Of a stretch of 64,000 nt of DNA, positions 1-64,000 are shown piece by piece. The notes under the pieces are model-generated. The model was not told where the DNA came from. It saw nothing but the letters and a program-made list of their open reading frames with translations, and ran no database searches. The stretch comes from Sanguibacter gelidistatuariae (lineage in GTDB: Bacteria; Actinomycetota; Actinomycetes; Actinomycetales; Cellulomonadaceae), in contig NZ_FMYH01000003.1 of NCBI RefSeq assembly GCF_900096585.1, forward strand, positions 124,001 through 188,000, given 5' to 3'. Positions within the stretch are counted from its first letter, which is position 1, and every line of letters begins with the position of its first letter. A program made the translations under genes and the position numbers.

Positions 1-764
1 TCCTGCGCGCGGTCAACGACGCCGCACTGATCCCCGACCACGTCGTGGTCGGAGCGCACGGTTGCGAGACGCAGCAGCAGTGCACCGATCTTGAGCGCGC
101 GCTGCGGGAGCGGCTGGAGACGGACTGCACGGTCGTCAACGACGCGCACCTGCTCGTGCCGGCCGCCGGCCTGTCCAGCGGCATCGGGCTCGTCGCCGGG
201 ACGGGGGCCATCGCCGTCGGGCACCGGGCGGACGACGGATCTGCGATCTCAGCCGGCGGCTGGGGCTGGGTGCTCGGCGACGACGGCTCCGCCTCGGCCC
301 TCGTGCGCGAAGGCGCACGTGCGCTGCTGCGCCTCGCTGACGCCGGCGCGCCGTCCGACGTTCTCGAGCGCCATCTTCTTGAGTCCTTCGCGGCGCCGGA
401 CCTGGTCACCCTCGCCCACGCGATGAGCTGGGACGGCGGTGTGGAGACCTGGGGCGCGCACGCCCACGCGATCTTCGCCGCGGCCGAGGAGGGGTCCGCC
501 GCGGCGGCCGGCGTCATCGTCGACGGTGCCCGGTCCCTCGCGACCCTCGTCGCCGCTCTGGTGGCGCGCGGCGCCGCCGGCGCGGACGTCGTCGTGGCCG
601 GCGGCGTCGTGACCGCTCAGCCGCGCCTGCGCAACGCCCTCTTCGATGCCCTCGCCCAGCAGGCCCCAGGCCTGCGGCTGCACATCCTGGAACGTCCGCC
701 CGTCGACGGCGCGCTCGCCCTGGCGCGCGCCGGCACCCACCGCTCTGGAAGGAACGCCACATGA
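1..764 (+). CDS. BadF/BadG-family sugar kinase (GlcNAc kinase-like), 5' end outside the window
   Basis: This is the C-terminal 253 residues of an ASKHA-fold kinase. The frame is open from base 3, so the true start lies left of the window; an internal GTG at 45 is not credible because coding sequence continues upstream of it. The motifs are a VAGTGAIAVG phosphate loop, then GGWGWVLGDDGSA (the GWG..LGDEGS signature of the BadF/BadG/BcrA family), and near the C-terminus VVVAGGVV. Family members phosphorylate N-acetylglucosamine or related sugars with ATP, while a few drive dehydratases or reductases; the sugar is not readable here. The TGA overlaps the ATG of the following dehydrogenase (ATGA), so the two are translationally coupled, which favours a sugar or amino-sugar catabolic operon. 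Confidence 0.8.
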   Translation, partial: LRAVNDAALIPDHVVVGAHGCETQQQCTDLERALRERLETDCTVVNDAHLLVPAAGLSSGIGLVAGTGAIAVGHRADDGSAISAGGWGWVLGDDGSASALVREGARALLRLADAGAPSDVLERHLLESFAAPDLVTLAHAMSWDGGVETWGAHAHAIFAAAEEGSAAAAGVIVDGARSLATLVAALVARGAAGADVVVAGGVVTAQPRLRNALFDALAQQAPGLRLHILERPPVDGALALARAGTHRSGRNAT

Positions 765-1684
765 AGGTCAGCGAAGTTATAGGACCTGGAGTGTCCCGGA
801 TCGTCGAGGAAGAGGTGCCGGTCCCCGGACCGGGGGAGGTTCTCGTCCGACTGAGCGCCTCGGGCGTCTGCGCCTCCGACCGCGGGGCCTGGGCCGATCA
901 CGCAGGCCCCGAGCCGCGACGGCTCGGGCACGAGTTCGCCGGGCATGTGGAGTCCGTGGGCGAGAACGTCTACGGCTGGGCGCCGGAGGCTGCGGTCACA
1001 GGCTTTGCCTCGCCCGCCTTCGCCGAGCACGTCGTGGTGGCCGCGTCCGACCTCTTCGAGCTGCCCCCGAACGTCCCGACATGGGCCGGGCTCGGCGAGC
1101 CGCTCGCCTGCATCACCGAGGCGGTGCTGCGCAGCGGGATCGAAGCTGGCATGCAGGTCGCCGTCGTCGGCCTGGGGTTCATGGGACTCGGCGCGCTCCA
1201 GGTCGTGCGGTCGCTCGGGGCCGAGGTCACGGCCTTCGACGTCGCCGCGTACTCGCTCGAGCTGGCGGGCGCGCTCGGGGCGAACGCCGTGCACGACGCC
1301 CTGTCCTTCCCGGCCGCGTTGCGCGGGACCTTCGACGTGGTGATCGAGTTCAGCGGCAGCGCCGCGGCCCTGGCGACCGCGGGTGACCTGGTCGCCCAGC
1401 ACGGGACGCTGTGCATCGGCGGCTACCACCACGACGGCCGCCGTGACCTCGACGTCAACCTCTGGTACCGCTCTGTCACGATCGTGTCCGGCTTCACGTC
1501 CCAGCGGTGGCGCACGCGCGCGGCTCTCGCGCACGGGCTCGACCTCATGGCGCGCCGCGAGCTGACCTTCGAGCCGCTCGTGACGCACCGGTTCCCCCTC
1601 GACGCCGTCGACGAGGCCTACCAGCTGTTCATCGACCGGCCCCGCGGGTTCGTCAAGGCCGTCATCGACCTCGGTGACGCATGA
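761..1684 (+). CDS. Medium-chain zinc-type alcohol/polyol dehydrogenase
   Basis: This 307-residue MDR protein has the catalytic-domain signature VCASD (Cys37, Asp40), GHEFAG (His57-Glu58) and GEP around Glu113, followed by a Rossmann fold with VGLGFMG (about 136-142). Cys37 and His57-Glu58 are positioned to bind the catalytic zinc. The four-cysteine structural zinc lobe is absent and the protein is about 35 residues shorter than sorbitol or threonine dehydrogenases. It should oxidise a hydroxyl group of a polyol or sugar acid with NAD(P)+. The start overlaps the kinase stop, so it probably acts on the same sugar pathway, at the distal end of an operon that begins outside the window. The substrate is unknown. 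Confidence 0.8.
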
Positions 1685-1716
1685 GTCTCACGTCGCCTGC
1701 CCCCAGCGCCGTCGCG

Positions 1717-1722
1717 TAACCT
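1717..1722 (+). promoter_or_regulatory. -10 box TAACCT for a leaderless prfB transcript
   Basis: TAACCT lies 8 nt before the GTG at 1731. No Shine-Dalgarno sequence is visible, so transcription probably begins at or next to the start codon, as is common in actinobacteria. No convincing -35 was found. Confidence 0.5.
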
Positions 1723-1730
1723 TGACAACC

Positions 1731-2849
1731 GTGGCTACTACCGACTTTGCATCTGCGATCAGCGCCCTGCGCGGCACCCTCGCGACCATCAGCGCCGTGA
1801 CCGACCCCGAGGCGCTGAAGATCCGCATCTCCGAGCTCTCGGAGCAGGCGTCCGCCCCCGACCTGTGGGACGACACCGACGCGGCGCAGAAGGTGACGAC
1901 CGCCCTGTCCCAGGCGCAGTCCGAGCTCGACCGGATCACGAACATGGAAGCCCGCATCGACGACCTCGAGGTCCTCGTGGAGATGGCGACCGAGGGCGAC
2001 GGGGCCGACGACGCCGACACGATCGCCGAGGCCGAGAAGGACCTCGCCGGGATCCGCAAAGACCTCGGCAACCTCGAGGTCCGCACGCTGCTGTCGGGGG
2101 AGTGGGATGCCCGCGAGGCCGTCGTCAGCATCCGCGCCGGCGCGGGCGGCGTCGACGCAGCCGACTTCGCCGAGATGCTCATGCGCATGTACCTGCGCTG
2201 GGCCGAGCGCCACGGCTACCCCACGACCATCCTGGACACGTCCTACGCCGAAGAGGCGGGCCTGAAGTCCGCGACCTTCGAGGTCAAGGCGCCCTACGCC
2301 TTCGGCAACCTGTCCGTGGAGGCCGGCACGCACCGCCTCGTGCGGATCTCGCCCTTCGACAACCAGGGCCGACGTCAGACGTCCTTCGCGGCCGTCGAGG
2401 TCATCCCGCTGATCGAGACGACCGACCACGTGGACATCCCCGACAACGAGATCCGCGTCGACGTCTTCCGCTCCTCCGGCCCCGGTGGCCAGTCCGTCAA
2501 CACGACCGACTCCGCCGTGCGCCTGACCCACATCCCCACCGGGATCGTGGTGTCGATGCAGAACGAGAAGTCCCAGATCCAGAACCGCGCCGCTGCCATG
2601 CGCGTGCTCCAGTCCCGGCTGCTCCTGGAGCGCCAGGCGCAGGAGAAGGCGATCAAGAAGGAGATGGCCGGGGACGTCAAGGCGAGCTGGGGCGACCAGA
2701 TGCGCTCCTACGTGCTCCAGCCGTACCAGATGGTCAAGGACCTGCGCACCGAGCACGAGGTCGGTAACACGAGCGCGGTGTTCGACGGCGAGATCGACGA
2801 CTTCATCGAGGCCGGCATCCGCTGGCGCCGGTCCAAGCCGACCGAGTAG
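1731..2849 (+). CDS. prfB: Peptide chain release factor 2
   Basis: RF2 recognises UGA/UAA stop codons and hydrolyses peptidyl-tRNA on the ribosome. The 372-residue protein has the SPF anticodon-like tripeptide at 207-209 and the catalytic GGQ at 252-254 within [10 protein letters not shown]. The GTG at 1731 (MATTDFASA) is chosen over an upstream GTG at 1674, which would overlap the preceding gene by 11 nt and add 19 atypical residues; the -10-like box 8 nt before 1731 supports it. The gene is one uninterrupted frame, so the classical in-frame UGA and +1 autoregulatory frameshift are absent. It sits beside ftsE-ftsX, as in many bacteria, but with one opposite-strand gene between. Confidence 0.95.
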
Positions 2850-2890
2850 CACCTGATCGGCCAGCAGGCCCGCCGGACACCAATGGTGCG

Positions 2891-3637
2891 TCACGCTCCG
2901 CTGGTCACCGGTTGCCGCCGACCGACCAGCGGCGCCAGGAGCTGGACCGTGATCACCGTGGCCACCGCCTGCGCCGCGAACAGCGCGACGAGAACCAACA
3001 GCTGGAGCTGGGCCGCCTGCCACGGTGACGCACCGCCCAGCAGCATGCCGACGAAGGCACCGGGCAAGGTCACCAGGCCCGCGCTGCGGGTCTGGTCGAT
3101 CGACGGCGTGAGTGCGCGGGCCACCGCCCGCCGGCCCAGGTCGGCCACGGCCTGACGCGGCGTCCCGCCCAGCGCCAACCAGCCTTCCACCTGCCCCCAC
3201 TGGTCCGCCGCGTCGTCGTGCAGGCGGCCACCCGCCAGGCCGCAGGCGATCATGGAACCGCCGATCACCTGGGCGGTGAAGGGCAGCACGACCTGGCTGG
3301 TGGTGGCGAGCGCGCCGCTCGCCAGAGCGAGGGCCACCGCTAGGCCCGGGCCGACGACGAGGGCGGTGGCGACCGCGGGCGCCGTTCTCCGGCCGAGGCC
3401 GATCCGTCTCGTGGCCGTCAGGGTGGCGGCCACGAGCATGACGGCCAGGTACGGGGCCATGGCCACCGGGTGCGTGAAGATCCACGCGATGACCAGCGCC
3501 ACGATCGAGAGCTGGACGGCGGCTCGGACTACGGCTGTGACGGCCTGGCGGGTGATCCGCACGCCGGCCCAGCCCAGGACAGTGAGAGACAACGCGAGCA
3601 GGAGGATGACGGCGAGCCCGAGGCGGAGGACACTCAT
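2891..3637 (-). CDS. UPF0014/FetB-family ABC permease
   Basis: This is a 248-residue polytopic membrane protein with about six to seven hydrophobic helices. It has the family signatures RAAVQLS near the N-terminus, RRIGLG, and the conserved block GGTPRQAV followed by LPGAFVGMLLGGASPWQAAQLQ. FetB/YbbM proteins are the membrane half of an ATP-driven iron (or other metal) exporter with FetA. No FetA ATPase is adjacent, so it is an orphan here. The ATG at 3637 is preferred because a GGAGGAGGT-type ribosome site lies upstream; a longer reading would add 22 unusual residues. It converges on prfB. A perfect inverted repeat at 3685-3708 lies in its upstream region. Confidence 0.8.
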   Translation of the reverse strand: MSVLRLGLAVILLLALSLTVLGWAGVRITRQAVTAVVRAAVQLSIVALVIAWIFTHPVAMAPYLAVMLVAATLTATRRIGLGRRTAPAVATALVVGPGLAVALALASGALATTSQVVLPFTAQVIGGSMIACGLAGGRLHDDAADQWGQVEGWLALGGTPRQAVADLGRRAVARALTPSIDQTRSAGLVTLPGAFVGMLLGGASPWQAAQLQLLVLVALFAAQAVATVITVQLLAPLVGRRQPVTSGA

Positions 3638-3684
3638 GCCCCTATTGCACCTCCTCCAGGTCCCAGGCGACGCGCTGTGGCCGA

Positions 3685-3708
3685 CCGGTGTGGCGTAGAA
3701 CACACCGG
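3685..3708 (-). promoter_or_regulatory. Inverted repeat, operator candidate for the UPF0014 permease
   Basis: CCGGTGTG and CACACCGG form a perfect 8-bp inverted repeat with an 8-nt spacer, about 48-71 bp upstream of the permease start. That is a natural place for a repressor of a metal-efflux gene. The binding protein is unknown. Confidence 0.35.
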
Positions 3709-3810
3709 CGCATGGTCACCAGACCTGTGGTCATGTCGATGAAGTGACCAGTGAAGCCGTAGGTGAGTTCGTAGCGGCGTGTCCGTGCCGTGATCCACAG
3801 CCGCCGTGAT

Positions 3811-3816
3811 TACCCT
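3811..3816 (+). promoter_or_regulatory. Possible -10 box (TACCCT) for ftsE
   Basis: TACCCT matches the actinobacterial TAnnnT pattern 54 nt before ftsE, in the 233-bp gap between the divergent permease and ftsE. No good -35 is visible. Confidence 0.25.
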
Positions 3817-3870
3817 CGAAGCGACCAGCGGCATCCGTCGCGTCCCCCGAAACGAAACTGGTCATCAGCT

Positions 3871-4560
3871 GTGATTCGTCTAGAAAACGTCAGCAAGGTC
3901 TATGCGCGCGGCGCACGTCCTGCGCTCGACGACGTCACGCTCGAGGTCGAGCGAGGCGAGTTCGTCTTCCTCGTGGGCGCCTCCGGCTCGGGGAAGTCCA
4001 CGTTTCTGCGCCTGGTGCTCCGCGAGGAGCGCGCCACCTCGGGGAACGTCTATGTCGCCGGGCGGAACCTGCAGACCCTGTCGAACTGGAAGGTGCCCAC
4101 GCTGCGCCGCCAGATCGGTGCCGTGTTCCAGGACTTCCGCCTGCTGCCCACCAAGACGGTCTTCGAGAACGTCGCTTTTGCGCTGCAGGTGATCGGCAAG
4201 CCGAGGCACCACATCATGACGACCGTCCCCGAGACCCTGGAGATGGTGGGGCTGGCCGGCAAGGAGAAGCGCCGCCCGCACGAGCTCTCCGGCGGTGAGC
4301 AGCAGCGCGTGGCGATCGCCCGCGCCTTCGTCAACCGCCCCTCGATCCTGCTGTGCGACGAGCCGACCGGAAACCTCGACCCGACCACGTCGCTCGGGAT
4401 CATGCGGCTGCTGGACCGGATCAACCGCACCGGCACGACCGTGGTCATGGCCACCCACGACGACGAGATCGTCGACCAGATGCGCAAGCGCGTCATCGAA
4501 CTGTCCACCGGCGAGCTGGTCCGTGACCAGTCTCGTGGCGTCTACGGCTCAGCCCGCTAA
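3871..4560 (+). CDS. ftsE: Cell-division ATPase FtsE
   Basis: FtsE is the cytoplasmic ATPase of the FtsEX complex at the divisome, which couples ATP hydrolysis to activation of periplasmic or extracytoplasmic peptidoglycan hydrolases. The 229-residue protein has Walker [10 protein letters not shown] (36-44), the Q-loop Gln87, the ABC signature LSGGEQQR (139-146), Walker [10 protein letters not shown] (159-167) and the switch His196. The GTG at 3871 (MIRLENVSK) is the family-typical start; an upstream in-frame extension would add 27 residues not seen in FtsE. ftsX follows after 11 nt and an M23 hydrolase after that. Confidence 0.95.
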
Positions 4561-4571
4561 GGGGACTACAC

Positions 4572-5486
4572 GTGCGTTTCCAGTTCATCCTGTCCGAGAT
4601 CGGGATCGGTCTCCGGCGCAACCTGTCGATGACCGTCTCCGTCATCCTCGTCACCTTCGTGTCGCTGACCTTCGTCGGCGCGGCTGTGCTCACCCAGATC
4701 CAGATCACCAAGCTCAAGGGCGAGTGGTACGACAAGGTCGAGATCTCCGTCTTCCTGTGCCCGCAGGGGTCCACGAAGCCCACCTGCGCAGAGGGGGAGG
4801 CCACCGAGGATCAGATCGGCGCGATCGGGGCGCTGCTCGAGCAGCCCGACGTGGCGAGCGAGATCCAGGACGTGACATTCGAGACCAAGGAACAGGCCTG
4901 GGTCCTCTTCTCCAAGGACTACAGCGACCGGTGGTGGTTCAGTGCGCTGACCGAGGATGACATGAACGCGTCCTTCCGGATCAAGCTCACCGACCCCGAG
5001 CAGTACCAGGTGATCAACGACGTGCTCAGCGGGAGACCGGGGGTCGAGGAGGTCCGCGACCAGCGGCAGATCTTCGAGCCGTTGTTCCTCGTGCTCAACC
5101 GTGCCACGCTGCTCTCGGCCGGGCTCGCCGCGGTGATGCTGCTCGCGGCCGTCCTGCTCATCACCACGACCATCCGGCTCTCGGCACTGAGCCGCAAGCG
5201 GGAGACCGGCATCATGCGGCTGGTCGGCGCATCGAACTTCTTCATCCAGCTGCCGTTCATGCTTGAGGGCGCGATCGCCGCGACCGTCGGCGCGCTGCTG
5301 TCCATGGGCGGGCTGTGGCTGGGCGTGAAATTCCTCATCGAGGACTGGCTCGGCCAGTCCGTCCAGTGGATCCCCTACATCACCACGAGCGACGTCTGGG
5401 TGATCGCCCCGATCCTCGTGGGCGTCGCGTTCCTGCTGGCGGCGATCTCCTCGATCGTCACCCTGAGCCGCTACACGAAGGTGTGA
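4572..5486 (+). CDS. ftsX: Cell-division permease-like protein FtsX
   Basis: FtsX is the membrane partner of FtsE and transmits its ATPase cycle to extracellular hydrolases. The 304-residue protein has four hydrophobic segments: near residues 20-42, then three in the C-terminal half. A large extracytoplasmic loop (about 45-170) contains two cysteines (CPQGSTKPTC) that could form a disulfide, as in other actinobacterial FtsX. Start is GTG at 4572, 11 nt after ftsE, and the TGA is followed one base later by the ATG of the hydrolase. Confidence 0.95.
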   Translation: MRFQFILSEIGIGLRRNLSMTVSVILVTFVSLTFVGAAVLTQIQITKLKGEWYDKVEISVFLCPQGSTKPTCAEGEATEDQIGAIGALLEQPDVASEIQDVTFETKEQAWVLFSKDYSDRWWFSALTEDDMNASFRIKLTDPEQYQVINDVLSGRPGVEEVRDQRQIFEPLFLVLNRATLLSAGLAAVMLLAAVLLITTTIRLSALSRKRETGIMRLVGASNFFIQLPFMLEGAIAATVGALLSMGGLWLGVKFLIEDWLGQSVQWIPYITTSDVWVIAPILVGVAFLLAAISSIVTLSRYTKV

Positions 5487-5487
5487 T

Positions 5488-6867
5488 ATGCCTCGCCTGA
5501 GATCACGGCTGGCCGCTCTGCTCGCCTCGCTTCTCACGCTCGCCTTCTTCGGGGGGCTGAGCATCACGGCGGCGTCCGCAGACGACCTCGACGACCGGCT
5601 TGCAGAGGCCAAACGCCAGCAGGAGGCCGCGACCGCCGCGCTGGACCAGGTGAACTCCGACCTGTCCGAGACGGACTCCCAGCTCGCCCAGGCCTACGTC
5701 GACCTCCAGGCCATCGAGAACCAGCTGCCGGTCGCCGAGGCGACCCTGGCGCAGGCGACTGCGACGCTCGAGACGGCCCAGCGGGAGGCCGACTCCCTGG
5801 CCCTGCGCCTCACCGACGCGCAGGCCGAGGAGGCAGCGCTCACGACCGAGATCGAGACGAACGCGACGGCGGCCTCGGACGCTCGCAACGGCGTCGCGGA
5901 GATGGCCCGCCAGGCGGCCCGCGGCGACATGGGCATGTCCGGGCTCGAGCTGGTCATCGGGGCGCAGACCACGGACGACTTCATCAACCAATACAACATG
6001 TCGACCATCGCCATGCGGACCCAGACCGCGTCCTTGGACTCACTGCGCCAGACGGCGGCCGTGTCCACGAACAACGAGGTGCGCCTCGCCGCGGTCAAGG
6101 TCGCGATCTCAGACCTCAAGACCGAAGCCGATGCCAAGGTCGTCGAGGCCGACACGGCCAAGACCGTGGCGGCCGATGCCAAGGCGGAGGTCGAGCGGCT
6201 CATCGCCGACCAGGCCGTGAAGAAGCAGGCCATCGAGGACCGCAAGGCGTCCGAGCAGGCGCGCCAGGACGAGCTCGAGGGGCAGAGTGCGTCCCTGACC
6301 TCTGAGATCCAAGACATCATCGGCCTGCAGGACGTCGAGCGGGCGCGCATCGCCTCCGAGAAGGCGGCTGCCGAGAAGGCGGCGGCAGACAAGGCCGCCG
6401 CGACGAAGCCCGGCACCGGCGGCGGCGGGGCTACCGCACCGGCTCCTCCCTCCACGCCGGTAGCCGGCAAGGGGTTCTTCTCCTACCCGACCGCCGTCCC
6501 GCACATCACGTCGAGCTACGGAATGCGGTTGCACCCGGTGCTCAACTACTACCGGCTGCACGCCGGCACGGACTTCCGGGCCTACTGCGGCACCGCGATC
6601 TATGCAGCGGCGGCCGGCACGGTCCAGTGGGCCAAGTGGCGCGACGGCTTCGGCAACCAGGTCCTCATCAACCATGGGACGGTCAACGGGTCCAACCTCA
6701 TGACCAGCTACAACCACCTGACGAGCTTCGCCGTCTCGGGCGGAGCGTCCGTGGCCAAGGGGGACCTCGTCGGGTACTCCGGAAACACGGGCCTCGGCAC
6801 GGCCTGTCACCTGCACTTCGAGGTGTATGTCAACGGTTCGACGGTCGACCCGATGACGATGCTCTAG
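5488..6867 (+). CDS. Secreted coiled-coil M23 peptidase, EnvC/RipC-like partner of FtsEX
   Basis: The product is 459 residues: a Sec signal peptide (about 1-31, ending ITAASA), a long Ala/Glu/Gln-rich coiled coil (about 33-300), a Gly/Pro linker, and an M23 LytM domain from about 335 to the end. The zinc ligands of an active M23 endopeptidase are present: His358 and Asp362 in HAGTD and the HLH motif at 441-443. It is therefore likely to cleave peptidoglycan cross-links itself rather than only activate an amidase. Coiled-coil M23 proteins of this kind are controlled by FtsX, and the gene begins one base after ftsX, so the three probably form one division operon. Confidence 0.88.
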   Translation: MPRLRSRLAALLASLLTLAFFGGLSITAASADDLDDRLAEAKRQQEAATAALDQVNSDLSETDSQLAQAYVDLQAIENQLPVAEATLAQATATLETAQREADSLALRLTDAQAEEAALTTEIETNATAASDARNGVAEMARQAARGDMGMSGLELVIGAQTTDDFINQYNMSTIAMRTQTASLDSLRQTAAVSTNNEVRLAAVKVAISDLKTEADAKVVEADTAKTVAADAKAEVERLIADQAVKKQAIEDRKASEQARQDELEGQSASLTSEIQDIIGLQDVERARIASEKAAAEKAAADKAAATKPGTGGGGATAPAPPSTPVAGKGFFSYPTAVPHITSSYGMRLHPVLNYYRLHAGTDFRAYCGTAIYAAAAGTVQWAKWRDGFGNQVLINHGTVNGSNLMTSYNHLTSFAVSGGASVAKGDLVGYSGNTGLGTACHLHFEVYVNGSTVDPMTML

Positions 6868-6949
6868 GGAAAATCGCTCGATCGGCCTGGAGGGGTGAAC
6901 TACCCTTGATCTGCCCGTGGCAAACGTGCAGGACCCCTGAGGAGGTGTG

Positions 6950-7483
6950 ATGGCCAAGGAAAAGATGTACACGGTGCCGGACGGCTCACCCCAGCGGTCC
7001 AAGAAAGCGCCGTCGGCAGCCGGACCCGTGCGCTCGCTCATCGCGAGCAACAAGAAGGCCCGCCACGACTATGCGATCGAGGACGTCCTCGAGGCCGGGC
7101 TGGTGCTCTCGGGCACCGAGGTCAAGGCTCTGCGGGCCGGACGCGCCTCGCTCGTCGACGGCTTCTGCTCGATCGACGGCGGCGAGGCCTGGCTCGAGGG
7201 TGCTCACATCTCCGAGTACGCCCACGGCACCTGGACGAACCACGCCCCCCGGCGCAAGCGCAAGCTGCTGCTGCACCGCGAGGAGATCGAACGACTCGAA
7301 CAGAAGACCCGCGAGAAGGGGTTCACGATCATCCCCCTGCAGATGTACTTCCTCGACGGGCGCGCGAAGGTCGAGATCGCGGTGGCCCGCGGCAAGAAGG
7401 AGTACGACAAGCGGCACACCCTGCGCGAGCAGCAGGACAACCGCGAGGCTCACCGCGCGATCCGTTCGCGCGAGATCCGCTGA
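6950..7483 (+). CDS. smpB: SsrA-binding protein SmpB
   Basis: SmpB binds the tRNA-like part of tmRNA and delivers it to stalled ribosomes for trans-translation. The 177-residue protein has the OB-fold core SNKKARHDY...[15 protein letters not shown] and the basic C-terminal tail [13 protein letters not shown] that enters the empty mRNA channel. It carries about 25 extra N-terminal residues. The ATG at 6950 follows a GGAGG site at 6941-6945; a GTG three bases earlier is too close to that site. A TACCCT -10-like box at 6901-6906 suggests its own promoter. Its RNA partner ssrA lies 110 bp downstream. Confidence 0.95.
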
Positions 7484-7593
7484 CCGCTGCCTGCTCGCCG
7501 GGAAATAACCGTGCACGGAGCCGTGTTGATCCAGTAGAGTGGCACTACTCGCTAGGCGGCCTGGCCGCACGACGAGTGATTGATAACTGCACA

Positions 7594-7961
7594 GGGGGTG
7601 ATCGGTTTCGACGGTGGTCGTGTTTCGAGGAGAAGCGTGCCGAGGATGCAGACTTATCTCGTAAACGATGTCTGCAAAACAATAGGTGCCGATTCCAAGC
7701 GCACCGACTTCGCACTCGCCGCTTGAGCGAGTTCTGAAGTCCGTTAGCCCAGGGTAGCTTCCGCTCTGGTTCCTAGCGTCATCTAGGGAGCCACTGCTTG
7801 TAACGTTTGTTGTTGGCGTTGCAGGGACTTTTAGACAACTGGGCCTGTCAGCTACTTGTCCGCGAGAGTGCTGAGGCCGAGAAAATCCATAGCGGACTGC
7901 GCACGGAGAAGTCCTCGATTTGCGCCATCGGACCGGGGTTCGATTCCCCGCACCTCCACCA
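7594..7961 (+). ncRNA. ssrA: Transfer-messenger RNA (tmRNA)
   Basis: The 368-nt gene starts GGGGGTGATCGG and ends CACCTCC-A-CCA. GGGGGTG (7594-7600) pairs with CACCTCC (7951-7957) to form the acceptor stem with one G-U pair, and CCA is encoded. The T-arm GGTTCGATTCC lies just before the 3' end. The tag frame begins at GCC 7688 and reads ADSKRTDFALAA, ending TGA at 7724-7726; it has the usual -ALAA protease signal and an actinobacterial-type body. A GATAAC box at 7582-7587, 6 nt before the 5' end, is a reasonable -10. Confidence 0.95.
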
Positions 7962-7980
7962 GATCACCTGTGACAGTCAC

Positions 7981-8012
7981 AAATAGCCGCCCTCTCACGA
8001 GGGCGGCTATTT
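7981..8012 (+). terminator. Intrinsic terminator of ssrA
   Basis: AAATAGCCGCCCTC and GAGGGCGGCTATTT form a perfect 14-bp stem with a TCAC loop, 20 nt after the encoded CCA of tmRNA. The AT-rich stem base and the following TTTGTCGTT fit a terminator. Confidence 0.85.
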
Positions 8013-8117
8013 GTCGTTCCGGGTGTGGTTTGCCGCTGCGGGTCCAGAAGCCCTCTTCGGCGGCAGCCATCGTGTCCGGTACGGCGCACGAGACGGCTCC
8101 TCTCCCAGAGCCGCCCG

Positions 8118-8210
8118 ACGTCCGACGGCGTGACCGTGCGGGACATCGTCGGCTACGGCCGCCACCCCTACCGGGGGCGCTACCGGCGCACCGACGCGGA
8201 CGGGCCGCGC
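8118..8210 (+). pseudogene. Remnant of a siderophore ABC-transporter ATPase (FepC/FecE type)
   Basis: In one frame the bases encode SDGVTVRDIVGYGRHPYRG and then RYRRTDADG. This matches the stretch TVRELVARGRYPHQ found downstream of the Q-loop in FepC/FecE ATPases. There is no Walker A, signature motif or Walker B around it, so only about 30 codons survive. A permease remnant follows in another frame. Confidence 0.55.
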
Positions 8211-8215
8211 GCCGT

Positions 8216-8410
8216 CGCCTCGGGCTCGTTGCCCCGCACGCCGCGCGGGCGCTCGTCGGCGCGCGCAACGGTCGAGTCATCCCGGTCGCGATGCTGCTCG
8301 GCACGCTCCTGGTGAGCGTCGCGGACACGGACGGACGGACGGCGATCGCCCCCGCGCAGATCCCCGCCGGGTTGATGACGGAGCGCGTCAGCTGGTGGTA
8401 CCTGCCCGAC
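8216..8410 (+). pseudogene. Remnant of a FecCD-family siderophore permease (C-terminus)
   Basis: A different frame encodes GLVAPHAARALVGARN, then RVIPVAMLLGTLLVSVADTD, and ends APAQIPAGLMTE. This is the C-terminal pattern of FecCD permeases (GLVVPHLARLLVG, then PLSALLGALLLLLAD, then P.E.PVGIVTA). The rest of the permease is missing and the normal ending is replaced. With the ATPase fragment it looks like a deleted iron-siderophore operon just downstream of ssrA. The remaining bases between 8013 and 8465 hold nothing else recognisable. Confidence 0.6.
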
Positions 8411-8453
8411 GCCGCGCTGCCGCGACCCACGGGCGGCGCTCACAGGTCCGGCC

Positions 8454-8459
8454 TACCAT
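8454..8459 (+). promoter_or_regulatory. -10 box TACCAT, leaderless type
   Basis: TACCAT ends 6 nt before the ATG at 8466 and there is no separate leader or clear ribosome site, so transcription and translation may start at nearly the same base. Confidence 0.45.
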
Positions 8460-8465
8460 CGCAGG

Positions 8466-9509
8466 ATGGCCGACGACGCTGAGGTCCCCGCGAGCGAGCC
8501 AGGCGCCGAACCCGGTCCCGAACCTGGGTCGGCGCCGGAGGGCCCGCCTGTGCCGGCGGGGCGGGGCGGGGCCAAGCGCTGGTTGACGCGGCGTCGGATC
8601 ATTCAGGCGGTTCTTGTGCTGGGGCTGGCGTACGTGGCCATCCCGTTGATCAGTGAGCTTCCGGACGTTGTTGGCGCCCTACGTGATGCCCGTCCGGAGT
8701 GGTTGATCGTCGCCGCGGCGGCGACCTTTGGCGGGTTCGTCTGCGCGGCGGTCGCATTGCGGGCGTGTGCGGGCCTTGCCATCTCCTACCGTGACGGCAT
8801 AGAGATGCAGGTCGCGGCGACGTTCACGGGCACGGCGACCCCCGCCTCTGTCGGGTCGCTGGCGCTCGGGGTGCAGTTCCTCGTCGCGCACGGGCAGCCG
8901 GTGAGCATCGCGACGGCGGTCATCGGGCTCCAGAACATCGTTCAGTTCCTCGTGCACGTCGTGCTCTTGACGGTGCTCGCCCTCGTCGGCGGGAGCAGCG
9001 TCGACGTTCTCAAGGACGCGCCGAGCGGCTGGACCCTGCTGGTGATCCTGGGTGTCGCGTTGGCGGTCGTGGGTATCGCCCTTGGAGTCCGCAGGATCAG
9101 GGACGCGTTGGCAGAGGTGTGGCAGCACCGAGGACGTGAAGCGGCCGAGCACCTCACCACCCTCGTCCGCTCTCCTCGTCGGTTGACGGCGTCTGTCCTC
9201 GGCGCGGCGGGTGGCACGATCTCGTCTGCGGTGACGCTCTGGGCGGTGCTCATCGCCGTGGACGCAGGGAGCCACCCGGTCACTGCTGCGTTCGCGACGA
9301 TGGTGGGGGCGACGCTCGCGTCAGCGGCCCCGACGCCGGGTGGCATCGGGGCCGTCGAGGCTGCTCTGGTCGCCAGCCTCACAGCGCTGGGGATCAACCC
9401 TGGGACCGCTCTTGCGGCAACCTTCGGCTACCGGATCATCGCGACCTGGATACCGACGTGCCTGGGTTGGTTCTTCTACAACCGGTTGCAACGCCGAGGC
9501 ATGATCTGA
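8466..9509 (+). CDS. YbhN/LPG-synthase-TM family integral membrane protein
   Basis: This 347-residue protein has a Pro/Glu/Gly-rich cytosolic N-terminus (about 1-40) and then about eight hydrophobic helices. The family hallmark PTPGGIGAVEAAL is present in the C-terminal third, along with TGTATPASVGSLALG near residues 119-133. The family (UPF0104, related to the flippase half of MprF) is associated with lipid or lipid-linked translocation; the actual substrate is not known. No soluble aminoacyl-transferase domain is present, so it is not a full MprF. It converges on the next gene with a 25-bp gap and no obvious hairpin. Confidence 0.75.
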   Translation: MADDAEVPASEPGAEPGPEPGSAPEGPPVPAGRGGAKRWLTRRRIIQAVLVLGLAYVAIPLISELPDVVGALRDARPEWLIVAAAATFGGFVCAAVALRACAGLAISYRDGIEMQVAATFTGTATPASVGSLALGVQFLVAHGQPVSIATAVIGLQNIVQFLVHVVLLTVLALVGGSSVDVLKDAPSGWTLLVILGVALAVVGIALGVRRIRDALAEVWQHRGREAAEHLTTLVRSPRRLTASVLGAAGGTISSAVTLWAVLIAVDAGSHPVTAAFATMVGATLASAAPTPGGIGAVEAALVASLTALGINPGTALAATFGYRIIATWIPTCLGWFFYNRLQRRGMI

Positions 9510-9534
9510 CCTGCCGCAGTCGTCGCTCAGCGGG

Positions 9535-10149
9535 TCACGGCACGAGGGCGAAGCCCGTGGTCCAGGACGTCTTCTCGGCGGCGGCGAGGGTGAGCTGGAG
9601 GAAACCGAGGGCCTCGAGCTCGTGGGCCCGCTTGAGCGATCCGGCGTCGACGGCGCGCAGGCCACCGGCCTCGACGAGGGAGACGAGTCCCCGCTTGGCG
9701 TCGGCGTCGTCACCGGCCACCAGGACGGTCGTGGGGAGTGTGCCCACGGTCTTGGTGGCGAGCGTCGCCGCGAGGGTCGTGTTGAAGGCCTTGAGCACGT
9801 GGGCGCCCGGGAGCTGGGCCGCGAGCTCAGCCGCGGCGGAGCTGCCCTCGGGCACGACGAGGGAGTCGAAGGTGGCGAAGTCGAGCGGGTTGGTCACGTC
9901 GACGACTGTCTTTCCCGCGAGCTGGCCGGCGTAGGTGGCGACGACGTCGGCGAGAGCTGCGTAGGGCAGGGCGAGCACGACGATGTCACCGGTGATCGGG
10001 TCGCCGAAGGTCCCGGCCGTGGCCGCCGGGTGGACGGCCGCCTTGGCAGCGTCTCGGGCGAGGACCTGGACCTGCGCCCCGGCGTCGACGGCGATGCCGG
10101 CGACTGCTGAGCCGATGTTGCCTGCACCGATGATCGTGACTGTGCTCAT
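9535..10149 (-). CDS. NADPH-dependent F420 reductase-like NAD(P)-binding oxidoreductase
   Basis: The 204-residue protein is a single Rossmann domain with the nucleotide loop IIGAGNIGSA (about 6-15), the strand LARD after beta-2, then VVDVTNPLDF and HVLKAFNTT, both typical of the F420H2:NADP+ oxidoreductase-like family. Members exchange hydride between NADP and coenzyme F420 or act as small flavin/ferric reductases; cofactor preference cannot be decided here. ATG at 10149 gives the expected N-terminus MSTVTIIGAG. It stands alone, with a 119-bp gap upstream. Confidence 0.75.
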   Translation of the reverse strand: MSTVTIIGAGNIGSAVAGIAVDAGAQVQVLARDAAKAAVHPAATAGTFGDPITGDIVVLALPYAALADVVATYAGQLAGKTVVDVTNPLDFATFDSLVVPEGSSAAAELAAQLPGAHVLKAFNTTLAATLATKTVGTLPTTVLVAGDDADAKRGLVSLVEAGGLRAVDAGSLKRAHELEALGFLQLTLAAAEKTSWTTGFALVP

Positions 10150-10268
10150 GGGGACTCCCTGGTCAGGTGCCGGGTTGTCCGCCCGGCAGTGTTTGATGCT
10201 TCAAGTAACTCGCACTCTACTCCGATTACCTGAGGGCATCACGTGTCTTCTCCGGGTTGATCGACTGC

Positions 10269-11738
10269 TCAGCCGGTCGGCGTACCTGTGGCACCGCGCA
10301 TCGATGCGCCCTCGGCCCTGCGCAGAGCGGGGAGCACGTGCTCGGTGAGCATGGGCGCGAGCGTGAGGCCCGACGGCGCGTGCACATCGATCCAGGCGAC
10401 CTCCTCGATCTCCGCAGCAGGCTGGGCGTGGTCGATCACGACCGAGGTGCGGAACACGGTCGCCTCCACGACCGCACCAGCCTCGTTCGCTGCAGGCGCC
10501 CGCCAGGTGCCGAGCGGGCTCAGGGAGTGCCCCGGGAGGATCAGCCCGAGCTCCTCGTGCACCTCGCGACAGGCCGCCGCCCGAGGCGGCTCGCCCGGGT
10601 CGGGCTTGCCGCCGGGCAGCATGAAGGTGCTGGTCCCGCGCTTGCGCACGGTCAGCAGGAGTCCGGCGGTGCTGCGCAGGCACACGGTCGCGACGGTGAC
10701 ATCCGCCGGTCGGCGGACGGCAGGTGCGCTGCTGCCGGCGATCTCGCTGCGGCCCGCCTGTTCCACCAGCACATCCTGTTCCACCAGCCCTACGAGCTCC
10801 GCCCGGAGGTTCTCCCGCGCCGCCTCCTCCCACCGGGCCGCGCCGATCGCGGTCCGGAACAGCGGCACGGTCGCGAGCAGCTGCTCGATGACGGCGGCGC
10901 GCCCGGTCGCGAACGCGGCGTCGGGCACGTGGGCGTACTCGGTCCGGACCTGGGAGACGTAGCGGGCGTAGCGGTCCGGGGCGCTCGCCAGGATCGCGAG
11001 GTCGGCGTCGCACACCAGGGCGCCCGCGGCGTCGCCTGCGGCGGGGGAGTGGTCGGCCGTGATCAGGACGAGCCGGACGACCTCGGCGACCTCCGCCGCG
11101 GTGAGCGGCCCGTCCGTCGTATCCCCGCCCGTCACAGCCCCGCCGGTCACAGCCGCGCCGGGCTCGGGAACCTGCCCGATCAGTGCGCCGAGCAGGTCCT
11201 GGGCGAGCGCGGCCGAGGCCGCCTCGTCCGCGCCGGCCGCGCCGTCGTGCACCCCGTCGTGGAACCACAGCGCGAGGTGCACGGCGCGGGGGGCGGGGTG
11301 ATCAGCCTCGAGGACGGCGAGGGAGTCGAGCACGTGGGTGAGGTGGCCGGGGCCGTGGTAGGCGCGGTGCGACTCGTGCCAGCGGGTCAACAGCTCCGCC
11401 CCGACCGCCTCCGCGCCGGGCACGCCCGGCAGCAGCGCGGACCACCGGGCCAGCGCCGCGGCGCGCTTGGCGGCCATCCGGTCGCGTCCGCGCACCCGCA
11501 GACCCGACGCCGTCAGGCGGCTGAGCAGGTCGCGCCCCGACGTCGCAACCGCCCCGGCCGCGACGAGCTCCGCGACCCGGGAGGCCGGGACGTCATAGTG
11601 GTCGAGGTCGAAGGCCCGCCGCTGGAGACCGGTCGCGGCGGCGAAGGCGTGCAGCTCGGCGAGCGAGGAGCCGGAGACCAGGTGGCACCACATGGTCCCG
11701 TGGGCGGGCCAGAGCGGGGAGTCGATGAAGAGGGTCAC
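10269..11738 (-). CDS. DUF4031 - HD-like - NUDIX three-domain fusion protein
   Basis: The 489-residue protein has three readable parts. Residues 1-75 match DUF4031 (TLFIDSPLWPAHGTMWCHLVS, then FDLDHYDVP). About 100-290 is an HD-type predicted phosphohydrolase with RWHESHRAYHGPGH and ALWFHDGVHD, supplying His/Asp metal ligands. About 330-470 is a NUDIX domain with a complete box GGKPDPGE...REVHEELG. A NUDIX plus HD pair suggests clean-up of nucleotides or nucleotide derivatives, but the substrate is unknown. The GTG at 11738 lies 4 nt after the stop of the S4-domain gene, so they are co-transcribed. The linker around 200-225 is Gly/Thr-rich and repetitive. Confidence 0.75.
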   Translation of the reverse strand: MTLFIDSPLWPAHGTMWCHLVSGSSLAELHAFAAATGLQRRAFDLDHYDVPASRVAELVAAGAVATSGRDLLSRLTASGLRVRGRDRMAAKRAAALARWSALLPGVPGAEAVGAELLTRWHESHRAYHGPGHLTHVLDSLAVLEADHPAPRAVHLALWFHDGVHDGAAGADEAASAALAQDLLGALIGQVPEPGAAVTGGAVTGGDTTDGPLTAAEVAEVVRLVLITADHSPAAGDAAGALVCDADLAILASAPDRYARYVSQVRTEYAHVPDAAFATGRAAVIEQLLATVPLFRTAIGAARWEEAARENLRAELVGLVEQDVLVEQAGRSEIAGSSAPAVRRPADVTVATVCLRSTAGLLLTVRKRGTSTFMLPGGKPDPGEPPRAAACREVHEELGLILPGHSLSPLGTWRAPAANEAGAVVEATVFRTSVVIDHAQPAAEIEEVAWIDVHAPSGLTLAPMLTEHVLPALRRAEGASMRGATGTPTG

Positions 11739-11742
11739 CGGC

Positions 11743-12162
11743 TCAGTGCTGTTCGCGGCCGCGGAACGCGTCGATCTCGCGGCGTTCGCGCTTGGTCGGT
11801 CGGCCGGCCCCGCGGTCTCGCGCCCCGGCAACCGGGGTGTCGAGCCGGGTGGGCGGGGGCGGGGAGCGGTCGATGATGCACTCGGGGACGAGGGCCGTGC
11901 CGACCCGCTTCGTGATGACCTTCTTCACCACGACGATCCGCTCGAGACCTTCCCCGCGCACGTGCACCTCGTCGCCGACCTTGACCGGGGTCGCGGGCTT
12001 GGCGCGCTCGCCGTTGACCTTGACGTGCCCGGCGCGGCAGGCCGCGGCGGCCTGGGAGCGGGTGCGGAACAGGCGCACCGCCCAGGCCCAGCTGTCCACC
12101 CGGGCGCGCGCCCCGGCGTCGGGCAGGGCTGGCGTGACGGGCCGGTCTCCTGCGGTGGGCAC
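11743..12162 (-). CDS. S4-domain RNA-binding protein (Hsp15/HslR-like)
   Basis: The 139-residue protein contains one S4 domain (about 24-85: RVDSWAWAVRLFRTRSQA, then AGHVKVNGERAKP and KVGDEV) and a basic tail (RPTKRERREI). Hsp15-type proteins bind 50S subunits carrying stalled peptidyl-tRNA and help recycle them. The GTG at 12162 is preferred because AGGAG lies 6-7 nt upstream; a possible ATG at 12201 falls inside the -10 box and is probably not translated. The next gene begins 4 nt after its stop. Confidence 0.8.
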   Translation of the reverse strand: MPTAGDRPVTPALPDAGARARVDSWAWAVRLFRTRSQAAAACRAGHVKVNGERAKPATPVKVGDEVHVRGEGLERIVVVKKVITKRVGTALVPECIIDRSPPPPTRLDTPVAGARDRGAGRPTKRERREIDAFRGREQH

Positions 12163-12192
12163 GGTGTGCTCCTGACTGTGCGTGGTGTCTGG

Positions 12193-12198
12193 ATCATA
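12193..12198 (-). promoter_or_regulatory. -10 box TATGAT for the S4/NUDIX operon
   Basis: On the minus strand TATGAT (plus-strand ATCATA) lies about 30 nt before the GTG at 12162. It is near-consensus; no clear -35 is seen. Confidence 0.5.
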
Positions 12199-12267
12199 CA
12201 ATCGCTGCGGGCGCGCCAGCGCGTTCGCCCTGCCAGCACTTGTAGCCTGTGCCCTGCACCGTCCGTG

Positions 12268-14262
12268 GTGCGACCACCGAAGGAGCAGATCATCGTCGAC
12301 GCCGGTCAGGCTTCAGAATCCCCCTTCGGCGAGCTGCTGCTCGCCCTGGCCGCCGCCGTCGCGCGACGCGGCGCATCTGGGCAGACGAGTGGCGCCCAGG
12401 TGGCCCTCGAGGTGCTCGACGCCGAGCACGCGACGGGTGCGCTCGCGGTCCTGACCGACCCGATCGACGAGCTGGTGGGCCGCTTCGGACTCACCCCGAC
12501 CGACCGCCGGCTGCTCGTGGTCGCACTGCTGCCCGAGCTGCACCCCGCCGGGCACCTGCTGCTCGGTCTGCTCTCGGGCGACGAGGGGGCGGCGCGCCCG
12601 AGCGTGGCGGTGGCCCTCGAGCTGGCCGGCCTCTCGACCGTGTCCGCCCAGGGCCGCCAGCGGCTGGCCGCGACCGCGCGACTGCGCCGGCACGGCCTGC
12701 TCTCGGTGCTCGGTGACGACGTGTTCCTCGCCCGGCGGCTCCAGCTCTGCGAGCGGGTCGTCGCCGCGCTGATCGGCGACGACTCCCCGCCGGCTCGGTT
12801 GCTGCCGCTGTTCGGCGAGGTCATGCCGGTCCCGGTCGAGGGCACGACGACGGTCGCGGGCGCCCTCGAGCGCGGCGCCGGCCTCGTGTGGGTCACCGCC
12901 GGGCCGGGCACGGCCGGCACCGCGCTGGCCGCGGCGGCCTGCCAGGAGCTGGGGGTCGTATGCCTGCTGGCGGACCTGCGCCGGGCACCGCAGCTCGGCG
13001 TCGGGCCTGGTGAGGGCGGACCCGGGAGCGCCGGGCTGAGCCAGGCCGTGGTCCGGGGCCTGGTCGCTGAGCTGGTCCTCGAGGCGGCCCTGGACGGCTG
13101 CGTGCTCATCCTGGCCGGGGCCGAGCTCGCGGCCGGTGCGATGGACCTCATCACCGGCGCGGTCATGCCGGTGATCGCGGTGGCCACGACGGCCTGGGAC
13201 ACGGCCTGGGCCACGACGATCCCGGTCGCGGTGACGGCGCCGCGGCTGACCCCGACCGAACGCGGGGAGCTGTGGTGGGTCGCCCTCGGTGGGCAGGTGC
13301 CCCAGGACGCGGTGACCGGGCTGCGCCTGACGCCCGAGCAGATCACCGCCGTCGGGCGGCTCTCGCTGCGCATGGCGGAACAGGCCGGGACCGAGGTGAC
13401 GGCCGCGATCGTGCAGGATGCCGCGCGCCGGCTGGGACGCGGCGGGACGAAGAGCGCGGCCAGCACGGGCAGCACGGCGGTGCTCGACGACCTCGTGCTG
13501 CCCGAGCGCACCCGGGACGAGGTGAGCCGGCTGATCGCGTGGGCGAAGCACCGTGACGACGTGTTCGCGCTGGGTGACCTGCAGGGCAAGGGCGGCAAGG
13601 GGACCGGGATCGCCGCGCTGTTCTCAGGGAGCCCCGGTACGGGGAAGACCCTCGCGGCGCACGTGGTCGCGGACGCGCTCGGCATGGACCTGTTCCAGGT
13701 GGATCTGTCCTCGGTCGTGGACAAGTACATCGGCGAGACGGAGAAGAACCTCGAGAAGGTCTTCGCCGAGGCGGAGTCCCTCAACTGCGTGCTGTTCTTC
13801 GACGAGGCGGACTCGCTGTTCGGGTCGCGGTCGGCTGTGAGCGACTCCAAGGACCGGTACGCCAACCAGGAGGTCGCCTACCTGCTGCAGCGGATGGAGT
13901 CCTTCGACGGGATCACCGTGCTCGCGACGAACCTGCGCGGCAACCTCGACCAGGCCTTCGCACGGCGGCTGCACTTCATGATCCACTTCCCCGATCCCGA
14001 CGCCGCGACACGGGCGAGCCTGTGGGAGCACCACCTCGCCCAGCTGCCGGCGCTCGACCCGGAGGACCCGGTGGACGTGGCTGTCCTCGCGGAGAACCTC
14101 GAGGTCGCCGGCGGGGACATCCGCAACATCGTGCTGTCGGCCGCGTACGAGGCGGTCGCCCAGGAGCGGCTGGTGGGGATGCGGGACCTGCACTTCGCCG
14201 TCGTGCGGGAGTTCACGAAGCTCGGGCGACGGGTCCCGGCGAAGACGTTCGAGCAGGGGTAG
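12268..14262 (+). CDS. eCIS AAA+ ATPase (Afp15/Pvc15-like)
   Basis: This protein of about 664 residues has a helical N-terminal region, a degenerate first nucleotide-binding fold around 205-330 (WVTAGPGTAGTALAA, lacking the Walker A lysine) and a complete C-terminal AAA+ module. The latter shows Walker A SGSPGTGKT (453-461), Walker B VLFFDEAD (Asp512-Glu513) and a sensor stretch ATNLRGNLDQAFARRLHF. This is the ATPase type present in most eCIS loci and is thought to act in assembly or cargo loading. The start is uncertain: GTG codons at 12265/12268 fit the frame, but a good GAAGGAG ribosome site at 12279-12285 points instead to a rare ATC start at 12292. A TAGCCT -10-like box is at 12243-12248. 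Confidence 0.85.
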   Translation: MRPPKEQIIVDAGQASESPFGELLLALAAAVARRGASGQTSGAQVALEVLDAEHATGALAVLTDPIDELVGRFGLTPTDRRLLVVALLPELHPAGHLLLGLLSGDEGAARPSVAVALELAGLSTVSAQGRQRLAATARLRRHGLLSVLGDDVFLARRLQLCERVVAALIGDDSPPARLLPLFGEVMPVPVEGTTTVAGALERGAGLVWVTAGPGTAGTALAAAACQELGVVCLLADLRRAPQLGVGPGEGGPGSAGLSQAVVRGLVAELVLEAALDGCVLILAGAELAAGAMDLITGAVMPVIAVATTAWDTAWATTIPVAVTAPRLTPTERGELWWVALGGQVPQDAVTGLRLTPEQITAVGRLSLRMAEQAGTEVTAAIVQDAARRLGRGGTKSAASTGSTAVLDDLVLPERTRDEVSRLIAWAKHRDDVFALGDLQGKGGKGTGIAALFSGSPGTGKTLAAHVVADALGMDLFQVDLSSVVDKYIGETEKNLEKVFAEAESLNCVLFFDEADSLFGSRSAVSDSKDRYANQEVAYLLQRMESFDGITVLATNLRGNLDQAFARRLHFMIHFPDPDAATRASLWEHHLAQLPALDPEDPVDVAVLAENLEVAGGDIRNIVLSAAYEAVAQERLVGMRDLHFAVVREFTKLGRRVPAKTFEQG

Positions 14263-14439
14263 CGCGTGGCTCAGTTCACCCGTAGCCCGGCGGACTTGGG
14301 TATCAATTGCGGTAGTGCCCGGGCGGTCGGCTGGTCAAGGATGGCGTGAGCAGCGCCAACTCGGCCATCGCCCGTCCCGCTCGGGGGCGCAGTGGCCGCG
14401 TGTCGCAGAGCTCGATCGTCCCGATGAGCGGAGAAGACC

Positions 14440-17400
14440 ATGTCGCTGACGCACGCACCACACCCCACGAGCGCGGCCGCCGACCAACCGGAACCGGCCG
14501 TGGCCCCGGCTGCCCCCGCGCACCTGGCCCCGGTGGCGGGCCTCGTGGTCGGCAGCGCCGACGACCGCGCCGAGAGCGACGCCGACGCGCTCGCCGACAG
14601 GGCGCTGCGTCGTCTGCACGCCGGCGCCGCTACGGCGCCGCCGGGAAGCGGACCAGGCACGCCGTCCGACGACGTCCACGCGCACGGCCCCAGCTGTGGC
14701 CACCTGCGGCGCAGCGCGGCCCCGACGCCGGGAGCCGTCGTCGGCGCAGCCGGTGGCGCCCTCGACGCGGCCACGAGCGGGCAGATCTCCGCCCGCACCG
14801 GCGGCGGACGCGGCCTGCCCGACGGCCTCCGGCAGTCGATGGAAGGTGCCTTCGGCACCGGCCTGGGCCACGTGCGCATCCACGACGACTCCACCTCTGC
14901 CTCGCTCAACAAGGCCGTCTCCGCTCGGGCGTTCACCTCGGGGTCGGACATCTTCTTCGGGGCGGGGGAGTATGCCCCGCACGACGCCGTCGGGCAGAAG
15001 GTGCTTGCGCACGAGCTTGCGCACGTCGTGACCGAGGGTGGTGCGGCCCCGCTGCGGCGATGGCCCTGGTCGAGCGACGAGGACAAGAAGAAGGCAGCCG
15101 AGGAGAAGGCGGAGTCCGACAGGGTCGCGAAGGAGAAGGCGGCGGAGAAAGAGAAGAAGCGCATCGACGACGCGGCGGCCAAGGAGGTCAAGGAGAAGGC
15201 CAAGGCGGATGCGAAGGCGGCCGAGGCCAAGGCCAAGGCGGACGCGAAGGCAGCCCAGGCCCAGGCGCAGGCCGACGCGAAGGCGAAGACGACCAAGGAC
15301 TCCGCGACCGTGTCCGGGCACAAGAAGCTCGAGACGTCCACAAAAGAGGGCTATAAGACTGCGCGGGCGGAAGGCGTCGCCGCGCGCCAGGGCATGAGCG
15401 AGACCATGCTTGGCGGCAGCGAGAGCAAGGTGGCCCTGGCCAAGGCCCTGCTCGAGGAGCAGATGGCCGAGGCGATCGAGAGCGAGCAGGAGCTCGCGGC
15501 GGAGCTCGCTGCCGCGAACCCCGCCTGGACCGAGGACCAGGTCCTCGACGAGGCGTACAAGCAGACCTGGCTGGTCGGCTTCCGTGCCAAGAACCTCTTG
15601 TCCGTGCGTCCGCCACGAGAGACCGTCGCCGAGCGGCTGGTGTGGCAGATCCGCCAGTCGCGGACCGAGGCCGCCGTCGCGAGCGCGAGCAACGAGGCCG
15701 AGGCGGGAACCAGGAAGCTCGGGATCATGTTCTCCAAGGAGGTCGAGCTCACCTACGAGAAGTACGTCGTCGCGTTGCAGGCAGCCATGGCGGCGAGGCC
15801 CCCGCTCCTGCCCGCGGTTGCCGGGGCACAAGCACAGGCCGCGGCCGACGAAAGGTCGAAGGCCGACGCCGAGGCGAAGGCAGAAACCGAGGTGTGGGGA
15901 GCCGTGCCGGACAAGGTCAGGGAGAAGCGGCCGCTCAAAAACAGCGCCCTGGACATCCGCGCGATCATGGACGCCCGCGTCCGCCTGGCGGGGACACCGC
16001 GAGAGAAGGACCCCACCGGGCTCGCCAAGGCAGACGCGCTCTCGGAGAAGGCCGGCGGATACGTCGAGCAGGGTGCTGGGGTCGTCGGCAAGATCCAGTC
16101 GCGGATCGCATCGAAGGGTCAGGAGGAGGACACCAAGCTCGACGCGGCGAACACCGGTGATCCTCTGTACACCCAGGACCCGCTCGGCGCCGGCGCACTC
16201 GTCGACGGCGCGCAGAAGGCCGCTGAGAACCTCAAGTCGGGCAACCGTTCGGGCGAGGGCCCGGACTTCCCGCAGTCGGTCCAGACCAAGGCAGCGGAGG
16301 GGATCGGAACCGTCACGGACGTGTTCACGTCCCTGGCCGACAGCGTCGACGGCATCCTCAAGTTCGCCAAGGCGGCCAAGGCGTCGTGGGGGTCGAACGA
16401 CCCCCGCAAGGAACTGGGCGCAGCCAAGGCCGCCTTCGACGGTCTGGACAAGCTCAACACCACAGCTAAATCGACGGCGAAGTTCGCCGTGCTCATCGAC
16501 TCCTCGATCGAGGACAGCGTCAAGCAGGTCATCCCAGGGCTCAACATCGTCACCGCGGTGCTCGCCGTCGCGAGCAACGCCATGGACCTGGCCGACAAGT
16601 CCATGCGGATGAACGAGACGAATACGGCCATGCTCGAGGCTCGGCTGTCGGATCCAGACCTGGCGAGGGTGAACGTCCTGATCTACCCGCTGCTGCGGGT
16701 CGCGTCGAAGTTCACGAAGAACCTCGAGCAGGCCTCCTGGAACACAGCGATCTCGATCTCACAGGTCGTCACGTCGATCGCGACGGTCGCCTCCGCCGGC
16801 GGGTTCGGCATCCCCGCCGCCGTCCAGATGGGGGTCGGCGTCTTGGACAAACTGCACACGCTCGGCCACTTCATCGCCACGGAATACATGACCTCCCTGT
16901 CGCTCAAGGCGAGCGACGCATCCGCCGGGGCGCTCGAGGGCTCAGCCGAGCAGGTCCTCACCCACAACCCGGGGATGGCCGTCGACGGCATCATCCTGCG
17001 AGCGGCAGGCAGCGACCCCGTGGCGATCAAGTTCCTCGCCAAGTACGAGGTCGACGGAGCGCCGGTCGACGAGGCCATGCTCAAGAAGGTCAATCGCGCG
17101 TCCGCCCCGAAGGCGCCCAAGGCCCCGCTCGCCAAGGGACCGACCGCGGCAGGCCCGCAGCCCGCCACTCCCGCACAGCCCGCGGTGCTCGAGCACGACA
17201 TGCTCTTCAAGATCCGTCAGGCCGTGCTCGAGGTGCTGGGCGACGACGCCGACCCCGAGTACACCTACACGAAGGTGGTCAAGGAACTCGAGTCCAACCG
17301 GGACAGGGTCGTGGACAGGTGGAACGCCACGGGCGCCATGGCGGACCAGCGCAACCGCATGGACGCCGACGGCGGCGACAAGGACGCCGGAGATCGTGGC

Positions 17401-17730
17401 CTGATCTTCAGGCTCAAGATGTTCGTCAAGGGCGAAGAGAAGTTCGGCAGGTCCCAGCGCAAGACCGACGTGAACTGGGACGCCGCGAAGAAGAAGAACA
17501 CCGTCCGCGAAGACGGCGTGGCTCTCATCTGCGGGCCGTACCAGCTGCCCGTCCGGTGCACCGAAGCGGACATGAAGACGTTCCTCGACGGAGTCGATTC
17601 GCTCAGCGACAAGGAGATCGTCGAGGCTGCCACCAACAAGGAGAACTCCGAGGAAGGCCGAGCGATCCTGGTCAAGATCGTCCAGGATCGGTTGACGAAG
17701 AAGAAGCCGCACGCCGGAGCGACCGCATGA
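14440..17730 (+). CDS. DUF4157 (eCIS-core metallopeptidase-like) cargo candidate
   Basis: The 1096-residue protein has a disordered N-terminus (1-125), then a DUF4157 domain (about 126-199) ending in HELAH (191-195), the zinc-binding HExxH form. A Lys/Ala/Glu coiled coil follows (about 213-300), then a long mostly helical region with hydrophobic segments around 685-830, and a charged C-terminal part. DUF4157 is the domain most strongly tied to eCIS loci and usually sits at the N-terminus of cargo or toxin proteins. No known toxin fold was recognised in the C-terminus. ATG 14440 has GGAGAAG upstream. The 177-bp gap before it shows no clear promoter. Its stop overlaps the next start, so it is coupled to a chaperone-like gene. 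Confidence 0.8.
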   Translation: MSLTHAPHPTSAAADQPEPAVAPAAPAHLAPVAGLVVGSADDRAESDADALADRALRRLHAGAATAPPGSGPGTPSDDVHAHGPSCGHLRRSAAPTPGAVVGAAGGALDAATSGQISARTGGGRGLPDGLRQSMEGAFGTGLGHVRIHDDSTSASLNKAVSARAFTSGSDIFFGAGEYAPHDAVGQKVLAHELAHVVTEGGAAPLRRWPWSSDEDKKKAAEEKAESDRVAKEKAAEKEKKRIDDAAAKEVKEKAKADAKAAEAKAKADAKAAQAQAQADAKAKTTKDSATVSGHKKLETSTKEGYKTARAEGVAARQGMSETMLGGSESKVALAKALLEEQMAEAIESEQELAAELAAANPAWTEDQVLDEAYKQTWLVGFRAKNLLSVRPPRETVAERLVWQIRQSRTEAAVASASNEAEAGTRKLGIMFSKEVELTYEKYVVALQAAMAARPPLLPAVAGAQAQAAADERSKADAEAKAETEVWGAVPDKVREKRPLKNSALDIRAIMDARVRLAGTPREKDPTGLAKADALSEKAGGYVEQGAGVVGKIQSRIASKGQEEDTKLDAANTGDPLYTQDPLGAGALVDGAQKAAENLKSGNRSGEGPDFPQSVQTKAAEGIGTVTDVFTSLADSVDGILKFAKAAKASWGSNDPRKELGAAKAAFDGLDKLNTTAKSTAKFAVLIDSSIEDSVKQVIPGLNIVTAVLAVASNAMDLADKSMRMNETNTAMLEARLSDPDLARVNVLIYPLLRVASKFTKNLEQASWNTAISISQVVTSIATVASAGGFGIPAAVQMGVGVLDKLHTLGHFIATEYMTSLSLKASDASAGALEGSAEQVLTHNPGMAVDGIILRAAGSDPVAIKFLAKYEVDGAPVDEAMLKKVNRASAPKAPKAPLAKGPTAAGPQPATPAQPAVLEHDMLFKIRQAVLEVLGDDADPEYTYTKVVKELESNRDRVVDRWNATGAMADQRNRMDADGGDKDAGDRGLIFRLKMFVKGEEKFGRSQRKTDVNWDAAKKKNTVREDGVALICGPYQLPVRCTEADMKTFLDGVDSLSDKEIVEAATNKENSEEGRAILVKIVQDRLTKKKPHAGATA

Positions 17731-18251
17731 GCGCCGACGAGACCGGGCCGAGCGCCGACCGCGCGGGCGATCCAGGCCTCCTGACGACTGTCGTGTCCGC
17801 GCTCTATGAGTCCGGCTGGGCCCTCGACGTCGACTGGGACCTCGAGACCTTCGACGTGCTTCCGCGCGACGGCGAGGGTGAGCCGCTGCTCGGCGTCGTC
17901 ATGTCCCACAGCCGGGCGGTCGCGTTCTACCGGGTGCACCCCGAGCACCTCCCGGTCGGAGCCCGTGCCGCGGTTGCGGCCTTCGTCACCCGCCAGAACA
18001 CCCTGCTGGTCACGTCGGCCTTCGAGCTGAACCTGGACACGGGTAACCTGTCGCTGCGATCCGGATTCGCCTTCCCCGACATGGAGCTTGATCTCCCGGT
18101 CGTGCAGGCAATCTTGGACAGGCTCGTCTGCGAGGTCGAGGCCGTCCATGAGCGCACTCAGCCGGAGCTCGAGTCAGTGATCGCACGCGCCATCCGCGTC
18201 GGCGCGACGCCGACCGCAGACGATCCGCCCACGCCAGAGGACCACGCATGA
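17727..18251 (+). CDS. YbjN-fold/type III-chaperone-like small protein
   Basis: This acidic 174-residue protein begins inside the stop of the DUF4157 gene (ATGA). Its pattern (LLTTVVSALYESGW, then VEVDWDLET-like strands, AAVAAFVTRQN, and NLDTGNLSLRSGF) resembles the YbjN family, which shares the fold of type III secretion chaperones. The inferred role is to hold the preceding 1096-residue protein before loading. This rests on fold-like sequence pattern and gene coupling, not on a specific motif. Confidence 0.55.
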   Translation: MSADETGPSADRAGDPGLLTTVVSALYESGWALDVDWDLETFDVLPRDGEGEPLLGVVMSHSRAVAFYRVHPEHLPVGARAAVAAFVTRQNTLLVTSAFELNLDTGNLSLRSGFAFPDMELDLPVVQAILDRLVCEVEAVHERTQPELESVIARAIRVGATPTADDPPTPEDHA

Positions 18252-18736
18252 CTTTGTTCCACCCAGCTTCGCGGCCGGCACGCGGAGCGATCCTGCTCGC
18301 CGCCGCCACCCTGCTGCTCACCGCCGGCTGCTCGGGCTCCGACGACGACGCGACCAAGGTCTCGATCTTCGACCTCGAGGTCGGCGACTGCGTCCGTGCC
18401 GCGGACGAGGTCTCCGCCGAGGTCGAGACGGTCGAGCGGGTCGGCTGCGAGACCGGCCACGAGCTTGAGCTCTACTCCGAGGTGGCCTTCACGACGGGCA
18501 CGGGGGAGGCCGGTGCCTTCCCGGGCGACGCCGCGCTCGTGACCTTCGCCGACGGCATGTGCGCAGAGGGCTTCGAGGACTACGTCGGCGTCGACTACCG
18601 CGACTCCGCGCTGTACTTCACCTACCTGCTGCCCTCCGCGCGCGGCTGGGACCAGGGCCCAGACACGAGCGTGCTGTGCTTCGTGACAACCACCGGCGAG
18701 CAGCTCACCGCCTCTGTGCGGGGAACCGCGACGTAG
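18248..18736 (+). CDS. Lipoprotein with a septum-formation-like domain
   Basis: The 162-residue protein has a lipoprotein signal peptide ending LLLTAGC (lipid-modified Cys at about 28), a Ser/Asp linker and a domain with four further cysteines (GDCV, GCETGHE, MCAEGF, VLCF). The GDCV...GHE pattern matches the Septum_form/DUF4190-associated extracellular domain of actinobacteria. It should be anchored on the outer face of the membrane. Its start overlaps the previous stop (ATGA), placing it inside the eCIS operon. The role there is unknown. Confidence 0.7.
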   Translation: MTLFHPASRPARGAILLAAATLLLTAGCSGSDDDATKVSIFDLEVGDCVRAADEVSAEVETVERVGCETGHELELYSEVAFTTGTGEAGAFPGDAALVTFADGMCAEGFEDYVGVDYRDSALYFTYLLPSARGWDQGPDTSVLCFVTTTGEQLTASVRGTAT

Positions 18737-18857
18737 CGCCCGCCCGATCGTCCTGCCCGACGCCGCGCGGCCAGCCCCGCGGGCCCGGCGCCCCGCCCGC
18801 ACTCTCCCGCACCCGACAGCCCCACACCCCGACAGCCCCACAGACAAGGACACGACC

Positions 18858-19250
18858 ATGGGACAGCCCTCAGCCATCACCGGAGGCCAGCTGTTGTGCT
18901 CCTTCGGCATGGCGCCGTCGGCCTTGGTCGTGCTCCCCATGAACCGGGTGATGATCGAGAAGCGCGCCGCGGCCAACATCATGGACATGAAGCCGATCAT
19001 CAACATCCCGCCCTTCGGGATGTGCATGTCGATGGCGAACCCCACGGTGGCCGCCGCGACCGCGGCCGCCCTCGGGGTGCTCGTGCCGATGCCCTGTGTC
19101 CCTGCGACGGTCGCGCCGTGGGCGCCCGGGGCACCCAAGACGCTGATCGCCAAGGCCCCTGCGCTCACCCAGGGGAGCACGTGCATGTGCGCCTACGGCG
19201 GCGTCATCCAGATCCTCATGCCGGGCGCCGTCCAGACGACCGCCGGCTGA
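18858..19250 (+). CDS. DUF4280/PAAR-like spike-tip protein
   Basis: The 130-residue protein has the DUF4280 pattern: GGQLLCSFGMAPSAL near the N-terminus, IINIPPFGMCMSMANPTVA, MPCVPATVAPWAPG, and a C-terminal GSTCMCAYGGVIQIL. The Cys/Gly-rich short strands are typical of PAAR-like proteins that sharpen the spike of contractile injection systems (Pvc10 position). It probably caps the VgrG-like spike encoded at 34403-36187. A 121-bp gap precedes it. Confidence 0.8.
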   Translation: MGQPSAITGGQLLCSFGMAPSALVVLPMNRVMIEKRAAANIMDMKPIINIPPFGMCMSMANPTVAAATAAALGVLVPMPCVPATVAPWAPGAPKTLIAKAPALTQGSTCMCAYGGVIQILMPGAVQTTAG

Positions 19251-19260
19251 TCGATGAACT

Positions 19261-19305
19261 TCGGTAGCGATTACCGATGCCCCCCGACCGCCAGATCCCT
19301 AGCCT
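19261..19305 (+). promoter_or_regulatory. Palindrome plus -10 box upstream of the eCIS cap gene
   Basis: TCGGTAGCGATTACCGA (19261-19277) is a perfect inverted repeat of TCGGTA around GCGAT. A TAGCCT -10-like box at 19300-19305 follows after 22 nt. Nearly the same palindrome and spacing occur upstream of the sheath gene (43469-43514, other strand). Inferred: an activator site abutting the -35 region of a second promoter serving the rightward eCIS operon. Confidence 0.55.
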
Positions 19306-19360
19306 TGACTGCGTGCACCCTGTTCGAGGTCACGTGGGGTGACCAGAAGGTGAGGGTGAC

Positions 19361-20026
19361 ATGCTGATCCCGGCTGTCGAGGACGCGCTCGAGCTCTATC
19401 TGCGCCGTACCCTCCCGCTGACCGACGACATCGGCGACATCTCCTTCGACCCGCCGTCGGGCACCTGGTCGGCGCAGGTCAACCGGATCACCGTCAACGC
19501 GTTCCTCTACGCCGTCGCCCGTAGCTCCCAGCCGCCGCGGTCCTCCGCGCCGCGCGCTGCAGCAGACGGCACCATCGAGCGCCGAGCGCCGCTGCCCCTC
19601 GTCCAGTTCAGCTACCTCGTGAGCGCCTGGGCCGGAAGCGTGCGCGACGAGCACCAGCTTCTCGGCGAGGTGCTGACCCGGCTGCTCGCGATCCAGGTGC
19701 TGCCCGAGTGGGCCGTGGAGACCGAGCTCAGCTCGTCGATCCAGGTTGCCCTGGCCACCGACGAGATGAACCGGCCACGCGACCTGTGGGGCGCGCTCGG
19801 CGGCGGTCTCAAGGCCTCCTTCACGCTGCTCGTCACGGTCGCCTCGGACGCCTATGACTGGGAGACGGCGTCGACGTCTGTCGCCGAGCTCAGCGCCCGA
19901 ACCTCCGCGAAACCGCGCACCGAGCCGGCGGGCGCCCAGGCGTGGGGCACCGACACCCCGAAGCCGACCAGCTCCCAGACCCCGGACGCCCAGCCGCCCC
20001 CGGAGTCCGCGGCGAGCGGCCGATGA
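19361..20026 (+). CDS. DUF4255 tail-terminator/cap protein (Pvc16/Afp16-like)
   Basis: The 221-residue protein begins IPAVEDALELYLR and continues with VNAFLYAVARSS and PLPLVQFSYLVSAWAG, the N-terminal DUF4255 pattern of Pvc16 proteins that cap the distal end of the tube and sheath. Residues about 170-221 are a disordered Pro/Ser/Thr tail. ATG 19361 follows a GAGGGTGAC stretch. Its stop overlaps the start of the next gene (ATGA). Confidence 0.85.
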   Translation: MLIPAVEDALELYLRRTLPLTDDIGDISFDPPSGTWSAQVNRITVNAFLYAVARSSQPPRSSAPRAAADGTIERRAPLPLVQFSYLVSAWAGSVRDEHQLLGEVLTRLLAIQVLPEWAVETELSSSIQVALATDEMNRPRDLWGALGGGLKASFTLLVTVASDAYDWETASTSVAELSARTSAKPRTEPAGAQAWGTDTPKPTSSQTPDAQPPPESAASGR

Positions 20027-22227
20027 GGATCCTCAGCACCGTCGCACTCCTGGAGGTCTCACCCGGAGAGTCCGTCGACCTCGTCCTCGACGTGGTCAAC
20101 ACCGAGCCGGTGATCGAGGGCGTCACCGCTCGGGTCATCGGCATGCCCGCGACGATGGTGCGGGCGCAGCCCGCCTCCCTCGCGCTCTTCCCCGACGCCC
20201 AGGGTGAGATCACCCTGACCTTCGCCGTCCCCGGAACCTTCCCGGCGGGCCGCCACCCGTTGACCATCGAGGTCTGCGGCAGCACCCCGGCCGCCCGTCC
20301 GGTCCACCACGACGTCGAGCTGGTCGTCGCGGCTCGCCCGCGGATGGTGCTGCGCGCCGCGCCGAGCATGATTCGCGCGCGCAAGCGCGGGACCTTCCGC
20401 GTAGAGACCGTCAACCGCGGGAACGTCCCCCTCGACGTGGCCCTGCGTGCCCGCGACTCAGACCGCAGCCTCAACACCACGATCACCCCGTCGGCATTGA
20501 CCGTCGCGCCGGGGGAGGCGATCGTCTCCACGATCGTGGCGACCGGCCCTCGGCACGTCTTCGGCTCCGACCTCGACCGGCCGCTCAAGGTCGAGGCGAC
20601 CACGAGCGACGTCGAGGACTCGATCTCCCTCATGCTCCGACAGCGCCCGCTGATCAGCCGCGGGCTGCTCACGGTCGCGATCCTCGTGGGGATACTCGTG
20701 GTGTGGGCTGCGATCTTCCTGTTCGGCATCCGCAACGTGCTGGGGTCCGACCCGGTGACCAAGGTCGCCCCGGCGTCGTTCTTCGCGGCCTCGGCGGCCT
20801 CCGGGACCGCCGGCGCCTCGCCAGCCGGCGCGCTGTCCAAGGACGGCGTCGTCGAGGCTGGAGTGGGTGGCACCCTGACCGGCACGGTCACCGCCCAGAG
20901 CGACCTGGCCGGCGTCGGGCTGATCACGGTCGACGCCCTTCGGATGAGCCGCACCGGGATGGTCGTGGTCTCCTCCGCCGCGACCCAGTCGGATGGCACC
21001 TTCACGATCGCCGGCCTGTTCCCCGGCCGGTACTACCTGCGGATCGGCGCCGAGGGATACGACACGCTGTGGTACCCCGCCACGCCCACCGAGACCGGCG
21101 CAACGACCGTGCGCGCTCGCGCGCAAGAGGTCAGCGACCCAGCCTCCATGGTCGTCACGGGCCACCCCGCGTCGCTGTCCGGGACCGTCGAGGTCGGCGA
21201 CGTGCTGACCCCCGTCGTCACCACGGTCGTGGCCAGGCCCGCCTGGTCCGGGGCCGACGAGACACTCGAGTACACGACCGAAGCCACCGGCGACGGCACC
21301 TACACCCTCGCGGACCTGCCCGCACCGGGGACCTACGAGCTGACCTTCACCGCCGAGGGCTACCAGCCCGCGACCGCGCGCGAGTCGCTCGTGGGCGGGC
21401 AGTCGCGTTTTGTCAGCGACGTCAGGCTCGGCTCGACCCCGGGGCAGATCAGCGGGATGGTGACCGACGGTGTCTCCCCGCTCGGCGGGGTCGTGGTCTC
21501 CACAACCTTGGACGGCCGCGACATCACCGTGGGCACACCCACCCTCGGGGTCGTGGGCTCCTTCGTCATCCCTGGCCTGACCACTCCGGGCACCTATGTC
21601 GTGACCTTCGCCAAGGAGGGCTTCGGCGACAAGACGGTCGTCGTCGACCTCACCGCAGGCCAGTCCCGCGGCGACCTGGTCGTCTCGATGGCCGACGGCG
21701 TGGGCACGCTCACCGGACGGCTGGTCGACGGCGCAGGCAAGGGGCTGGGCGGGGCCGCGATCAGCGTGGGCGGCGGCACGACGTCGACCACCGCGACGAC
21801 GTTGACCAGCGGGGATGTCGGCGCCTTCACGATCGCCGGACTCGCCTCGCCCGGCTCCTACACTCTCACCTTCACCCTGTCCGGGTACCAGCCGCAGAGC
21901 GTCCCGGTCGATCTCGCCGCCGGCGAGGCGGCCGCGCCGATCAGGGTCACGATGACGGCCGCCCTCGGCTCGATCACCGGTCAGGTCACCACGGACCGAC
22001 AACCTGTCCTGGGCACCGACGTCGTGATCACCAACGGCGCGCAGTCCTGGACCACGGTCACCAGCAGCGAAGCCGGGTCCGCAGGGATATACACGCTCAG
22101 CGGGCTCGCCCCCGGCACGTACACCGTCACGGTCTCCCTCGGCGGCATGGTCCGAGCCACCGGACTAGCCACCGTCGCGGCCGGCGCGAGCACGACCCGC
22201 AACCTCGAGACGACGGGGGCGAGCTGA
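20023..22227 (+). CDS. eCIS-linked single-pass membrane protein A: Ig-like N-terminus, 5 regulatory-like repeats
   Basis: The 734-residue protein has no N-terminal signal peptide. Residues 1-205 look like two Ig-like beta-sandwich domains, a single transmembrane helix lies at about 214-236 (preceded by Arg213), then an Ala/Ser/Gly linker, then at least five carboxypeptidase-regulatory-like repeats from about residue 285. Each repeat starts GxxxGxV and ends PGxYxLxxxxxGY. By charge the N-terminal domains face the cytosol and the repeats face outward. It is the first of three paralogous genes in tandem inside the eCIS operon. A docking or anchoring role is inference. Confidence 0.7.
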   Translation: MRILSTVALLEVSPGESVDLVLDVVNTEPVIEGVTARVIGMPATMVRAQPASLALFPDAQGEITLTFAVPGTFPAGRHPLTIEVCGSTPAARPVHHDVELVVAARPRMVLRAAPSMIRARKRGTFRVETVNRGNVPLDVALRARDSDRSLNTTITPSALTVAPGEAIVSTIVATGPRHVFGSDLDRPLKVEATTSDVEDSISLMLRQRPLISRGLLTVAILVGILVVWAAIFLFGIRNVLGSDPVTKVAPASFFAASAASGTAGASPAGALSKDGVVEAGVGGTLTGTVTAQSDLAGVGLITVDALRMSRTGMVVVSSAATQSDGTFTIAGLFPGRYYLRIGAEGYDTLWYPATPTETGATTVRARAQEVSDPASMVVTGHPASLSGTVEVGDVLTPVVTTVVARPAWSGADETLEYTTEATGDGTYTLADLPAPGTYELTFTAEGYQPATARESLVGGQSRFVSDVRLGSTPGQISGMVTDGVSPLGGVVVSTTLDGRDITVGTPTLGVVGSFVIPGLTTPGTYVVTFAKEGFGDKTVVVDLTAGQSRGDLVVSMADGVGTLTGRLVDGAGKGLGGAAISVGGGTTSTTATTLTSGDVGAFTIAGLASPGSYTLTFTLSGYQPQSVPVDLAAGEAAAPIRVTMTAALGSITGQVTTDRQPVLGTDVVITNGAQSWTTVTSSEAGSAGIYTLSGLAPGTYTVTVSLGGMVRATGLATVAAGASTTRNLETTGAS

Positions 22228-24825
22228 GTGAGAGTCTCCATCTCCGACCGCCGCATCTCCGTCGTCCCCGGTGTGCCCACCTACCTCACCGTGACGATCA
22301 CGAACACCTCCGAGGTGATCGCCGGATACTCGATCCGCTTCCTGGGCGCCGACCCCGAGTGGGTCACCTTCGACACCCCGGACGCCCGCCTGTTCCCCGA
22401 CGCCAGCACCGACATCCGGGTCGGGCTGCGGCTGCCCGTCGGTGTGCCCGCCGGCGCTCGACGGATGGCCGTCCAGGTCCGCGAGCTGACCGCCGAGCAG
22501 GCAGTCGCGATCGAGGAGATTGTCGTCACGGTCCCCGACCAGCCCGGTCTCGGCCTGCGGCTCGACCCGTCGACGGTGACTGCCGGGCGCCGCGGCGAGT
22601 TCGGCGTCGTGATCGAGAACAACGGCAACACCGTCCTGGTCGGCGCGCTGCGCGGGGTGGATGCCGAGAAGAAGATCGACTTCGCCTTCACCCCCGGCCA
22701 GTTCCGTCTCGCGCCGGGGGAGACCCTCACCGGGCGCCTGCGCACCAAGGCCAAGCGCCCGGTCTTCGGCGCGCTCGCCGTGCGGCCCTTCGGCCTCTTC
22801 GTCGACGACGGCGTCGTGCGTGCCTCGGCGGAGCCCACGGCTCCGGCCGATCCGGCAGACCCGTTCGCCGCCGCGGGCCCAGCTGCTGAGGAGGCACCGA
22901 CCCCGGCGGCCGCCGGAGTCTTCATCCAGAAGCCGGTCTTCGCCCGTGGGCTGCTGTCGATGATCGGCCTGCTCCTCGCGGTGTCGGTGTTCGCGCTCGT
23001 GATCTCGGTCGCGCTGACGTCCGTGATGGCGCGGTCGGCCGCCGACCGGGACCTCGCTCTCCAGGTCGCCCAAGCGCGGTACGCCGCCACGACGGCGACC
23101 GGGACGGCGGGTTTCGCCGGGACAGTGCGGCTGCTCTCAGACGGGCAACCGATCGCGGGTGTCTCGGTCGAGGCCTTCGACGAGTCAGACACCTCCGTCG
23201 CGGTGGCCACAACCGCCTCAGACGACCAGGGCGTCTTTGCGATCGGCAACCTGCCCGCCGGGACGTACAAGATCCGGATGCTCGGAGCGGGGTTCTCCGA
23301 GGTCTGGTATCCGGCGGCGCTGACCGACGCCGACGCGCAGTCGCTCACCCTGAGCGCAGGTCAGCGGATGACCGGTTTGAGCGTGCTGCTTGGTGGGGTG
23401 CCGGCCACCATCTCCGGGACGGTCTTGGGCACGGACGTCGCCGGCGCGACGGTCCAGCTGCAGATTCCCCTGGACTCCCCGATCATGCAGGGCCTGGTGG
23501 GCGCGGGCGCGGGCGATGCCGCGCCAGAGAGCGGCAACGGCGCGATCGTGCGCACCGCTCCGGTCGGCGCGGACGGGACCTTCACCCTCGCCGTCGTGCC
23601 TTCGCCCGGGGTCTATGACCTCGTCGTGAGCAAGATGGGGTTCAGCACCCAGGTGCAGCGGGTCGATGTGGCCGCCGGTGAGAACCGGTCCGGGATCGAG
23701 ATCAGTCTCATCGAGGGAGACGGGTCCATCGCCGGAACTGTCACCTCCGCAGACGGCCCCGTCGCCGGGGCGACCGTGATCGCGAGCTTTGGGCAGAACG
23801 TGGCACAGACCGTCACCCTGACCCAGGACGCGATCGGCACCTTCACGCTGCGTGGGCTGCAGACGCCAGGAACGTTCACCGTCGTGGTCAGCGCACCTGG
23901 ATACGCGCCCGCGACCCTGAGCGTGAACCTCAGCGAGGGCCAGCAGCTGACGGGGATGTCCATCCCGCTCGGGAAGTCCTCAGGCACGCTCGCCGGCACG
24001 GTCACGACCCCGGCCGGGACATCGAGCGCTGGGGTCACAGTGACCGTGACCGGCGGCTCGGTCACCCGCCAGACCGTCACCCAGTCCGGCTCGTCGTCGG
24101 GTGCCTGGCGGATCAGCAACCTGCCGCTGCCTAGCACCTATACGGTGACATTCTCTCGGGCGGACCTGGAATCACAGGTCACGTCCGTGACGATCGACGC
24201 GAACGGCGTCGTGAGCACCGGCTCCTCCGCGGTGACGAGCATCGACGCGAGCATGCGCATGTCGACCGGGCGGATCACCGGCACCGTGACCCAGGCGGCC
24301 TACGGGACCGGGATCTCACAGCCCGCGGACAACGTCCAGGTGACCGCGACGTCGGGCGCTGCGACCTTCGCGGTCACGAGCGCGTCGACGCCCGAGGCCA
24401 ACCGGGGCAACTTCGTCCTGGAGAACCTGCCCCCGGGCACGTACACCGTGACATTCTCCCGCAAGGGCACCCGATCGATGTCCTCGATCGTGACTCTCGT
24501 CGCGGGCCAGCACATCGAGCTGACGCCCAACCTCGTCTCGCCGGCCTCGATCACCGGCCGCGTCATGATGGGGCCGGATGCGGTGTCGGGCATCGAGCTC
24601 CGGCTCTACACCGCGGAGCAGTTCGGGACGGCCGCGGCCCCCGTCATGGTCACCCGGTCCGATTCCGGCGGCGGGTACGCCTTCGAGGACGTGGACGCAC
24701 CAGCGCACTACATCATCGAGGTGCGATCAGCGGGCGGCTCGATCGCCCTGACCACCTCCTCCGCGATCACGATCGCACAGAGCGACTCAGCTAAGTACGA
24801 CTTCACCCTGGAGTCATTATCATGA
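22228..24825 (+). CDS. eCIS-linked single-pass membrane protein B: Ig-like N-terminus, 6 regulatory-like repeats
   Basis: The 865-residue paralogue of the preceding protein starts with GTG directly after its stop. Residues 1-195 are Ig-like (VSISDRRISVVPG...YLTVTITNTS), a Pro/Ala linker covers about 200-230, one transmembrane helix about 241-263, and about six GTV-type regulatory-like repeats fill the rest. The N-terminal pattern in both proteins (PGExVxxxVxVxNT) is that of cytosolic or secreted Ig folds rather than a signal sequence. The stop overlaps the next start. Confidence 0.7.
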   Translation: MRVSISDRRISVVPGVPTYLTVTITNTSEVIAGYSIRFLGADPEWVTFDTPDARLFPDASTDIRVGLRLPVGVPAGARRMAVQVRELTAEQAVAIEEIVVTVPDQPGLGLRLDPSTVTAGRRGEFGVVIENNGNTVLVGALRGVDAEKKIDFAFTPGQFRLAPGETLTGRLRTKAKRPVFGALAVRPFGLFVDDGVVRASAEPTAPADPADPFAAAGPAAEEAPTPAAAGVFIQKPVFARGLLSMIGLLLAVSVFALVISVALTSVMARSAADRDLALQVAQARYAATTATGTAGFAGTVRLLSDGQPIAGVSVEAFDESDTSVAVATTASDDQGVFAIGNLPAGTYKIRMLGAGFSEVWYPAALTDADAQSLTLSAGQRMTGLSVLLGGVPATISGTVLGTDVAGATVQLQIPLDSPIMQGLVGAGAGDAAPESGNGAIVRTAPVGADGTFTLAVVPSPGVYDLVVSKMGFSTQVQRVDVAAGENRSGIEISLIEGDGSIAGTVTSADGPVAGATVIASFGQNVAQTVTLTQDAIGTFTLRGLQTPGTFTVVVSAPGYAPATLSVNLSEGQQLTGMSIPLGKSSGTLAGTVTTPAGTSSAGVTVTVTGGSVTRQTVTQSGSSSGAWRISNLPLPSTYTVTFSRADLESQVTSVTIDANGVVSTGSSAVTSIDASMRMSTGRITGTVTQAAYGTGISQPADNVQVTATSGAATFAVTSASTPEANRGNFVLENLPPGTYTVTFSRKGTRSMSSIVTLVAGQHIELTPNLVSPASITGRVMMGPDAVSGIELRLYTAEQFGTAAAPVMVTRSDSGGGYAFEDVDAPAHYIIEVRSAGGSIALTTSSAITIAQSDSAKYDFTLESLS

Positions 24826-27800
24826 CCGAACAGATCTCGACGACCCTCCGCGGCAACGGTGCACCCAGCGTCCTCGTCGAGGACGATGTCCACGCGAGCG
24901 CGGGCAATGCTGCGATCATGCGGGTGCACGTCCGCAACCTCAGCGACGGACCTCGGGACCTGTCGGTCACGGTGATCGGGCTCGACGACGGCTGGGCCCC
25001 CGAGCCGGTCGTGCTGCGAGACATCCCGGCTGACATGACGGTGTCCGCGGAGGCGGCCCTGGTGCCTGTCGTGGGCGCTGTGCCGGGGGAGTACCCCTTC
25101 GTCGTCGTCGTCCAGGCGCTCCCGGTGGGTGGTTCCGTGGGGGTTGTCGCGGGCCAGGTGACCACGCTCGTCGAGGCGCACGTCACGGTCGATGCCCCGA
25201 GCCAGGTGCTGCTCACGGTCGAGCCGGCAGACTCGCGCATGCGGCTGCGCCGCAAGCTCGACGTGGTTCTCTCCAACACCGGGGGCGAGCCGGTTGAGGT
25301 GTCCCTGTCCACCCGGACCGACAAGGGGCTGCGCCTCGAGCTGAGCGACCGGGATCTTGTCGTTCCGGCGCGGACGACCATCCGGCTCACCGCCCGGGCG
25401 CGCAACCTCCGGCCCCAGTTCATGGGGCACCTCAACCGTCGCGCATTCTCCGTCGCGGCGGCCGGCAAACAGGCGCCCGCCCGGTTCTCCGGGACGATCA
25501 CCTCGCGCCCGCTGCTCAGCTCAGGGCTCATGCGGGTCATGTCGCTTCTGCTGGTCATGGCGTTGTGGGCGGGCGGCCTCGTGGTTGGCCTGCCGTGGCT
25601 GACCAACCGGATGACGGCTGAGCAGACGACGGCCGAGGAGACCACAGCGCCTGGCGCTGGGTCCGACCCCGGCGCCGCGGGCGATCCCGCCGACCCGAGC
25701 GATCCAGCCGGTGGCTCGGGAACAGATGGCTCAGGAACCGGTGGGACCGATCAGGTCGTGGACCCCACGATCCGGATCGGCGGCGTGGTGACCGCAACCG
25801 ACCCCTCCGGTGTCCACGTTCAGATCGCCCCGGCGAGCATCATCGCCGACTCCCAGGGCGGAGGCGGCGGCGCCGGAGGTCTTTCCAGCTCCGTCCCCGT
25901 CCCTCTGAGTGCGGTCCTGGCAGCCGGCCTGGCCGGCGAGAAGTCCGACGACGCGCCGCTGACCAAGACGTCCCCCAAGGGTGTGGCGATCGAGTCGACC
26001 ACCTCCGTCGCGACGACCCGTAGCACCTCGACAGGCGACGACGGCGCGTGGGCCTTCGCGGGGCTCTCGCCCAACCTCAACTACCTCGTCACCATCTCCA
26101 AGCCCGGCTACCAGACCGTGCGGCACGTCGTATCGGGGGCCGAAGCCGAGGCCGGCCTCGACGTTGAGCTTGTCGCCGGCGACGGACAACTCTCCGGCCG
26201 GGTCATGGGCCCCGACGGCGCTGGCGCGGGAGGCGTGGACATCGTCATCACCGACGGCACGACGACCGTGACGACGTCGACCAACACCACTGGATCGGTG
26301 GGCTCATGGTCCGTCGATGGGCTGTCCACTCCCAGCACCTACCTCGTGACCGCGCAGGGCAACGGGCTCGGCGCCCAGTCCCGCCTGGTGACGCTCTCCG
26401 CAGGCGCCTCCGCGACCGCGGACATGGCACTGAGCAACGGGGTGGCGAGCCTGTCCGGGATCGTGACCGGACCCGACTCCCTCGGCTTCGACTCCGGCGT
26501 CGGCGGGGCGACCGTGACTGCGAGCGATGGCGCGACGACACGCACCGCGTCGACCGTGACGAGCGGCCTCGTCGGGTCGTACACACTCGTCGATCTGCCC
26601 ATCCCCGGCACCTACGAGATCGCGGTCGCGGCCGACGGGTTCGCGACCCAGACGCTCCAGCTCACCCTCGACGCGGTCACCCCCACGGCGCGCCAGGACG
26701 TCGCGCTGCGCACCGCGAACGGCGCCGTCCAAGGACGGATCACCGACACGGCAGGGCAGGCGTTGACGAGCGCGGGAATCACCCTGCACAACGACGCCAA
26801 CACCTACAAGACCATGGTCACAGGTGATGGCTCCTTCCGACTCAACGGCATCGCACCGGGGGAGTACGTCGTCTCCGCCGCCCAGTTCGGTCACCTCACC
26901 GGCTATGCCACGGTGCGCGCGAGCGCGGGCTTCGCGACGATCGTCGACCTCGTGCTGACCGAGGTCGAGGGCGACGGCCTGGTCTCCACCTCGCGGATTC
27001 GTGGGCGCGTCGGCGACGCTCGGACCAACGGTCAGCTGGACTGCACGGGCCAGGCGGCTGGTGAGCAGTGCCTGGTCACCACCACGCTCACGGCTCAGAA
27101 CCTCGACGGGACGCAACGGCTGGTCTCGGTCACCTCGGACCCCAATACGGAGTACCTCATCCCGGCTGCAGGGGAGGTGGGCCTGCTGCCTGGGCTCTAC
27201 GTGCTGGAGATGTCTGCACCCGGGTACGAGGAGTCGACCGTCCGCGTGAGCGTGCCGATGGACACGACGGTGACTGCGGGCCAGGTCGCGCTCTACCCCT
27301 CGCCCTCGCTCACCGGGACGGTGATCGCCCGGGTCGGCAGCGTGCCCACAGGGACCTGCGTGATCGTCGTGCCAGCCGCCTCAAGCTTCCCCTCGGCCAC
27401 GTGTGCAGACGTCTCCGTGGGCACGACCTCGATCTGCAAGATCGCTGCCCCGGCGCAGTGCGGCCTCACCGGAGTCAACGGCGGCTACACCATCACGAAC
27501 ATCAAGAGCGGGAGCTACAAGGCCACCGTCCAGTCCGGTGACACGGAGTACGTGTTCACCGATGGGGAGAGCGCGATCTCGCTCGTGGCCGGCGACGTAC
27601 GCCGTTTTGATGCGGTCCTCAACCGCCTGCCCCGGATCTCGCTCACCACGATGATCAGCACGGGAGCATCCGCCCTCGTTCCGGCCGGGAGCGCGATCGT
27701 CAAGGCGATGCTGCTCAAGTCGGACGGTACGGAGGAGGAGGTGAAGCGCGGGACGGCGAGTGCTCAGGGCTTCGCTGAGCTCACCAGGCTGCCCGAGGGG

Positions 27801-30800
27801 AAGTACCGCTTCGATGTGGTCTCGGCTCCCGCCGACGGCAGCCTCGTCGGGAAGCTCGCGGGCGTCGTCCTCGCGTACAACCAAGAGCTGAGCTCGCAGC
27901 TCGTGCTGACGAGCGACGCCAAGGTCTTCCAAGGCCGGCTGGTGGCGTTGCCGGCCGCCAACGAGGTCGTCGGGATCGAGGACACGATGGTGACGGTGAC
28001 CGGTATCACCGGGTACAACGGAACGGTGCCGATCCGGACGAGCGTCGATGTCAAGACCAACTCGATCGGTGAATTCAAGACCCAGCGCACGACACCCGGT
28101 GTCGGGTATCTCCCGGTTGTGGCGGACACCGTCTCTGTCGCCTTCGCCGGCAATGACCTCTACCAGGCCGCGACGTTCCTGGACGTCCCGGTGGCTGCCA
28201 CGGTGACCCAGGTGGAGCTCCAGCCGGTGGGCATGGCATTCAAGGGATCGATCACGCTCGACGGTGCGGAGGTGAGCACGGCCAACCAGCTGGCCGGCGT
28301 GAGCTTCGAGATACTGAGCAGGCCCCCGGGCTCCGGTCCGGTGCTCATCAAGGCGATCGGGGCTCCCTTGACAAGCCTCACGGGACGTCTCGAGTGGTCC
28401 GACATGACCCAACCGCCGGACGCGACCGGTCCCGGTAACGCGCGGATGGCACGGCCCGGTCTCTACTCGATCCGGGCTAGCGCACCGGGATACGCCCCGG
28501 TCGAGACCACCTTCCGGCTGAAGCCCGGCGGGGTGCTCGAGGGTGACGACGTCACGACCGCCGTCTTCCCTACAGGCGAGCTCAAGCTGACCCTTTCCAA
28601 GTACGGCGAGCTGCGCGTGGCCACCGTCACCGACGTCTGCCCGGGACAAACGGATGTGACCGAGTGCGCGGTCCTGGACCCCGTGATCACCCTGCGCGGA
28701 CTGGGGGCGCCTCGTATCGGGACCGCGGAGCCGGGGAACAACTTCGTGGACTTCGGCGAGGTGCCTCCGGGCAAATACACAATCGGTGTCCAGGCGGCCG
28801 GATTTGAGGTGCCCTTCCCCGAGGGCAAGGTCACCGTGGACCCGGGGCAGACCGCCAACGGCACCCCGCGCAAGGTGGTGTTGCAGCGGCTCGGGTCGAT
28901 CGAGGGGACCGTGACGGCCGCGATCGGCAGCGGCGACCAGCAGCTCGCAGGCGTGCAGATCACCGCGGTCGGTCCCGGCGGGACATTCAAGGCGGTCACG
29001 GACGCGGTTGGCAAATACACGCTGGTCGGGACCATCCCGCAGCCAGGCCTGCTCGCCGGGTCCTGGACCGTCACGGCGGCCCTGACCGGCTATGAGTTCA
29101 CACCGGTTCCAGTGGCCGTCGCGAACGGTCTCCCCACGAATCTCCCCATCAAGATGACTTTGACCAAGGTCAATCTCCAGGTGAAGGTGGTGCAGTCGTT
29201 CGAGGACTCAGGCGGCATACCGGGGCTCAGCGTGCGGCTCGACAACGGAGGCGTTCCGCTGCAACCGGTCTGCGTGACGACTCCCACTGACCCGCGGTGC
29301 ACAGACCAGACGCCCGGGGTGTACTACTTCGACGGAGTGAACCCCGTCCAGTCCACCGTGCAGGTCTTGCCCAGCTCTGGTCACACGGGGGTGACGGTCG
29401 TGCTCACGCCAGTCCTGGGACAAAACCCGTGGCTCGTCACCGTCCCGCTGGTGAGCACGTCCAACACCGTGAGCGGCACGGTCCTGCAGCAGAACGGCGG
29501 AGCTGCTCCGGTCCCCCTGGGAGGGGCGGCGGTGACGCTGACGGGCCCAGTGCCGACGGCCCCGGTCACCACGCTGGCTGACGGACGCTTCACCTTCACC
29601 GGGCTCGCGGACGGGACCTATTCAGTCACATCGACGCTCACCGGCTACGGAGCGGTGACCCGGAACGTCGCCGTCGCGAACGGCCAGGTGGCCATGGTCG
29701 ACCTCGTGATGTTCCACGAGACGCGCCAGGTGAGCGTCGTCGTCTCCTCCGACACGGACATCACCGGTGCGCTCGTGGGCCTGAGCGCCGAGACTCCCGG
29801 CCTCAACCCGTCGTCTCTGGCCGCCCAACCGTTGGTGCGCGGCCCGGGCATCACGTACTTGACGGTCTTCAACCAGGTGCCTACGGGCAGCTGGACTGCG
29901 ACGATCACGGGAGCCGCGGGTCACCTGTGGAGCAAGACGATCGCGGTCCCCGTGTTGGTAGCACCGCCGGGCGACCCGAGCGCGGTGTCTGTCGCCGCCA
30001 CGATCTCCGAGGTGAAGGTTGTGCTCTCGGCGACGGCCGCCCCGGCGACCTTGACGGACCCGCTCGTCCTGAACGTGTCGGGAACGCCCACCGGTGGCTC
30101 CGCGATCGCGACGCTCGCCAGGTCCGTCCGGGCGGACCAGGGCACGGACACCTTCTTCCTGCTGGTCGGGAGCTATACCGTGACACCCGCGCCTGCGAGC
30201 GGGTGGCTGTCTGCCCCCGCGAGCATGGCGATCACCGCCGGGCAGCGGGAAGCAGTGGGCGTGTTCGGGCTCACCAGGCCTCCGATCGACACCGTGACCA
30301 CGGTGACGAGTGCGCCGGCGATTCTCACGGTGGGTGCGACCGCGAAGTTCACCATGAACGTGACGGCCGCGGGTGTCACGGGTGTCACGGGTGGTGTGAC
30401 GCTCACCCTCAACGGTCAGAGCGTCGGCGCCGGGACCTACCAGCTTGTCGATGGAACTGTCACGACGGGGGACATCACGGTCACCGAGGCTATGGTGACG
30501 CGACCCAGCACGGCGCTCAAGGCCGTGTACGCGGGCAGGCCGGCGAATGCCGGGTCGGCTGAGCTGAACGGGTCCGACAAAACCGTCTCGCTCTCGATAG
30601 CAAAGCTGGCGACGTCGGTGACCGCGTCTGCGGCTCCGGTGGTGCTGGGCACGCCATCCGTGCTGACCGCCGTCGTGGCTCCGCTGTCCGCGGGGACGCT
30701 CACCTTCTCAGGGGCAGGCCTGACGCCCGACTGCACGGTCCCCGTGTCTACCTCCGCGACGGTGACCTGTTCTCGCACCTTCGCAGCCGCAGGGGAGTAC

Positions 30801-30893
30801 TCGGTCACGGCGATATTCACCCCCACCGACGCGATCAAGTACGGGAGCTCGCTCCCGGTCACGTTCACGGTCACCGTGACCGCGGGTTCCTGA
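24822..30893 (+). CDS. eCIS-linked giant membrane protein C: Ig-like N-terminus, many regulatory-like repeats, Ig-like C-terminus
   Basis: At 2023 residues this is the largest gene in the window. It repeats the layout of proteins A and B: Ig-like domains at 1-225, transmembrane helix about 238-258, an acidic Gly/Asp/Ser-rich linker (about 265-320), then ten or more carboxypeptidase-regulatory/CnaB-like repeats, and finally two bacterial Ig-like domains (about 1820-2020). Fully extended, the outside part could reach far beyond the wall, as an adhesin or stalk would. No sortase motif or C-terminal anchor is present; the only membrane tether is the N-proximal helix. ATG 24822 overlaps the stop of gene B. 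A strong bidirectional hairpin follows. Confidence 0.7.
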   Translation: MTEQISTTLRGNGAPSVLVEDDVHASAGNAAIMRVHVRNLSDGPRDLSVTVIGLDDGWAPEPVVLRDIPADMTVSAEAALVPVVGAVPGEYPFVVVVQALPVGGSVGVVAGQVTTLVEAHVTVDAPSQVLLTVEPADSRMRLRRKLDVVLSNTGGEPVEVSLSTRTDKGLRLELSDRDLVVPARTTIRLTARARNLRPQFMGHLNRRAFSVAAAGKQAPARFSGTITSRPLLSSGLMRVMSLLLVMALWAGGLVVGLPWLTNRMTAEQTTAEETTAPGAGSDPGAAGDPADPSDPAGGSGTDGSGTGGTDQVVDPTIRIGGVVTATDPSGVHVQIAPASIIADSQGGGGGAGGLSSSVPVPLSAVLAAGLAGEKSDDAPLTKTSPKGVAIESTTSVATTRSTSTGDDGAWAFAGLSPNLNYLVTISKPGYQTVRHVVSGAEAEAGLDVELVAGDGQLSGRVMGPDGAGAGGVDIVITDGTTTVTTSTNTTGSVGSWSVDGLSTPSTYLVTAQGNGLGAQSRLVTLSAGASATADMALSNGVASLSGIVTGPDSLGFDSGVGGATVTASDGATTRTASTVTSGLVGSYTLVDLPIPGTYEIAVAADGFATQTLQLTLDAVTPTARQDVALRTANGAVQGRITDTAGQALTSAGITLHNDANTYKTMVTGDGSFRLNGIAPGEYVVSAAQFGHLTGYATVRASAGFATIVDLVLTEVEGDGLVSTSRIRGRVGDARTNGQLDCTGQAAGEQCLVTTTLTAQNLDGTQRLVSVTSDPNTEYLIPAAGEVGLLPGLYVLEMSAPGYEESTVRVSVPMDTTVTAGQVALYPSPSLTGTVIARVGSVPTGTCVIVVPAASSFPSATCADVSVGTTSICKIAAPAQCGLTGVNGGYTITNIKSGSYKATVQSGDTEYVFTDGESAISLVAGDVRRFDAVLNRLPRISLTTMISTGASALVPAGSAIVKAMLLKSDGTEEEVKRGTASAQGFAELTRLPEGKYRFDVVSAPADGSLVGKLAGVVLAYNQELSSQLVLTSDAKVFQGRLVALPAANEVVGIEDTMVTVTGITGYNGTVPIRTSVDVKTNSIGEFKTQRTTPGVGYLPVVADTVSVAFAGNDLYQAATFLDVPVAATVTQVELQPVGMAFKGSITLDGAEVSTANQLAGVSFEILSRPPGSGPVLIKAIGAPLTSLTGRLEWSDMTQPPDATGPGNARMARPGLYSIRASAPGYAPVETTFRLKPGGVLEGDDVTTAVFPTGELKLTLSKYGELRVATVTDVCPGQTDVTECAVLDPVITLRGLGAPRIGTAEPGNNFVDFGEVPPGKYTIGVQAAGFEVPFPEGKVTVDPGQTANGTPRKVVLQRLGSIEGTVTAAIGSGDQQLAGVQITAVGPGGTFKAVTDAVGKYTLVGTIPQPGLLAGSWTVTAALTGYEFTPVPVAVANGLPTNLPIKMTLTKVNLQVKVVQSFEDSGGIPGLSVRLDNGGVPLQPVCVTTPTDPRCTDQTPGVYYFDGVNPVQSTVQVLPSSGHTGVTVVLTPVLGQNPWLVTVPLVSTSNTVSGTVLQQNGGAAPVPLGGAAVTLTGPVPTAPVTTLADGRFTFTGLADGTYSVTSTLTGYGAVTRNVAVANGQVAMVDLVMFHETRQVSVVVSSDTDITGALVGLSAETPGLNPSSLAAQPLVRGPGITYLTVFNQVPTGSWTATITGAAGHLWSKTIAVPVLVAPPGDPSAVSVAATISEVKVVLSATAAPATLTDPLVLNVSGTPTGGSAIATLARSVRADQGTDTFFLLVGSYTVTPAPASGWLSAPASMAITAGQREAVGVFGLTRPPIDTVTTVTSAPAILTVGATAKFTMNVTAAGVTGVTGGVTLTLNGQSVGAGTYQLVDGTVTTGDITVTEAMVTRPSTALKAVYAGRPANAGSAELNGSDKTVSLSIAKLATSVTASAAPVVLGTPSVLTAVVAPLSAGTLTFSGAGLTPDCTVPVSTSATVTCSRTFAAAGEYSVTAIFTPTDAIKYGSSLPVTFTVTVTAGS

Positions 30894-30919
30894 CCCGAGC
30901 GCCAGAGGCTGACGCACGA

Positions 30920-30959
30920 CCGGCCCGGTGGTCATCCACGAGGATGACCACCGGGCCGG
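30920..30959. terminator. Bidirectional terminator between the two convergent eCIS operons
   Basis: CCGGCCCGGTGGTCATCC and its exact complement form an 18-bp perfect stem with an ACGA loop. It lies between the stop of the 2023-residue gene (plus strand) and the stop of the zinc-ribbon gene (minus strand), so it can end transcription from both sides. Confidence 0.85.
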
Positions 30960-30996
30960 AATCGTCGCGGGCGTCCCGCGGGTGGGTCGACCAGAT

Positions 30997-31449
30997 TCAG
31001 CACGCGAGCTGCAGCACGACCACGACGAAGGTCGTCAGGGCCAGCGCAGCAGCCACGAGCACCCACCATCGGAAGCGCGGCGCTTCCTCGAGCGGGACGA
31101 CGGGCGTGGGCGGCGGCGGGGCCGGCACGGGCTGCGGAACCGGGGCGAGGACCGGCGGCGGGGGTGGCGTCATGGATCCCGCGCAGCGCAGGCACACCCA
31201 TGCGGTGGGCAGGTTGAGCTCACCGCAGGTCGGGCACGGCACGGAGTAGCTCACGCCCTTGCCCGACGTGCCGGGCAGGCGGCGCAGGGCGTCGCCGGAG
31301 TCGTCGTCGGCGCCGCGCACCGCGATCGCCGTCGACGACCAGAAGAGGGGGAAGTCGCAGGAGGGGCAGAAGTCGCTCGCGTCCCGCCGGCCGTTCATGA
31401 TGTCGCTGGGTGTCCCGCACTCGGGGCACGTCACGCTTGTGTACTGCAT
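30997..31449 (-). CDS. Double zinc-ribbon membrane protein at the end of the eCIS operon
   Basis: The 150-residue protein has four CxxC knuckles arranged as two ribbons: CPEC with CPSC (about 8-45) and CPTC with CLRC (about 72-92). A Pro-rich linker follows, then one transmembrane helix (about 124-146) close to the C-terminus, ending LQLAC. It lacks a signal peptide, so the ribbons should be cytosolic with a tail-anchor-like helix. ATG 31449 is 5 nt after the stop of the gpI-like gene, which makes it the last gene of the leftward operon. No function can be assigned beyond a possible membrane-side scaffold. Confidence 0.65.
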   Translation of the reverse strand: MQYTSVTCPECGTPSDIMNGRRDASDFCPSCDFPLFWSSTAIAVRGADDDSGDALRRLPGTSGKGVSYSVPCPTCGELNLPTAWVCLRCAGSMTPPPPPVLAPVPQPVPAPPPPTPVVPLEEAPRFRWWVLVAAALALTTFVVVVLQLAC

Positions 31450-31454
31450 CGGGT

Positions 31455-32024
31455 TCAGGTCTCCGTGGGCGGTTGGGGGAGGGCGAGGTGCGCGCTGGGG
31501 TCGGCGGCCGGACGGGGCCAGATGAGCTTGTCGCCCACCCACAGCTCGGCGCGGACGTGGGCGGGTACCTCGTCGGCGACGAGCTTGGCGAAGGCCCGCT
31601 CCGTGAGGCTACCCGTCGAGTCGACCCGCATCACGACCCACGCCGTGTCGATCGGGCTCTCACCCTCGCGCCAGACACCGCCGCCCTCCTCGATCACGGC
31701 CGGCCCGCCGCTGAACAGCTCAAGCATCGACCGCAGCCCGAACGGCGTGCCGCGCCAGGCGAGGGTGCGCGCCGCCACGCGGAGAACCTCACGCTGCAGC
31801 TCCACGCTGCCCGCGCCGTCGACCGACTCCAGGCCGATCCAGCTCGCGAGCCACGGCAGCATCTGCGGCGGGGTGATCCGGGGGTCGGGCAGGTGCACCA
31901 GGTTGTCCGCGTGCGCCATGACGGTGTCCGCCTGAGCCTGGAACAGCTCGACGAAGCGCCGGAAGAAGCTCTCCTGGAGCATGGCCGGCGGGAGCTGGTT
32001 GACCAGCCAGTCTGAACGTCTCAT
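31455..32024 (-). CDS. Phage tail protein I-like baseplate protein (Pvc12 position)
   Basis: The 189-residue protein begins MRRSDWLVNQLPPAML and contains FFRRFVELFQAQADTVMAHADNL, then PWLASWIGLE and TLAWRGTPFGLRSMLELFSGG. These are hallmarks of the gpI/P2-like tail protein family placed beside gpJ in contractile tails, which helps build the baseplate wedge. The start at 32024 lies 10 nt beyond the stop of the baseplate J gene; a longer reading upstream would overlap that gene. Confidence 0.8.
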   Translation of the reverse strand: MRRSDWLVNQLPPAMLQESFFRRFVELFQAQADTVMAHADNLVHLPDPRITPPQMLPWLASWIGLESVDGAGSVELQREVLRVAARTLAWRGTPFGLRSMLELFSGGPAVIEEGGGVWREGESPIDTAWVVMRVDSTGSLTERAFAKLVADEVPAHVRAELWVGDKLIWPRPAADPSAHLALPQPPTET

Positions 32025-32034
32025 GGGAGGGCGA

Positions 32035-33984
32035 TCACCGAACCACGACGCGGTGGTTCGCGGACAGGAAGAGGGCATCGGCGGACAGCCGCAGCGTGTC
32101 CCGGCCGGCACCGATACGCGCCCCGTTGCGCAGGTCGTAGTCGAAGAGCTGCACCTCGTCGATGCGTTCGATGCCCTCGATCGGCTCGACGAGCTGGGCG
32201 ATCGCCGTGGCGGTCAGGTCCGTGTCGAAGACCCAACCGGTCCCGTCCGGGCCGCCGAAGAGCGGGTTGACGTAGCGGGTGATCGCCTCGAGCACCCGCT
32301 GCCGGATGAGCGGGGCCGAGCGTCCGGGCAGCGCGTGCAGCAGCACCGCGACGCTCACGCCTTGATAGAAGGGGGTACCGACCTCGATCGCGGCACCCAC
32401 GAGCCGGCGGGCCTCGAGCGCCTGGGTGATCGCGGTGACGAGCGGCGTCGACAGGGCGAAGTCGTCGATCGTGTGGTCGCGCGGGTCCTTGCGGACCTGG
32501 GGGACGACGAGCACCCTGACCGCTCCGGGGGCGCCGCCGCTGCGCGGCAGGCACGCCGCCCGGGCGACCTCGACCGAAGCCTCGTGCGTGATCCGCTCGT
32601 AGTCGCCCGCGGTGACCGCCCGCTCACCGGTGCGCAGCGTCAACGGACCGCGGACCTTGGCCTCCTCGATGCTCTCGGCGTCGACGCCGCCGCTCGCCGC
32701 GGCGAGGTTCGTGACGCTCGCGACGAAGGGCACGCTCGAGCGCAGCACGGTCAGGGTCTCCGCGCCTACGTTCCCGGCCGCGCCACCGCCGTAGCGGTAG
32801 CTGGTCACCTGGATCTGGGCGCCGTCGGGCGGCGTGGCACCGTGCTGGACGACGGTTCCGTCGGGGTAGCGCACGCTCGGACCGAACTGGACGTCCCCGG
32901 AGATCGAGTCCCACACGACGTGCCGGTCCTGCGGTCCGGAGGCGGAGAAGTCGGGCACCTCGGTCCAGGCAGTCGACTGGTCGTGCGTGGTGACGCGCAC
33001 CGCTTCCTCGTCGCGTCGCATGGCGACCGGCTTGTGGGTCACCGGGAAGACCTGGCTGGAGACGCCCGTGGACCGGCCGATGATCTCGGCCGCGGCCGCG
33101 GATGCGTGCTCGGCCGCGACGGTCACGCCGACGGCGGTGACCGTGAGCTCCTCGATCTGGGGAGAGGCCTGGTACGTGGGCTGGCCGGGCAGCGGCCGGG
33201 TGAGCCGGGCGCGCAACCAGTAGCCGGGCCTCCCACCGAGGGTGAGCACCTCGTGCTGGTCGGGGACCAGGAGCACGACGGCGCCGTCCCGGTTGAGCCC
33301 GCCGGTCGAGTCGGACTGCACCCGGGCCGGGATCCAGATCTCACCGGACCACACCTCCCACAGCAGCGGGGGGTTGCGCGGGTCCACGCCGATGCCCTCG
33401 GCGTGCGCGCGGACGGTGAGGTTGATCGCGAGGTTGGCCAGCGGAGTCGTGAAGCCGAAGTACGCGGCGTCGTTCTCGGCCAGCCCGGGCGTCGCGAAGC
33501 AGGTCAGGGACGTCCCGGGGTAGGTGAGCGCCTCCCAGCCGTCCGTGACGGCCTCGGATCCGGCCTGGGCGGTGTGCACCATGGTCAGGACCGGGGGCAC
33601 CACGACCGCCTCGGTCGTCGTGGTGAACACGACGCCGGCGACCTCGGTGGCCGCGAGGGTGGAGACCTCGGTGCCGGCAGGCACGCGGACCGGGGCGGTT
33701 GCCGGCCCGGAGAGCCAGAACGTGAGGATCGCGCGAGCCACGGACGGGGGGAACTGCTCGATCCCCACGAGGTTGAGGAAGTGGACGTAGAGCCGCTCGG
33801 GCACCTGGTTGACGCGGAACAGCACCATCTCGCTCATCCACGCGAAGAGCTCGATGAGCGCCACCCCGGGATCCGAGACGTTGTGGTTGGTCCACTCCGG
33901 GGTGAACCGGGGGATCAGCCTCTTGGTCTCGTCGACGATGTCCTGGAAGGAACGGTCGTCAAGGTTCGGTGCGGGAATGGGCAT
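32035..33984 (-). CDS. Baseplate J-like protein (Pvc11-like)
   Basis: The 649-residue protein starts MPIPAPNLDDRSFQDIVDET and carries HNVSDPGVALIELFAWMSEMVLFRVNQ, a segment typical of eCIS baseplate J proteins. A beta-rich middle follows, then the J core with SYRYGGGAAGNVG and GERAVTAGDYERI. It forms the wedge that joins the spike hub to the sheath. ATG 33984 overlaps the gp25 stop (ATGA). Confidence 0.88.
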   Translation of the reverse strand: MPIPAPNLDDRSFQDIVDETKRLIPRFTPEWTNHNVSDPGVALIELFAWMSEMVLFRVNQVPERLYVHFLNLVGIEQFPPSVARAILTFWLSGPATAPVRVPAGTEVSTLAATEVAGVVFTTTTEAVVVPPVLTMVHTAQAGSEAVTDGWEALTYPGTSLTCFATPGLAENDAAYFGFTTPLANLAINLTVRAHAEGIGVDPRNPPLLWEVWSGEIWIPARVQSDSTGGLNRDGAVVLLVPDQHEVLTLGGRPGYWLRARLTRPLPGQPTYQASPQIEELTVTAVGVTVAAEHASAAAAEIIGRSTGVSSQVFPVTHKPVAMRRDEEAVRVTTHDQSTAWTEVPDFSASGPQDRHVVWDSISGDVQFGPSVRYPDGTVVQHGATPPDGAQIQVTSYRYGGGAAGNVGAETLTVLRSSVPFVASVTNLAAASGGVDAESIEEAKVRGPLTLRTGERAVTAGDYERITHEASVEVARAACLPRSGGAPGAVRVLVVPQVRKDPRDHTIDDFALSTPLVTAITQALEARRLVGAAIEVGTPFYQGVSVAVLLHALPGRSAPLIRQRVLEAITRYVNPLFGGPDGTGWVFDTDLTATAIAQLVEPIEGIERIDEVQLFDYDLRNGARIGAGRDTLRLSADALFLSANHRVVVR

Positions 33985-34406
33985 CAGGAGTCCTCGCGAG
34001 GTATGACGTAGAAGGGGTACACCAGGTTGCGGCGGTCGTTGGTCGCCTTGACCCGGTAGGTGATCTCGATACGGACCAGCGACGAGTCCTTGGCGTCCTG
34101 GACAGGGCGCACGTCTTCGACCGCGATCCGCGGCTCCCACTGGGCGAGCGCGTCGCGGACCGCCTGGGAGATGAGCCCCAGGAGGTTCGCGTTGACCGGC
34201 TCGAAGAGCAGGTCCCAGATCCTGCAGCCGAACTGGGGGCGCATGAGCCGCTCACCAGGGGCGGTGAGCAGCACGACGTGGATCGAGTGGTCGAGGTCCT
34301 GCGCGCCGCTGGTCAGCGCGATCGAACCGGTGTGGTCCACGCTCATCGGCCAGCTGAAGCCGCGGCCGATGAACGAGGGGATGTCGGAAGAACCCTGGAC
34401 GGTCAA
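33984..34406 (-). CDS. gp25-like baseplate wedge protein (Pvc9-like)
   Basis: The 140-residue gp25/W-family protein contains FGCRIWDLLFEPVN, AVRDALAQWEPRIAVEDV and a C-terminal ITYRVKATN strand pair. It forms the sheath initiation wedge around the hub. No ATG or GTG fits ahead of the conserved part. The best start is TTG at 34406, which overlaps the stop of the spike gene and gives MTVQGSSDIPSFIG. It is coupled at both ends. Confidence 0.85.
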   Translation of the reverse strand: MTVQGSSDIPSFIGRGFSWPMSVDHTGSIALTSGAQDLDHSIHVVLLTAPGERLMRPQFGCRIWDLLFEPVNANLLGLISQAVRDALAQWEPRIAVEDVRPVQDAKDSSLVRIEITYRVKATNDRRNLVYPFYVIPREDS

Positions 34407-36187
34407 TTGATCATCACCATGCCGCCGGAGATCTCCGTCTTGGCGGAGCCCTTGACCGCGACCATCGCGCCGGACACCTCGGCGGAGGCGGCGCCCGAGA
34501 TGACGGCCGTCTTGGTGGCCGACACGCTGATCTCCAGGGCCTTGAGCGAGATCTTGGACTCTGCTTCGATCGTGATCTCGGCGCCTTTCAGGGAGATGTT
34601 CCCGGACCCGTCGAAGGTGATGCTCGACCTTCCCGAGGAGATGGTGAGCGGGACGTCGGCCGGGACGACGAGGTCGGCCCGGTCCTTGCCCAGGTGCAGC
34701 TTGTGCTCCTGCCCAGCGAGAGCGACCAGCACGTACTGCTTGTCCTTCGCCGCGCCGTCGGAGAGCTCGACGACGTGCCCGAGCCGCGAGGACAGCGAGC
34801 GGGTGTCGACCTTCCCGTCCGAGCTCGTGACCGAGCGTCCGGTGGGCAGGTTCTTGCCGTTGTGCAGCCCGCCGATGACGACCGGCCGGCGCATGTCCCC
34901 GTTCTCGAAGGTCACCAGGACCTCGTCGTTGACCTCCGGCGTCGCGACCAGGCCCCGGTCCTTCCCGCCGCCGACGGAGGTGACGCGGGCCCAGTCGGAC
35001 TCGATCGCCTCGCCGAGCACCGGAAACTGGACCTTGACCCGGCCGAGCTTCTCCGGGTCGGTGATGTTGGTCACGACACCCACGACGGTGCCCTGGCGGA
35101 TGAAGCTGGCCGTGCTCGGCGCGGCCGAGGCGCCCAGGACCGACCGCAGCGTCGCGCGCGGGCTGTCGCCAGCCACGAGCTCGGTGTAGAAACCGCGGGA
35201 GGAGTAGACGTGGGACACCTCCCGGACGTAGTACTCGCCCGACGCCGGCCCGGCGTCGGCCAGCTTGACCCGGCCGCCGGGGGTGATGTCGGGGTGGACG
35301 TGCAGCCGGCCGCGGGCCGTGACGTTGCCCTGGGCGTTGAGCCGGGCCGCGGCGAGCTCGGTCGCCTCGGTGCTGGAGGAGGGGTAGCCGGAGATGTCGA
35401 GGACGACCGAGGGCCTGACCGACGTCGCCTTGGCCAGATCCGGGGTGCCGGAGGTGCGGCGCCGCGTCCCGGTCCCCACGACCTTGCTGAAGGTCCGCAC
35501 GTCGAAGCCGCGGACCTCGACCGAGGTCGGTGCGGCCGAGGTGACCTGCACGGAGAATTCGTCGATGTCCGTGCCGAGGGTGAGCGCGACCGGCTGCCCG
35601 GCCTTCGGGTTCCCGGTGGCCGGGTCCCACGTCGCGAAGGTCTTGTCGGTCACGATCCAGTCCAGCCCCGTCCGGGCGGTCAGGTCGTTGATCAGAGCGA
35701 GGTCCGTGTCGGTCTGCAGGACGTACTCGTGGGCGAGCGTCGCGCCGCCGGAGATCGAGGCGGACAGGCCCGCCGCGTTAGGGAGCTTGCGCAGGATGTC
35801 GAGGTAGCTGGACTTGGCGTAGGTGGTCACATGGCTGTCCCGGCCGAGGCGATGTGCAAGCTCCTCGACCGTGACGACCAGCTCGGGCCGGCTGTCGGGG
35901 CTGTTGTTCAGCGCGAGGCCGGTGACCTCTCCGGAGAAGATCGGTTTCAGGGTCGTGTTCCGGTCGTCGCGCTGGGCCCGGACCTCGACCGACGTGCCGA
36001 TCGCGAGCTTGCCGGACTCGGCGATCTCGTAGGACGGGTCGGCGAAGCGCAGCGTGCACCGGCCGACCGTACGCACCGCGCGGTCGGTGCGCAGCTCGAC
36101 CAGCATCGACATGGCCGGTGCGCTGAGCGCCATGCCGTTCACGGTCACGGTGGGGGACACCCGGACCCCGGTCGACGTCGCGGTCAT
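34403..36187 (-). CDS. VgrG/gp5-like spike protein (Pvc8-like)
   Basis: The 594-residue spike protein has an N-terminal gpD-like hub region (MTATSTGVRVSPTVTVNG..., LHVHPDITPGGRV, GEYYVREVSHVYS), a gp5 OB-fold (about 375-470: GVVTNITDPEKLGRVKVQFP, then WARV) and a C-terminal beta-helix-like repeat (ITIEAESKISLKALEISV...). It trimerises to form the piercing needle on which the DUF4280 tip sits. It ends without an effector extension. ATG 36187 overlaps the LysM gene stop. Confidence 0.88.
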   Translation of the reverse strand: MTATSTGVRVSPTVTVNGMALSAPAMSMLVELRTDRAVRTVGRCTLRFADPSYEIAESGKLAIGTSVEVRAQRDDRNTTLKPIFSGEVTGLALNNSPDSRPELVVTVEELAHRLGRDSHVTTYAKSSYLDILRKLPNAAGLSASISGGATLAHEYVLQTDTDLALINDLTARTGLDWIVTDKTFATWDPATGNPKAGQPVALTLGTDIDEFSVQVTSAAPTSVEVRGFDVRTFSKVVGTGTRRRTSGTPDLAKATSVRPSVVLDISGYPSSSTEATELAAARLNAQGNVTARGRLHVHPDITPGGRVKLADAGPASGEYYVREVSHVYSSRGFYTELVAGDSPRATLRSVLGASAAPSTASFIRQGTVVGVVTNITDPEKLGRVKVQFPVLGEAIESDWARVTSVGGGKDRGLVATPEVNDEVLVTFENGDMRRPVVIGGLHNGKNLPTGRSVTSSDGKVDTRSLSSRLGHVVELSDGAAKDKQYVLVALAGQEHKLHLGKDRADLVVPADVPLTISSGRSSITFDGSGNISLKGAEITIEAESKISLKALEISVSATKTAVISGAASAEVSGAMVAVKGSAKTEISGGMVMIN

Positions 36188-36846
36188 GCCAGGTCCTCGA
36201 GCCGCGGGATGGACAGCAACGACCCGGGCCGCAGGGCGAGCGGGTCGGAGATGGTGTTCGCGCCGGCGAGAGTGCGCCACCGGGTGGCGTCACCGTAGTA
36301 CCGCGCCGCGATGCGGTCGAGGGTCTCCCCGGCCAGCACCCGGTGCACCTGGTGCGGGTTGGGTGTGCCCGACGTCGGGTTCTGCGCCCCGTAGTTGTTG
36401 GCCGGCTCGTACTGGTGCAGCGCGAGGGCGAGCGAGGCCCGCAGCGGCACGCCGGTCGTCGAGAAGTAGGTGTAGGTCAGGGTGAGGTCGGAGATGACCG
36501 CCTTGAAGGAGTGCAGGTCGCCCCAGTGGAAGGTGACGTAGGGCGGCCGGGCGTTGTTCGTCGCCGTGTTCGACCCCGGCAGGGACGAGTCGATCTCCAT
36601 GATCGCCAGGATCTTGTTCGTGTGGTCGGTCACGGAGGCACCGGAGTGCGTCGTGTCGAAGAACAGGTCGACCGCCATGGTGCCCGGGCGGGCCCCCGCG
36701 TAGCGCAGCTTGGGCACGCCCCGGCCGGGCATCGAGTCACCGGTCCAGCGGTTGCTGCGGCTGATGGTCAGCTGCGACGGGTTGAACAGGCACGGGATCC
36801 GGTCGCCACCCTCGATCTCGAGAAAGGCTTTCTCAGGTGCAGACAT
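36184..36846 (-). CDS. LysM baseplate hub protein (Pvc7-like)
   Basis: The 220-residue protein has an N-terminal CIS tube/hub-like part (MSAPEKAFLEIEGGDRIPCLFNP, then SRSNRWTGDSMPGRGVPKLRYAGARPG) and a C-terminal LysM domain (about 170-217: VHRVLAGETLDRIAARYYGD...NTISDPLALRPGSLLSIP). Pvc7-type proteins join the first tube ring to the spike; the LysM may clamp the assembly or touch peptidoglycan. Coupled to its neighbours by ATGA overlaps on both sides. Confidence 0.85.
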   Translation of the reverse strand: MSAPEKAFLEIEGGDRIPCLFNPSQLTISRSNRWTGDSMPGRGVPKLRYAGARPGTMAVDLFFDTTHSGASVTDHTNKILAIMEIDSSLPGSNTATNNARPPYVTFHWGDLHSFKAVISDLTLTYTYFSTTGVPLRASLALALHQYEPANNYGAQNPTSGTPNPHQVHRVLAGETLDRIAARYYGDATRWRTLAGANTISDPLALRPGSLLSIPRLEDLA

Positions 36847-39800
36847 CAGAACGCTCCGGTGGTGAAGGAAGATGCGCGGCGGGTCAGCTCGTCCAGGAGC
36901 CGGTCCTCGACACGTCGGATGACCCGGTCCTCGATGATCTGAGCAAGCTCGTCGTCGAGCCGGGCGGTGATGCGGGCGTCGAGGTGGTCGAGCACGTGCT
37001 GCTCGATCTCGGAGAGCTGGGCGGGCGTGGTTGCGTGGCGGGACGGGCCGGAGCCGGTCGCCGATCCGGTGGTCGACCGTCTGCTCGCCTCGCTTGAGCC
37101 GCCCATGCCACCTGTGCCACCTGTGCCGCGCAGCGAGCTTGATCCGTCGATCATCGGGAGTCCTTGTGGTTGGTCGAGGGCGCGGGGAGGGGCCAGCATG
37201 CGGCCGGTGATCTTGCTGAGGATGCCCAGCTGCGCGGCGTCGTCGGACAGGGTGGGCAGCGCGGGGGCTGCAGGCGGGGTGGGCGAGGCCGGTGCGGCTC
37301 CCGCGCGTGCGCGGTGGCTGCCGGCCCCCGGGGACGGGCGGACCGACGCCCACGCCAAGGGAGACGGACCCGCAGGAGCGGCGGGAGCGGCCGGACCGCC
37401 GAGCGCAGGCAGTGCGGCTGGCGCAGCCGAGGACCCGACGGTGAACTGCCCCCCGGGGCCGGCCGAGGGCCGCGCGGGCTGCCAGAGCCGACGCACCTGT
37501 CCGGGGCCTCCCCGCAGGTCACCTCGGGCACCCACGACCGGTTGGGCCGGGCGGAACGCGCTGAGCGACCCGAGGCCCTCAGGCGAGGCCGCCTGCCCGC
37601 CCGCGGGCGTCGTGCCGACTGTTCCGGCTGAGTGCGCAGTGCCCGACGGCGCAGTGCCCGACGCCGCGGCGCGCGTCCAGCCGCGCAGCGGAGCCTGGGC
37701 GATGGGTCGAGCCACGGTGTCCAGCAGGGAGGCCGCGGGTGCGTGCGCGGGGGAGGCGCTGGAACGCGCCGCTCCCCCGGAACGCGCGGCGCCTGCCGGG
37801 CGCACCGTGCCACGGCGCCAGCCGGCGCCCTGTGCCCCCGGAACACCAGGGGTGTCGGGGTGTCCCAGGCCAGCGGCGTGCCTGGCGGTGGACCGACCGG
37901 GTGTGGTTCCCGGCGCCCCGGTGATCAGCGCGCGGCGCAGCATGCCGGCGCTGCGGGTACCGCGGGAGGACGTGAGGGAGGTGCCAGCAGGACCGCCGGT
38001 CGAGTGCGAGGCGCCGCGCGTGCTGGACATGCGGGTCGACGCGCTGGTCAGCGCGGCCGTCGACATGCGGGTCGGGTCGCCGCCGGCGAACGAGCGGTTG
38101 GTCGCTGCGGTCGTCGCTCGTGCGCTCGCGGCGGAGCCCGCCATGGTCGACCCGTTGACTGTGGCCCCGGCCGAGAGCGCCCGGCCGGTCACGCGGGCCC
38201 CCGAGCCCATCATGCGACGCAGCCCGGTGGACGTGCCCAGGGAGTAGGCGGCCACGGCAGGGCTCGCGCCGCCGAGCGCCGTGCGTGGCGCGGACGAGGA
38301 TCCCTGGGAAGTCGAGTGCAGCTGAGGTGACGTGGTCGACCGCGACGAGGCCGAGGCTGTGGTTGCCGCCCCTGTGCCCTGGGCGTGCACCGTCCCGGCG
38401 GCCACCTGCGCGGACCCGGGGGCAGCGTGGGTCGGCCGGGCGGAGGTCTGCGCCGGGGCGGGGGCCCGGAGGTGCCCGACCGCGGTCAGCGACGCGCCGC
38501 GGGCGATCGACCCGATGGACATGCTCCGGCGGACCCCCGCCAGTCGCGGCATGACGGAGCGGTTCGTCGTCTCGGGGCCCGAGCGTACGTCGGTGAGCGG
38601 GGACGCCGCGGCGGCCATGGACCGCCCGGTCCCATGCGTGTCGCCGGTCGGCCCGGCGAGGCCCGTCGAGCGTGTGCCGACCGTCCCGGACGGTCCCAAG
38701 GACAACGAGCGTCGCACCGGACTGCTTGATGAGTCGGGTGCGTTCGACGGGTCGGGGGTGTGCGTGGTGGGTGCGCTCGCGGACCCGTCGGCATGCGCGG
38801 CGCCGGCGGTGGGTGCGACGGAGCGGCGTACCGGTCGGTCCAGCAGGCCGCCGCCGGTGGGCAGGGCGCGGGGGAGCGGGCCGGGTGCACCGGAAACGGA
38901 TGCAGAGGCGATGGGTGCAGACGAGACGCCTGCAGAGGAGACGCGTGCAGAGGAGAGGCGTGCAGAGGTGGCAGGCGTCTCCGCTGGGCGTGCGGCGGAC
39001 CGGCGGACCAGCCCGTGGCCCGACTGGGCGCTGGGCGCACCGGTCCGGGCGGGGACCGCAGGGGCCGAGCCGCTGTGGGTGGCTGCTTCTGACCGTGCAG
39101 CGACGATCTGGACGGCCAGGGCGCGACGACGGATCCAGCGGCGGACGCCGGCCGGCTGCCCCCCGGATGCGGGGACGGGACGAAAGCGAGCTCGAGAGTC
39201 AGCGGCCGTACCTGTCCCCGCGGAGGAGGGCGTGGTGCTGACTCTCGGTGAGTTCCCCGCGGCGGGCCTGGCCGGCGAGGGGGCCGCGGACGACCGGCGT
39301 CGGCCGTCCTGCGGGGTCATCATGGCACCGGCCGCGCGGACCTCGGCGGGCAGGCGCATGGCGATGGTCTTGGGCGCGGCGGACTGGGAGAAGGACCCGG
39401 GCGACCAGGTCTTCTCGTCCGGGACGCGCCGCACGACGCGCTCGAGCCCACGCGCGGGGACCGGACCGGAGAGGTCGGTCCGGGCGGGCAGGGCCGGGCG
39501 TGCGGGGGTGCGTCGGACCGTTGCGCGAGCGGACGGGCTGCTGGCGTGCACGGGCCGGACGGCCGCCGAGGACTGCGGAGTCGTGCTGGTCGGCGCCGTC
39601 GGTGCGGGGGCGCCGGTCAGGTCAGCGCCGCCGGTCAGGTCGACGCCGCCGGTCGCGGCGGGACGCAGGGACGGGTGCCACCACCGTGGGGTCCCCACGG
39701 TTCCCGGCCGCACGGCCGTCACCGGCTGCGACCCACCCACGTGATGGAGTGGGCCGGAGACGAGCCGGCGGAGCTGGCCGGACTGGGCGTTGGCCCGCAC

Positions 39801-39983
39801 GAACACGGTCGAGTCGGCGGCGAGGCGTCCCACGAACCCGGCGCGGAAGCGCGCGTGGAACGAGGACGGCCGCGTCATGGATGGCGCAGTCGCGGCGGGC
39901 GCCGCTGGTGTCGGCGACTCAGGTCCTTCGACCGACGGAGCCGACGCCGCCCCGGTCGGGGTGTCGAGGCCGGGGCTGGTCAT
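36846..39983 (-). CDS. 1045-residue disordered protein with VRR motif array; tape-measure candidate
   Basis: The protein is built mainly from Ala, Pro, Ser, Thr, Gly and Arg, with almost no predicted fold until the last 90 residues. There a helical segment (LSEIEQHVLDHLDARITARLDDE...RVEDRLLDELTRR) is followed by a short tail. At least eleven copies of a short [VLM]RR[SWLMTA] motif recur about every 50-90 residues (VRRW, LVRRS, PVRRS, GVRRS, GLRRM and others). No Pvc14-type tape measure is otherwise present, and this is the only long extended protein of the tail operon, between tube and hub genes. That makes it the best tape-measure or inner-tube filler candidate. The minus strand is real because both ends overlap neighbours by ATGA; long plus-strand frames here are GC shadows. 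Confidence 0.6.
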   Translation of the reverse strand: MTSPGLDTPTGAASAPSVEGPESPTPAAPAATAPSMTRPSSFHARFRAGFVGRLAADSTVFVRANAQSGQLRRLVSGPLHHVGGSQPVTAVRPGTVGTPRWWHPSLRPAATGGVDLTGGADLTGAPAPTAPTSTTPQSSAAVRPVHASSPSARATVRRTPARPALPARTDLSGPVPARGLERVVRRVPDEKTWSPGSFSQSAAPKTIAMRLPAEVRAAGAMMTPQDGRRRSSAAPSPARPAAGNSPRVSTTPSSAGTGTAADSRARFRPVPASGGQPAGVRRWIRRRALAVQIVAARSEAATHSGSAPAVPARTGAPSAQSGHGLVRRSAARPAETPATSARLSSARVSSAGVSSAPIASASVSGAPGPLPRALPTGGGLLDRPVRRSVAPTAGAAHADGSASAPTTHTPDPSNAPDSSSSPVRRSLSLGPSGTVGTRSTGLAGPTGDTHGTGRSMAAAASPLTDVRSGPETTNRSVMPRLAGVRRSMSIGSIARGASLTAVGHLRAPAPAQTSARPTHAAPGSAQVAAGTVHAQGTGAATTASASSRSTTSPQLHSTSQGSSSAPRTALGGASPAVAAYSLGTSTGLRRMMGSGARVTGRALSAGATVNGSTMAGSAASARATTAATNRSFAGGDPTRMSTAALTSASTRMSSTRGASHSTGGPAGTSLTSSRGTRSAGMLRRALITGAPGTTPGRSTARHAAGLGHPDTPGVPGAQGAGWRRGTVRPAGAARSGGAARSSASPAHAPAASLLDTVARPIAQAPLRGWTRAAASGTAPSGTAHSAGTVGTTPAGGQAASPEGLGSLSAFRPAQPVVGARGDLRGGPGQVRRLWQPARPSAGPGGQFTVGSSAAPAALPALGGPAAPAAPAGPSPLAWASVRPSPGAGSHRARAGAAPASPTPPAAPALPTLSDDAAQLGILSKITGRMLAPPRALDQPQGLPMIDGSSSLRGTGGTGGMGGSSEASRRSTTGSATGSGPSRHATTPAQLSEIEQHVLDHLDARITARLDDELAQIIEDRVIRRVEDRLLDELTRRASSFTTGAF

Positions 39984-40456
39984 GAGGTCGTCTTCGAGCG
40001 GAACCCGTTGTGGGCGACCTCGAGCCGCTCGGTCAGCTGCGTCTCGGAGTCGACGCTGAAGGACGGCCCCTGCCAGCCGACGGCAAACACGCCGTCGAAC
40101 TCCCAGGCGCGCGTCCGCTCACCGGTGAAGGTGAGCGCGGTGATCGCCCCGGTCGACTTCGTCAGCTTGTTTCCGTTCGCTGCGAAGTTCTCGCCCGAGG
40201 AGTTCTTGACCCAGGTGAACAGCGCGTCGGACTCCACGAGCCCCCGGGTGAAGACCAGGTTGGGCCAGGTCAGCACCCCGGGCAGCTTGTGGACGTAGCC
40301 GTTCTGTCCGCCTTCGACGTACTCGTCGACGGTCACCGCCAGCTGCAGGCCGGTCACCTCGCGGAACGTGCCGATCGGCACGCCGTCGACCTCGAAGAGG
40401 AACCACGAGGTATTTCCCGGCTCACCGCCGAGGGCTTCGCTGTCAGATGCTTTCAC
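39980..40456 (-). CDS. Tail-tube protein 2 (Pvc5-like)
   Basis: The 158-residue T4-gp19-family tube protein carries SWFLFEVDGVPIGTFREVTGLQLAV, HKLPGVLTWPNLVFTRG and AWEFDGVFAVGWQGPSFS. The first strand and the VTGL turn are typical. With its position next to the hub genes it is likely the ring that starts or ends the inner tube. The GTG at 40456 lies inside the last 14 nt of the DUF6760 gene. Confidence 0.85.
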   Translation of the reverse strand: MKASDSEALGGEPGNTSWFLFEVDGVPIGTFREVTGLQLAVTVDEYVEGGQNGYVHKLPGVLTWPNLVFTRGLVESDALFTWVKNSSGENFAANGNKLTKSTGAITALTFTGERTRAWEFDGVFAVGWQGPSFSVDSETQLTERLEVAHNGFRSKTTS

Positions 40457-40616
40457 GGACGGCCTCCCAGGCGCGGTCGTTCAAGGACGAGACCGCACGG
40501 ATCATGCGGACCCTGTCGAGGTGCTCGAGGTCCATGAGGTCGTCGAGCGGCCAGTGCAGGTGGTACGCGAGATAGGCGATCTCCTGCCATAGCGCCTCCG
40601 CGGGATAACGAAGCAT
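40443..40616 (-). CDS. Small eCIS protein, DUF6760/Pvc6-like (57 aa)
   Basis: This 57-residue gene begins MLRYPAEALWQEIAYLAYHL and continues HWPLDDLMDLEHLDR. The pattern EE(I/V)A(Y/F)xAYxxHWPxxxxMxLEHxxR is that of the small protein found between tube genes in eCIS loci. ATG 40616 is 4 nt after the preceding gene's TAG. Its 3' end overlaps the tube 2 start by 14 nt. Confidence 0.8.
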   Translation of the reverse strand: MLRYPAEALWQEIAYLAYHLHWPLDDLMDLEHLDRVRMIRAVSSLNDRAWEAVRESI

Positions 40617-40620
40617 GGGC

Positions 40621-41157
40621 CTAGCGAGCGTCCGACGTGGTCTCGTCGGCCACCGTGCGGCGTGCGTAGGTCACCGACGAGGTGACGGCCGGCAGCGCGC
40701 GCTCGTGTGCCGCGTCGTCGGCGTCGACCGCGGCCGGCGAGGTCGCTGCCGCCGGGGCCGCCGGGGTCCCGGGGACAGCGGGGGCAGCGACCACCGGCGC
40801 GGCCGGGACCGGAGGTGCGAGGGCCTCGCGCTGGGCGGCGAGAAGCTCCTCGTACTCCGCCTGGCTGCCGAAGTTGATCACGCCGTAGAAGTCCTGCAGG
40901 AATGCCAGGTCCGCCGCGAAGAGGTTCTCGATCTCGTTGGTCGTGACGAGCTCGAGGTCTCCGAGGCTCTCGACGACCCGCGCGAGGATGACCACCGTCA
41001 GGCGGGGGTCCTCCGGGCCGTCCACCGAGGGGTCACGCAGCGGTTCCAGCTCGTCGCGAGCCGTCGCGAGCCGCATGACCCCCTCACGGTGCAGCACGCC
41101 ACGCGGGTCGACAAACCCGCGGGGCAGGGTGAACGCGTACTTGGTCTGCAAGGTCAC
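40621..41157 (-). CDS. Phage tail-assembly-like protein
   Basis: The 178-residue protein has an N-terminal domain (1-100) of the tail-assembly type: YAFTLPRGFVDPRGVLHREGVMRLATARDE, LARVVESLGDLELVTTNEIENL and DLAFLQDFYGVINF. Residues about 110-178 are an Ala/Pro-rich disordered tail. Such proteins are thought to assist tube assembly or count. The GTG at 41157 overlaps the tube 1 stop (GTGA). Confidence 0.7.
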   Translation of the reverse strand: MTLQTKYAFTLPRGFVDPRGVLHREGVMRLATARDELEPLRDPSVDGPEDPRLTVVILARVVESLGDLELVTTNEIENLFAADLAFLQDFYGVINFGSQAEYEELLAAQREALAPPVPAAPVVAAPAVPGTPAAPAAATSPAAVDADDAAHERALPAVTSSVTYARRTVADETTSDAR

Positions 41158-41633
41158 TTGACCCGCTCAAGACGTTCGCACTGGAGCGTGATGGTCTCCT
41201 TGACGACCTCGGTGCTGTCCACGCTGAGCTGGTCGGTCGAGATCTTGCTCGGCCAGGAGTTGAAGAAGTTGAACCGCGCGACCTCGGTGCGGGCGGAGTC
41301 GTAGAGCACGATCGACCCGTTCTTGCGCCCGCCGGCACGGTCGGTGGCCACGAGGCCGGCGCCACGGATGTCGTTGAACCACATCCACATCTTGTCCGAC
41401 GGGGAGTCCAGCGGGGCGACGCGGGTCAGGTTGAGCGCGGGGGCGGCCGTCGTCGCACCCAGGCTCTTGATCTCCTCCTGGGCACCGCCCGAACCGGACT
41501 GCTTCGACGCGGAGACGGTCACCTCGATGTCCAGCCCGGAGACGGACATGAGGGAGGAGATGACCGCGCCGTCGATCTCAAGGAAGAAGTTCTGCGCGAT
41601 GATCGGGTCGTTGGTGAAAAGGCCTACTGCCAC
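41154..41633 (-). CDS. Tail-tube protein 1 (Pvc1-like)
   Basis: The 159-residue T4-gp19-family tube protein has NFFLEIDGAVISSLMSVSGLDIEV, then MWMWFNDIRG and VARFNFFNSWPSKIS. As the first tube gene after the sheath it is probably the major inner-tube subunit. Start GTG 41633 has AGGAG just upstream (minus strand). A 172-bp spacer with hairpins separates it from the sheath stop. Confidence 0.88.
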   Translation of the reverse strand: MAVGLFTNDPIIAQNFFLEIDGAVISSLMSVSGLDIEVTVSASKQSGSGGAQEEIKSLGATTAAPALNLTRVAPLDSPSDKMWMWFNDIRGAGLVATDRAGGRKNGSIVLYDSARTEVARFNFFNSWPSKISTDQLSVDSTEVVKETITLQCERLERVK

Positions 41634-41670
41634 TGTGACTCCTAGGGTCGGTACAAGGACGAATCAGTTG

Positions 41671-41687
41671 CCGTGCCGTCGGCACGG
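41671..41687 (-). other. Small hairpin in the sheath-tube spacer
   Basis: CCGTGCC and GGCACGG form a perfect 7-bp stem with a GTC loop, about 38 nt before the tube 1 start. Confidence 0.5.
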
Positions 41688-41694
41688 CGTGTGG

Positions 41695-41772
41695 GGCGCC
41701 ACGCTTCGCGCGGCTTGAAAGGCGCCACGCTTCGCGCGGCTTGAAAAGCGCCACGCCTCGCGCGGCTTGTGG
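41695..41772 (-). repeat. Three tandem 26-bp REP-like repeats between sheath and tube
   Basis: Units at 41695-41720, 41721-41746 and 41747-41772 share the core GCGCCACGCTTCGCGCGGCTT. Units 1 and 2 are identical and unit 3 has a few changes. In the transcribed (minus) RNA each unit folds as GCCGCGC-GAA-GCGUGGC, a 7-bp stem with one G-U pair and a GAA loop. They may set the sheath-to-tube transcript ratio by processing, stalling or 3'-end protection. Absence of varied spacers rules out CRISPR. Confidence 0.7.
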
Positions 41773-41799
41773 CGGGCGCCGCGAGGGCGCGGCGCCCGC
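41772..41799 (-). terminator. GC-rich hairpin just after the sheath gene (attenuator candidate)
   Basis: GCGGGCGCCGC (41772-41782) and GCGGCGCCCGC (41789-41799) form a perfect 11-bp stem with a 6-nt loop, 7 nt past the sheath stop on the transcribed strand. No U-run follows, so partial termination or 3'-end stabilisation is more likely than full stop. Confidence 0.5.
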
Positions 41800-41805
41800 A
41801 GGAGA

Positions 41806-43374
41806 TCAGTTGCCGGTCTGCTTGTTCTGGCTGATCCGGAACACGACGAACTCGGCCGGCTTGACCGGCGCGATGCCGACTTCGACGACGAGCTTGCCGG
41901 CGTCGACCGACTCCGGCGGGTTGGTCGTGGCGTCGCAGTTGACGAAGAACGCCTGGCTCGCCGAGGAGCCGAAGAGGGCGCCCTGCTGCCACAGGCCGTG
42001 CAGGTAGCCGGTGAGCGTGCGGATGACGCCTTCCCAGAGCTTGACGTCGTTCGGCTCGAAGACGGCCCACTGGGTGCCCTCGAGGATCGTGGACTCGATC
42101 ATGTTGAACAGGCGACGGACGTTGATGTACTGCCAGTCGGTGTCCGAGGCGAGGGTGCGCGCACCCCAGATGCGGATGCCGCGCGTCCCGAAGGGACGGA
42201 TCGCGTTGATGCCCAGCGGGTTGAGCAGCGACTGCTCGTTCTGGGTGATGTTGCGCTCGACGTCGAGCACGCCACGGAGGGTGTCGTTGGCCGGGGCCTT
42301 CCACACCCCGCGGGTCTCGTCGGTGCGGGCCCACACGCCGGCCACGTGGCCGGACGGGGGGATGAGGACGTCGGCCGCGGAGCTGCCCGGGACGGGGTTC
42401 TCCACCTTGATCCACGGGTAGTACAGCGTGGCGAACGCGGAGTCGTACTGCGCGGTGTCGCTGCGCCACTCCTTGATCTGCTGCGGGCTGAAGCCGGGAG
42501 GGGCGTCGAGGATGGCCATGCGGTTGGGGTGCAGCTCGCAGTGCGCGATGAGCGCGGTCTGGACTGCCTTCCACAGGTCGAGGTCGAGGGTGCCGTCCGC
42601 GCGGGTCGCCGCGGTGACGAGGTCGGGGACGGCGACGATCGTGACGTCCTCGGCGATCGCGAGGCCGTTGATGCCCGTGCGGGCGCTCTCCGAGCCGGCG
42701 AACTTGCGGCCGTTGACCGGCACGGAGACGGGGGCGGCCTTCTCGAGGTCGTACACGCCGGGCTTGAGGATCTCGAGCTGGCTCGACAGGTCGGTCTTCG
42801 CCTCGAGCTTGATCTCGACCTTGACCTTGGTGGACGTCTTGTTGATGACCGTCGCGGCGTCGTTGGGGCCGCCGATCGTCAGGCCGGGGAAGGACTCGAC
42901 GATCTGGTCGCCCTCGAGGATCGTGATCGTGAACGGCGAGGGGCCCTCGGCGTCGTCGGCGGACTCTGCATTCTCGACCGCGACGCGGATGTTCGCGTCC
43001 GCCTCGATGCTCTCGATCGCGATCGGCAGGCCGAGCGCACGGTCGATGGCCGGCAGCGACAGGCGCGAGGGCTCACCAGCGGGCTTGGCGTTGGGGATGC
43101 GCACGATGTACGCAAGGTTCCCGCCGTTGAGGAAGAACCCGTAGACCGACAGCGGCAGCACCGCACCCTCGACGAAGCCGCCGTACAGTGCCTCGAACTG
43201 GGTCCAGCTGGTGACCAGGCGCGGGGCGAGGCCTTCGGGGTCGCTCGCGTCGTCGAAGGGCGCCCGCTCGGTGAAGCCGACGAAGGCGGCGACGGCCGTG
43301 GGAGCGGACGAGAGAACCTTCTGGGACGACGGTACTTCTTCGATATAGACGCCGGGGGCGGTGTAGGTAGGCAT
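41806..43374 (-). CDS. eCIS contractile sheath protein (Pvc2-4-like)
   Basis: The 522-residue phage tail sheath protein has the N-terminal linker MPTYTAPGVYIEEVPSS, an inserted outer domain (about 110-260), and the conserved C-terminal domain with GIRIWGARTLASDTDWQYINVRR, FMIESTI-type helices, NDVKLWEGVIRTL and FVVFRISQ. It polymerises around the tube and contracts to drive it. Only one sheath gene is present. ATG 43374 is preceded by AGGAAGAG (minus strand). It is the first gene of the leftward operon, behind the promoter at 43469-43514. Confidence 0.93.
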   Translation of the reverse strand: MPTYTAPGVYIEEVPSSQKVLSSAPTAVAAFVGFTERAPFDDASDPEGLAPRLVTSWTQFEALYGGFVEGAVLPLSVYGFFLNGGNLAYIVRIPNAKPAGEPSRLSLPAIDRALGLPIAIESIEADANIRVAVENAESADDAEGPSPFTITILEGDQIVESFPGLTIGGPNDAATVINKTSTKVKVEIKLEAKTDLSSQLEILKPGVYDLEKAAPVSVPVNGRKFAGSESARTGINGLAIAEDVTIVAVPDLVTAATRADGTLDLDLWKAVQTALIAHCELHPNRMAILDAPPGFSPQQIKEWRSDTAQYDSAFATLYYPWIKVENPVPGSSAADVLIPPSGHVAGVWARTDETRGVWKAPANDTLRGVLDVERNITQNEQSLLNPLGINAIRPFGTRGIRIWGARTLASDTDWQYINVRRLFNMIESTILEGTQWAVFEPNDVKLWEGVIRTLTGYLHGLWQQGALFGSSASQAFFVNCDATTNPPESVDAGKLVVEVGIAPVKPAEFVVFRISQNKQTGN

Positions 43375-43468
43375 AGAGCTCTTCCTCTTCCTGGTCGATG
43401 AACCGCCCCGGGGCTCGTGCCGTCGCGCGGATCGGTTCGGACACGTGACTGGGGCACGCTTGGTCGCC

Positions 43469-43514
43469 ACCCTAGGAGCCGAGGTGGGGGCGTGACATCC
43501 GTAGTCGCTACGCA
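43469..43514 (-). promoter_or_regulatory. Sheath-operon promoter with an upstream palindrome
   Basis: Read on the minus strand: palindrome TGCGTAGCGACTACGGA (43514-43498), then directly -35-like TGTCAC (43497-43492), a 17-nt spacer, and -10-like TAGGGT (43474-43469). The palindrome matches the one at 19261-19277 in 15 of 19 bases when two flanking bases are counted. It sits 23 nt from the -10, against 22 there. A site abutting the -35 is the classical position for an activator. Confidence 0.6.
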
Positions 43515-43672
43515 GTTTTCTCGGTGCGGCGCGAGGCGGCGGCGTGCTGCCACGTCGACCGGGGGTGAAATCTGCGGCCGGAGGGCCTTAGTCCCTTGCG
43601 AAACCACTATTCTCTTGACGAGAGACCCTCCCATAGACCCTGGTCAGGTCTGACATATGAGGTATTCGGTTC

Positions 43673-46435
43673 GTGACGAAAGTCATCTCCACCCTGTGGC
43701 AGCAGACGATCTCAGGCCCGAAGCCGCCGTCGGCGCCCGTGCGTCTGCGCGATACGCGCGTCGCCCGCGAGGCCGAGCTCGCCGAGATCGAGCGCACCCT
43801 GCGGTCTGGGCGGAGTCTCCTGGTCTTCGGTCCGGTCGGTGTCGGCAAGACCCACCTGGTCGACTCCTTCGCCTCCTCAGATGCCTTCTACGATGCCGTC
43901 CCCGAGCCTCCTTTCGGCCACCGCGCGCGTACCGCGAACCCCGGGGCGCCAGTCTGGGTCAGCGTGGGCGCCGCTCGTGACCGGTCGCTGACACCTCTTG
44001 GTGCGCTGCTCGACGTGCTCCCCGACGTGGCCGTCGACGTCGCGGCCCCGATCGGCACGGTGCGCGCGCTCGTTCTCGACGGGCTCCGGGCCATGTCCGC
44101 CGGTCGTTCGCTCGTCGTCCGGGTCGACGACGCCCACCTGCTCGACGACCTCAGCGCGCGGGTGCTGTCCGGGCTGGCCCGCCAGGACGAGCTGCAGATC
44201 GTCGCGACCCTGCGTGAGTTCGTCGCCGGACGCAGCCCGTGGTTCGAGCTGTGGAAGGACGGGGTCGCGGACCGCCTCGACCTGCAGCCTTTTTCACGCG
44301 CGCAGGTGGAGGGCTGGCTCAGCGGCAGCCTGGGTGGATCGATCGCCTCGGAGGCGTTGCACCAGGTCTGGGACGCCAGCGTGGGGAACGCGTTCCAGAT
44401 GCTCGAGGTGACGGCCAGCGCCGTGCGCAGCGGGGCACTGCGACGGGACTCCGACGTCTGGGTCTGGTCGGGGGAAGCGCCGCTCAGCCGCCGGGTGATC
44501 GAGCTCGTCAAGCACGAGGTCGCTCACGTCGGTGCGCAGGGACGCCGCGCGCTCGAATTGGTGGCGGTCGCCCGCGGGCTCGACCGTGACGTGCTCGAGC
44601 GGATCGTCCCCGCCCCCGTCATCGACGGACTTCTTGCGGAAGGTGTCCTGTCGGTGCGCTACCGGGACACGGCGCGCGACGTCCGTCCGGACACCGCGAG
44701 CTCGTCCGAACCAGTCGTCCGGCTGCCGCACCTGCAGTGCTCGCCGATGGTCGCGGAGGTCCTCCTGGAGATGGCCTCCGCGGGACAGCGGCGGGAGATC
44801 CTGGCGACCCTTCGCGCGGTCCAGGGCGACCTCGGGACGCAGACCGGTCTTGCGCTGGTTGCCTCGGTCGCTGCCTCCCTGGAGTGCGGGCTGCCGGAGA
44901 CCCCGGCCCGGATCGTGGCGGCGCTGCACACATCCCTCATGGCCGGGCGGTGCCCCGAGGTCAAGCGGATGGCCTCGGCCGCGCTGTCCATGCTGCCGCT
45001 CGGCACTCCCGCGCGCCTCGACGTCCTCGCGGCCCGCGCCCAGGCCTGGCGCTTCCTCGACCAGCCGGCCCGCTCGCTGCGTGACATCGATCAGCTCCGC
45101 GAGGAGATGGCGGCGACGGAGGTCGACTCCGAAACGTACGTCCGGCACATCATCGCCACGACCGAGATCGTCATGGCGATCGAGCAGTACCACCACGGTG
45201 ACACCGAGAGTGCGTTGCGTGCGCTCGGCATCGCCGAGGTGCAGGTGGACGCCCGGCTGCAGGGGAACGTCCCAGCCGAGACCGCGCTCCAGCTCACCGT
45301 CGCACGTCTGGTCGCGCTCAGCTGCGCAGGACGGTTCCACGAGTGCCGCGGGGAGGCGACGGCGATCGCCTCCGGCCCCGACAGCCTGTCTGTGCACGTC
45401 CTTCCGCTCATCCCGATCATGATCGTCGACCTCTGCGAGACCGGCCGCCTGTTCCAGGCGCAAGAGCTCGTCCAGAAGCACCTGGGCGTCGCGGTCGCGC
45501 ACGCCGACACCCGCCCGTGGGCCGTCGCGGAGATCCTCAGCGCGGGGTTCCTCGCGCTGATAGGTCTCGGCGAGGTGGCCGCGGCCGAAGGCGTGGTGGC
45601 GATGCTCTCCGGGGACGGTGCGCCGTTCAACGTCGAGCGCACCTCCGGGCACCTGATCCGGGGCGGCCTCGCCACCCTGCGTGGTCGATGGTCCGACGCG
45701 CGGGCGGAGCTGCACGCCGCGAACGTGCAGTTCGCCATCTCCGACGTCATCGGGCTCTCGGCGATGACCTTGGTCTCGGAAGGACTGATGGCCATCGCCT
45801 CGGGGGACACCGCCGCCGGCCGGGAGCTCCTCTCCCGGGCCGACGCTGCGCCGTCGCGCATGTACAGCGCCTACATGCAGGCCGAGATCCGCTGCCTGCA
45901 CCTGGATGCCGCAGCCTGGCTGCGCGCGCCCGACCTCTACGACCAGGGGTTGGGGCTTGCTGAATGGGCGGCCGAGCGAGGACTGTGGCGGGTCGAGCTC
46001 GACGGCCTGCACCGTGCCGTCTTTGCGCTGCACGGCGAGGGGCGGCTGGCCGCCGGTGGCGACCTGCTCGAGCGGGTCCACGCGGTGGCCGCCCACATCG
46101 ACGGGCGGCGAGCACGGGCCCAGCTGGCTCATGTGGTGGCGATGTTCTCCTGCGACCGGGACCTCATCCTCGTGGCGAGCCGGGAGCTGGGGGAGAGCGG
46201 GGTGTGGCTGCCGTTGAGCCAGCCGCCGGTCGCCCTGACCAGGCGCGAGCAGGAGATCGCCGGGTTGGCCGCGGGCGGCCTGAGCAGCAAGGAGATCGCC
46301 GAGCGACTGGTCCTCTCGGTCCGCACGGTCGACTCGCACCTCTCGCGGATCTTCGCCAAGGCCGGGGTCCGCAGCCGTCGTGAGCTCGCCTCGGTCCTGC
46401 ACGTGCAGGCACCGTCGGCGGCGCTTGGCCGCTAG
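43673..46435 (+). CDS. Large P-loop LuxR-family regulator divergent from the eCIS sheath
   Basis: The 920-residue LAL/STAND-type regulator has Walker A GPVGVGKT (53-60), a Walker B-like LVVRVDDAHLLDD (about 143-155), a helical TPR-like middle, and a C-terminal LuxR HTH (about 855-910: LTRREQEIAGLAAGG, SSKEIAERLVLSVRTVDSHLSRIFAKAG). Such proteins activate transcription when a ligand or nucleotide state is sensed. It is transcribed away from the sheath operon across a 298-bp gap, and paired palindromes occur at two eCIS promoters, so it is the obvious candidate regulator of the system. Start GTG 43673; a weak GTCAG-GT-CTGAC repeat lies at 43643-43654. Confidence 0.8.
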   Translation: MTKVISTLWQQTISGPKPPSAPVRLRDTRVAREAELAEIERTLRSGRSLLVFGPVGVGKTHLVDSFASSDAFYDAVPEPPFGHRARTANPGAPVWVSVGAARDRSLTPLGALLDVLPDVAVDVAAPIGTVRALVLDGLRAMSAGRSLVVRVDDAHLLDDLSARVLSGLARQDELQIVATLREFVAGRSPWFELWKDGVADRLDLQPFSRAQVEGWLSGSLGGSIASEALHQVWDASVGNAFQMLEVTASAVRSGALRRDSDVWVWSGEAPLSRRVIELVKHEVAHVGAQGRRALELVAVARGLDRDVLERIVPAPVIDGLLAEGVLSVRYRDTARDVRPDTASSSEPVVRLPHLQCSPMVAEVLLEMASAGQRREILATLRAVQGDLGTQTGLALVASVAASLECGLPETPARIVAALHTSLMAGRCPEVKRMASAALSMLPLGTPARLDVLAARAQAWRFLDQPARSLRDIDQLREEMAATEVDSETYVRHIIATTEIVMAIEQYHHGDTESALRALGIAEVQVDARLQGNVPAETALQLTVARLVALSCAGRFHECRGEATAIASGPDSLSVHVLPLIPIMIVDLCETGRLFQAQELVQKHLGVAVAHADTRPWAVAEILSAGFLALIGLGEVAAAEGVVAMLSGDGAPFNVERTSGHLIRGGLATLRGRWSDARAELHAANVQFAISDVIGLSAMTLVSEGLMAIASGDTAAGRELLSRADAAPSRMYSAYMQAEIRCLHLDAAAWLRAPDLYDQGLGLAEWAAERGLWRVELDGLHRAVFALHGEGRLAAGGDLLERVHAVAAHIDGRRARAQLAHVVAMFSCDRDLILVASRELGESGVWLPLSQPPVALTRREQEIAGLAAGGLSSKEIAERLVLSVRTVDSHLSRIFAKAGVRSRRELASVLHVQAPSAALGR

Positions 46436-47325
46436 CTCGTGGCGGCGGCCCGACGCCGGACCCAACGGTAGATCAGGTACCCCGCCCCGACGAGGGCGAG
46501 CCACGGCAGCGCCGCGCCGATCGCCACGACGACGGCGTTCAGGGTGGTCGTCAGCGCGTCCCAGCCTGCGCTGAGCCCGCCCCAGAACCCCGAGGGGGCC
46601 AGGACGGGCGAGGCCGGGGTCGTCGTGAGTGAGATCGTCAACGTCGACATGGCGACCTGATCGGCGAGCTGGTCCCGCACGGCCTGGAGGCTCTCGAGGT
46701 CGCTCTGGCGCTGGGTGAGCGTCGACTCGGCCTCGAGCAGCTCGGCGGTCGTCGTGGCCTGGGCCATGAGCGTCTCCAACCGGGTCACCGAGACCTTGAG
46801 CGCCTCGACCCGCGCTGCCACGTCCGTGACCTGCGCGGACACGTCGGCCGAGGAGATGGTGGTGTTCTCGACGGTCCCGATGGAAGCGAGCGAGGAGATG
46901 GTCGTCGTCAGCTTCTCCGCGGGGACCCGGACGGTCAGCTCGGCCCAGGCCTGTCGGTCCTGTTCCGACGACCCCGCCTGCTCGTTGCGTGAGCTCACCC
47001 GCCCACCGCTCTGGTCGACCAGCTCACTCACCGCGGCGGCGGCCTTGACCGGGTCCGCGACGACCACGCCGACGGTGGCCGTCGTGATCATCGACTGCGT
47101 CGTGGCGGAGACGGCGACGGGGTCGGCCGCGGAGTCAGCTGCCGAGCCGGCCACGGAGTACGACGACCGGAGGCCCCCCTGGTCCGCGGCGGCTTCGCTG
47201 CCGCCCGTGGTGAGCGCCGTGGGCGTCTGGGAGCAGCCCACCAGGATCGCGGCGGTGAGCATCACGGGCAGGAGGACCCGCGCTCGGCGGGTGCGGGTGC
47301 GTGGCGGGCTCATTCGCGTGGTCAT
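46432..47325 (-). CDS. DUF4349 lipoprotein
   Basis: The 297-residue protein has a lipoprotein signal (ILVGCS, Cys at about 31), a Ser/Ala-rich spacer, the DUF4349 region with a coiled coil (about 85-225: VGGRVSSRNEQ-like, VRVPAEKLTTTISSLASIG, then a long helical stretch) and a C-terminal transmembrane helix (about 265-288) with a basic tail. It is an envelope protein of unknown function. It converges on the LuxR gene with a 4-bp overlap of their 3' ends and is likely not part of the eCIS. Confidence 0.8.
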   Translation of the reverse strand: MTTRMSPPRTRTRRARVLLPVMLTAAILVGCSQTPTALTTGGSEAAADQGGLRSSYSVAGSAADSAADPVAVSATTQSMITTATVGVVVADPVKAAAAVSELVDQSGGRVSSRNEQAGSSEQDRQAWAELTVRVPAEKLTTTISSLASIGTVENTTISSADVSAQVTDVAARVEALKVSVTRLETLMAQATTTAELLEAESTLTQRQSDLESLQAVRDQLADQVAMSTLTISLTTTPASPVLAPSGFWGGLSAGWDALTTTLNAVVVAIGAALPWLALVGAGYLIYRWVRRRAAATS

Positions 47326-47493
47326 GGCTCGAGACTAGGTGCGCGGCCGGGCGAACACGGCGGGCCGGGACGATACGTGACCATTTCGTGAGACAAGCGT
47401 GACCTTGTGGGTGTGTCAGCGGATGCGTGCGAGCGATGCCAGGGTGACGACGCCAGGTTGACACAGCGAAGTCGCACGGTTGCACTTGCACAC

Positions 47494-48657
47494 ATGACTG
47501 AGCACTACTCGGGCGCGGACGGCGTCTGGCCGAGCGTGAGCGCTGCGCTGCGACCGCTGGCAAAAGCTCTGCCCGAGCACGCGCGCGCCCACAACCGGTC
47601 CCTGATCCTCCAGCACCTCTTCCACGCGGGAGCCACGTCCCGGGCGGACCTGGCCCGGGTGACTGGTCTCAACCGGGTGACCACCTCCGACCTGGTCGGA
47701 GTCCTGCTGGCGGAGGGCCTGGTCACCGAGCTCGGGACCCGTCCCGAGGGCAAGGTCGGCAAGCCGGCGATCCTGGTGGCCCTGCGGACCTCCGCGTTCC
47801 AGATCGTCACGGTCGATCTGGGCACCGGACGATCCGTGCGCGGCGCGGTCGTCGACCTGGGCGGGCGGAGCCTGAGCGAGGCGAGCGTGGCGATCGGCGG
47901 ACGCAGCGGTGACGCGCTGATCTCGCTGCTCACCCGGTTCGCCCGCAGGCTCGTGTCGATGGCGACGGCCCCGGTGATCGGCGCGGCCGTCGCCGCACCG
48001 GGCATCATCGACTCCTCAGGGGTGGTCCTGGAGGCACCCAGCCGCGGGTGGTTCGACGTGCCGCTGGCCGCCATCCTCACCCGGGCCCTGGGCCTGCCGG
48101 TGTTCGTGGCCAACGACGCGAACACCGCCGTGCTGTGCGAGTACACCTTCGGTGGGGCGGACGGAGCCGGCCTCATGGTCCTCATGGTCGGCGACGGCGT
48201 GGGCTCCGGCGTCATGCTCGACGGCGCCCGGTTGCGCGGCCACAGCGACGGCGCGGGTGAGATCGGACACGTCCGGGTGGTCGAGGAGGGTGGCCTGGAG
48301 TGCGCGTGCGGGCGGTTCGGCTGCCTGGAGACCGTGCTGTCCGTCGTCGCGCTCGAACGGCGCCTGGCCGGCTTGGACGACGCCGCCGCACGGGAGGCGC
48401 TCACCCGCGTCGGCCTGCTGCTGGGGATCGCGCTCGCGCCCGTGGTCAGTGTGCTGAACCTCGCCGAGGTGGTGCTCAGCGGACCCCGTACCCTGCTCGA
48501 CGGAGCGCTCCTGGAGGAGGCGGAACGTGTGGTCCGGGAGCGGACCATGCCGGCCATCGGGCGGAACTTCCGGATCCGGATGGCGGCCCGCAGCGAGGAC
48601 AACATCCTGGCCGGCGCGGCGGTCCTGGTGCTCTCCCAACGGTTGGGCGTGTCGTGA
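47494..48657 (+). CDS. ROK-family transcriptional regulator
   Basis: The 387-residue protein has an N-terminal winged helix (about 25-85: RSLILQHLFHAGATSRADLARVTGLNRVTTS) and a ROK sugar-kinase-like domain with the zinc site CACGRFGCLE and the preceding GEIGH. It lacks an upstream partner gene, so the sugar effector is unknown. ATG 47494 (MTEHYSG) starts the conserved region; a longer reading from 47407 has atypical sequence. A TTGACA at 47458-47463 may be its -35. Confidence 0.8.
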   Translation: MTEHYSGADGVWPSVSAALRPLAKALPEHARAHNRSLILQHLFHAGATSRADLARVTGLNRVTTSDLVGVLLAEGLVTELGTRPEGKVGKPAILVALRTSAFQIVTVDLGTGRSVRGAVVDLGGRSLSEASVAIGGRSGDALISLLTRFARRLVSMATAPVIGAAVAAPGIIDSSGVVLEAPSRGWFDVPLAAILTRALGLPVFVANDANTAVLCEYTFGGADGAGLMVLMVGDGVGSGVMLDGARLRGHSDGAGEIGHVRVVEEGGLECACGRFGCLETVLSVVALERRLAGLDDAAAREALTRVGLLLGIALAPVVSVLNLAEVVLSGPRTLLDGALLEEAERVVRERTMPAIGRNFRIRMAARSEDNILAGAAVLVLSQRLGVS

Positions 48658-48672
48658 GCGCGCACGTAGACT
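48643..48672 (+). promoter_or_regulatory. Promoter of the DUF3039-helicase pair, leaderless
   Basis: TTGGGC (48643-48648) and TAGACT (48667-48672) are 18 nt apart, and TAGACT ends 7 nt before the ATG at 48680. The pattern fits a leaderless transcript. Confidence 0.5.
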
Positions 48673-48679
48673 TCTGTCC

Positions 48680-49030
48680 ATGACGCAGACCCCCTCGATG
48701 AGCACCGGACCCCTCGATCCGTTCGACGCCCCAGGGGCCCCCGGTGCGCCAGGATCGGGGACCTCGACGAGCGTGCTCGAGCACACCGAGACCCGCGAGG
48801 AGGTCGAGCCCGGTGACCACGAACGCTTCGCCCACTACGTGCGCAAGGAGAAGATCCTTGGCTCCGCGCTCTCCGGCAAGCCCGTCATCGCGTTGTGCGG
48901 CAAGGTCTGGGTTCCCGGTCGCGACCCGAACAAGTTCCCTGTCTGCCCCATCTGCAAAGAGATCTACGACGGCCTGCGTGCACCCCAGGATGACGAGTCC
49001 GGCTCGGGATCTGGCGACAGCGGCAAGTGA
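48680..49030 (+). CDS. DUF3039 protein
   Basis: The 116-residue actinobacterial protein has a disordered N-terminus and a small zinc-knuckle-like C-terminal part: HYVRKEKI, ALCGKVWVPGRDP and CPICKEIYDGL, giving three conserved cysteines. Function unknown. Its stop overlaps the GTG of the helicase (GTGA), a coupling common in actinobacteria that suggests a shared nucleic-acid role. Confidence 0.8.
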   Translation: MTQTPSMSTGPLDPFDAPGAPGAPGSGTSTSVLEHTETREEVEPGDHERFAHYVRKEKILGSALSGKPVIALCGKVWVPGRDPNKFPVCPICKEIYDGLRAPQDDESGSGSGDSGK

Positions 49031-50937
49031 GTTCCGAGCTGGACCACGATGAGCCCTTTGACCTGATGTCCTCGGTGGCCCTGGACATCGAAGCGGACCG
49101 CACCGGCGCCCACCACGGCACGCCCGCCGGCGCTCCGCTCAAGCCTCCGGTGACCCCGGTGCCCCAGGCGGCGTCGTCGGCGGCGGCCTCGCACCTGTCG
49201 CCGTCCTTCCCGACCCGTGCCCCGTGGGGCACGGCCTCGAAGCTGCGCGCCTGGCAGGCCCAGGCCCTCGACATCTACCGTGCCCGGGGCGCGCGTGACT
49301 TCCTCGCGGTGGCGACCCCCGGCGCCGGCAAGACGACCTTTGCGCTGCGGATCGCGACCGAGCTGCTCGAGCAGGGCGAGGTGCGCCGCATCACGGTCGT
49401 CGCGCCGACCGAGCACCTCAAGCACCAGTGGGCCGACGCCGCGGCGCGGGTGGGCGTACGCCTGGACCCCAACTTCAAGAACAGCCAGGGCCGCCACGGC
49501 GCCCAGTACGACGGCGTGGCCCTCACCTATGCCCAGGTCGCGGCGAATCCCGCGCTGCACACCGCGCGCACGGAGGCCGCCAAGACGCTTGTCATCCTGG
49601 ACGAGGTGCACCACGGCGGCGACGCGCTGTCCTGGGGCGAGGCGATCCGGGATGCCTTCGACGGCGCCACCCGGCGCCTCGCGCTGACCGGGACCCCGTT
49701 CCGCTCGGACACGGCGGCCATCCCGTTTGTCACCTACGACCGCGGCATGGACGGCATCCGCCGCTCCCACGCGGACTACGTCTACGGCTACGGCGAGGCG
49801 CTGCGCGACGGCGTCGTGCGCCCGGTGATCTTCCTGTCCTACTCGGGGCAGATGCGCTGGCGCACCAAAGCCGGCGACGAGATCAGCGCCAACCTCGGCG
49901 AGGCGATGACCAAGGACATGACCAGCCAGGCCTGGCGCAGCGCGCTCGACCCGAACGGGGAGTGGATCCCCTCGGTCCTGGCGGCTGCGGACAAGCGGCT
50001 CACCGAGGTGCGCCGCGCCGTGCCCGACGCCGGTGGGCTGGTCATCGCGACCGACCAGACCGACGCGCGAGCCTACGCCGGGCACCTGGCCCGGATCACC
50101 GGCCAGTCCCCGACGATCGTGCTCTCCGACGACGAGGGGGCGAGCAAGCGCATCGATGAGTTCAGTGACGGCGACCAGCGCTGGATGGTGGCCGTGCGGA
50201 TGGTCTCCGAGGGCGTGGACGTGCCGCGGCTGGCGGTCGGGGTATACGCGACGTCGACCGCGACACCGTTGTTCTTCGCCCAGGCGGTGGGCCGCTTCGT
50301 GCGGGCCCGGCGCCGCGGGGAGACCGCCTCGGTGTTCCTGCCGAGCGTGCCCAACCTGCTGGGCCTGGCCAACAGCCTCGAGCTGGAGCGTGACCACGCC
50401 CTCGACCGTCCGCTCACGGCCGAGGAGCAGGGGGACATGTACAACCCCGAGGACGCCATGATGGCGGCGGCCAACCGGGAGGAGAAGGCCTCTGACGGCA
50501 TGGGCGAGGGCTCCTTCGAGATGCTCGAGGCGCAGGCGTCCTTCGACCGGGTGCTCTTCGACGGCGGCGAGTTCGGAACGGGCGCCGAGATGGGCTCCGC
50601 CGAGGAGCTCGATTTCCTCGGCCTGCCCGGCCTGCTCGACGTCGACCAGGTCACCACCTTGCTCAAGCAGCGCCAGGCGAGCCAGCTGAGCGGCAAGAGC
50701 AAGGCTGTGCAGCAGGCCGCCGAGCGTAGCGAGCTTGAGCACCGCAAGGCCGCCGAGCTGCGCAAGGAGCTCTCCCAGCTCGTCTCGGCCTGGGCCCGCC
50801 GGTCCGGTCAGCCGCACGGCACGGTCCACAACGAGCTGCGTCGGCGCAGCGGAGGCCCCGAGGTGCCCCTCGCCAGCCTCGACCAGCTCACGGTCCGGGT
50901 CGACGTGGTCCGTGGGTGGTTCGTCGGCAAGAAGTAG
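49027..50937 (+). CDS. SF2 DEAD/DEAH-box helicase
   Basis: The 636-residue protein has a disordered first 70 residues, then RecA-like domain 1 with ATPGAGKT (96-103) and DEVHH (192-196), TGTPFRSD (motif III-like), and domain 2 ending QAVGRFVRARR (motif VI). The C-terminal part (about 470-636) is charged and helical. It is a nucleic-acid-dependent ATPase of the type found beside DUF3039 in actinobacteria; whether it acts on DNA or RNA is unclear. Confidence 0.85.
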   Translation: MSSELDHDEPFDLMSSVALDIEADRTGAHHGTPAGAPLKPPVTPVPQAASSAAASHLSPSFPTRAPWGTASKLRAWQAQALDIYRARGARDFLAVATPGAGKTTFALRIATELLEQGEVRRITVVAPTEHLKHQWADAAARVGVRLDPNFKNSQGRHGAQYDGVALTYAQVAANPALHTARTEAAKTLVILDEVHHGGDALSWGEAIRDAFDGATRRLALTGTPFRSDTAAIPFVTYDRGMDGIRRSHADYVYGYGEALRDGVVRPVIFLSYSGQMRWRTKAGDEISANLGEAMTKDMTSQAWRSALDPNGEWIPSVLAAADKRLTEVRRAVPDAGGLVIATDQTDARAYAGHLARITGQSPTIVLSDDEGASKRIDEFSDGDQRWMVAVRMVSEGVDVPRLAVGVYATSTATPLFFAQAVGRFVRARRRGETASVFLPSVPNLLGLANSLELERDHALDRPLTAEEQGDMYNPEDAMMAAANREEKASDGMGEGSFEMLEAQASFDRVLFDGGEFGTGAEMGSAEELDFLGLPGLLDVDQVTTLLKQRQASQLSGKSKAVQQAAERSELEHRKAAELRKELSQLVSAWARRSGQPHGTVHNELRRRSGGPEVPLASLDQLTVRVDVVRGWFVGKK

Positions 50938-50940
50938 GCC

Positions 50941-50966
50941 GTGAGGAGCGGTCGCCCGCTACTCAC
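50941..50966 (+). terminator. Terminator-like hairpin after the helicase
   Basis: GTGAGGAGCGG (50941-50951) and CCGCTACTCAC (50956-50966) pair over 11 bp with one mismatch, 3 nt after the stop. A second hairpin, CCGGGGG with CCCCCGG (50974-50999), follows. Confidence 0.55.
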
Positions 50967-51017
50967 TTCGGTGCCGGGGGCTACCTAGGCGCCCCCCGGA
51001 GGGACATGAGTCCCACG

Positions 51018-51066
51018 CCGTGGACACCGGTCACGGTTGATCCTTGAGTCAGCTCCAGCGTAGGAG
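51018..51066 (+). promoter_or_regulatory. Promoter and operator of the cai-like operon
   Basis: TTGATC (51037-51042) and TAGGAG (51061-51066) are 18 nt apart, with AAGGAG and ATG 51090 downstream. CCGTG-GACACCGGT-CACGG (51018-51036) is an inverted repeat directly upstream of the -35, a likely regulator site. A second repeat, GGGAC-ATGA-GTCCC, lies at 51001-51014. Confidence 0.5.
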
Positions 51067-51089
51067 CGCACCTGGCCCAAGGAGTAGAA

Positions 51090-52433
51090 ATGCAGCGTGC
51101 CGCCACAGGCGAGAAGAAGGCCATCGATCTGACGAGTGCTCATCGGTGGTTCCTGCTGATCTTGGTGAGCGTCGGAAGCTCAACGATCTACGCCCCGGCG
51201 TACCTCAAGAACACGTTCTACGACGCTCAGATGTCATCACTGCAGATCACCAACGCCCAGGTGGGTGGGCTGCTGTCGGCCTACGCGATCACCGCGACGA
51301 TCTGCTACCTCCCCTCTGGACTCGTTGCTGACCGGGTGCGTGTGCGCACACTGTCCGCAGCAGGGTTCATCCTCACATCCCTGCTGACAGTCCTCTACGC
51401 GATGCTGCCCTCCTACGGCGTCCTCGTCGCACTGTTCATCGGCATGGGCGTCACCACGATCCTCATCTGGTGGGGAGTGCGTTACAAGCTCGTCCGTCTC
51501 ATCTCCGAGGAGAAGGACTACTCCAAGAACATCGGACTGAGCTACGGATTCTACGGAGCGGCCGGACTTGTCGTCGGTCTCCTGGGAACCTGGATCCTCA
51601 GCGCCCTCGGCGACAACCAGCAGGTTGCGTTCCGCACCTTCCTCCTCGTGCTCGCCGGCCTCATCTTCGTCCTGGGAGTCCTGTCCTACCTCTTCATCCC
51701 GAAGTTCGAGGGTGAGCTGCTCCCGACGAACCGCCCGATGGAGGTCATCCTCGACGCGCTGAGGTCGCTGGCCAACCCCGTCGTCCTCATCTGCGCCGTG
51801 ACGATGTTCTTCGTCTACTTCTTCTACACCGGAATCACGTACACCACGCCGTTCCTCAAGAACGTCGTCGGTGCCTCGGACAACATGACCAACATCGTCT
51901 CGGTCTTCCGCACCTATGGCGTGACGCTCCTGGCCGGCCCCGTCTTCGGCGCCCTCGCCCACAAGGCGAAGTCACCGTCCCGCATCATCTGGATCGGTTC
52001 CGCGATCATGGTTGCAGGCCTGGCCACGCTGGCCCTCATGCCGATGAACAGCGGCATGGTCTTCGTCGTCGTGGTCCTCGCAATCGGTCTCGGCTTCATC
52101 GCCAACGGTGTCTTCGGCATCGTCTCGGCTCAGCTCACCGAGGGCAAGGTCGCGCTGTCGACGTTCGGTGCAGCGACCGGCGTCGTCTCCGTCGTCGGGT
52201 TCCTCCCCGACTCCTTCTCCAGCACCTGGTTCGGGTCGATGCTCGACGCCAAGCCGGAGGGCATCGAACAGGGTCCGATCTACTCGCAGATCTTCTGGAT
52301 CCTGGCAGCCTCCGCCCTCATCGCCGCCGCAGCGGCCATGGCGTTGCGCTGGTACGTGAAGAAGAACTCCGACAACCTCATCGTGGCCCAGGCCGAAGCC
52401 GAGGCAGCTGTCGTAGCAGCTCGAGCAGCCTGA
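51090..52433 (+). CDS. MFS transporter (first gene of the cai-like operon)
   Basis: The 447-residue membrane protein has about 12 helices in two bundles. Loop 2-3 carries GLVADRVRVRTLS and later segments include TILIWWGVRYKLVRLISEE and SYGFYGAAGLVVGLLG, resembling YihN/YqcE-type transporters. As the leading gene of the operon it probably imports the substrate (carnitine, crotonobetaine or an ester) or exports the product; direction is not readable. A good ribosome site AAGGAG lies 5 nt before the ATG. The TGA shares its last base with the next ATG. Confidence 0.78.
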   Translation: MQRAATGEKKAIDLTSAHRWFLLILVSVGSSTIYAPAYLKNTFYDAQMSSLQITNAQVGGLLSAYAITATICYLPSGLVADRVRVRTLSAAGFILTSLLTVLYAMLPSYGVLVALFIGMGVTTILIWWGVRYKLVRLISEEKDYSKNIGLSYGFYGAAGLVVGLLGTWILSALGDNQQVAFRTFLLVLAGLIFVLGVLSYLFIPKFEGELLPTNRPMEVILDALRSLANPVVLICAVTMFFVYFFYTGITYTTPFLKNVVGASDNMTNIVSVFRTYGVTLLAGPVFGALAHKAKSPSRIIWIGSAIMVAGLATLALMPMNSGMVFVVVVLAIGLGFIANGVFGIVSAQLTEGKVALSTFGAATGVVSVVGFLPDSFSSTWFGSMLDAKPEGIEQGPIYSQIFWILAASALIAAAAAMALRWYVKKNSDNLIVAQAEAEAAVVAARAA

Positions 52434-53404
52434 TGGCCACCGTTGACGTCCTGGCTCGCATCACTCCGGCGATGCGAGCGGTGCTGACCAAGCAGAACGA
52501 GCTCGCCGGTGACGTGTTCGCCACGGACGTCAGCCCCGCCCAGATGCGTGCAAGCTACGCACAGGAGCGGACCTTCTGGAACGAGGGCGGCCCCGTCATG
52601 GCGGCCACGCTCGACGCGGTCGTCCCCGGCCCAGCCGGGGACGTGGCGATCCGGGTGCACCGCCCCACGGACGCAACCGGACTGCCGTGCATCGTCTACG
52701 TGCACGGCGGCGGGTTCGTCGTGGGGGACCTCGACACCCACGATCGCATCCAGCGGACCCTCGCAGCGCAGACCGGGGCGGTCGTGGTCGGCGTCGACTA
52801 CTCGCTCTCACCCGAGGCGCGGTTCCCGGTTGCCGTCCACGAGTGCGCAGCGGTTGCCGTCCACCTGCACGAGAACGCCCACGACCTGGGCATCGACGGC
52901 GAGCACCTGTCCTTCGCCGGGGACTCTGGCGGGGCCAACCTGGCCCTCGCCGCGACGCTCTACCTGCGCGACGAGGTCGCCGGAGCCCCGGACATCAAGA
53001 CGCTCCTGCTCTACTACGGCATGTTCGGGCTGCGCGACTCCGCAGCACGGCGTCTCTACGGGGGAACTTGGGACGGCCTGACCCCGCAGGACCTCGCCAA
53101 CTACATGACCTGGTACACGACCTCCGCCCTCGACCTGGACAGCCCCTACCTCGACTGCCTGAGCGCAGATCTCACCCACGCTCTGCCGCCCAGCTACATC
53201 GCAGCATCCGCGCTGGACCCACTCCTGGACGACTCCCTCGCGCTCGCCGCAATCGCCGACGACGCCGGTGTACCTCACCGGCTGCGCGTCTTCGACGGCG
53301 TACTGCACGGGTTCCTGCATCACTCGCGGATGCTCCCCGAAGCCGTCGACGCGCTCGAGGACGGGGCGGCCTTCTACCGGGAGCACCACAGCACGACCCA
53401 GTGA
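52433..53404 (+). CDS. HSL-family alpha/beta hydrolase (esterase)
   Basis: The 323-residue protein has the oxyanion motif HGGGF (91-95), the nucleophile in GDSGG (Ser165) and the acid/base pair in the DPLLDD and HGFLHH segments near 265 and 298. This is a complete catalytic triad of the hormone-sensitive-lipase type. Its place between the transporter and caiA suggests it removes an acyl group from an acylated substrate, for example an O-acylcarnitine, before CoA activation. The first base of its ATG is the last base of the preceding stop. Confidence 0.8.
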
Positions 53405-53466
53405 CGGCGCACCTCGAGCACCATCCTGACCACGCACGACTGACGCATCCGACGAAAGGCAGCACC

Positions 53467-54600
53467 ATGGACTTCTCACTCACCGAGGATCAGCAGCTCA
53501 TGGTCCAGGCGATCCGCGAGCTCATGGCTCGGGAGAGCTGGGACCAGTACTTCCAGGAGTGCGATGACACGCACACCTACCCCGAGCGTTTCGTCGCCGA
53601 GCTGGCCGCACTCGGCATCGACTCCATGATGCTCCCGGAGAACCATGGGGGGATGGACGCCGACTGGGTGACCCTCGCCGTCGTCTGGGCCGAGCTCGGT
53701 CGCCTCGGAGCGCCGACGTACGTCCTCTACCAGCTACCGACCCTAGACACGATCGTCCGCGAGGGCACGGAAGAGCAGATCGAGAAGGTCCTCGCGTACG
53801 TCGGGACCGGCAAGCAGATCTGGAACGCGGCCATGACCGAGCCCGGGGCCGGCTCGAGCCTGTCCGGGATGACGACTACGTACACCCGCCGCAACGGCAA
53901 GGTCTACCTCAACGGCCAGAAGACGTTCATCACCTCGAGCGCCCACGTGCCCTACCTCGTCGTCATGACCCGCGACGCCGACAACCCCGACGTCTTCACC
54001 GAGTGGCTCGTCGACATGACCCTGCCTGGCATCTCCAAGGCGCCCTTGGACAAGCTCGGCCTGCGGATGGACTCCTGCTGCGAGGTCTACTTCGACAACG
54101 TCGAGCTCGAGGAGAAAGACCTCTTCGGGACCGAAGGCAAGGGCTTTGCCCGCGGGGTCGTCGACTTCGACATGGAACGCTTCCTCGTCGCCGCGTGCGA
54201 CTACGGATGGGCGCACTGCGCCTTCGAGGACGCCGCCAAGTATGCCAACCAGCGAGTCCAGGGCGGCGAGACGATCGGTCGTTACCAGCTCATCCAGGAG
54301 AAGTTCTGCAACATGCAGATCAAGCTCACGAACATGCGCAACATGATCTTCGAGATCGCCTGGAAGTTCGACAACGGCCTCATGGGCCGCGGCGACTGCT
54401 CGATGGCCAAGTACTACTGCACGAACGCGGCGGCCGAGGTCGTCGACGACGCCATCCAGGTGCTCGGTGGCATCGGAGTCACCGGGAACCACCGCGTCGC
54501 GCGCTTCTGGCGCGACCTTCGCGTGGAGCGCATCTCCGGTGGGACCGACGAGATGATGATCCTCACCGCAGGCCGCGCCGTCCTCAAGGAATACCGCTGA
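53467..54600 (+). CDS. caiA: Crotonobetainyl-CoA reductase, acyl-CoA dehydrogenase family
   Basis: The 377-residue protein follows Escherichia coli CaiA (380 residues) closely along its length. Shared stretches include FRELMA-type start ([20 protein letters not shown]), the MESW/NW..YF.ECD region, [76 protein letters not shown] and the C-terminal RAVLKEYR. CaiA reduces crotonobetainyl-CoA to gamma-butyrobetainyl-CoA with electrons from the FixABCX system encoded downstream. ATG 53467 follows GAAAGGCAGC. It is tightly packed with caiB and caiC. Confidence 0.92.
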
Positions 54601-54648
54601 CATGGTCAGCTCCCGCACATCACCGCAGACCACGAAGGAGTGAGCTTG

Positions 54649-55860
54649 ATGGCAAGGCAATCATCTGTCCCCGCGTTCGGTGTCCTGGAGGGGCTCAAGG
54701 TCGTCTACTCGGCCGTCGAGATCGCGGCCCCGTCCGCGGCCGCACTGATGGCCGAGTGGGGCGCGGACGTCGTCTGGATCGAGAACATGTACACCGGTGA
54801 CTCCATGCGAGACACCGAGTTCGTCAAGGAGATGGAACGGCGCAACCAGCGCAGCATCTCGATGAACCCGTTCACCGACGAGGGGCGGGAGGTCCTGTTC
54901 AACCTCGTCAAGGACGCGGACATCTTCATCGAGTCGAGCAAAGGCCCCACCTACGCCCGCCGCGGCATCACCGACGAGGTCCTGTGGGAGCACAACCCCG
55001 ATCTTGTGATCGTTCATGTGTCCGGCTTCGGCCAGGACGGCGTCGAGGATCGGGTCAACCGCGCCGCCTACGACCTCACGGTCCAGGCGTACAGCGGCTA
55101 CCTCAACCAGAACGGCACCCCCGAGCAGCCCATGGCTCCCGCGCCCTACGTCGGGGACTACTTCACCTCGCTCATGGTCGTCAGCTCGGCCCTGGCCGCG
55201 CTGCGCAAGGCCCAGGCGAGCGGCGTGGGGGAGAGCGTCGACGTCGCGATGTACGAGGTCATGCTCCGTATCGGCGGCTACTACATGATGGACTACCTCA
55301 ACGCAGGGACCGTCTACCCGCGCCCGGGCGCCCGCCACCAGAACCTGTGCGCGATCGGCGAGTACAAGACCCGCGACGGCTTCGTCGCCCTGTGCTGCTA
55401 CGGCGTCAAGCAGAACAAGTACCTGCTCGAACGCATCGGCCTCGGTCACCTGTGGGGAACCGAGGAGTATCCCGAGGACACGAGCGCACTGTGGCTCGAC
55501 GGCCCTCAGGCCAAGCTCATCGAGTCCACGATCGATGAGTTCATGCTCACCCAGGCCGCCCTCGACATCGAGAAGGAGTTCTGCGCCGTCGGCATCGCGG
55601 CGAACGTCGTCATGGACTTCGACGCTCTCACCTCCGAGGAGCACCTGGCCCAGCGCGAGGCGATCGTGGAATGGACCACCCAGGGCGGCGACCCCGTCAA
55701 GGGCGTGGGCATCTTCCCGAAGTTCAAGAACAACCCCGGAAAGATCTGGCGCCCCATGCCGACCCTGGGCATGGACACCGACACGATCCTCGCTGAGGCG
55801 GGCTACACCCCGGAACAGATCACCGAGCTGGCCGCCCGCGGCACGGTCAAGCGGGGCTGA
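54649..55860 (+). CDS. caiB: Betaine CoA-transferase, class III
   Basis: The 403-residue family-III CoA-transferase matches CaiB through its length: GLKVVYSAVEIAAPSAA, DIFIESSKGPTYARRGITDEVLW, HVSGFGQDG, YDLTVQAYSGYLNQNG and a C-terminal FPKFKNNPGKIWRPMPTLGMDT. The catalytic aspartate is Asp170 in PYVGDYF (Asp169 in E. coli). It moves CoA between gamma-butyrobetainyl-CoA and carnitine or crotonobetaine. ATG 54649 has AAGGAG 8 nt upstream; a GTG three codons earlier is less well placed. caiC starts 4 nt after its stop. Confidence 0.92.
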   Translation: MARQSSVPAFGVLEGLKVVYSAVEIAAPSAAALMAEWGADVVWIENMYTGDSMRDTEFVKEMERRNQRSISMNPFTDEGREVLFNLVKDADIFIESSKGPTYARRGITDEVLWEHNPDLVIVHVSGFGQDGVEDRVNRAAYDLTVQAYSGYLNQNGTPEQPMAPAPYVGDYFTSLMVVSSALAALRKAQASGVGESVDVAMYEVMLRIGGYYMMDYLNAGTVYPRPGARHQNLCAIGEYKTRDGFVALCCYGVKQNKYLLERIGLGHLWGTEEYPEDTSALWLDGPQAKLIESTIDEFMLTQAALDIEKEFCAVGIAANVVMDFDALTSEEHLAQREAIVEWTTQGGDPVKGVGIFPKFKNNPGKIWRPMPTLGMDTDTILAEAGYTPEQITELAARGTVKRG

Positions 55861-55864
55861 CCAG

Positions 55865-57451
55865 ATGACGACCCGGACCACCGTAGATGTGACCGACATG
55901 GCGACTGCCGCGGGGGAGCGCACCCTGCGCGACCTGTGGGACGACCTGGCGAGCACGTCCGGGGACCAGCCCTTCCTCGTCTTCGAGGACACGGCCGGGT
56001 CCGTCACGAGCTACACCTACGGCGAGTTCGACCGTCTTGTGAACCGCACCGCGAACCTCTTCGCCGATCTGGGCGTCGCCAAGGGAACCACGGTCGCGGT
56101 GCACCTGGGCAACTGCCCCGAGCTGCTCATGGTCATGTTCGGCCTCGCCAAGATCGGTGCCGTCATGGTCCCGCTGCACCCGCGCAACACGCAGGAGGAG
56201 TGCGCCGAGATGATCGACCGCGTCGGCGCGCGCGCCGTCGTGTGCGAACCGGCCACGGCCCCCCTGTACGGGGCCGGGCCTGGGCGCATCGACGTCGCGC
56301 ACGTGCTCACGGCGCGCGCCCCGGGCGAGGCGCCGAAGCCCGGGGCGCTGGCCTTCGAGGCCGAGCGGGACGCCCGGGCGGACCGGTTGGCGGTGCGGGT
56401 GCCCCTGACCGGGGACGACCCGGTGAGCATCGTCTTCACCTCGGGCACGACCGCCCGGTCCAAGGGGGTCGTGCTCACCCACCACAACCTGTTGTTCTCG
56501 GGGGTCTTCGTCGACTGGCAATCCGCCCTGACGGCCCAGGACCGGCTCCTGACGACCATGCCCGCGTGCCACGTCAACTTCCAGCTCAACGCACTCATGC
56601 CGGTCCTGTGCGCTGGGGCCGTGCTCGTGGCGGTTGAGCGGTTCAGCGCGCGCAGCTTCTGGAGGCAGGTCTGCCGCCATGAGGCGAGTGTCGTCCAGGG
56701 CATCGCCATGATGGTCCGCACCATGCTGCTGCAACCTGCCGCGGAGTGGGAGAAGGAGAACACGGTCCGTGAGGTCCTGTACTACCTGCCGATCACCGAC
56801 GCGGAGAAGGAGGAGTTCGAGGCGCGCTTCGACGTCCGGCTGCTCAACTCCTACGGGACGAGCGAGACCCTCGTCGGCGTCATCACCGACCCGCCCCACG
56901 GCGAGCGCAGGTGGCCCTCGATCGGCCAGGTCGGCCCCGGCTACGAGGCCCGCATCGCCGGACCCGACGGGCGCACCCTCGGCCCCGGGGAGACCGGGGA
57001 GATCCAGGTGCGCGGCACGCTGGGAGTGACGCTCATGCAGGGCTACCTCAACGACCCGGAGACCACCGAGGCGCTCTTCGACGAGGACGGCTGGATGCAC
57101 ACCGGCGACCTCGGCTACGTAGACGCAGACGGCTGGTTCTTCTTCCTGGACCGCCACTCCCAGCTCATCAAACGCGCCGGGGAGAACGTCTCCGCGGCAG
57201 AGGTCGAGGCTGTCCTGGCCGAGCACCCGCTCATTTCCGAGGCCGCCGTGATCGGCGTCACGGACCCCATCTACGACGAGGCGGTCAAAGCCTTCGTCAT
57301 CCTCGCCGACGGCGCAGCCCTGACCTCCCGCGAGGTTCAGGACTACTGCTGCACCCGGCTCGCCCGGTTCAAGGTGCCGACGGTCATCGAGATCGTCGAC
57401 TCCCTCCCACGTACCGCCAGCTTCAAGATCGCGAAGTGTTCCCTCAGATGA
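55865..57451 (+). CDS. caiC: Betaine-CoA ligase, AMP-forming
   Basis: The 528-residue ANL-superfamily adenylate-forming enzyme has the P-loop FTSGTTARSKGV, the NSYGTSET substrate-adjacent motif, GWMHTGDLG, and the C-terminal hinge/RTASFKIAK region with the catalytic lysine at the end. It activates carnitine, crotonobetaine or gamma-butyrobetaine as the CoA thioester to prime CaiB cycling. It is slightly longer than E. coli CaiC (517). The gene runs directly into the hydratase, about 49 nt away. Confidence 0.88.
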   Translation: MTTRTTVDVTDMATAAGERTLRDLWDDLASTSGDQPFLVFEDTAGSVTSYTYGEFDRLVNRTANLFADLGVAKGTTVAVHLGNCPELLMVMFGLAKIGAVMVPLHPRNTQEECAEMIDRVGARAVVCEPATAPLYGAGPGRIDVAHVLTARAPGEAPKPGALAFEAERDARADRLAVRVPLTGDDPVSIVFTSGTTARSKGVVLTHHNLLFSGVFVDWQSALTAQDRLLTTMPACHVNFQLNALMPVLCAGAVLVAVERFSARSFWRQVCRHEASVVQGIAMMVRTMLLQPAAEWEKENTVREVLYYLPITDAEKEEFEARFDVRLLNSYGTSETLVGVITDPPHGERRWPSIGQVGPGYEARIAGPDGRTLGPGETGEIQVRGTLGVTLMQGYLNDPETTEALFDEDGWMHTGDLGYVDADGWFFFLDRHSQLIKRAGENVSAAEVEAVLAEHPLISEAAVIGVTDPIYDEAVKAFVILADGAALTSREVQDYCCTRLARFKVPTVIEIVDSLPRTASFKIAKCSLR

Positions 57452-57500
57452 CGCGTGCCGGCATGCCCCGTACGCCACCCGACGAAGATAGGTGAGAGCA

Positions 57501-58355
57501 ATGGCAATCAACACTCAGATGGTCGGCCAGACGTTCGGCCCGTTCGAGCGCGACTACACGTTCAAGGACCTGATCCTGTTCGGTCTCGGCTGCGGGGCCG
57601 GGATCGACGGCAAGACGGACCTGCAGTACGTCTACGAGAAGGACCTCAAGGTCCTGCCGATGTTCGGCGCCATGCCGATCGTCGACTCCGAGGTCACCAG
57701 GACGATCGACTACGGCTACAACTACGCAGGGTCCCTGCACTGGAGCTTCGACCTGAAGTTCCACCAGCCCCTGACCAAGACGTCCGGGCGCCTGTCGACC
57801 AAGGTTCTCCTCAAGGGGCTCTTCGACCGCGGCGAGGGCAAGGGCCTGCTCGCCCAGCACGTGGGGGACACCTACGACGAGGACGGCACGCTCCTGTTCA
57901 CCAACGAGAGCTGGGACTGCCTGATCTTCGACGGGGGCTGGGGCGGCCCGGCCGCACCCAAGGACATCGTCGAGATCCCCGACCGGGAACCTGACTTCGC
58001 CGTCGAGGAGCGCATCCCGGAGAACCAGGCGCTCATCTACCGCCTCTCCGGCGACTACCACCCCCAGCACGTCGACTGGGACTACGCGGCCGAGAACGGC
58101 ATGTCCCGCCCGATCCTGCACGCGGTGAGCTTCGCGGGGGTTGCCAGCCGCCACTTCATCAACCAGCTCATCCCCGGCGAGCCCGAGCGGCTGACCCGCT
58201 TCAAGACGCGCATCACGTCCCCGCTGCTGCCGGGCACGACCGTCAGGACCGAGATGTGGGTCATGGGGGAGGGCGTCGTGCACTTCCGTCTCGTCGACGC
58301 GAACGACCCCACGGCCAAGCCCTTCCTCAACTTCGGAATCATCGAATGGAAGTAG
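57501..58355 (+). CDS. MaoC/hydratase-2-like double hot-dog enoyl-CoA hydratase
   Basis: The 284-residue protein has two hot-dog folds, as in the (R)-specific hydratase 2 of peroxisomal multifunctional enzyme 2. The N-terminal half includes RDYTFKDLILFGLGCGAG and VLPMFGAMP; the C-terminal half has the active-site stretch YRLSGDYHPQHVDWDYAAENGMSRPILHA, with the catalytic Asp and His of the DxNPLH-type motif (N replaced by His). It lies exactly where the crotonase-fold CaiD would be expected, but that family is absent from the window. It may hydrate crotonobetainyl-CoA or a related enoyl-CoA. ATG 57501 has AGGTGAG upstream. Confidence 0.82.
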   Translation: MAINTQMVGQTFGPFERDYTFKDLILFGLGCGAGIDGKTDLQYVYEKDLKVLPMFGAMPIVDSEVTRTIDYGYNYAGSLHWSFDLKFHQPLTKTSGRLSTKVLLKGLFDRGEGKGLLAQHVGDTYDEDGTLLFTNESWDCLIFDGGWGGPAAPKDIVEIPDREPDFAVEERIPENQALIYRLSGDYHPQHVDWDYAAENGMSRPILHAVSFAGVASRHFINQLIPGEPERLTRFKTRITSPLLPGTTVRTEMWVMGEGVVHFRLVDANDPTAKPFLNFGIIEWK

Positions 58356-58434
58356 ATCCCCGCCGCTGACCGGCGCATACCGATTGCATCCAGCACCATC
58401 GAGAACCCCAAACGCAGCGGAGAGGAGAGCGACC

Positions 58435-59817
58435 ATGACAGTCGATCGGATCAGGCTCGACGACGTCGAGATGACGCCGTTCCTCAAGAAGGTCACGCTC
58501 TTCTCCGCGGGCGGCCCGTTCCTGGACGGCTACGTCCTGGCGATCATCGGCGTCGCGATCAGCCAGATGGTGCGCGACGACGAGCTCGCCCTGGACGCCC
58601 GCTGGATCTCCGTGATCAGCGTCGCCGCCCTCGTCGGGCTGTTCCTGGGCACCTCGATCGGGGGGTACCTGACCGACCGTATCGGCCGCAAGCGCATGTT
58701 CCTCATCGACATCGTCGGCATCGCCGTCGTCTCGGTCGGGACGGCCTTCGTCTCGACCGCGCTCATGCTGGTGGTCATGCGGTTCCTCATCGGGGTCCTC
58801 GTCGGGGCGGACTACCCGATCGCCACGTCCATGGTCGCCGAATTCACCCCGCGCAAGTACCGGGCCATCTCCATGGGCTTCATCGCCGCCATCTGGTACG
58901 TCGGGGCGAACGCCGCCTACGTCGTCGGCTACCTCCTCATGGATGTCGACGGCGGCTGGCGGTGGATGCTCGCGAGCGCCGTCGTCCCGTGCGTGGTCAT
59001 CCTCGTGGGACGGGTCGGCATCCCCGAGTCCCCCCGCTGGCTCGCGAACAAGGGCCGGGTGGTCGAGGCCGACGAGATCGTCCTGCGCATCTTTGGCGCC
59101 TCGGTCGAGCTCGAACCCACCGCGGTGACCCAGACCAGGTACTCCACGCTGTTCCAGCCGCGGTACCTGGCCAAGGTCCTGTTCGTCGGGACGATCTGGC
59201 TGTGCCAGTCCGTCCCCATGTTCGCCATCTACACCTTCGGCCCCCGCATCATGGCGGCCTTCGGGCTCGCCGACGGTCGGGTGTCCATCCTCGGCGAGCT
59301 CGTCATCGGGACGTTCTTCATGATCGGCTGCATCCCGGCCATGTTCTGGGCCAACTCCATGGGCCGACGCAAGCTCCTCATCGCCAGCTTCGCATGCATG
59401 ACGGCGGCCCTGGCCGTCCTGGGCGTCCTGCCCGCAGCGAGCACGGCCATGGTCGTCGTCTGCTTCGCCGTCTACGCCTTCTTCTCGGGCGGACCGGGCA
59501 ACCTGCAGTGGCTCTACCCCAACGAGCTCTTCCCCACGGAGATCCGCGCCTCGGCGGTCGGGGCCGCGATGGCCTTCAGCCGGATCGGCACGGTCGTGTC
59601 CATCTACGTCCTGCCTGGCTTCCTCGAGACCCACGGGACGCGCGGCACCATGATCGCCGGCGCGGTCATCTCCGCCGTCGGGCTCCTCGTCTCCATCGCC
59701 ATGGCTCCCGAGACCAGGGGCCTGACCCTGGCTCAGGCGAGCACGCTCGGGCTCGGCGCCCGGGCCACCAGCACACCAGAAGCTTCTACCCAGAAACTCA
59801 AGGAGGAACAAAGATGA
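58435..59817 (+). CDS. MFS transporter of the sugar-porter/metabolite symporter type
   Basis: The 460-residue, 12-helix protein has the MFS signature GYLTDRIGRKR in loop 2-3, RFLIGVLVGADYP, PESPRWLANKG in the central loop, NELFPTEIRASAVG and PETRGLTLAQ at the end. This is the pattern of the sugar-porter or metabolite:H+ symporter families, not of the BCCT antiporter CaiT. It occupies the CaiT place in the operon, so it likely imports or exchanges the betaine substrate. ATG 58435 follows GGAGAGGAGAG. Its stop overlaps fixA (ATGA). Confidence 0.82.
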   Translation: MTVDRIRLDDVEMTPFLKKVTLFSAGGPFLDGYVLAIIGVAISQMVRDDELALDARWISVISVAALVGLFLGTSIGGYLTDRIGRKRMFLIDIVGIAVVSVGTAFVSTALMLVVMRFLIGVLVGADYPIATSMVAEFTPRKYRAISMGFIAAIWYVGANAAYVVGYLLMDVDGGWRWMLASAVVPCVVILVGRVGIPESPRWLANKGRVVEADEIVLRIFGASVELEPTAVTQTRYSTLFQPRYLAKVLFVGTIWLCQSVPMFAIYTFGPRIMAAFGLADGRVSILGELVIGTFFMIGCIPAMFWANSMGRRKLLIASFACMTAALAVLGVLPAASTAMVVVCFAVYAFFSGGPGNLQWLYPNELFPTEIRASAVGAAMAFSRIGTVVSIYVLPGFLETHGTRGTMIAGAVISAVGLLVSIAMAPETRGLTLAQASTLGLGARATSTPEASTQKLKEEQR

Positions 59818-60590
59818 AGATCGTCGTCGCCTACAAATGGGCCTTCAACCCGCAGGACGCCACGGTCGACTCCGGCGGCACCGTCACGTGGGGTCGCGCC
59901 AAGGCCGGTGTCTCCGAGTACGACCCGGTCGCGGTCGAGCTGGGCCGTCGGCTGGCCGACGCGACCGGCGCCGAGCTCATCGGCGTGAGCGTGGGCGGCG
60001 CCGACACAGCGAGCCCCATGGCCACGAAGTCCGCGCTCTCACGCGGTTTCGACCGGGTCGTCGTCGTCGCCGACGACGCCCTCGCCGGGGCCAGCACGAC
60101 CCAGACCGCCCTCGTCCTGGCGCAGGTCATCGCACACATCGGCGACGTCGACCTGGTGCTGACCGGCGACTCCTCGGTCGACGTCGGAGCCCAGATGGTC
60201 CCGGCCGTCCTCGCCGGTGCCCTCGGCTGGCCCTCGGTCATGAACGTGACCACGGTCAGCGTCGGCGCGGGAGACCTGCGGGTCGAGCGGGCCCACGAGG
60301 GCGGCTCCCAGGTCCTCGCGGTCACCGGACCCGTAGTCCTGGCCGCTGCCTCCGACGCCGTCGTCCCCCGCGTCCCCGGGATGAAGGACATCCTCGCAGC
60401 GGGCAAGCGACCCGTCGAGAAGGTCGACCTCGCCGCACTCGCCACCGGCCCGAGCGCCTCGAGCGTCGCCGGTGTCTCCACGAGCCGGCCTGAGCTGAAG
60501 TCCCGTGGCGGAAGGGTCCTGGCCGGCGCGGACGTCGACGCCGTCGTGGCCGAGCTCGTCGCTGCGCTGCGCGCCACGAACGTCATCTGA
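59814..60590 (+). CDS. fixA: Electron-transfer flavoprotein beta-type subunit FixA
   Basis: The 258-residue EtfB-type protein has VVAYKWAFNPQDA at its start, EYDPVAVELGRRL, and the nucleotide-binding motif LTGDSSVDVGAQMVPAVLAGALGWP. With FixB it forms the ETF dimer that passes electrons towards CaiA. AAGGAGGA precedes ATG 59814, a very strong ribosome site inside the previous gene's 3' end. Confidence 0.93.
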   Translation: MKIVVAYKWAFNPQDATVDSGGTVTWGRAKAGVSEYDPVAVELGRRLADATGAELIGVSVGGADTASPMATKSALSRGFDRVVVVADDALAGASTTQTALVLAQVIAHIGDVDLVLTGDSSVDVGAQMVPAVLAGALGWPSVMNVTTVSVGAGDLRVERAHEGGSQVLAVTGPVVLAAASDAVVPRVPGMKDILAAGKRPVEKVDLAALATGPSASSVAGVSTSRPELKSRGGRVLAGADVDAVVAELVAALRATNVI

Positions 60591-60616
60591 GTCTGTCCAG
60601 GAGCGGAAGGAACATC

Positions 60617-61513
60617 ATGCCCAGCACATACATCCTCGTGGCCGGCGACGCCCGGATCGGCAACCTCGTCGCGGCCGCGGCGGGAACCCGCATCACGGCT
60701 GTCGTCGTGGGGACCCGCGCGGTCGCCGACGCGGTCGCCGCCTCGGCTGTGGCCACGGTCGTCTGGCTCGGTGAACCCGGCGAGAACGCCCTCGAGGCCT
60801 TCGCCGGCCCCGTGGCCGACGTCGTCGCGGCCGCCGCGCCCCAGCTCGTCCTGGCCTCGACCCGGCCCAGCGACCGGGTGCTCGCGGGAGCCGTCGCCGC
60901 GCGCCTCGGCGCGCCGGTGTCCACCATGGTGTCGGAGGTCGTCGTCTCCGGCGACGGGGCCCAGGTCACCCGCGGCGTCTACGGCGGCATCGCCCAGGAG
61001 GTCGTCGCGGTCACCGGCACGGCCGTGGTGATCTTGGACGGCGGCGCCTCCGGAACCGGTGGCGATGCCCCGGTCGAAGAAGTTGCCGCCGTGCCCGCGG
61101 GGGTCGTCGTCGTCGAGAACCGGCCCGCCGCGCGCACCCAGGTCGACCTCGGGCGCGCCCAGCGCATCGTCTCGGTCGGACGCGGACTGAAGTCCCAGGA
61201 CGACGTGGCCATGGTCGAGGCGCTCGCCGCCGCGCTCGATGCGGAGACCGCATGCTCGCGTCCCCTCGCCGAGGGCGTGAGCTGGTTCACCAAGGACCGC
61301 TACGTCGGCATCACCGGGCAGCACGTCAGCCCGGACCTCTACCTGGCGCTGGGCATCTCCGGCCAGCTCCAGCACGCCGTCGGGGCACGGGGGGCCGGGA
61401 CGATCGTCGCGGTCAACACCGACAAGGACTGCCCGTACTTCAAGGAGGCCGACTACTGCATCGTCGGGGACCTCTACGACGTCGTGCCCGCGCTCACCAG
61501 GGCGCTGACATGA
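60617..61513 (+). CDS. fixB: Electron-transfer flavoprotein alpha-type subunit FixB
   Basis: The 298-residue EtfA-type protein has the C-terminal FAD domain with VSVGRGLKSQDD, GITGQHVSPDLYLALGISGQLQHAVG and AVNTDKDCPYFKEADYCIVGDLYDVVPALT, the full ETF-alpha signature. It starts 26 nt after fixA and its stop overlaps fixC (ATGA). Confidence 0.93.
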   Translation: MPSTYILVAGDARIGNLVAAAAGTRITAVVVGTRAVADAVAASAVATVVWLGEPGENALEAFAGPVADVVAAAAPQLVLASTRPSDRVLAGAVAARLGAPVSTMVSEVVVSGDGAQVTRGVYGGIAQEVVAVTGTAVVILDGGASGTGGDAPVEEVAAVPAGVVVVENRPAARTQVDLGRAQRIVSVGRGLKSQDDVAMVEALAAALDAETACSRPLAEGVSWFTKDRYVGITGQHVSPDLYLALGISGQLQHAVGARGAGTIVAVNTDKDCPYFKEADYCIVGDLYDVVPALTRALT

Positions 61514-62829
61514 GCGACGTGACCACCGCGACCGAGGGGGTCGAGCCTGACTTCGACGTCATCGTCATCGGTGCCGGCGTCGCTGGCTGTGTGGCCGCCT
61601 ACCTGCTCGCCCAAGCGGGCCGCTCGGTCGTCCTCATCGAGCGGGGGGACACCCCCGGTGCCAAGAACCTCTCCGGTGGGGTCCTGTACTCCCGCGTCCT
61701 GGAGGAGGTCTTCCCCGACTTCCTCACCGAGGCCCCGATCGAGCGGACCATCACGCGGAACTACATCCAGTTCCTCAACGGCTCCTCCTCGATCGGCATC
61801 GACTACCAGGACGACCGCCTCGCCAATCCCGTCAACGCAGTGACGGTCCTGCGTGCCACGCTCGACGCGTGGCTCGCCGAGAAGTGCGAGGAGGCGGGAG
61901 TCTTTCTCATGGCCGGGGTCCGGGTCGACGCGGTCCTCAAGGAGAACGGCCGCGTCGTGGGGGTCCGGGCGGGCGAGGACGAGCTCCGTGCGCACGTCGT
62001 CGTCGCCGCGGACGGGGTGAACTCCTTCATCGCCCGCGATGCCGGGCTGCGCACCAAGGAACCGACCAACCACCTCGCACTCGGCGTCAAGGCGATCGTC
62101 TCCCTGCCAGAGGAGACGATCCGCGAACGCTTCCACCTCAGCGGCGACGAGGGAGCGGCCTACGCCGTCGTCGGCGACTGCACGATGGGCGTGGGAGGAG
62201 GGGGGTTCATGTACACGAACAAGGCATCCCTCTCGATCGGGGTCGTGCTGCGCCTGGACGACATGACCGCCAAGGGCTACGCCTCCTCCGACGTGTTCGA
62301 CCACTTCATCGCCCACCCCTTCGTCGCGCCCTTCCTCAAGGACGGGGAGATCTCCGAATACGCGAGCCACCTCGTCGCCGAGGGGGGCCTGAGCATGGTC
62401 GGCCAGATAGAGACGGACGGCATGGTTGTCGTCGGCGACGCGGCAGGGCTCACGCTGAACACCGGCCTCACGGTGCGTGGCATGGACCTCGCGGCGGCCT
62501 CCGGGATCGCGGCCGCCACGGGCATCGACCAGGCGCTCACCGCCGGGGACACGTCGAAGGTCGGCTTGGCGGGCTACCGCACGGCGCTGTTCGCGTCCTT
62601 CGCCGGCAAGGACATGGAGACCTACGCCAAGGCGCCGGCCTTCCTGGAGCGAGAACGCATGTATACCCGGTACGGGCAGCTGCTCGGCGACATCCTCTAC
62701 GGGGTGTTCAACCATGACCTCACCCCTCGCCGCCGACTGATGTCAGTCGCGCGCGGTGAGCTCAAGAGGTCACCCGTGCGGATGCGGGACCTCATGTCAG
62801 ACGGAATTGCGGGGGTGCGTGCGCTGTGA
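61510..62829 (+). CDS. fixC: FAD-dependent ETF-quinone oxidoreductase-like FixC
   Basis: The 439-residue flavoprotein of the ETF-QO/FixC family has the ADP-binding loop VIGAGVAGCVAAYLLAQAG, ER at the end of beta-2, AKNLSGG, the second FAD motif VVVGDAAGLTLNTGLTVRG, and a short C-terminal part without the 4Fe-4S cysteines, which are supplied by FixX. With FixAB and FixX it delivers or bifurcates electrons towards CaiA. Stop overlaps fixX (GTGA). Confidence 0.93.
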   Translation: MSDVTTATEGVEPDFDVIVIGAGVAGCVAAYLLAQAGRSVVLIERGDTPGAKNLSGGVLYSRVLEEVFPDFLTEAPIERTITRNYIQFLNGSSSIGIDYQDDRLANPVNAVTVLRATLDAWLAEKCEEAGVFLMAGVRVDAVLKENGRVVGVRAGEDELRAHVVVAADGVNSFIARDAGLRTKEPTNHLALGVKAIVSLPEETIRERFHLSGDEGAAYAVVGDCTMGVGGGGFMYTNKASLSIGVVLRLDDMTAKGYASSDVFDHFIAHPFVAPFLKDGEISEYASHLVAEGGLSMVGQIETDGMVVVGDAAGLTLNTGLTVRGMDLAAASGIAAATGIDQALTAGDTSKVGLAGYRTALFASFAGKDMETYAKAPAFLERERMYTRYGQLLGDILYGVFNHDLTPRRRLMSVARGELKRSPVRMRDLMSDGIAGVRAL

Positions 62830-63113
62830 AGAAGACGACGATCCCGGAACGTCTTGCGAGGAACCGCTACGTGACGGACGAGGAGGAGTCGCACATCCAC
62901 GTCGACCAGGAGATCGCCCGGCGGACCGGGACGGGCAAGGCGATCGTCGCCATCTGCCCGGCGAAGGTCTACGCGGAAGAAGCAGACGGGACCATCTCGG
63001 TCGAGTACGCCGCGTGCTCCGAGTGTGGAGCGTGCCTGGCCATCGCTGCCCCGGGGGCGCTCACGTGGCGTTATCCGCGCGGCGGGATGGGCATCCAGCT
63101 GCGCCAGGGCTGA
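62826..63113 (+). CDS. fixX: Ferredoxin-like FixX
   Basis: The 95-residue FixX protein has the cysteine set CPAKVY and CSECGACLAI, matching the FixX single 4Fe-4S pattern. It completes the FixABCX set. The GTG start at 62826 overlaps the fixC stop. The last gene of the operon; a perfect 18-bp hairpin follows. Confidence 0.9.
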   Translation: MKKTTIPERLARNRYVTDEEESHIHVDQEIARRTGTGKAIVAICPAKVYAEEADGTISVEYAACSECGACLAIAAPGALTWRYPRGGMGIQLRQG

Positions 63114-63140
63114 CCCACCCCTGGCACTGCCCCACGACCG

Positions 63141-63190
63141 AGGCACCCGGCAGCGAGCTTCCTCCCCTCAGGGCTCGCTGCCGGGTGCCT
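63141..63190. terminator. Terminator between fixX and the convergent LuxR gene
   Basis: AGGCACCCGGCAGCGAGC (63141-63158) and its exact complement (63173-63190) form an 18-bp stem with a 14-nt loop. It lies 27 nt past fixX and 50 nt from the end of the opposite-strand regulator, so it can serve both. Confidence 0.8.
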
Positions 63191-63239
63191 CTCAGGACTC
63201 CCGGGCGGTCCCGGACGCGAACCGCCCGCACCGCGGGTT

Positions 63240-64000
63240 CTACTCGATTGCGCAGGACAACCAGGTCTGGGCGGCGCGCGCCAGACCCTCCCGCGTGTCG
63301 ACGCCGACCTTGCGGCATGCCGAGAAGACGTGGTTCTCAACCGTACGGATGCTGATCACCTTCGCGACCGCGATCTCGTTCGAGCTCATCCCACGCGCGA
63401 CGAGGACGGCGATCTCGCGTTCTCGGGCCGTCAGGCTCACCGCGCGGTCGAAGCGGCGGAAGAGCCCGCACAGGTCACGCCCGCGCAGGCCTGCCTTGTT
63501 CCAGGCGGCGTCGGCCTGTTCGACGGCGCCCGTGAGGTCTCCCGTGAGGAGCATGTTGACCGAGCGTGCCACCGCCGTGCGCACCGCGTACAGGCGCAGG
63601 CCTGCACCCAGCAGGTGCGGCTCGAGCTCGGCCAGCTCCCGGGGGGCGCCCGAGGCGATCGCGGCCGCATAGGCGGCGAGGTGCACCGGCAGTGGGCAGT
63701 CGCACGCGGCGGCCGCATCCAGAAGGCGGGCCGCCCGCGTCGCATCGGGGTGTGCCTCCACGGCCGCGACCCCCGCGATGATCCCGGCGGGGAGGTAGCC
63801 GCGGTCGAGCCGGTCCTCGGCGATCGCCCACAGCTCGTCTGCGGTCTGCTTCTCCTCGCCCTTGCGCGCTTGGGCGGCGATGCCATCGGCGGACATCCCC
63901 GGGTGCGGTCCGGTGCGCCGGCCCAGCCCCGTGGACTGAACGGCGAGCGAGTCGGCATAGGCGTGTCGCCCCTGCCACCGGGCTACGTCGGCCCAGAGGG
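63240..64000 (-). CDS. LuxR-family regulator, N-terminus outside the window
   Basis: The frame stays open from the window edge through an internal ATG at 63896, so the gene starts beyond base 64000; at least 252 residues are seen. The C-terminus is a LuxR HTH (LTAREREIAVLVARGMSS, NEIAVAKVISIRTVENHVFSACRKVGV) and the visible upstream part is Ala/Leu-rich and helical, as in LAL-type regulators. It converges on the cai/fix operon and may control it; the E. coli-type regulator CaiF is unrelated and not seen. Confidence 0.8.
   Translation of the reverse strand, partial: LWADVARWQGRHAYADSLAVQSTGLGRRTGPHPGMSADGIAAQARKGEEKQTADELWAIAEDRLDRGYLPAGIIAGVAAVEAHPDATRAARLLDAAAACDCPLPVHLAAYAAAIASGAPRELAELEPHLLGAGLRLYAVRTAVARSVNMLLTGDLTGAVEQADAAWNKAGLRGRDLCGLFRRFDRAVSLTAREREIAVLVARGMSSNEIAVAKVISIRTVENHVFSACRKVGVDTREGLARAAQTWLSCAIE

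Follow-up and report, generated by a model that had tools for sequence, protein, structure and literature searches.

In Streptomyces coelicolor, contraction and function of the cytoplasmic contractile injection system (CIS) require CisA (SCO4242), a proposed membrane docking adaptor whose expression is toxic in E. coli (PMC12237407). The same species encodes Sco4256-4258, three proteins consisting of a head, a transmembrane (TM) helix and a tail, which have been described as putative CIS effectors (Casu 2023, PMC10066040; Vladimirov 2023, PMC10020575). Relatives of these proteins were reported in 90% of 105 Streptomyces IId loci (Vladimirov 2023, PMC10020575) and 47 of 94 CIS-positive strains were reported to have one or more (Casu 2023, PMC10066040), and about one third of the members of the family are described as carrying a lectin- or toxin-like C-terminal domain, which is thus not obligatory. 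Finally, a 2026 catalogue of eCIS fibres defines an eBAP4 group that includes carboxypeptidase-regulatory domains and an example from a Cellulomonas, which may or may not be a protein of the type described below (PMC12923769).

The window analysed here, that is, the whole stretch of 64,000 nucleotides (70% GC, from a genome of 4.04 Mb), contains an eCIS locus organised in two convergent blocks, one on each strand. The plus-strand block runs from an AAA ATPase (11692-14262) through an eCIS_core (DUF4157) protein, which is a separate effector candidate (14440-17730), a Septum_form protein that is a predicted lipoprotein by its lipobox-like motif (18248-18736), a DUF4280 protein (18858-19250) and a Pvc16_N cap or tail terminator (19361-20026) to the three genes that are the subject of this work, g1 (20023-22227), g2 (22228-24825) and g3 (24822-30893). 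The minus-strand block comprises the structural genes (32035-43470), namely the sheath, a 178-residue protein with no Pfam match, two gp19-type tubes, a 1045-residue protein, CIS_tube/LysM, Phage_base_V (VgrG-like) and baseplate J, and continues with a Tail_P2_I baseplate protein (31455-32111) and, adjoining it, a small zinc-ribbon protein (30997-31449, an inner ATG being chosen as its start). The 1045-residue protein (36846-39983, minus strand) lies beside the second tube gene and has no Pfam or PHROG match; its position resembles that of a large unnamed protein of one Streptomyces CIS locus. An ordinary tmRNA gene (7594-7961, plus strand) is also present in the window, beside smpB (6947-7483).

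The three open reading frames of 734, 865 and 2023 residues are present as the preliminary description had given them, g1 starting at the ATG at 20023 inside a listed frame of 761 residues. Their GC3 is coding-like (0.87-0.92) and, as read from the sequence, the genes are tightly packed: the start of g1 overlaps the stop of the cap gene in an ATGA, g2 starts immediately after the stop of g1, and g3 again overlaps the stop of g2 in an ATGA. The possibility that they are chance reading frames was rejected, given that the same three-gene layout is found in 46 loci that differ in g1. According to hydropathy, each protein has a single strong hydrophobic helix, as had been proposed, at residues ~215-233, ~245-263 and ~239-257, respectively, which separates an N-terminal head (residues 1 to ~210 in g1) from tails of 501, 602 and 1766 residues. 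No further window before the helix reaches the hydropathy cut-off in g1 or g2; the head of g3 has one weak hydrophobic window above it (79-97, mean 1.76).

The Ig-like nature of the heads, also proposed earlier, is backed by a PDB search in which the head profile matches a segment of bacterial sialidases (E 8.5e-6) and by weak Pfam matches (FixG_C, NEW3, Cep192_D3), mostly below or near the cut-off. The tails belong to the CarboxypepD_reg type, with PF13620 scores of 147.5, 177.1 and 193.4 bits for g1, g2 and g3 against a curated cut-off of 32.3. The repeat counts of five and six proposed for g1 and g2 stand, and the ten or more claimed for g3 become seven when only the stretches that are individually significant in Pfam are counted, even though its 1766-residue tail would have room for more repeats than Pfam detects. 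The Ig-like domains expected at the end of the third protein correspond to Big_3_5 at its C-terminus. Other tail matches include SdrD_B and SpaA in Pfam and, for the g1 profile, SdrD, NOMO2 and carboxypeptidase D in the PDB; no toxin or enzyme family was found in the three tails by Pfam, which returned CarboxypepD_reg, Big_3_5 and similar folds only. For the three proteins, NCBIfam, PHROGs (from which g2 was left out) and PADLOC were uninformative.

Profile comparisons indicate that the heads are homologous to Streptomyces genes of CIS loci annotated as "hydrolytic protein" or "hydrolase". A profile of the three window heads found eight heads in seven loci outside the family of the window (E 7e-23 to 7e-31), three of which are named Streptomyces plasmids, and a reverse profile built from seven Streptomyces-type heads recovered g1 (2e-30), g2 (6e-30) and g3 (8e-15), the E-values in both directions being computed on the open frames of the compared loci. 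The head of g2 also matches a Streptomyces "hydrolytic protein" directly, at 1e-9 and over residues 10-188 only, and two Streptomyces homologues, one with each of these names, sit in CIS loci. By name, place and layout these genes would be members of the Sco4256 family, the link to Sco4256 itself running through its product name ("putative hydrolytic protein"), its place and its published description. The best head homologues found are CIS-locus proteins and not unrelated secreted ones. In one of the plasmids (L073, Streptomyces cadmiisoli plasmid NZ_CP030074.1), the Sco4256-like head gene (18004-19825) is directly followed by a PAAR gene, and the closest phage tail gene annotated within the stretch viewed is ~17 kb away.

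The three proteins thus share with the Sco4256 family the homologous N-terminal domain, the single TM helix after it (by hydropathy) and the linkage to a CIS; the lectin- or toxin-like C-terminal domain is absent from all three according to Pfam. The best explanation is that g1-g3 constitute a three-paralogue branch of this family, and the view that the design is new for an eCIS component has to be given up, since it was published for Sco4256-4258 in 2023. What is new here is an ancient version with three paralogues that form separate clades and have tails of nearly fixed length; the search of openly accessible journal articles turned up no repeat-tailed triad that is accompanied by a lipoprotein and a shortened CisA counterpart.

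The proposed integration of the genes into the eCIS operon was confirmed by two surveys, in which the counts and p-values take no account of shared ancestry, which inflates all the counts. Among 150 genomes of the family, the head profile matched in 33, strongly in 32, and a cap gene was present in 35; the cap occurs in all 32 genomes with a strong head, and 3 of the 35 cap genomes have no head. Among 394 genomes of the class, there was a head match at 1e-5 in 62, a strong one in 48 and a cap in 60; all 48 strong-head genomes carry the cap, and 12 of the 60 cap genomes have no strong head. The division into strong and weak matches in the class search was made post hoc, at a gap in the E-values from 1.1e-19 to 1.5e-13, and it set aside 14 weak genomes in that search (four of them cap-positive) and one in the family search. 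The 32 strong family genomes have at least three copies in 21 cases, two copies on separate contigs in one and one strong match in ten. Six family genomes have two cap genes each (G013, G020, G026, G078, G079 and G147), and in G020, G079 and G147 a triad accompanies one cap, while the second has a single head at a distance of 13-16 kb. Within the genome of the window, neither the g2 protein nor the head profile has a match away from this locus, so that a genome-wide paralogue family was rejected; the best named match of g2 is from Sanguibacter suarezii (82%).

Triads are present in five family codes, and the non-redundant set consists of 46 loci, each differing in g1. The three genes are in tandem on one strand in every one of them, and the cap is always present, directly upstream and on the same strand in 42. 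Within the limited flanks on which these synteny counts depend, Septum_form accompanies 30 of the 46 triads and DUF4280 31; when redundant loci are counted as well, 36 of 38 Septum_form entries show the lipobox-like motif, and at 1e-5 none of the one- or two-head loci compared has a Septum_form match. In the triad loci L040/L085 and L044, g2 or g3 is broken or read through in the assemblies (1171 residues for g2; 385 and 553 for g3).

A quick tree of 80 heads, with 22 triad loci, places g1, g2 and g3 each in one clade (SH-aLRT 99-100), which means that the triplication predates the split of these families; in the window, the heads of g2 and g3 are 21-29% identical to that of g1. The length of the tails is nearly fixed, at 491-549 residues for g1 (n=46; coefficient of variation 2.0%), 593-621 for g2 (n=45; 1.2%) and 1642-1896 for g3 (n=40; 3.4%). 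Contig-end genes and proteins of less than 400 residues were left out of the length and cysteine counts (among them L065, with no tail cysteine, and the broken g3 of L040, with one), as were three broken or read-through genes (g2 of L040, g3 of L044 and g3 of L053). The near-fixed lengths, together with median tail identities of 0.52, 0.56 and 0.38 (0.50, 0.48 and 0.42 for the heads), suggest that the tails are shared arrays of set length, probably folded, and not fast-varying tips.

The orientation of these proteins, for which heads in the cytosol and repeats outside had been predicted, can be approached from three sides, all of which agree. The first is the parity of cysteines: where cysteines are present, their number is even in 65 tails and odd in 2 (both of them g1 tails with a single cysteine), and even in 11 heads and odd in 33, while a comparison set made of the aligned parts of cytosolic CIS proteins gives 35 even and 56 odd, p-values for these contrasts being overstated by shared ancestry. 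An even number, never zero, was counted in each of the 40 g3 tails and in each of the 20 tails taken from one- or two-head loci, and the 12 cysteines in the g3 tail of the window are arranged as close pairs. The second is the listing of SCO4256 in a table of S. coelicolor glycoproteins obtained from lectin-enriched membranes, in an organism in which Pmt glycosylation is tied to Sec export; in that table 5 of 38 proteins are classed as "Other", one of them a ribosomal protein, so that the set may hold contaminants (PMC6593405). The third is the balance of Lys and Arg around the helix, which is clear for g1 (more before the helix in 17 of 20 and equal in 3) and weak for g2 (8 more, 11 equal, 1 fewer, of 20), g3 (11, 7 and 2, of 20) and single-head proteins (7, 5 and 1, of 13). 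The heads are therefore probably inside and the tails outside, mainly in view of the paired tail cysteines and the glycoprotein listing; nothing points to the opposite topology.

The hallmarks of CisA (two zinc ribbons before a TM helix, in a gene next to baseplate genes) are absent from g1-g3 and present in the zinc-ribbon gene that lies beyond g3 on the opposite strand. Of the 42 triad loci whose flanks leave 1.5 kb or more of space, 33 have such a gene in this position, in 26 cases no further than 1.5 kb away, and in the other nine none was found. The 33 proteins, located by Tail_P2_I, carry two zinc ribbons and then a helix that closes the chain or nearly does so: 31 of them continue for six residues or fewer after it, and for L077 and L078 the scan picked a proline-rich stretch 30 residues before the end as the helix. 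The conserved outer C-terminal domain of CisA (~150 residues) is thus absent from the window protein and its 32 counterparts. Among 11 one- or two-head loci examined, the protein with two ribbons and a helix extends for 154-164 residues past the helix in eight and for 187 in one (L066); in L123 and L073 the scan gave no zinc-ribbon protein, the annotated zinc-ribbon gene of L073 being below the scan criteria. The gene is next to Tail_P2_I in L118, L120, L121, L122, L126, L072 and L066, on the other strand in L124, and in L119 no Tail_P2_I was matched.

The homology of the triad zinc-ribbon proteins with CisA rests mostly on place and on the order of two ribbons plus helix: the HMMER profile of the former did not list the CisA-position protein of S. 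clavuligerus at E up to 10, and the probability of 99 from profile-profile alignment of the ribbon parts was obtained on CisA ribbons that had been cut out and joined, zinc ribbons being generic in any case. Next to Tail_P2_I, this protein is a likely docking adaptor that lacks the outer domain, and the co-occurrence of this lack with the long tails suggests that the latter may have taken over the sensing or the contact with the wall.

Taken together, these observations lead us to propose, with moderate confidence, that g1-g3 are the envelope part of a cytoplasmic CIS. The single helix would insert each protein with the head inside and the tail outside, the Ig-like heads would touch the particle, perhaps at the cap end or the baseplate (the coupling of the genes to the cap is only a hint as to which end they meet) and might in this way dock it, and the tails would form rods, built from about 5, 6 and perhaps 15-20 small beta domains, respectively, which would traverse the cell wall or sense it. 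The rods and the lipoprotein from the outside, and the zinc-ribbon CisA counterpart from the inside, would retain the particle at the membrane, or license it there, ahead of firing. Points against this proposal include the cap-positive genomes without a strong head, the weak charge signal of g2, g3 and the single-head proteins and the nine triad loci without the zinc-ribbon gene.

The rival that survives best, less likely in our estimation but backed by experiments in Streptomyces that have to be reckoned with, is that g1-g3 are effectors that travel in the lumen of the tube and are inserted into a membrane when the particle fires, with the tail acting as a toxin or binder. This follows the published view of Sco4256-4258, whose triple deletion leaves ~85% of tube lumens empty and phenocopies the loss of the CIS, and each of which is toxic when expressed in E. 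coli (Casu 2023, PMC10066040); in addition, Sco4256 was detected in all three particle purifications (Vladimirov 2023, PMC10020575), and a chain of small beta domains might be thin enough for a narrow tube. However, the empty tubes would fit an envelope module as well, since a membrane module without which loading fails would give the same outcome when lost, and toxicity in E. coli is not diagnostic, since CisA is toxic there too. The tails lack any toxin or enzyme family that Pfam recognises, their even cysteine parity points to an oxidising place, the locus has its own eCIS_core protein, and a size of 2023 residues and three paralogues of near-fixed length would be unusual for cargo. The envelope-docking module is thus favoured over injected cargo, its function being inferred.

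That the proteins are adhesins of the wall or surface which merely share the operon is improbable: the tails do resemble the repeats of surface proteins, as the SdrD_B, SpaA, SdrD and NOMO2 matches indicate, but strong heads are confined to cap-positive genomes, the gene order and the coupling to the cap are conserved, and the heads are about as conserved as the tails. No more can be said for tail-fibre equivalents that would remain on the particle as the crown does in the thylakoid CIS (eBAP4 class), because, although eBAP4 proteins associate with Ig-like and carboxypeptidase-regulatory domains, fibre genes are reported downstream of the baseplate genes in ~90% (PMC12923769), whereas g1-g3 follow the cap in 42 of 46 loci and converge on the baseplate block in the window, the crown chain 7b5h is absent from the head-profile matches at E up to 10 in a PDB set that may not include it, and the published extended S. 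coelicolor particle has no fibre-like component.

How a cytoplasmic CIS reaches its own membrane and fires there is a question to which, in the literature covered, only CisA has been tied. Should the Sco4256 family prove to be an envelope module instead of cargo, the published assignment of these proteins as effectors would need revisiting, and the triad with its shortened CisA counterpart would become a natural experiment in the exchange of outer parts. The listing of SCO4256 as a membrane glycoprotein also bears on its reading as injected cargo. The cysteine parity and the glycoprotein evidence make the topology directly testable in common laboratory strains.

Of the described systems, the closest is that of Sco4256-4258, with which g1-g3 share the homologous Ig-like N-terminal domain (compared on Streptomyces plasmid CIS loci), the single TM helix, a variable C-terminus, the linkage to a CIS and even the number of three genes in S. 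coelicolor. The tails differ in size, being 189-320 residues long in the three named Streptomyces loci (L071-L073) and 501-1766 in g1-g3, and in content, the published ones being partly ricin- or lectin-like and those of g1-g3 made of CarboxypepD_reg and Big domains. Moreover, the N-termini of Sco4256-4258 are highly similar according to Casu (2023), whereas the heads of g1, g2 and g3 are old separate clades, unlike also the two tandem heads of L115, which are nearly identical.

The eBAP4 proteins and the crown fibres of the thylakoid system have a comparable layout, an N-terminal domain of ~200 residues followed by Ig-like and regulatory-like domains (PMC12923769), and differ from g1-g3 in gene position and in the head-crown comparison given above. 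CisA resembles g1-g3 in being bitopic with the N-terminus inside, in its linkage to the CIS and in its proposed docking function, but it carries zinc ribbons in place of Ig-like heads, and its counterpart in the window is a separate gene without the outer domain.

A more doubtful extension of our proposal is that the locus encodes a dedicated trans-envelope complex of single-membrane bacteria, in which three ancient bitopic paralogues with outer rods of fixed length, a lipoprotein and a CisA counterpart that lost its outer domain as the rods took over would form a functional parallel of the membrane complex of the T6SS. In that system, TssJLM, a lipoprotein plus membrane proteins, anchors the contractile machine, and the likeness to the locus described here, which also combines a predicted lipoprotein with membrane proteins, is one of functional analogy only.
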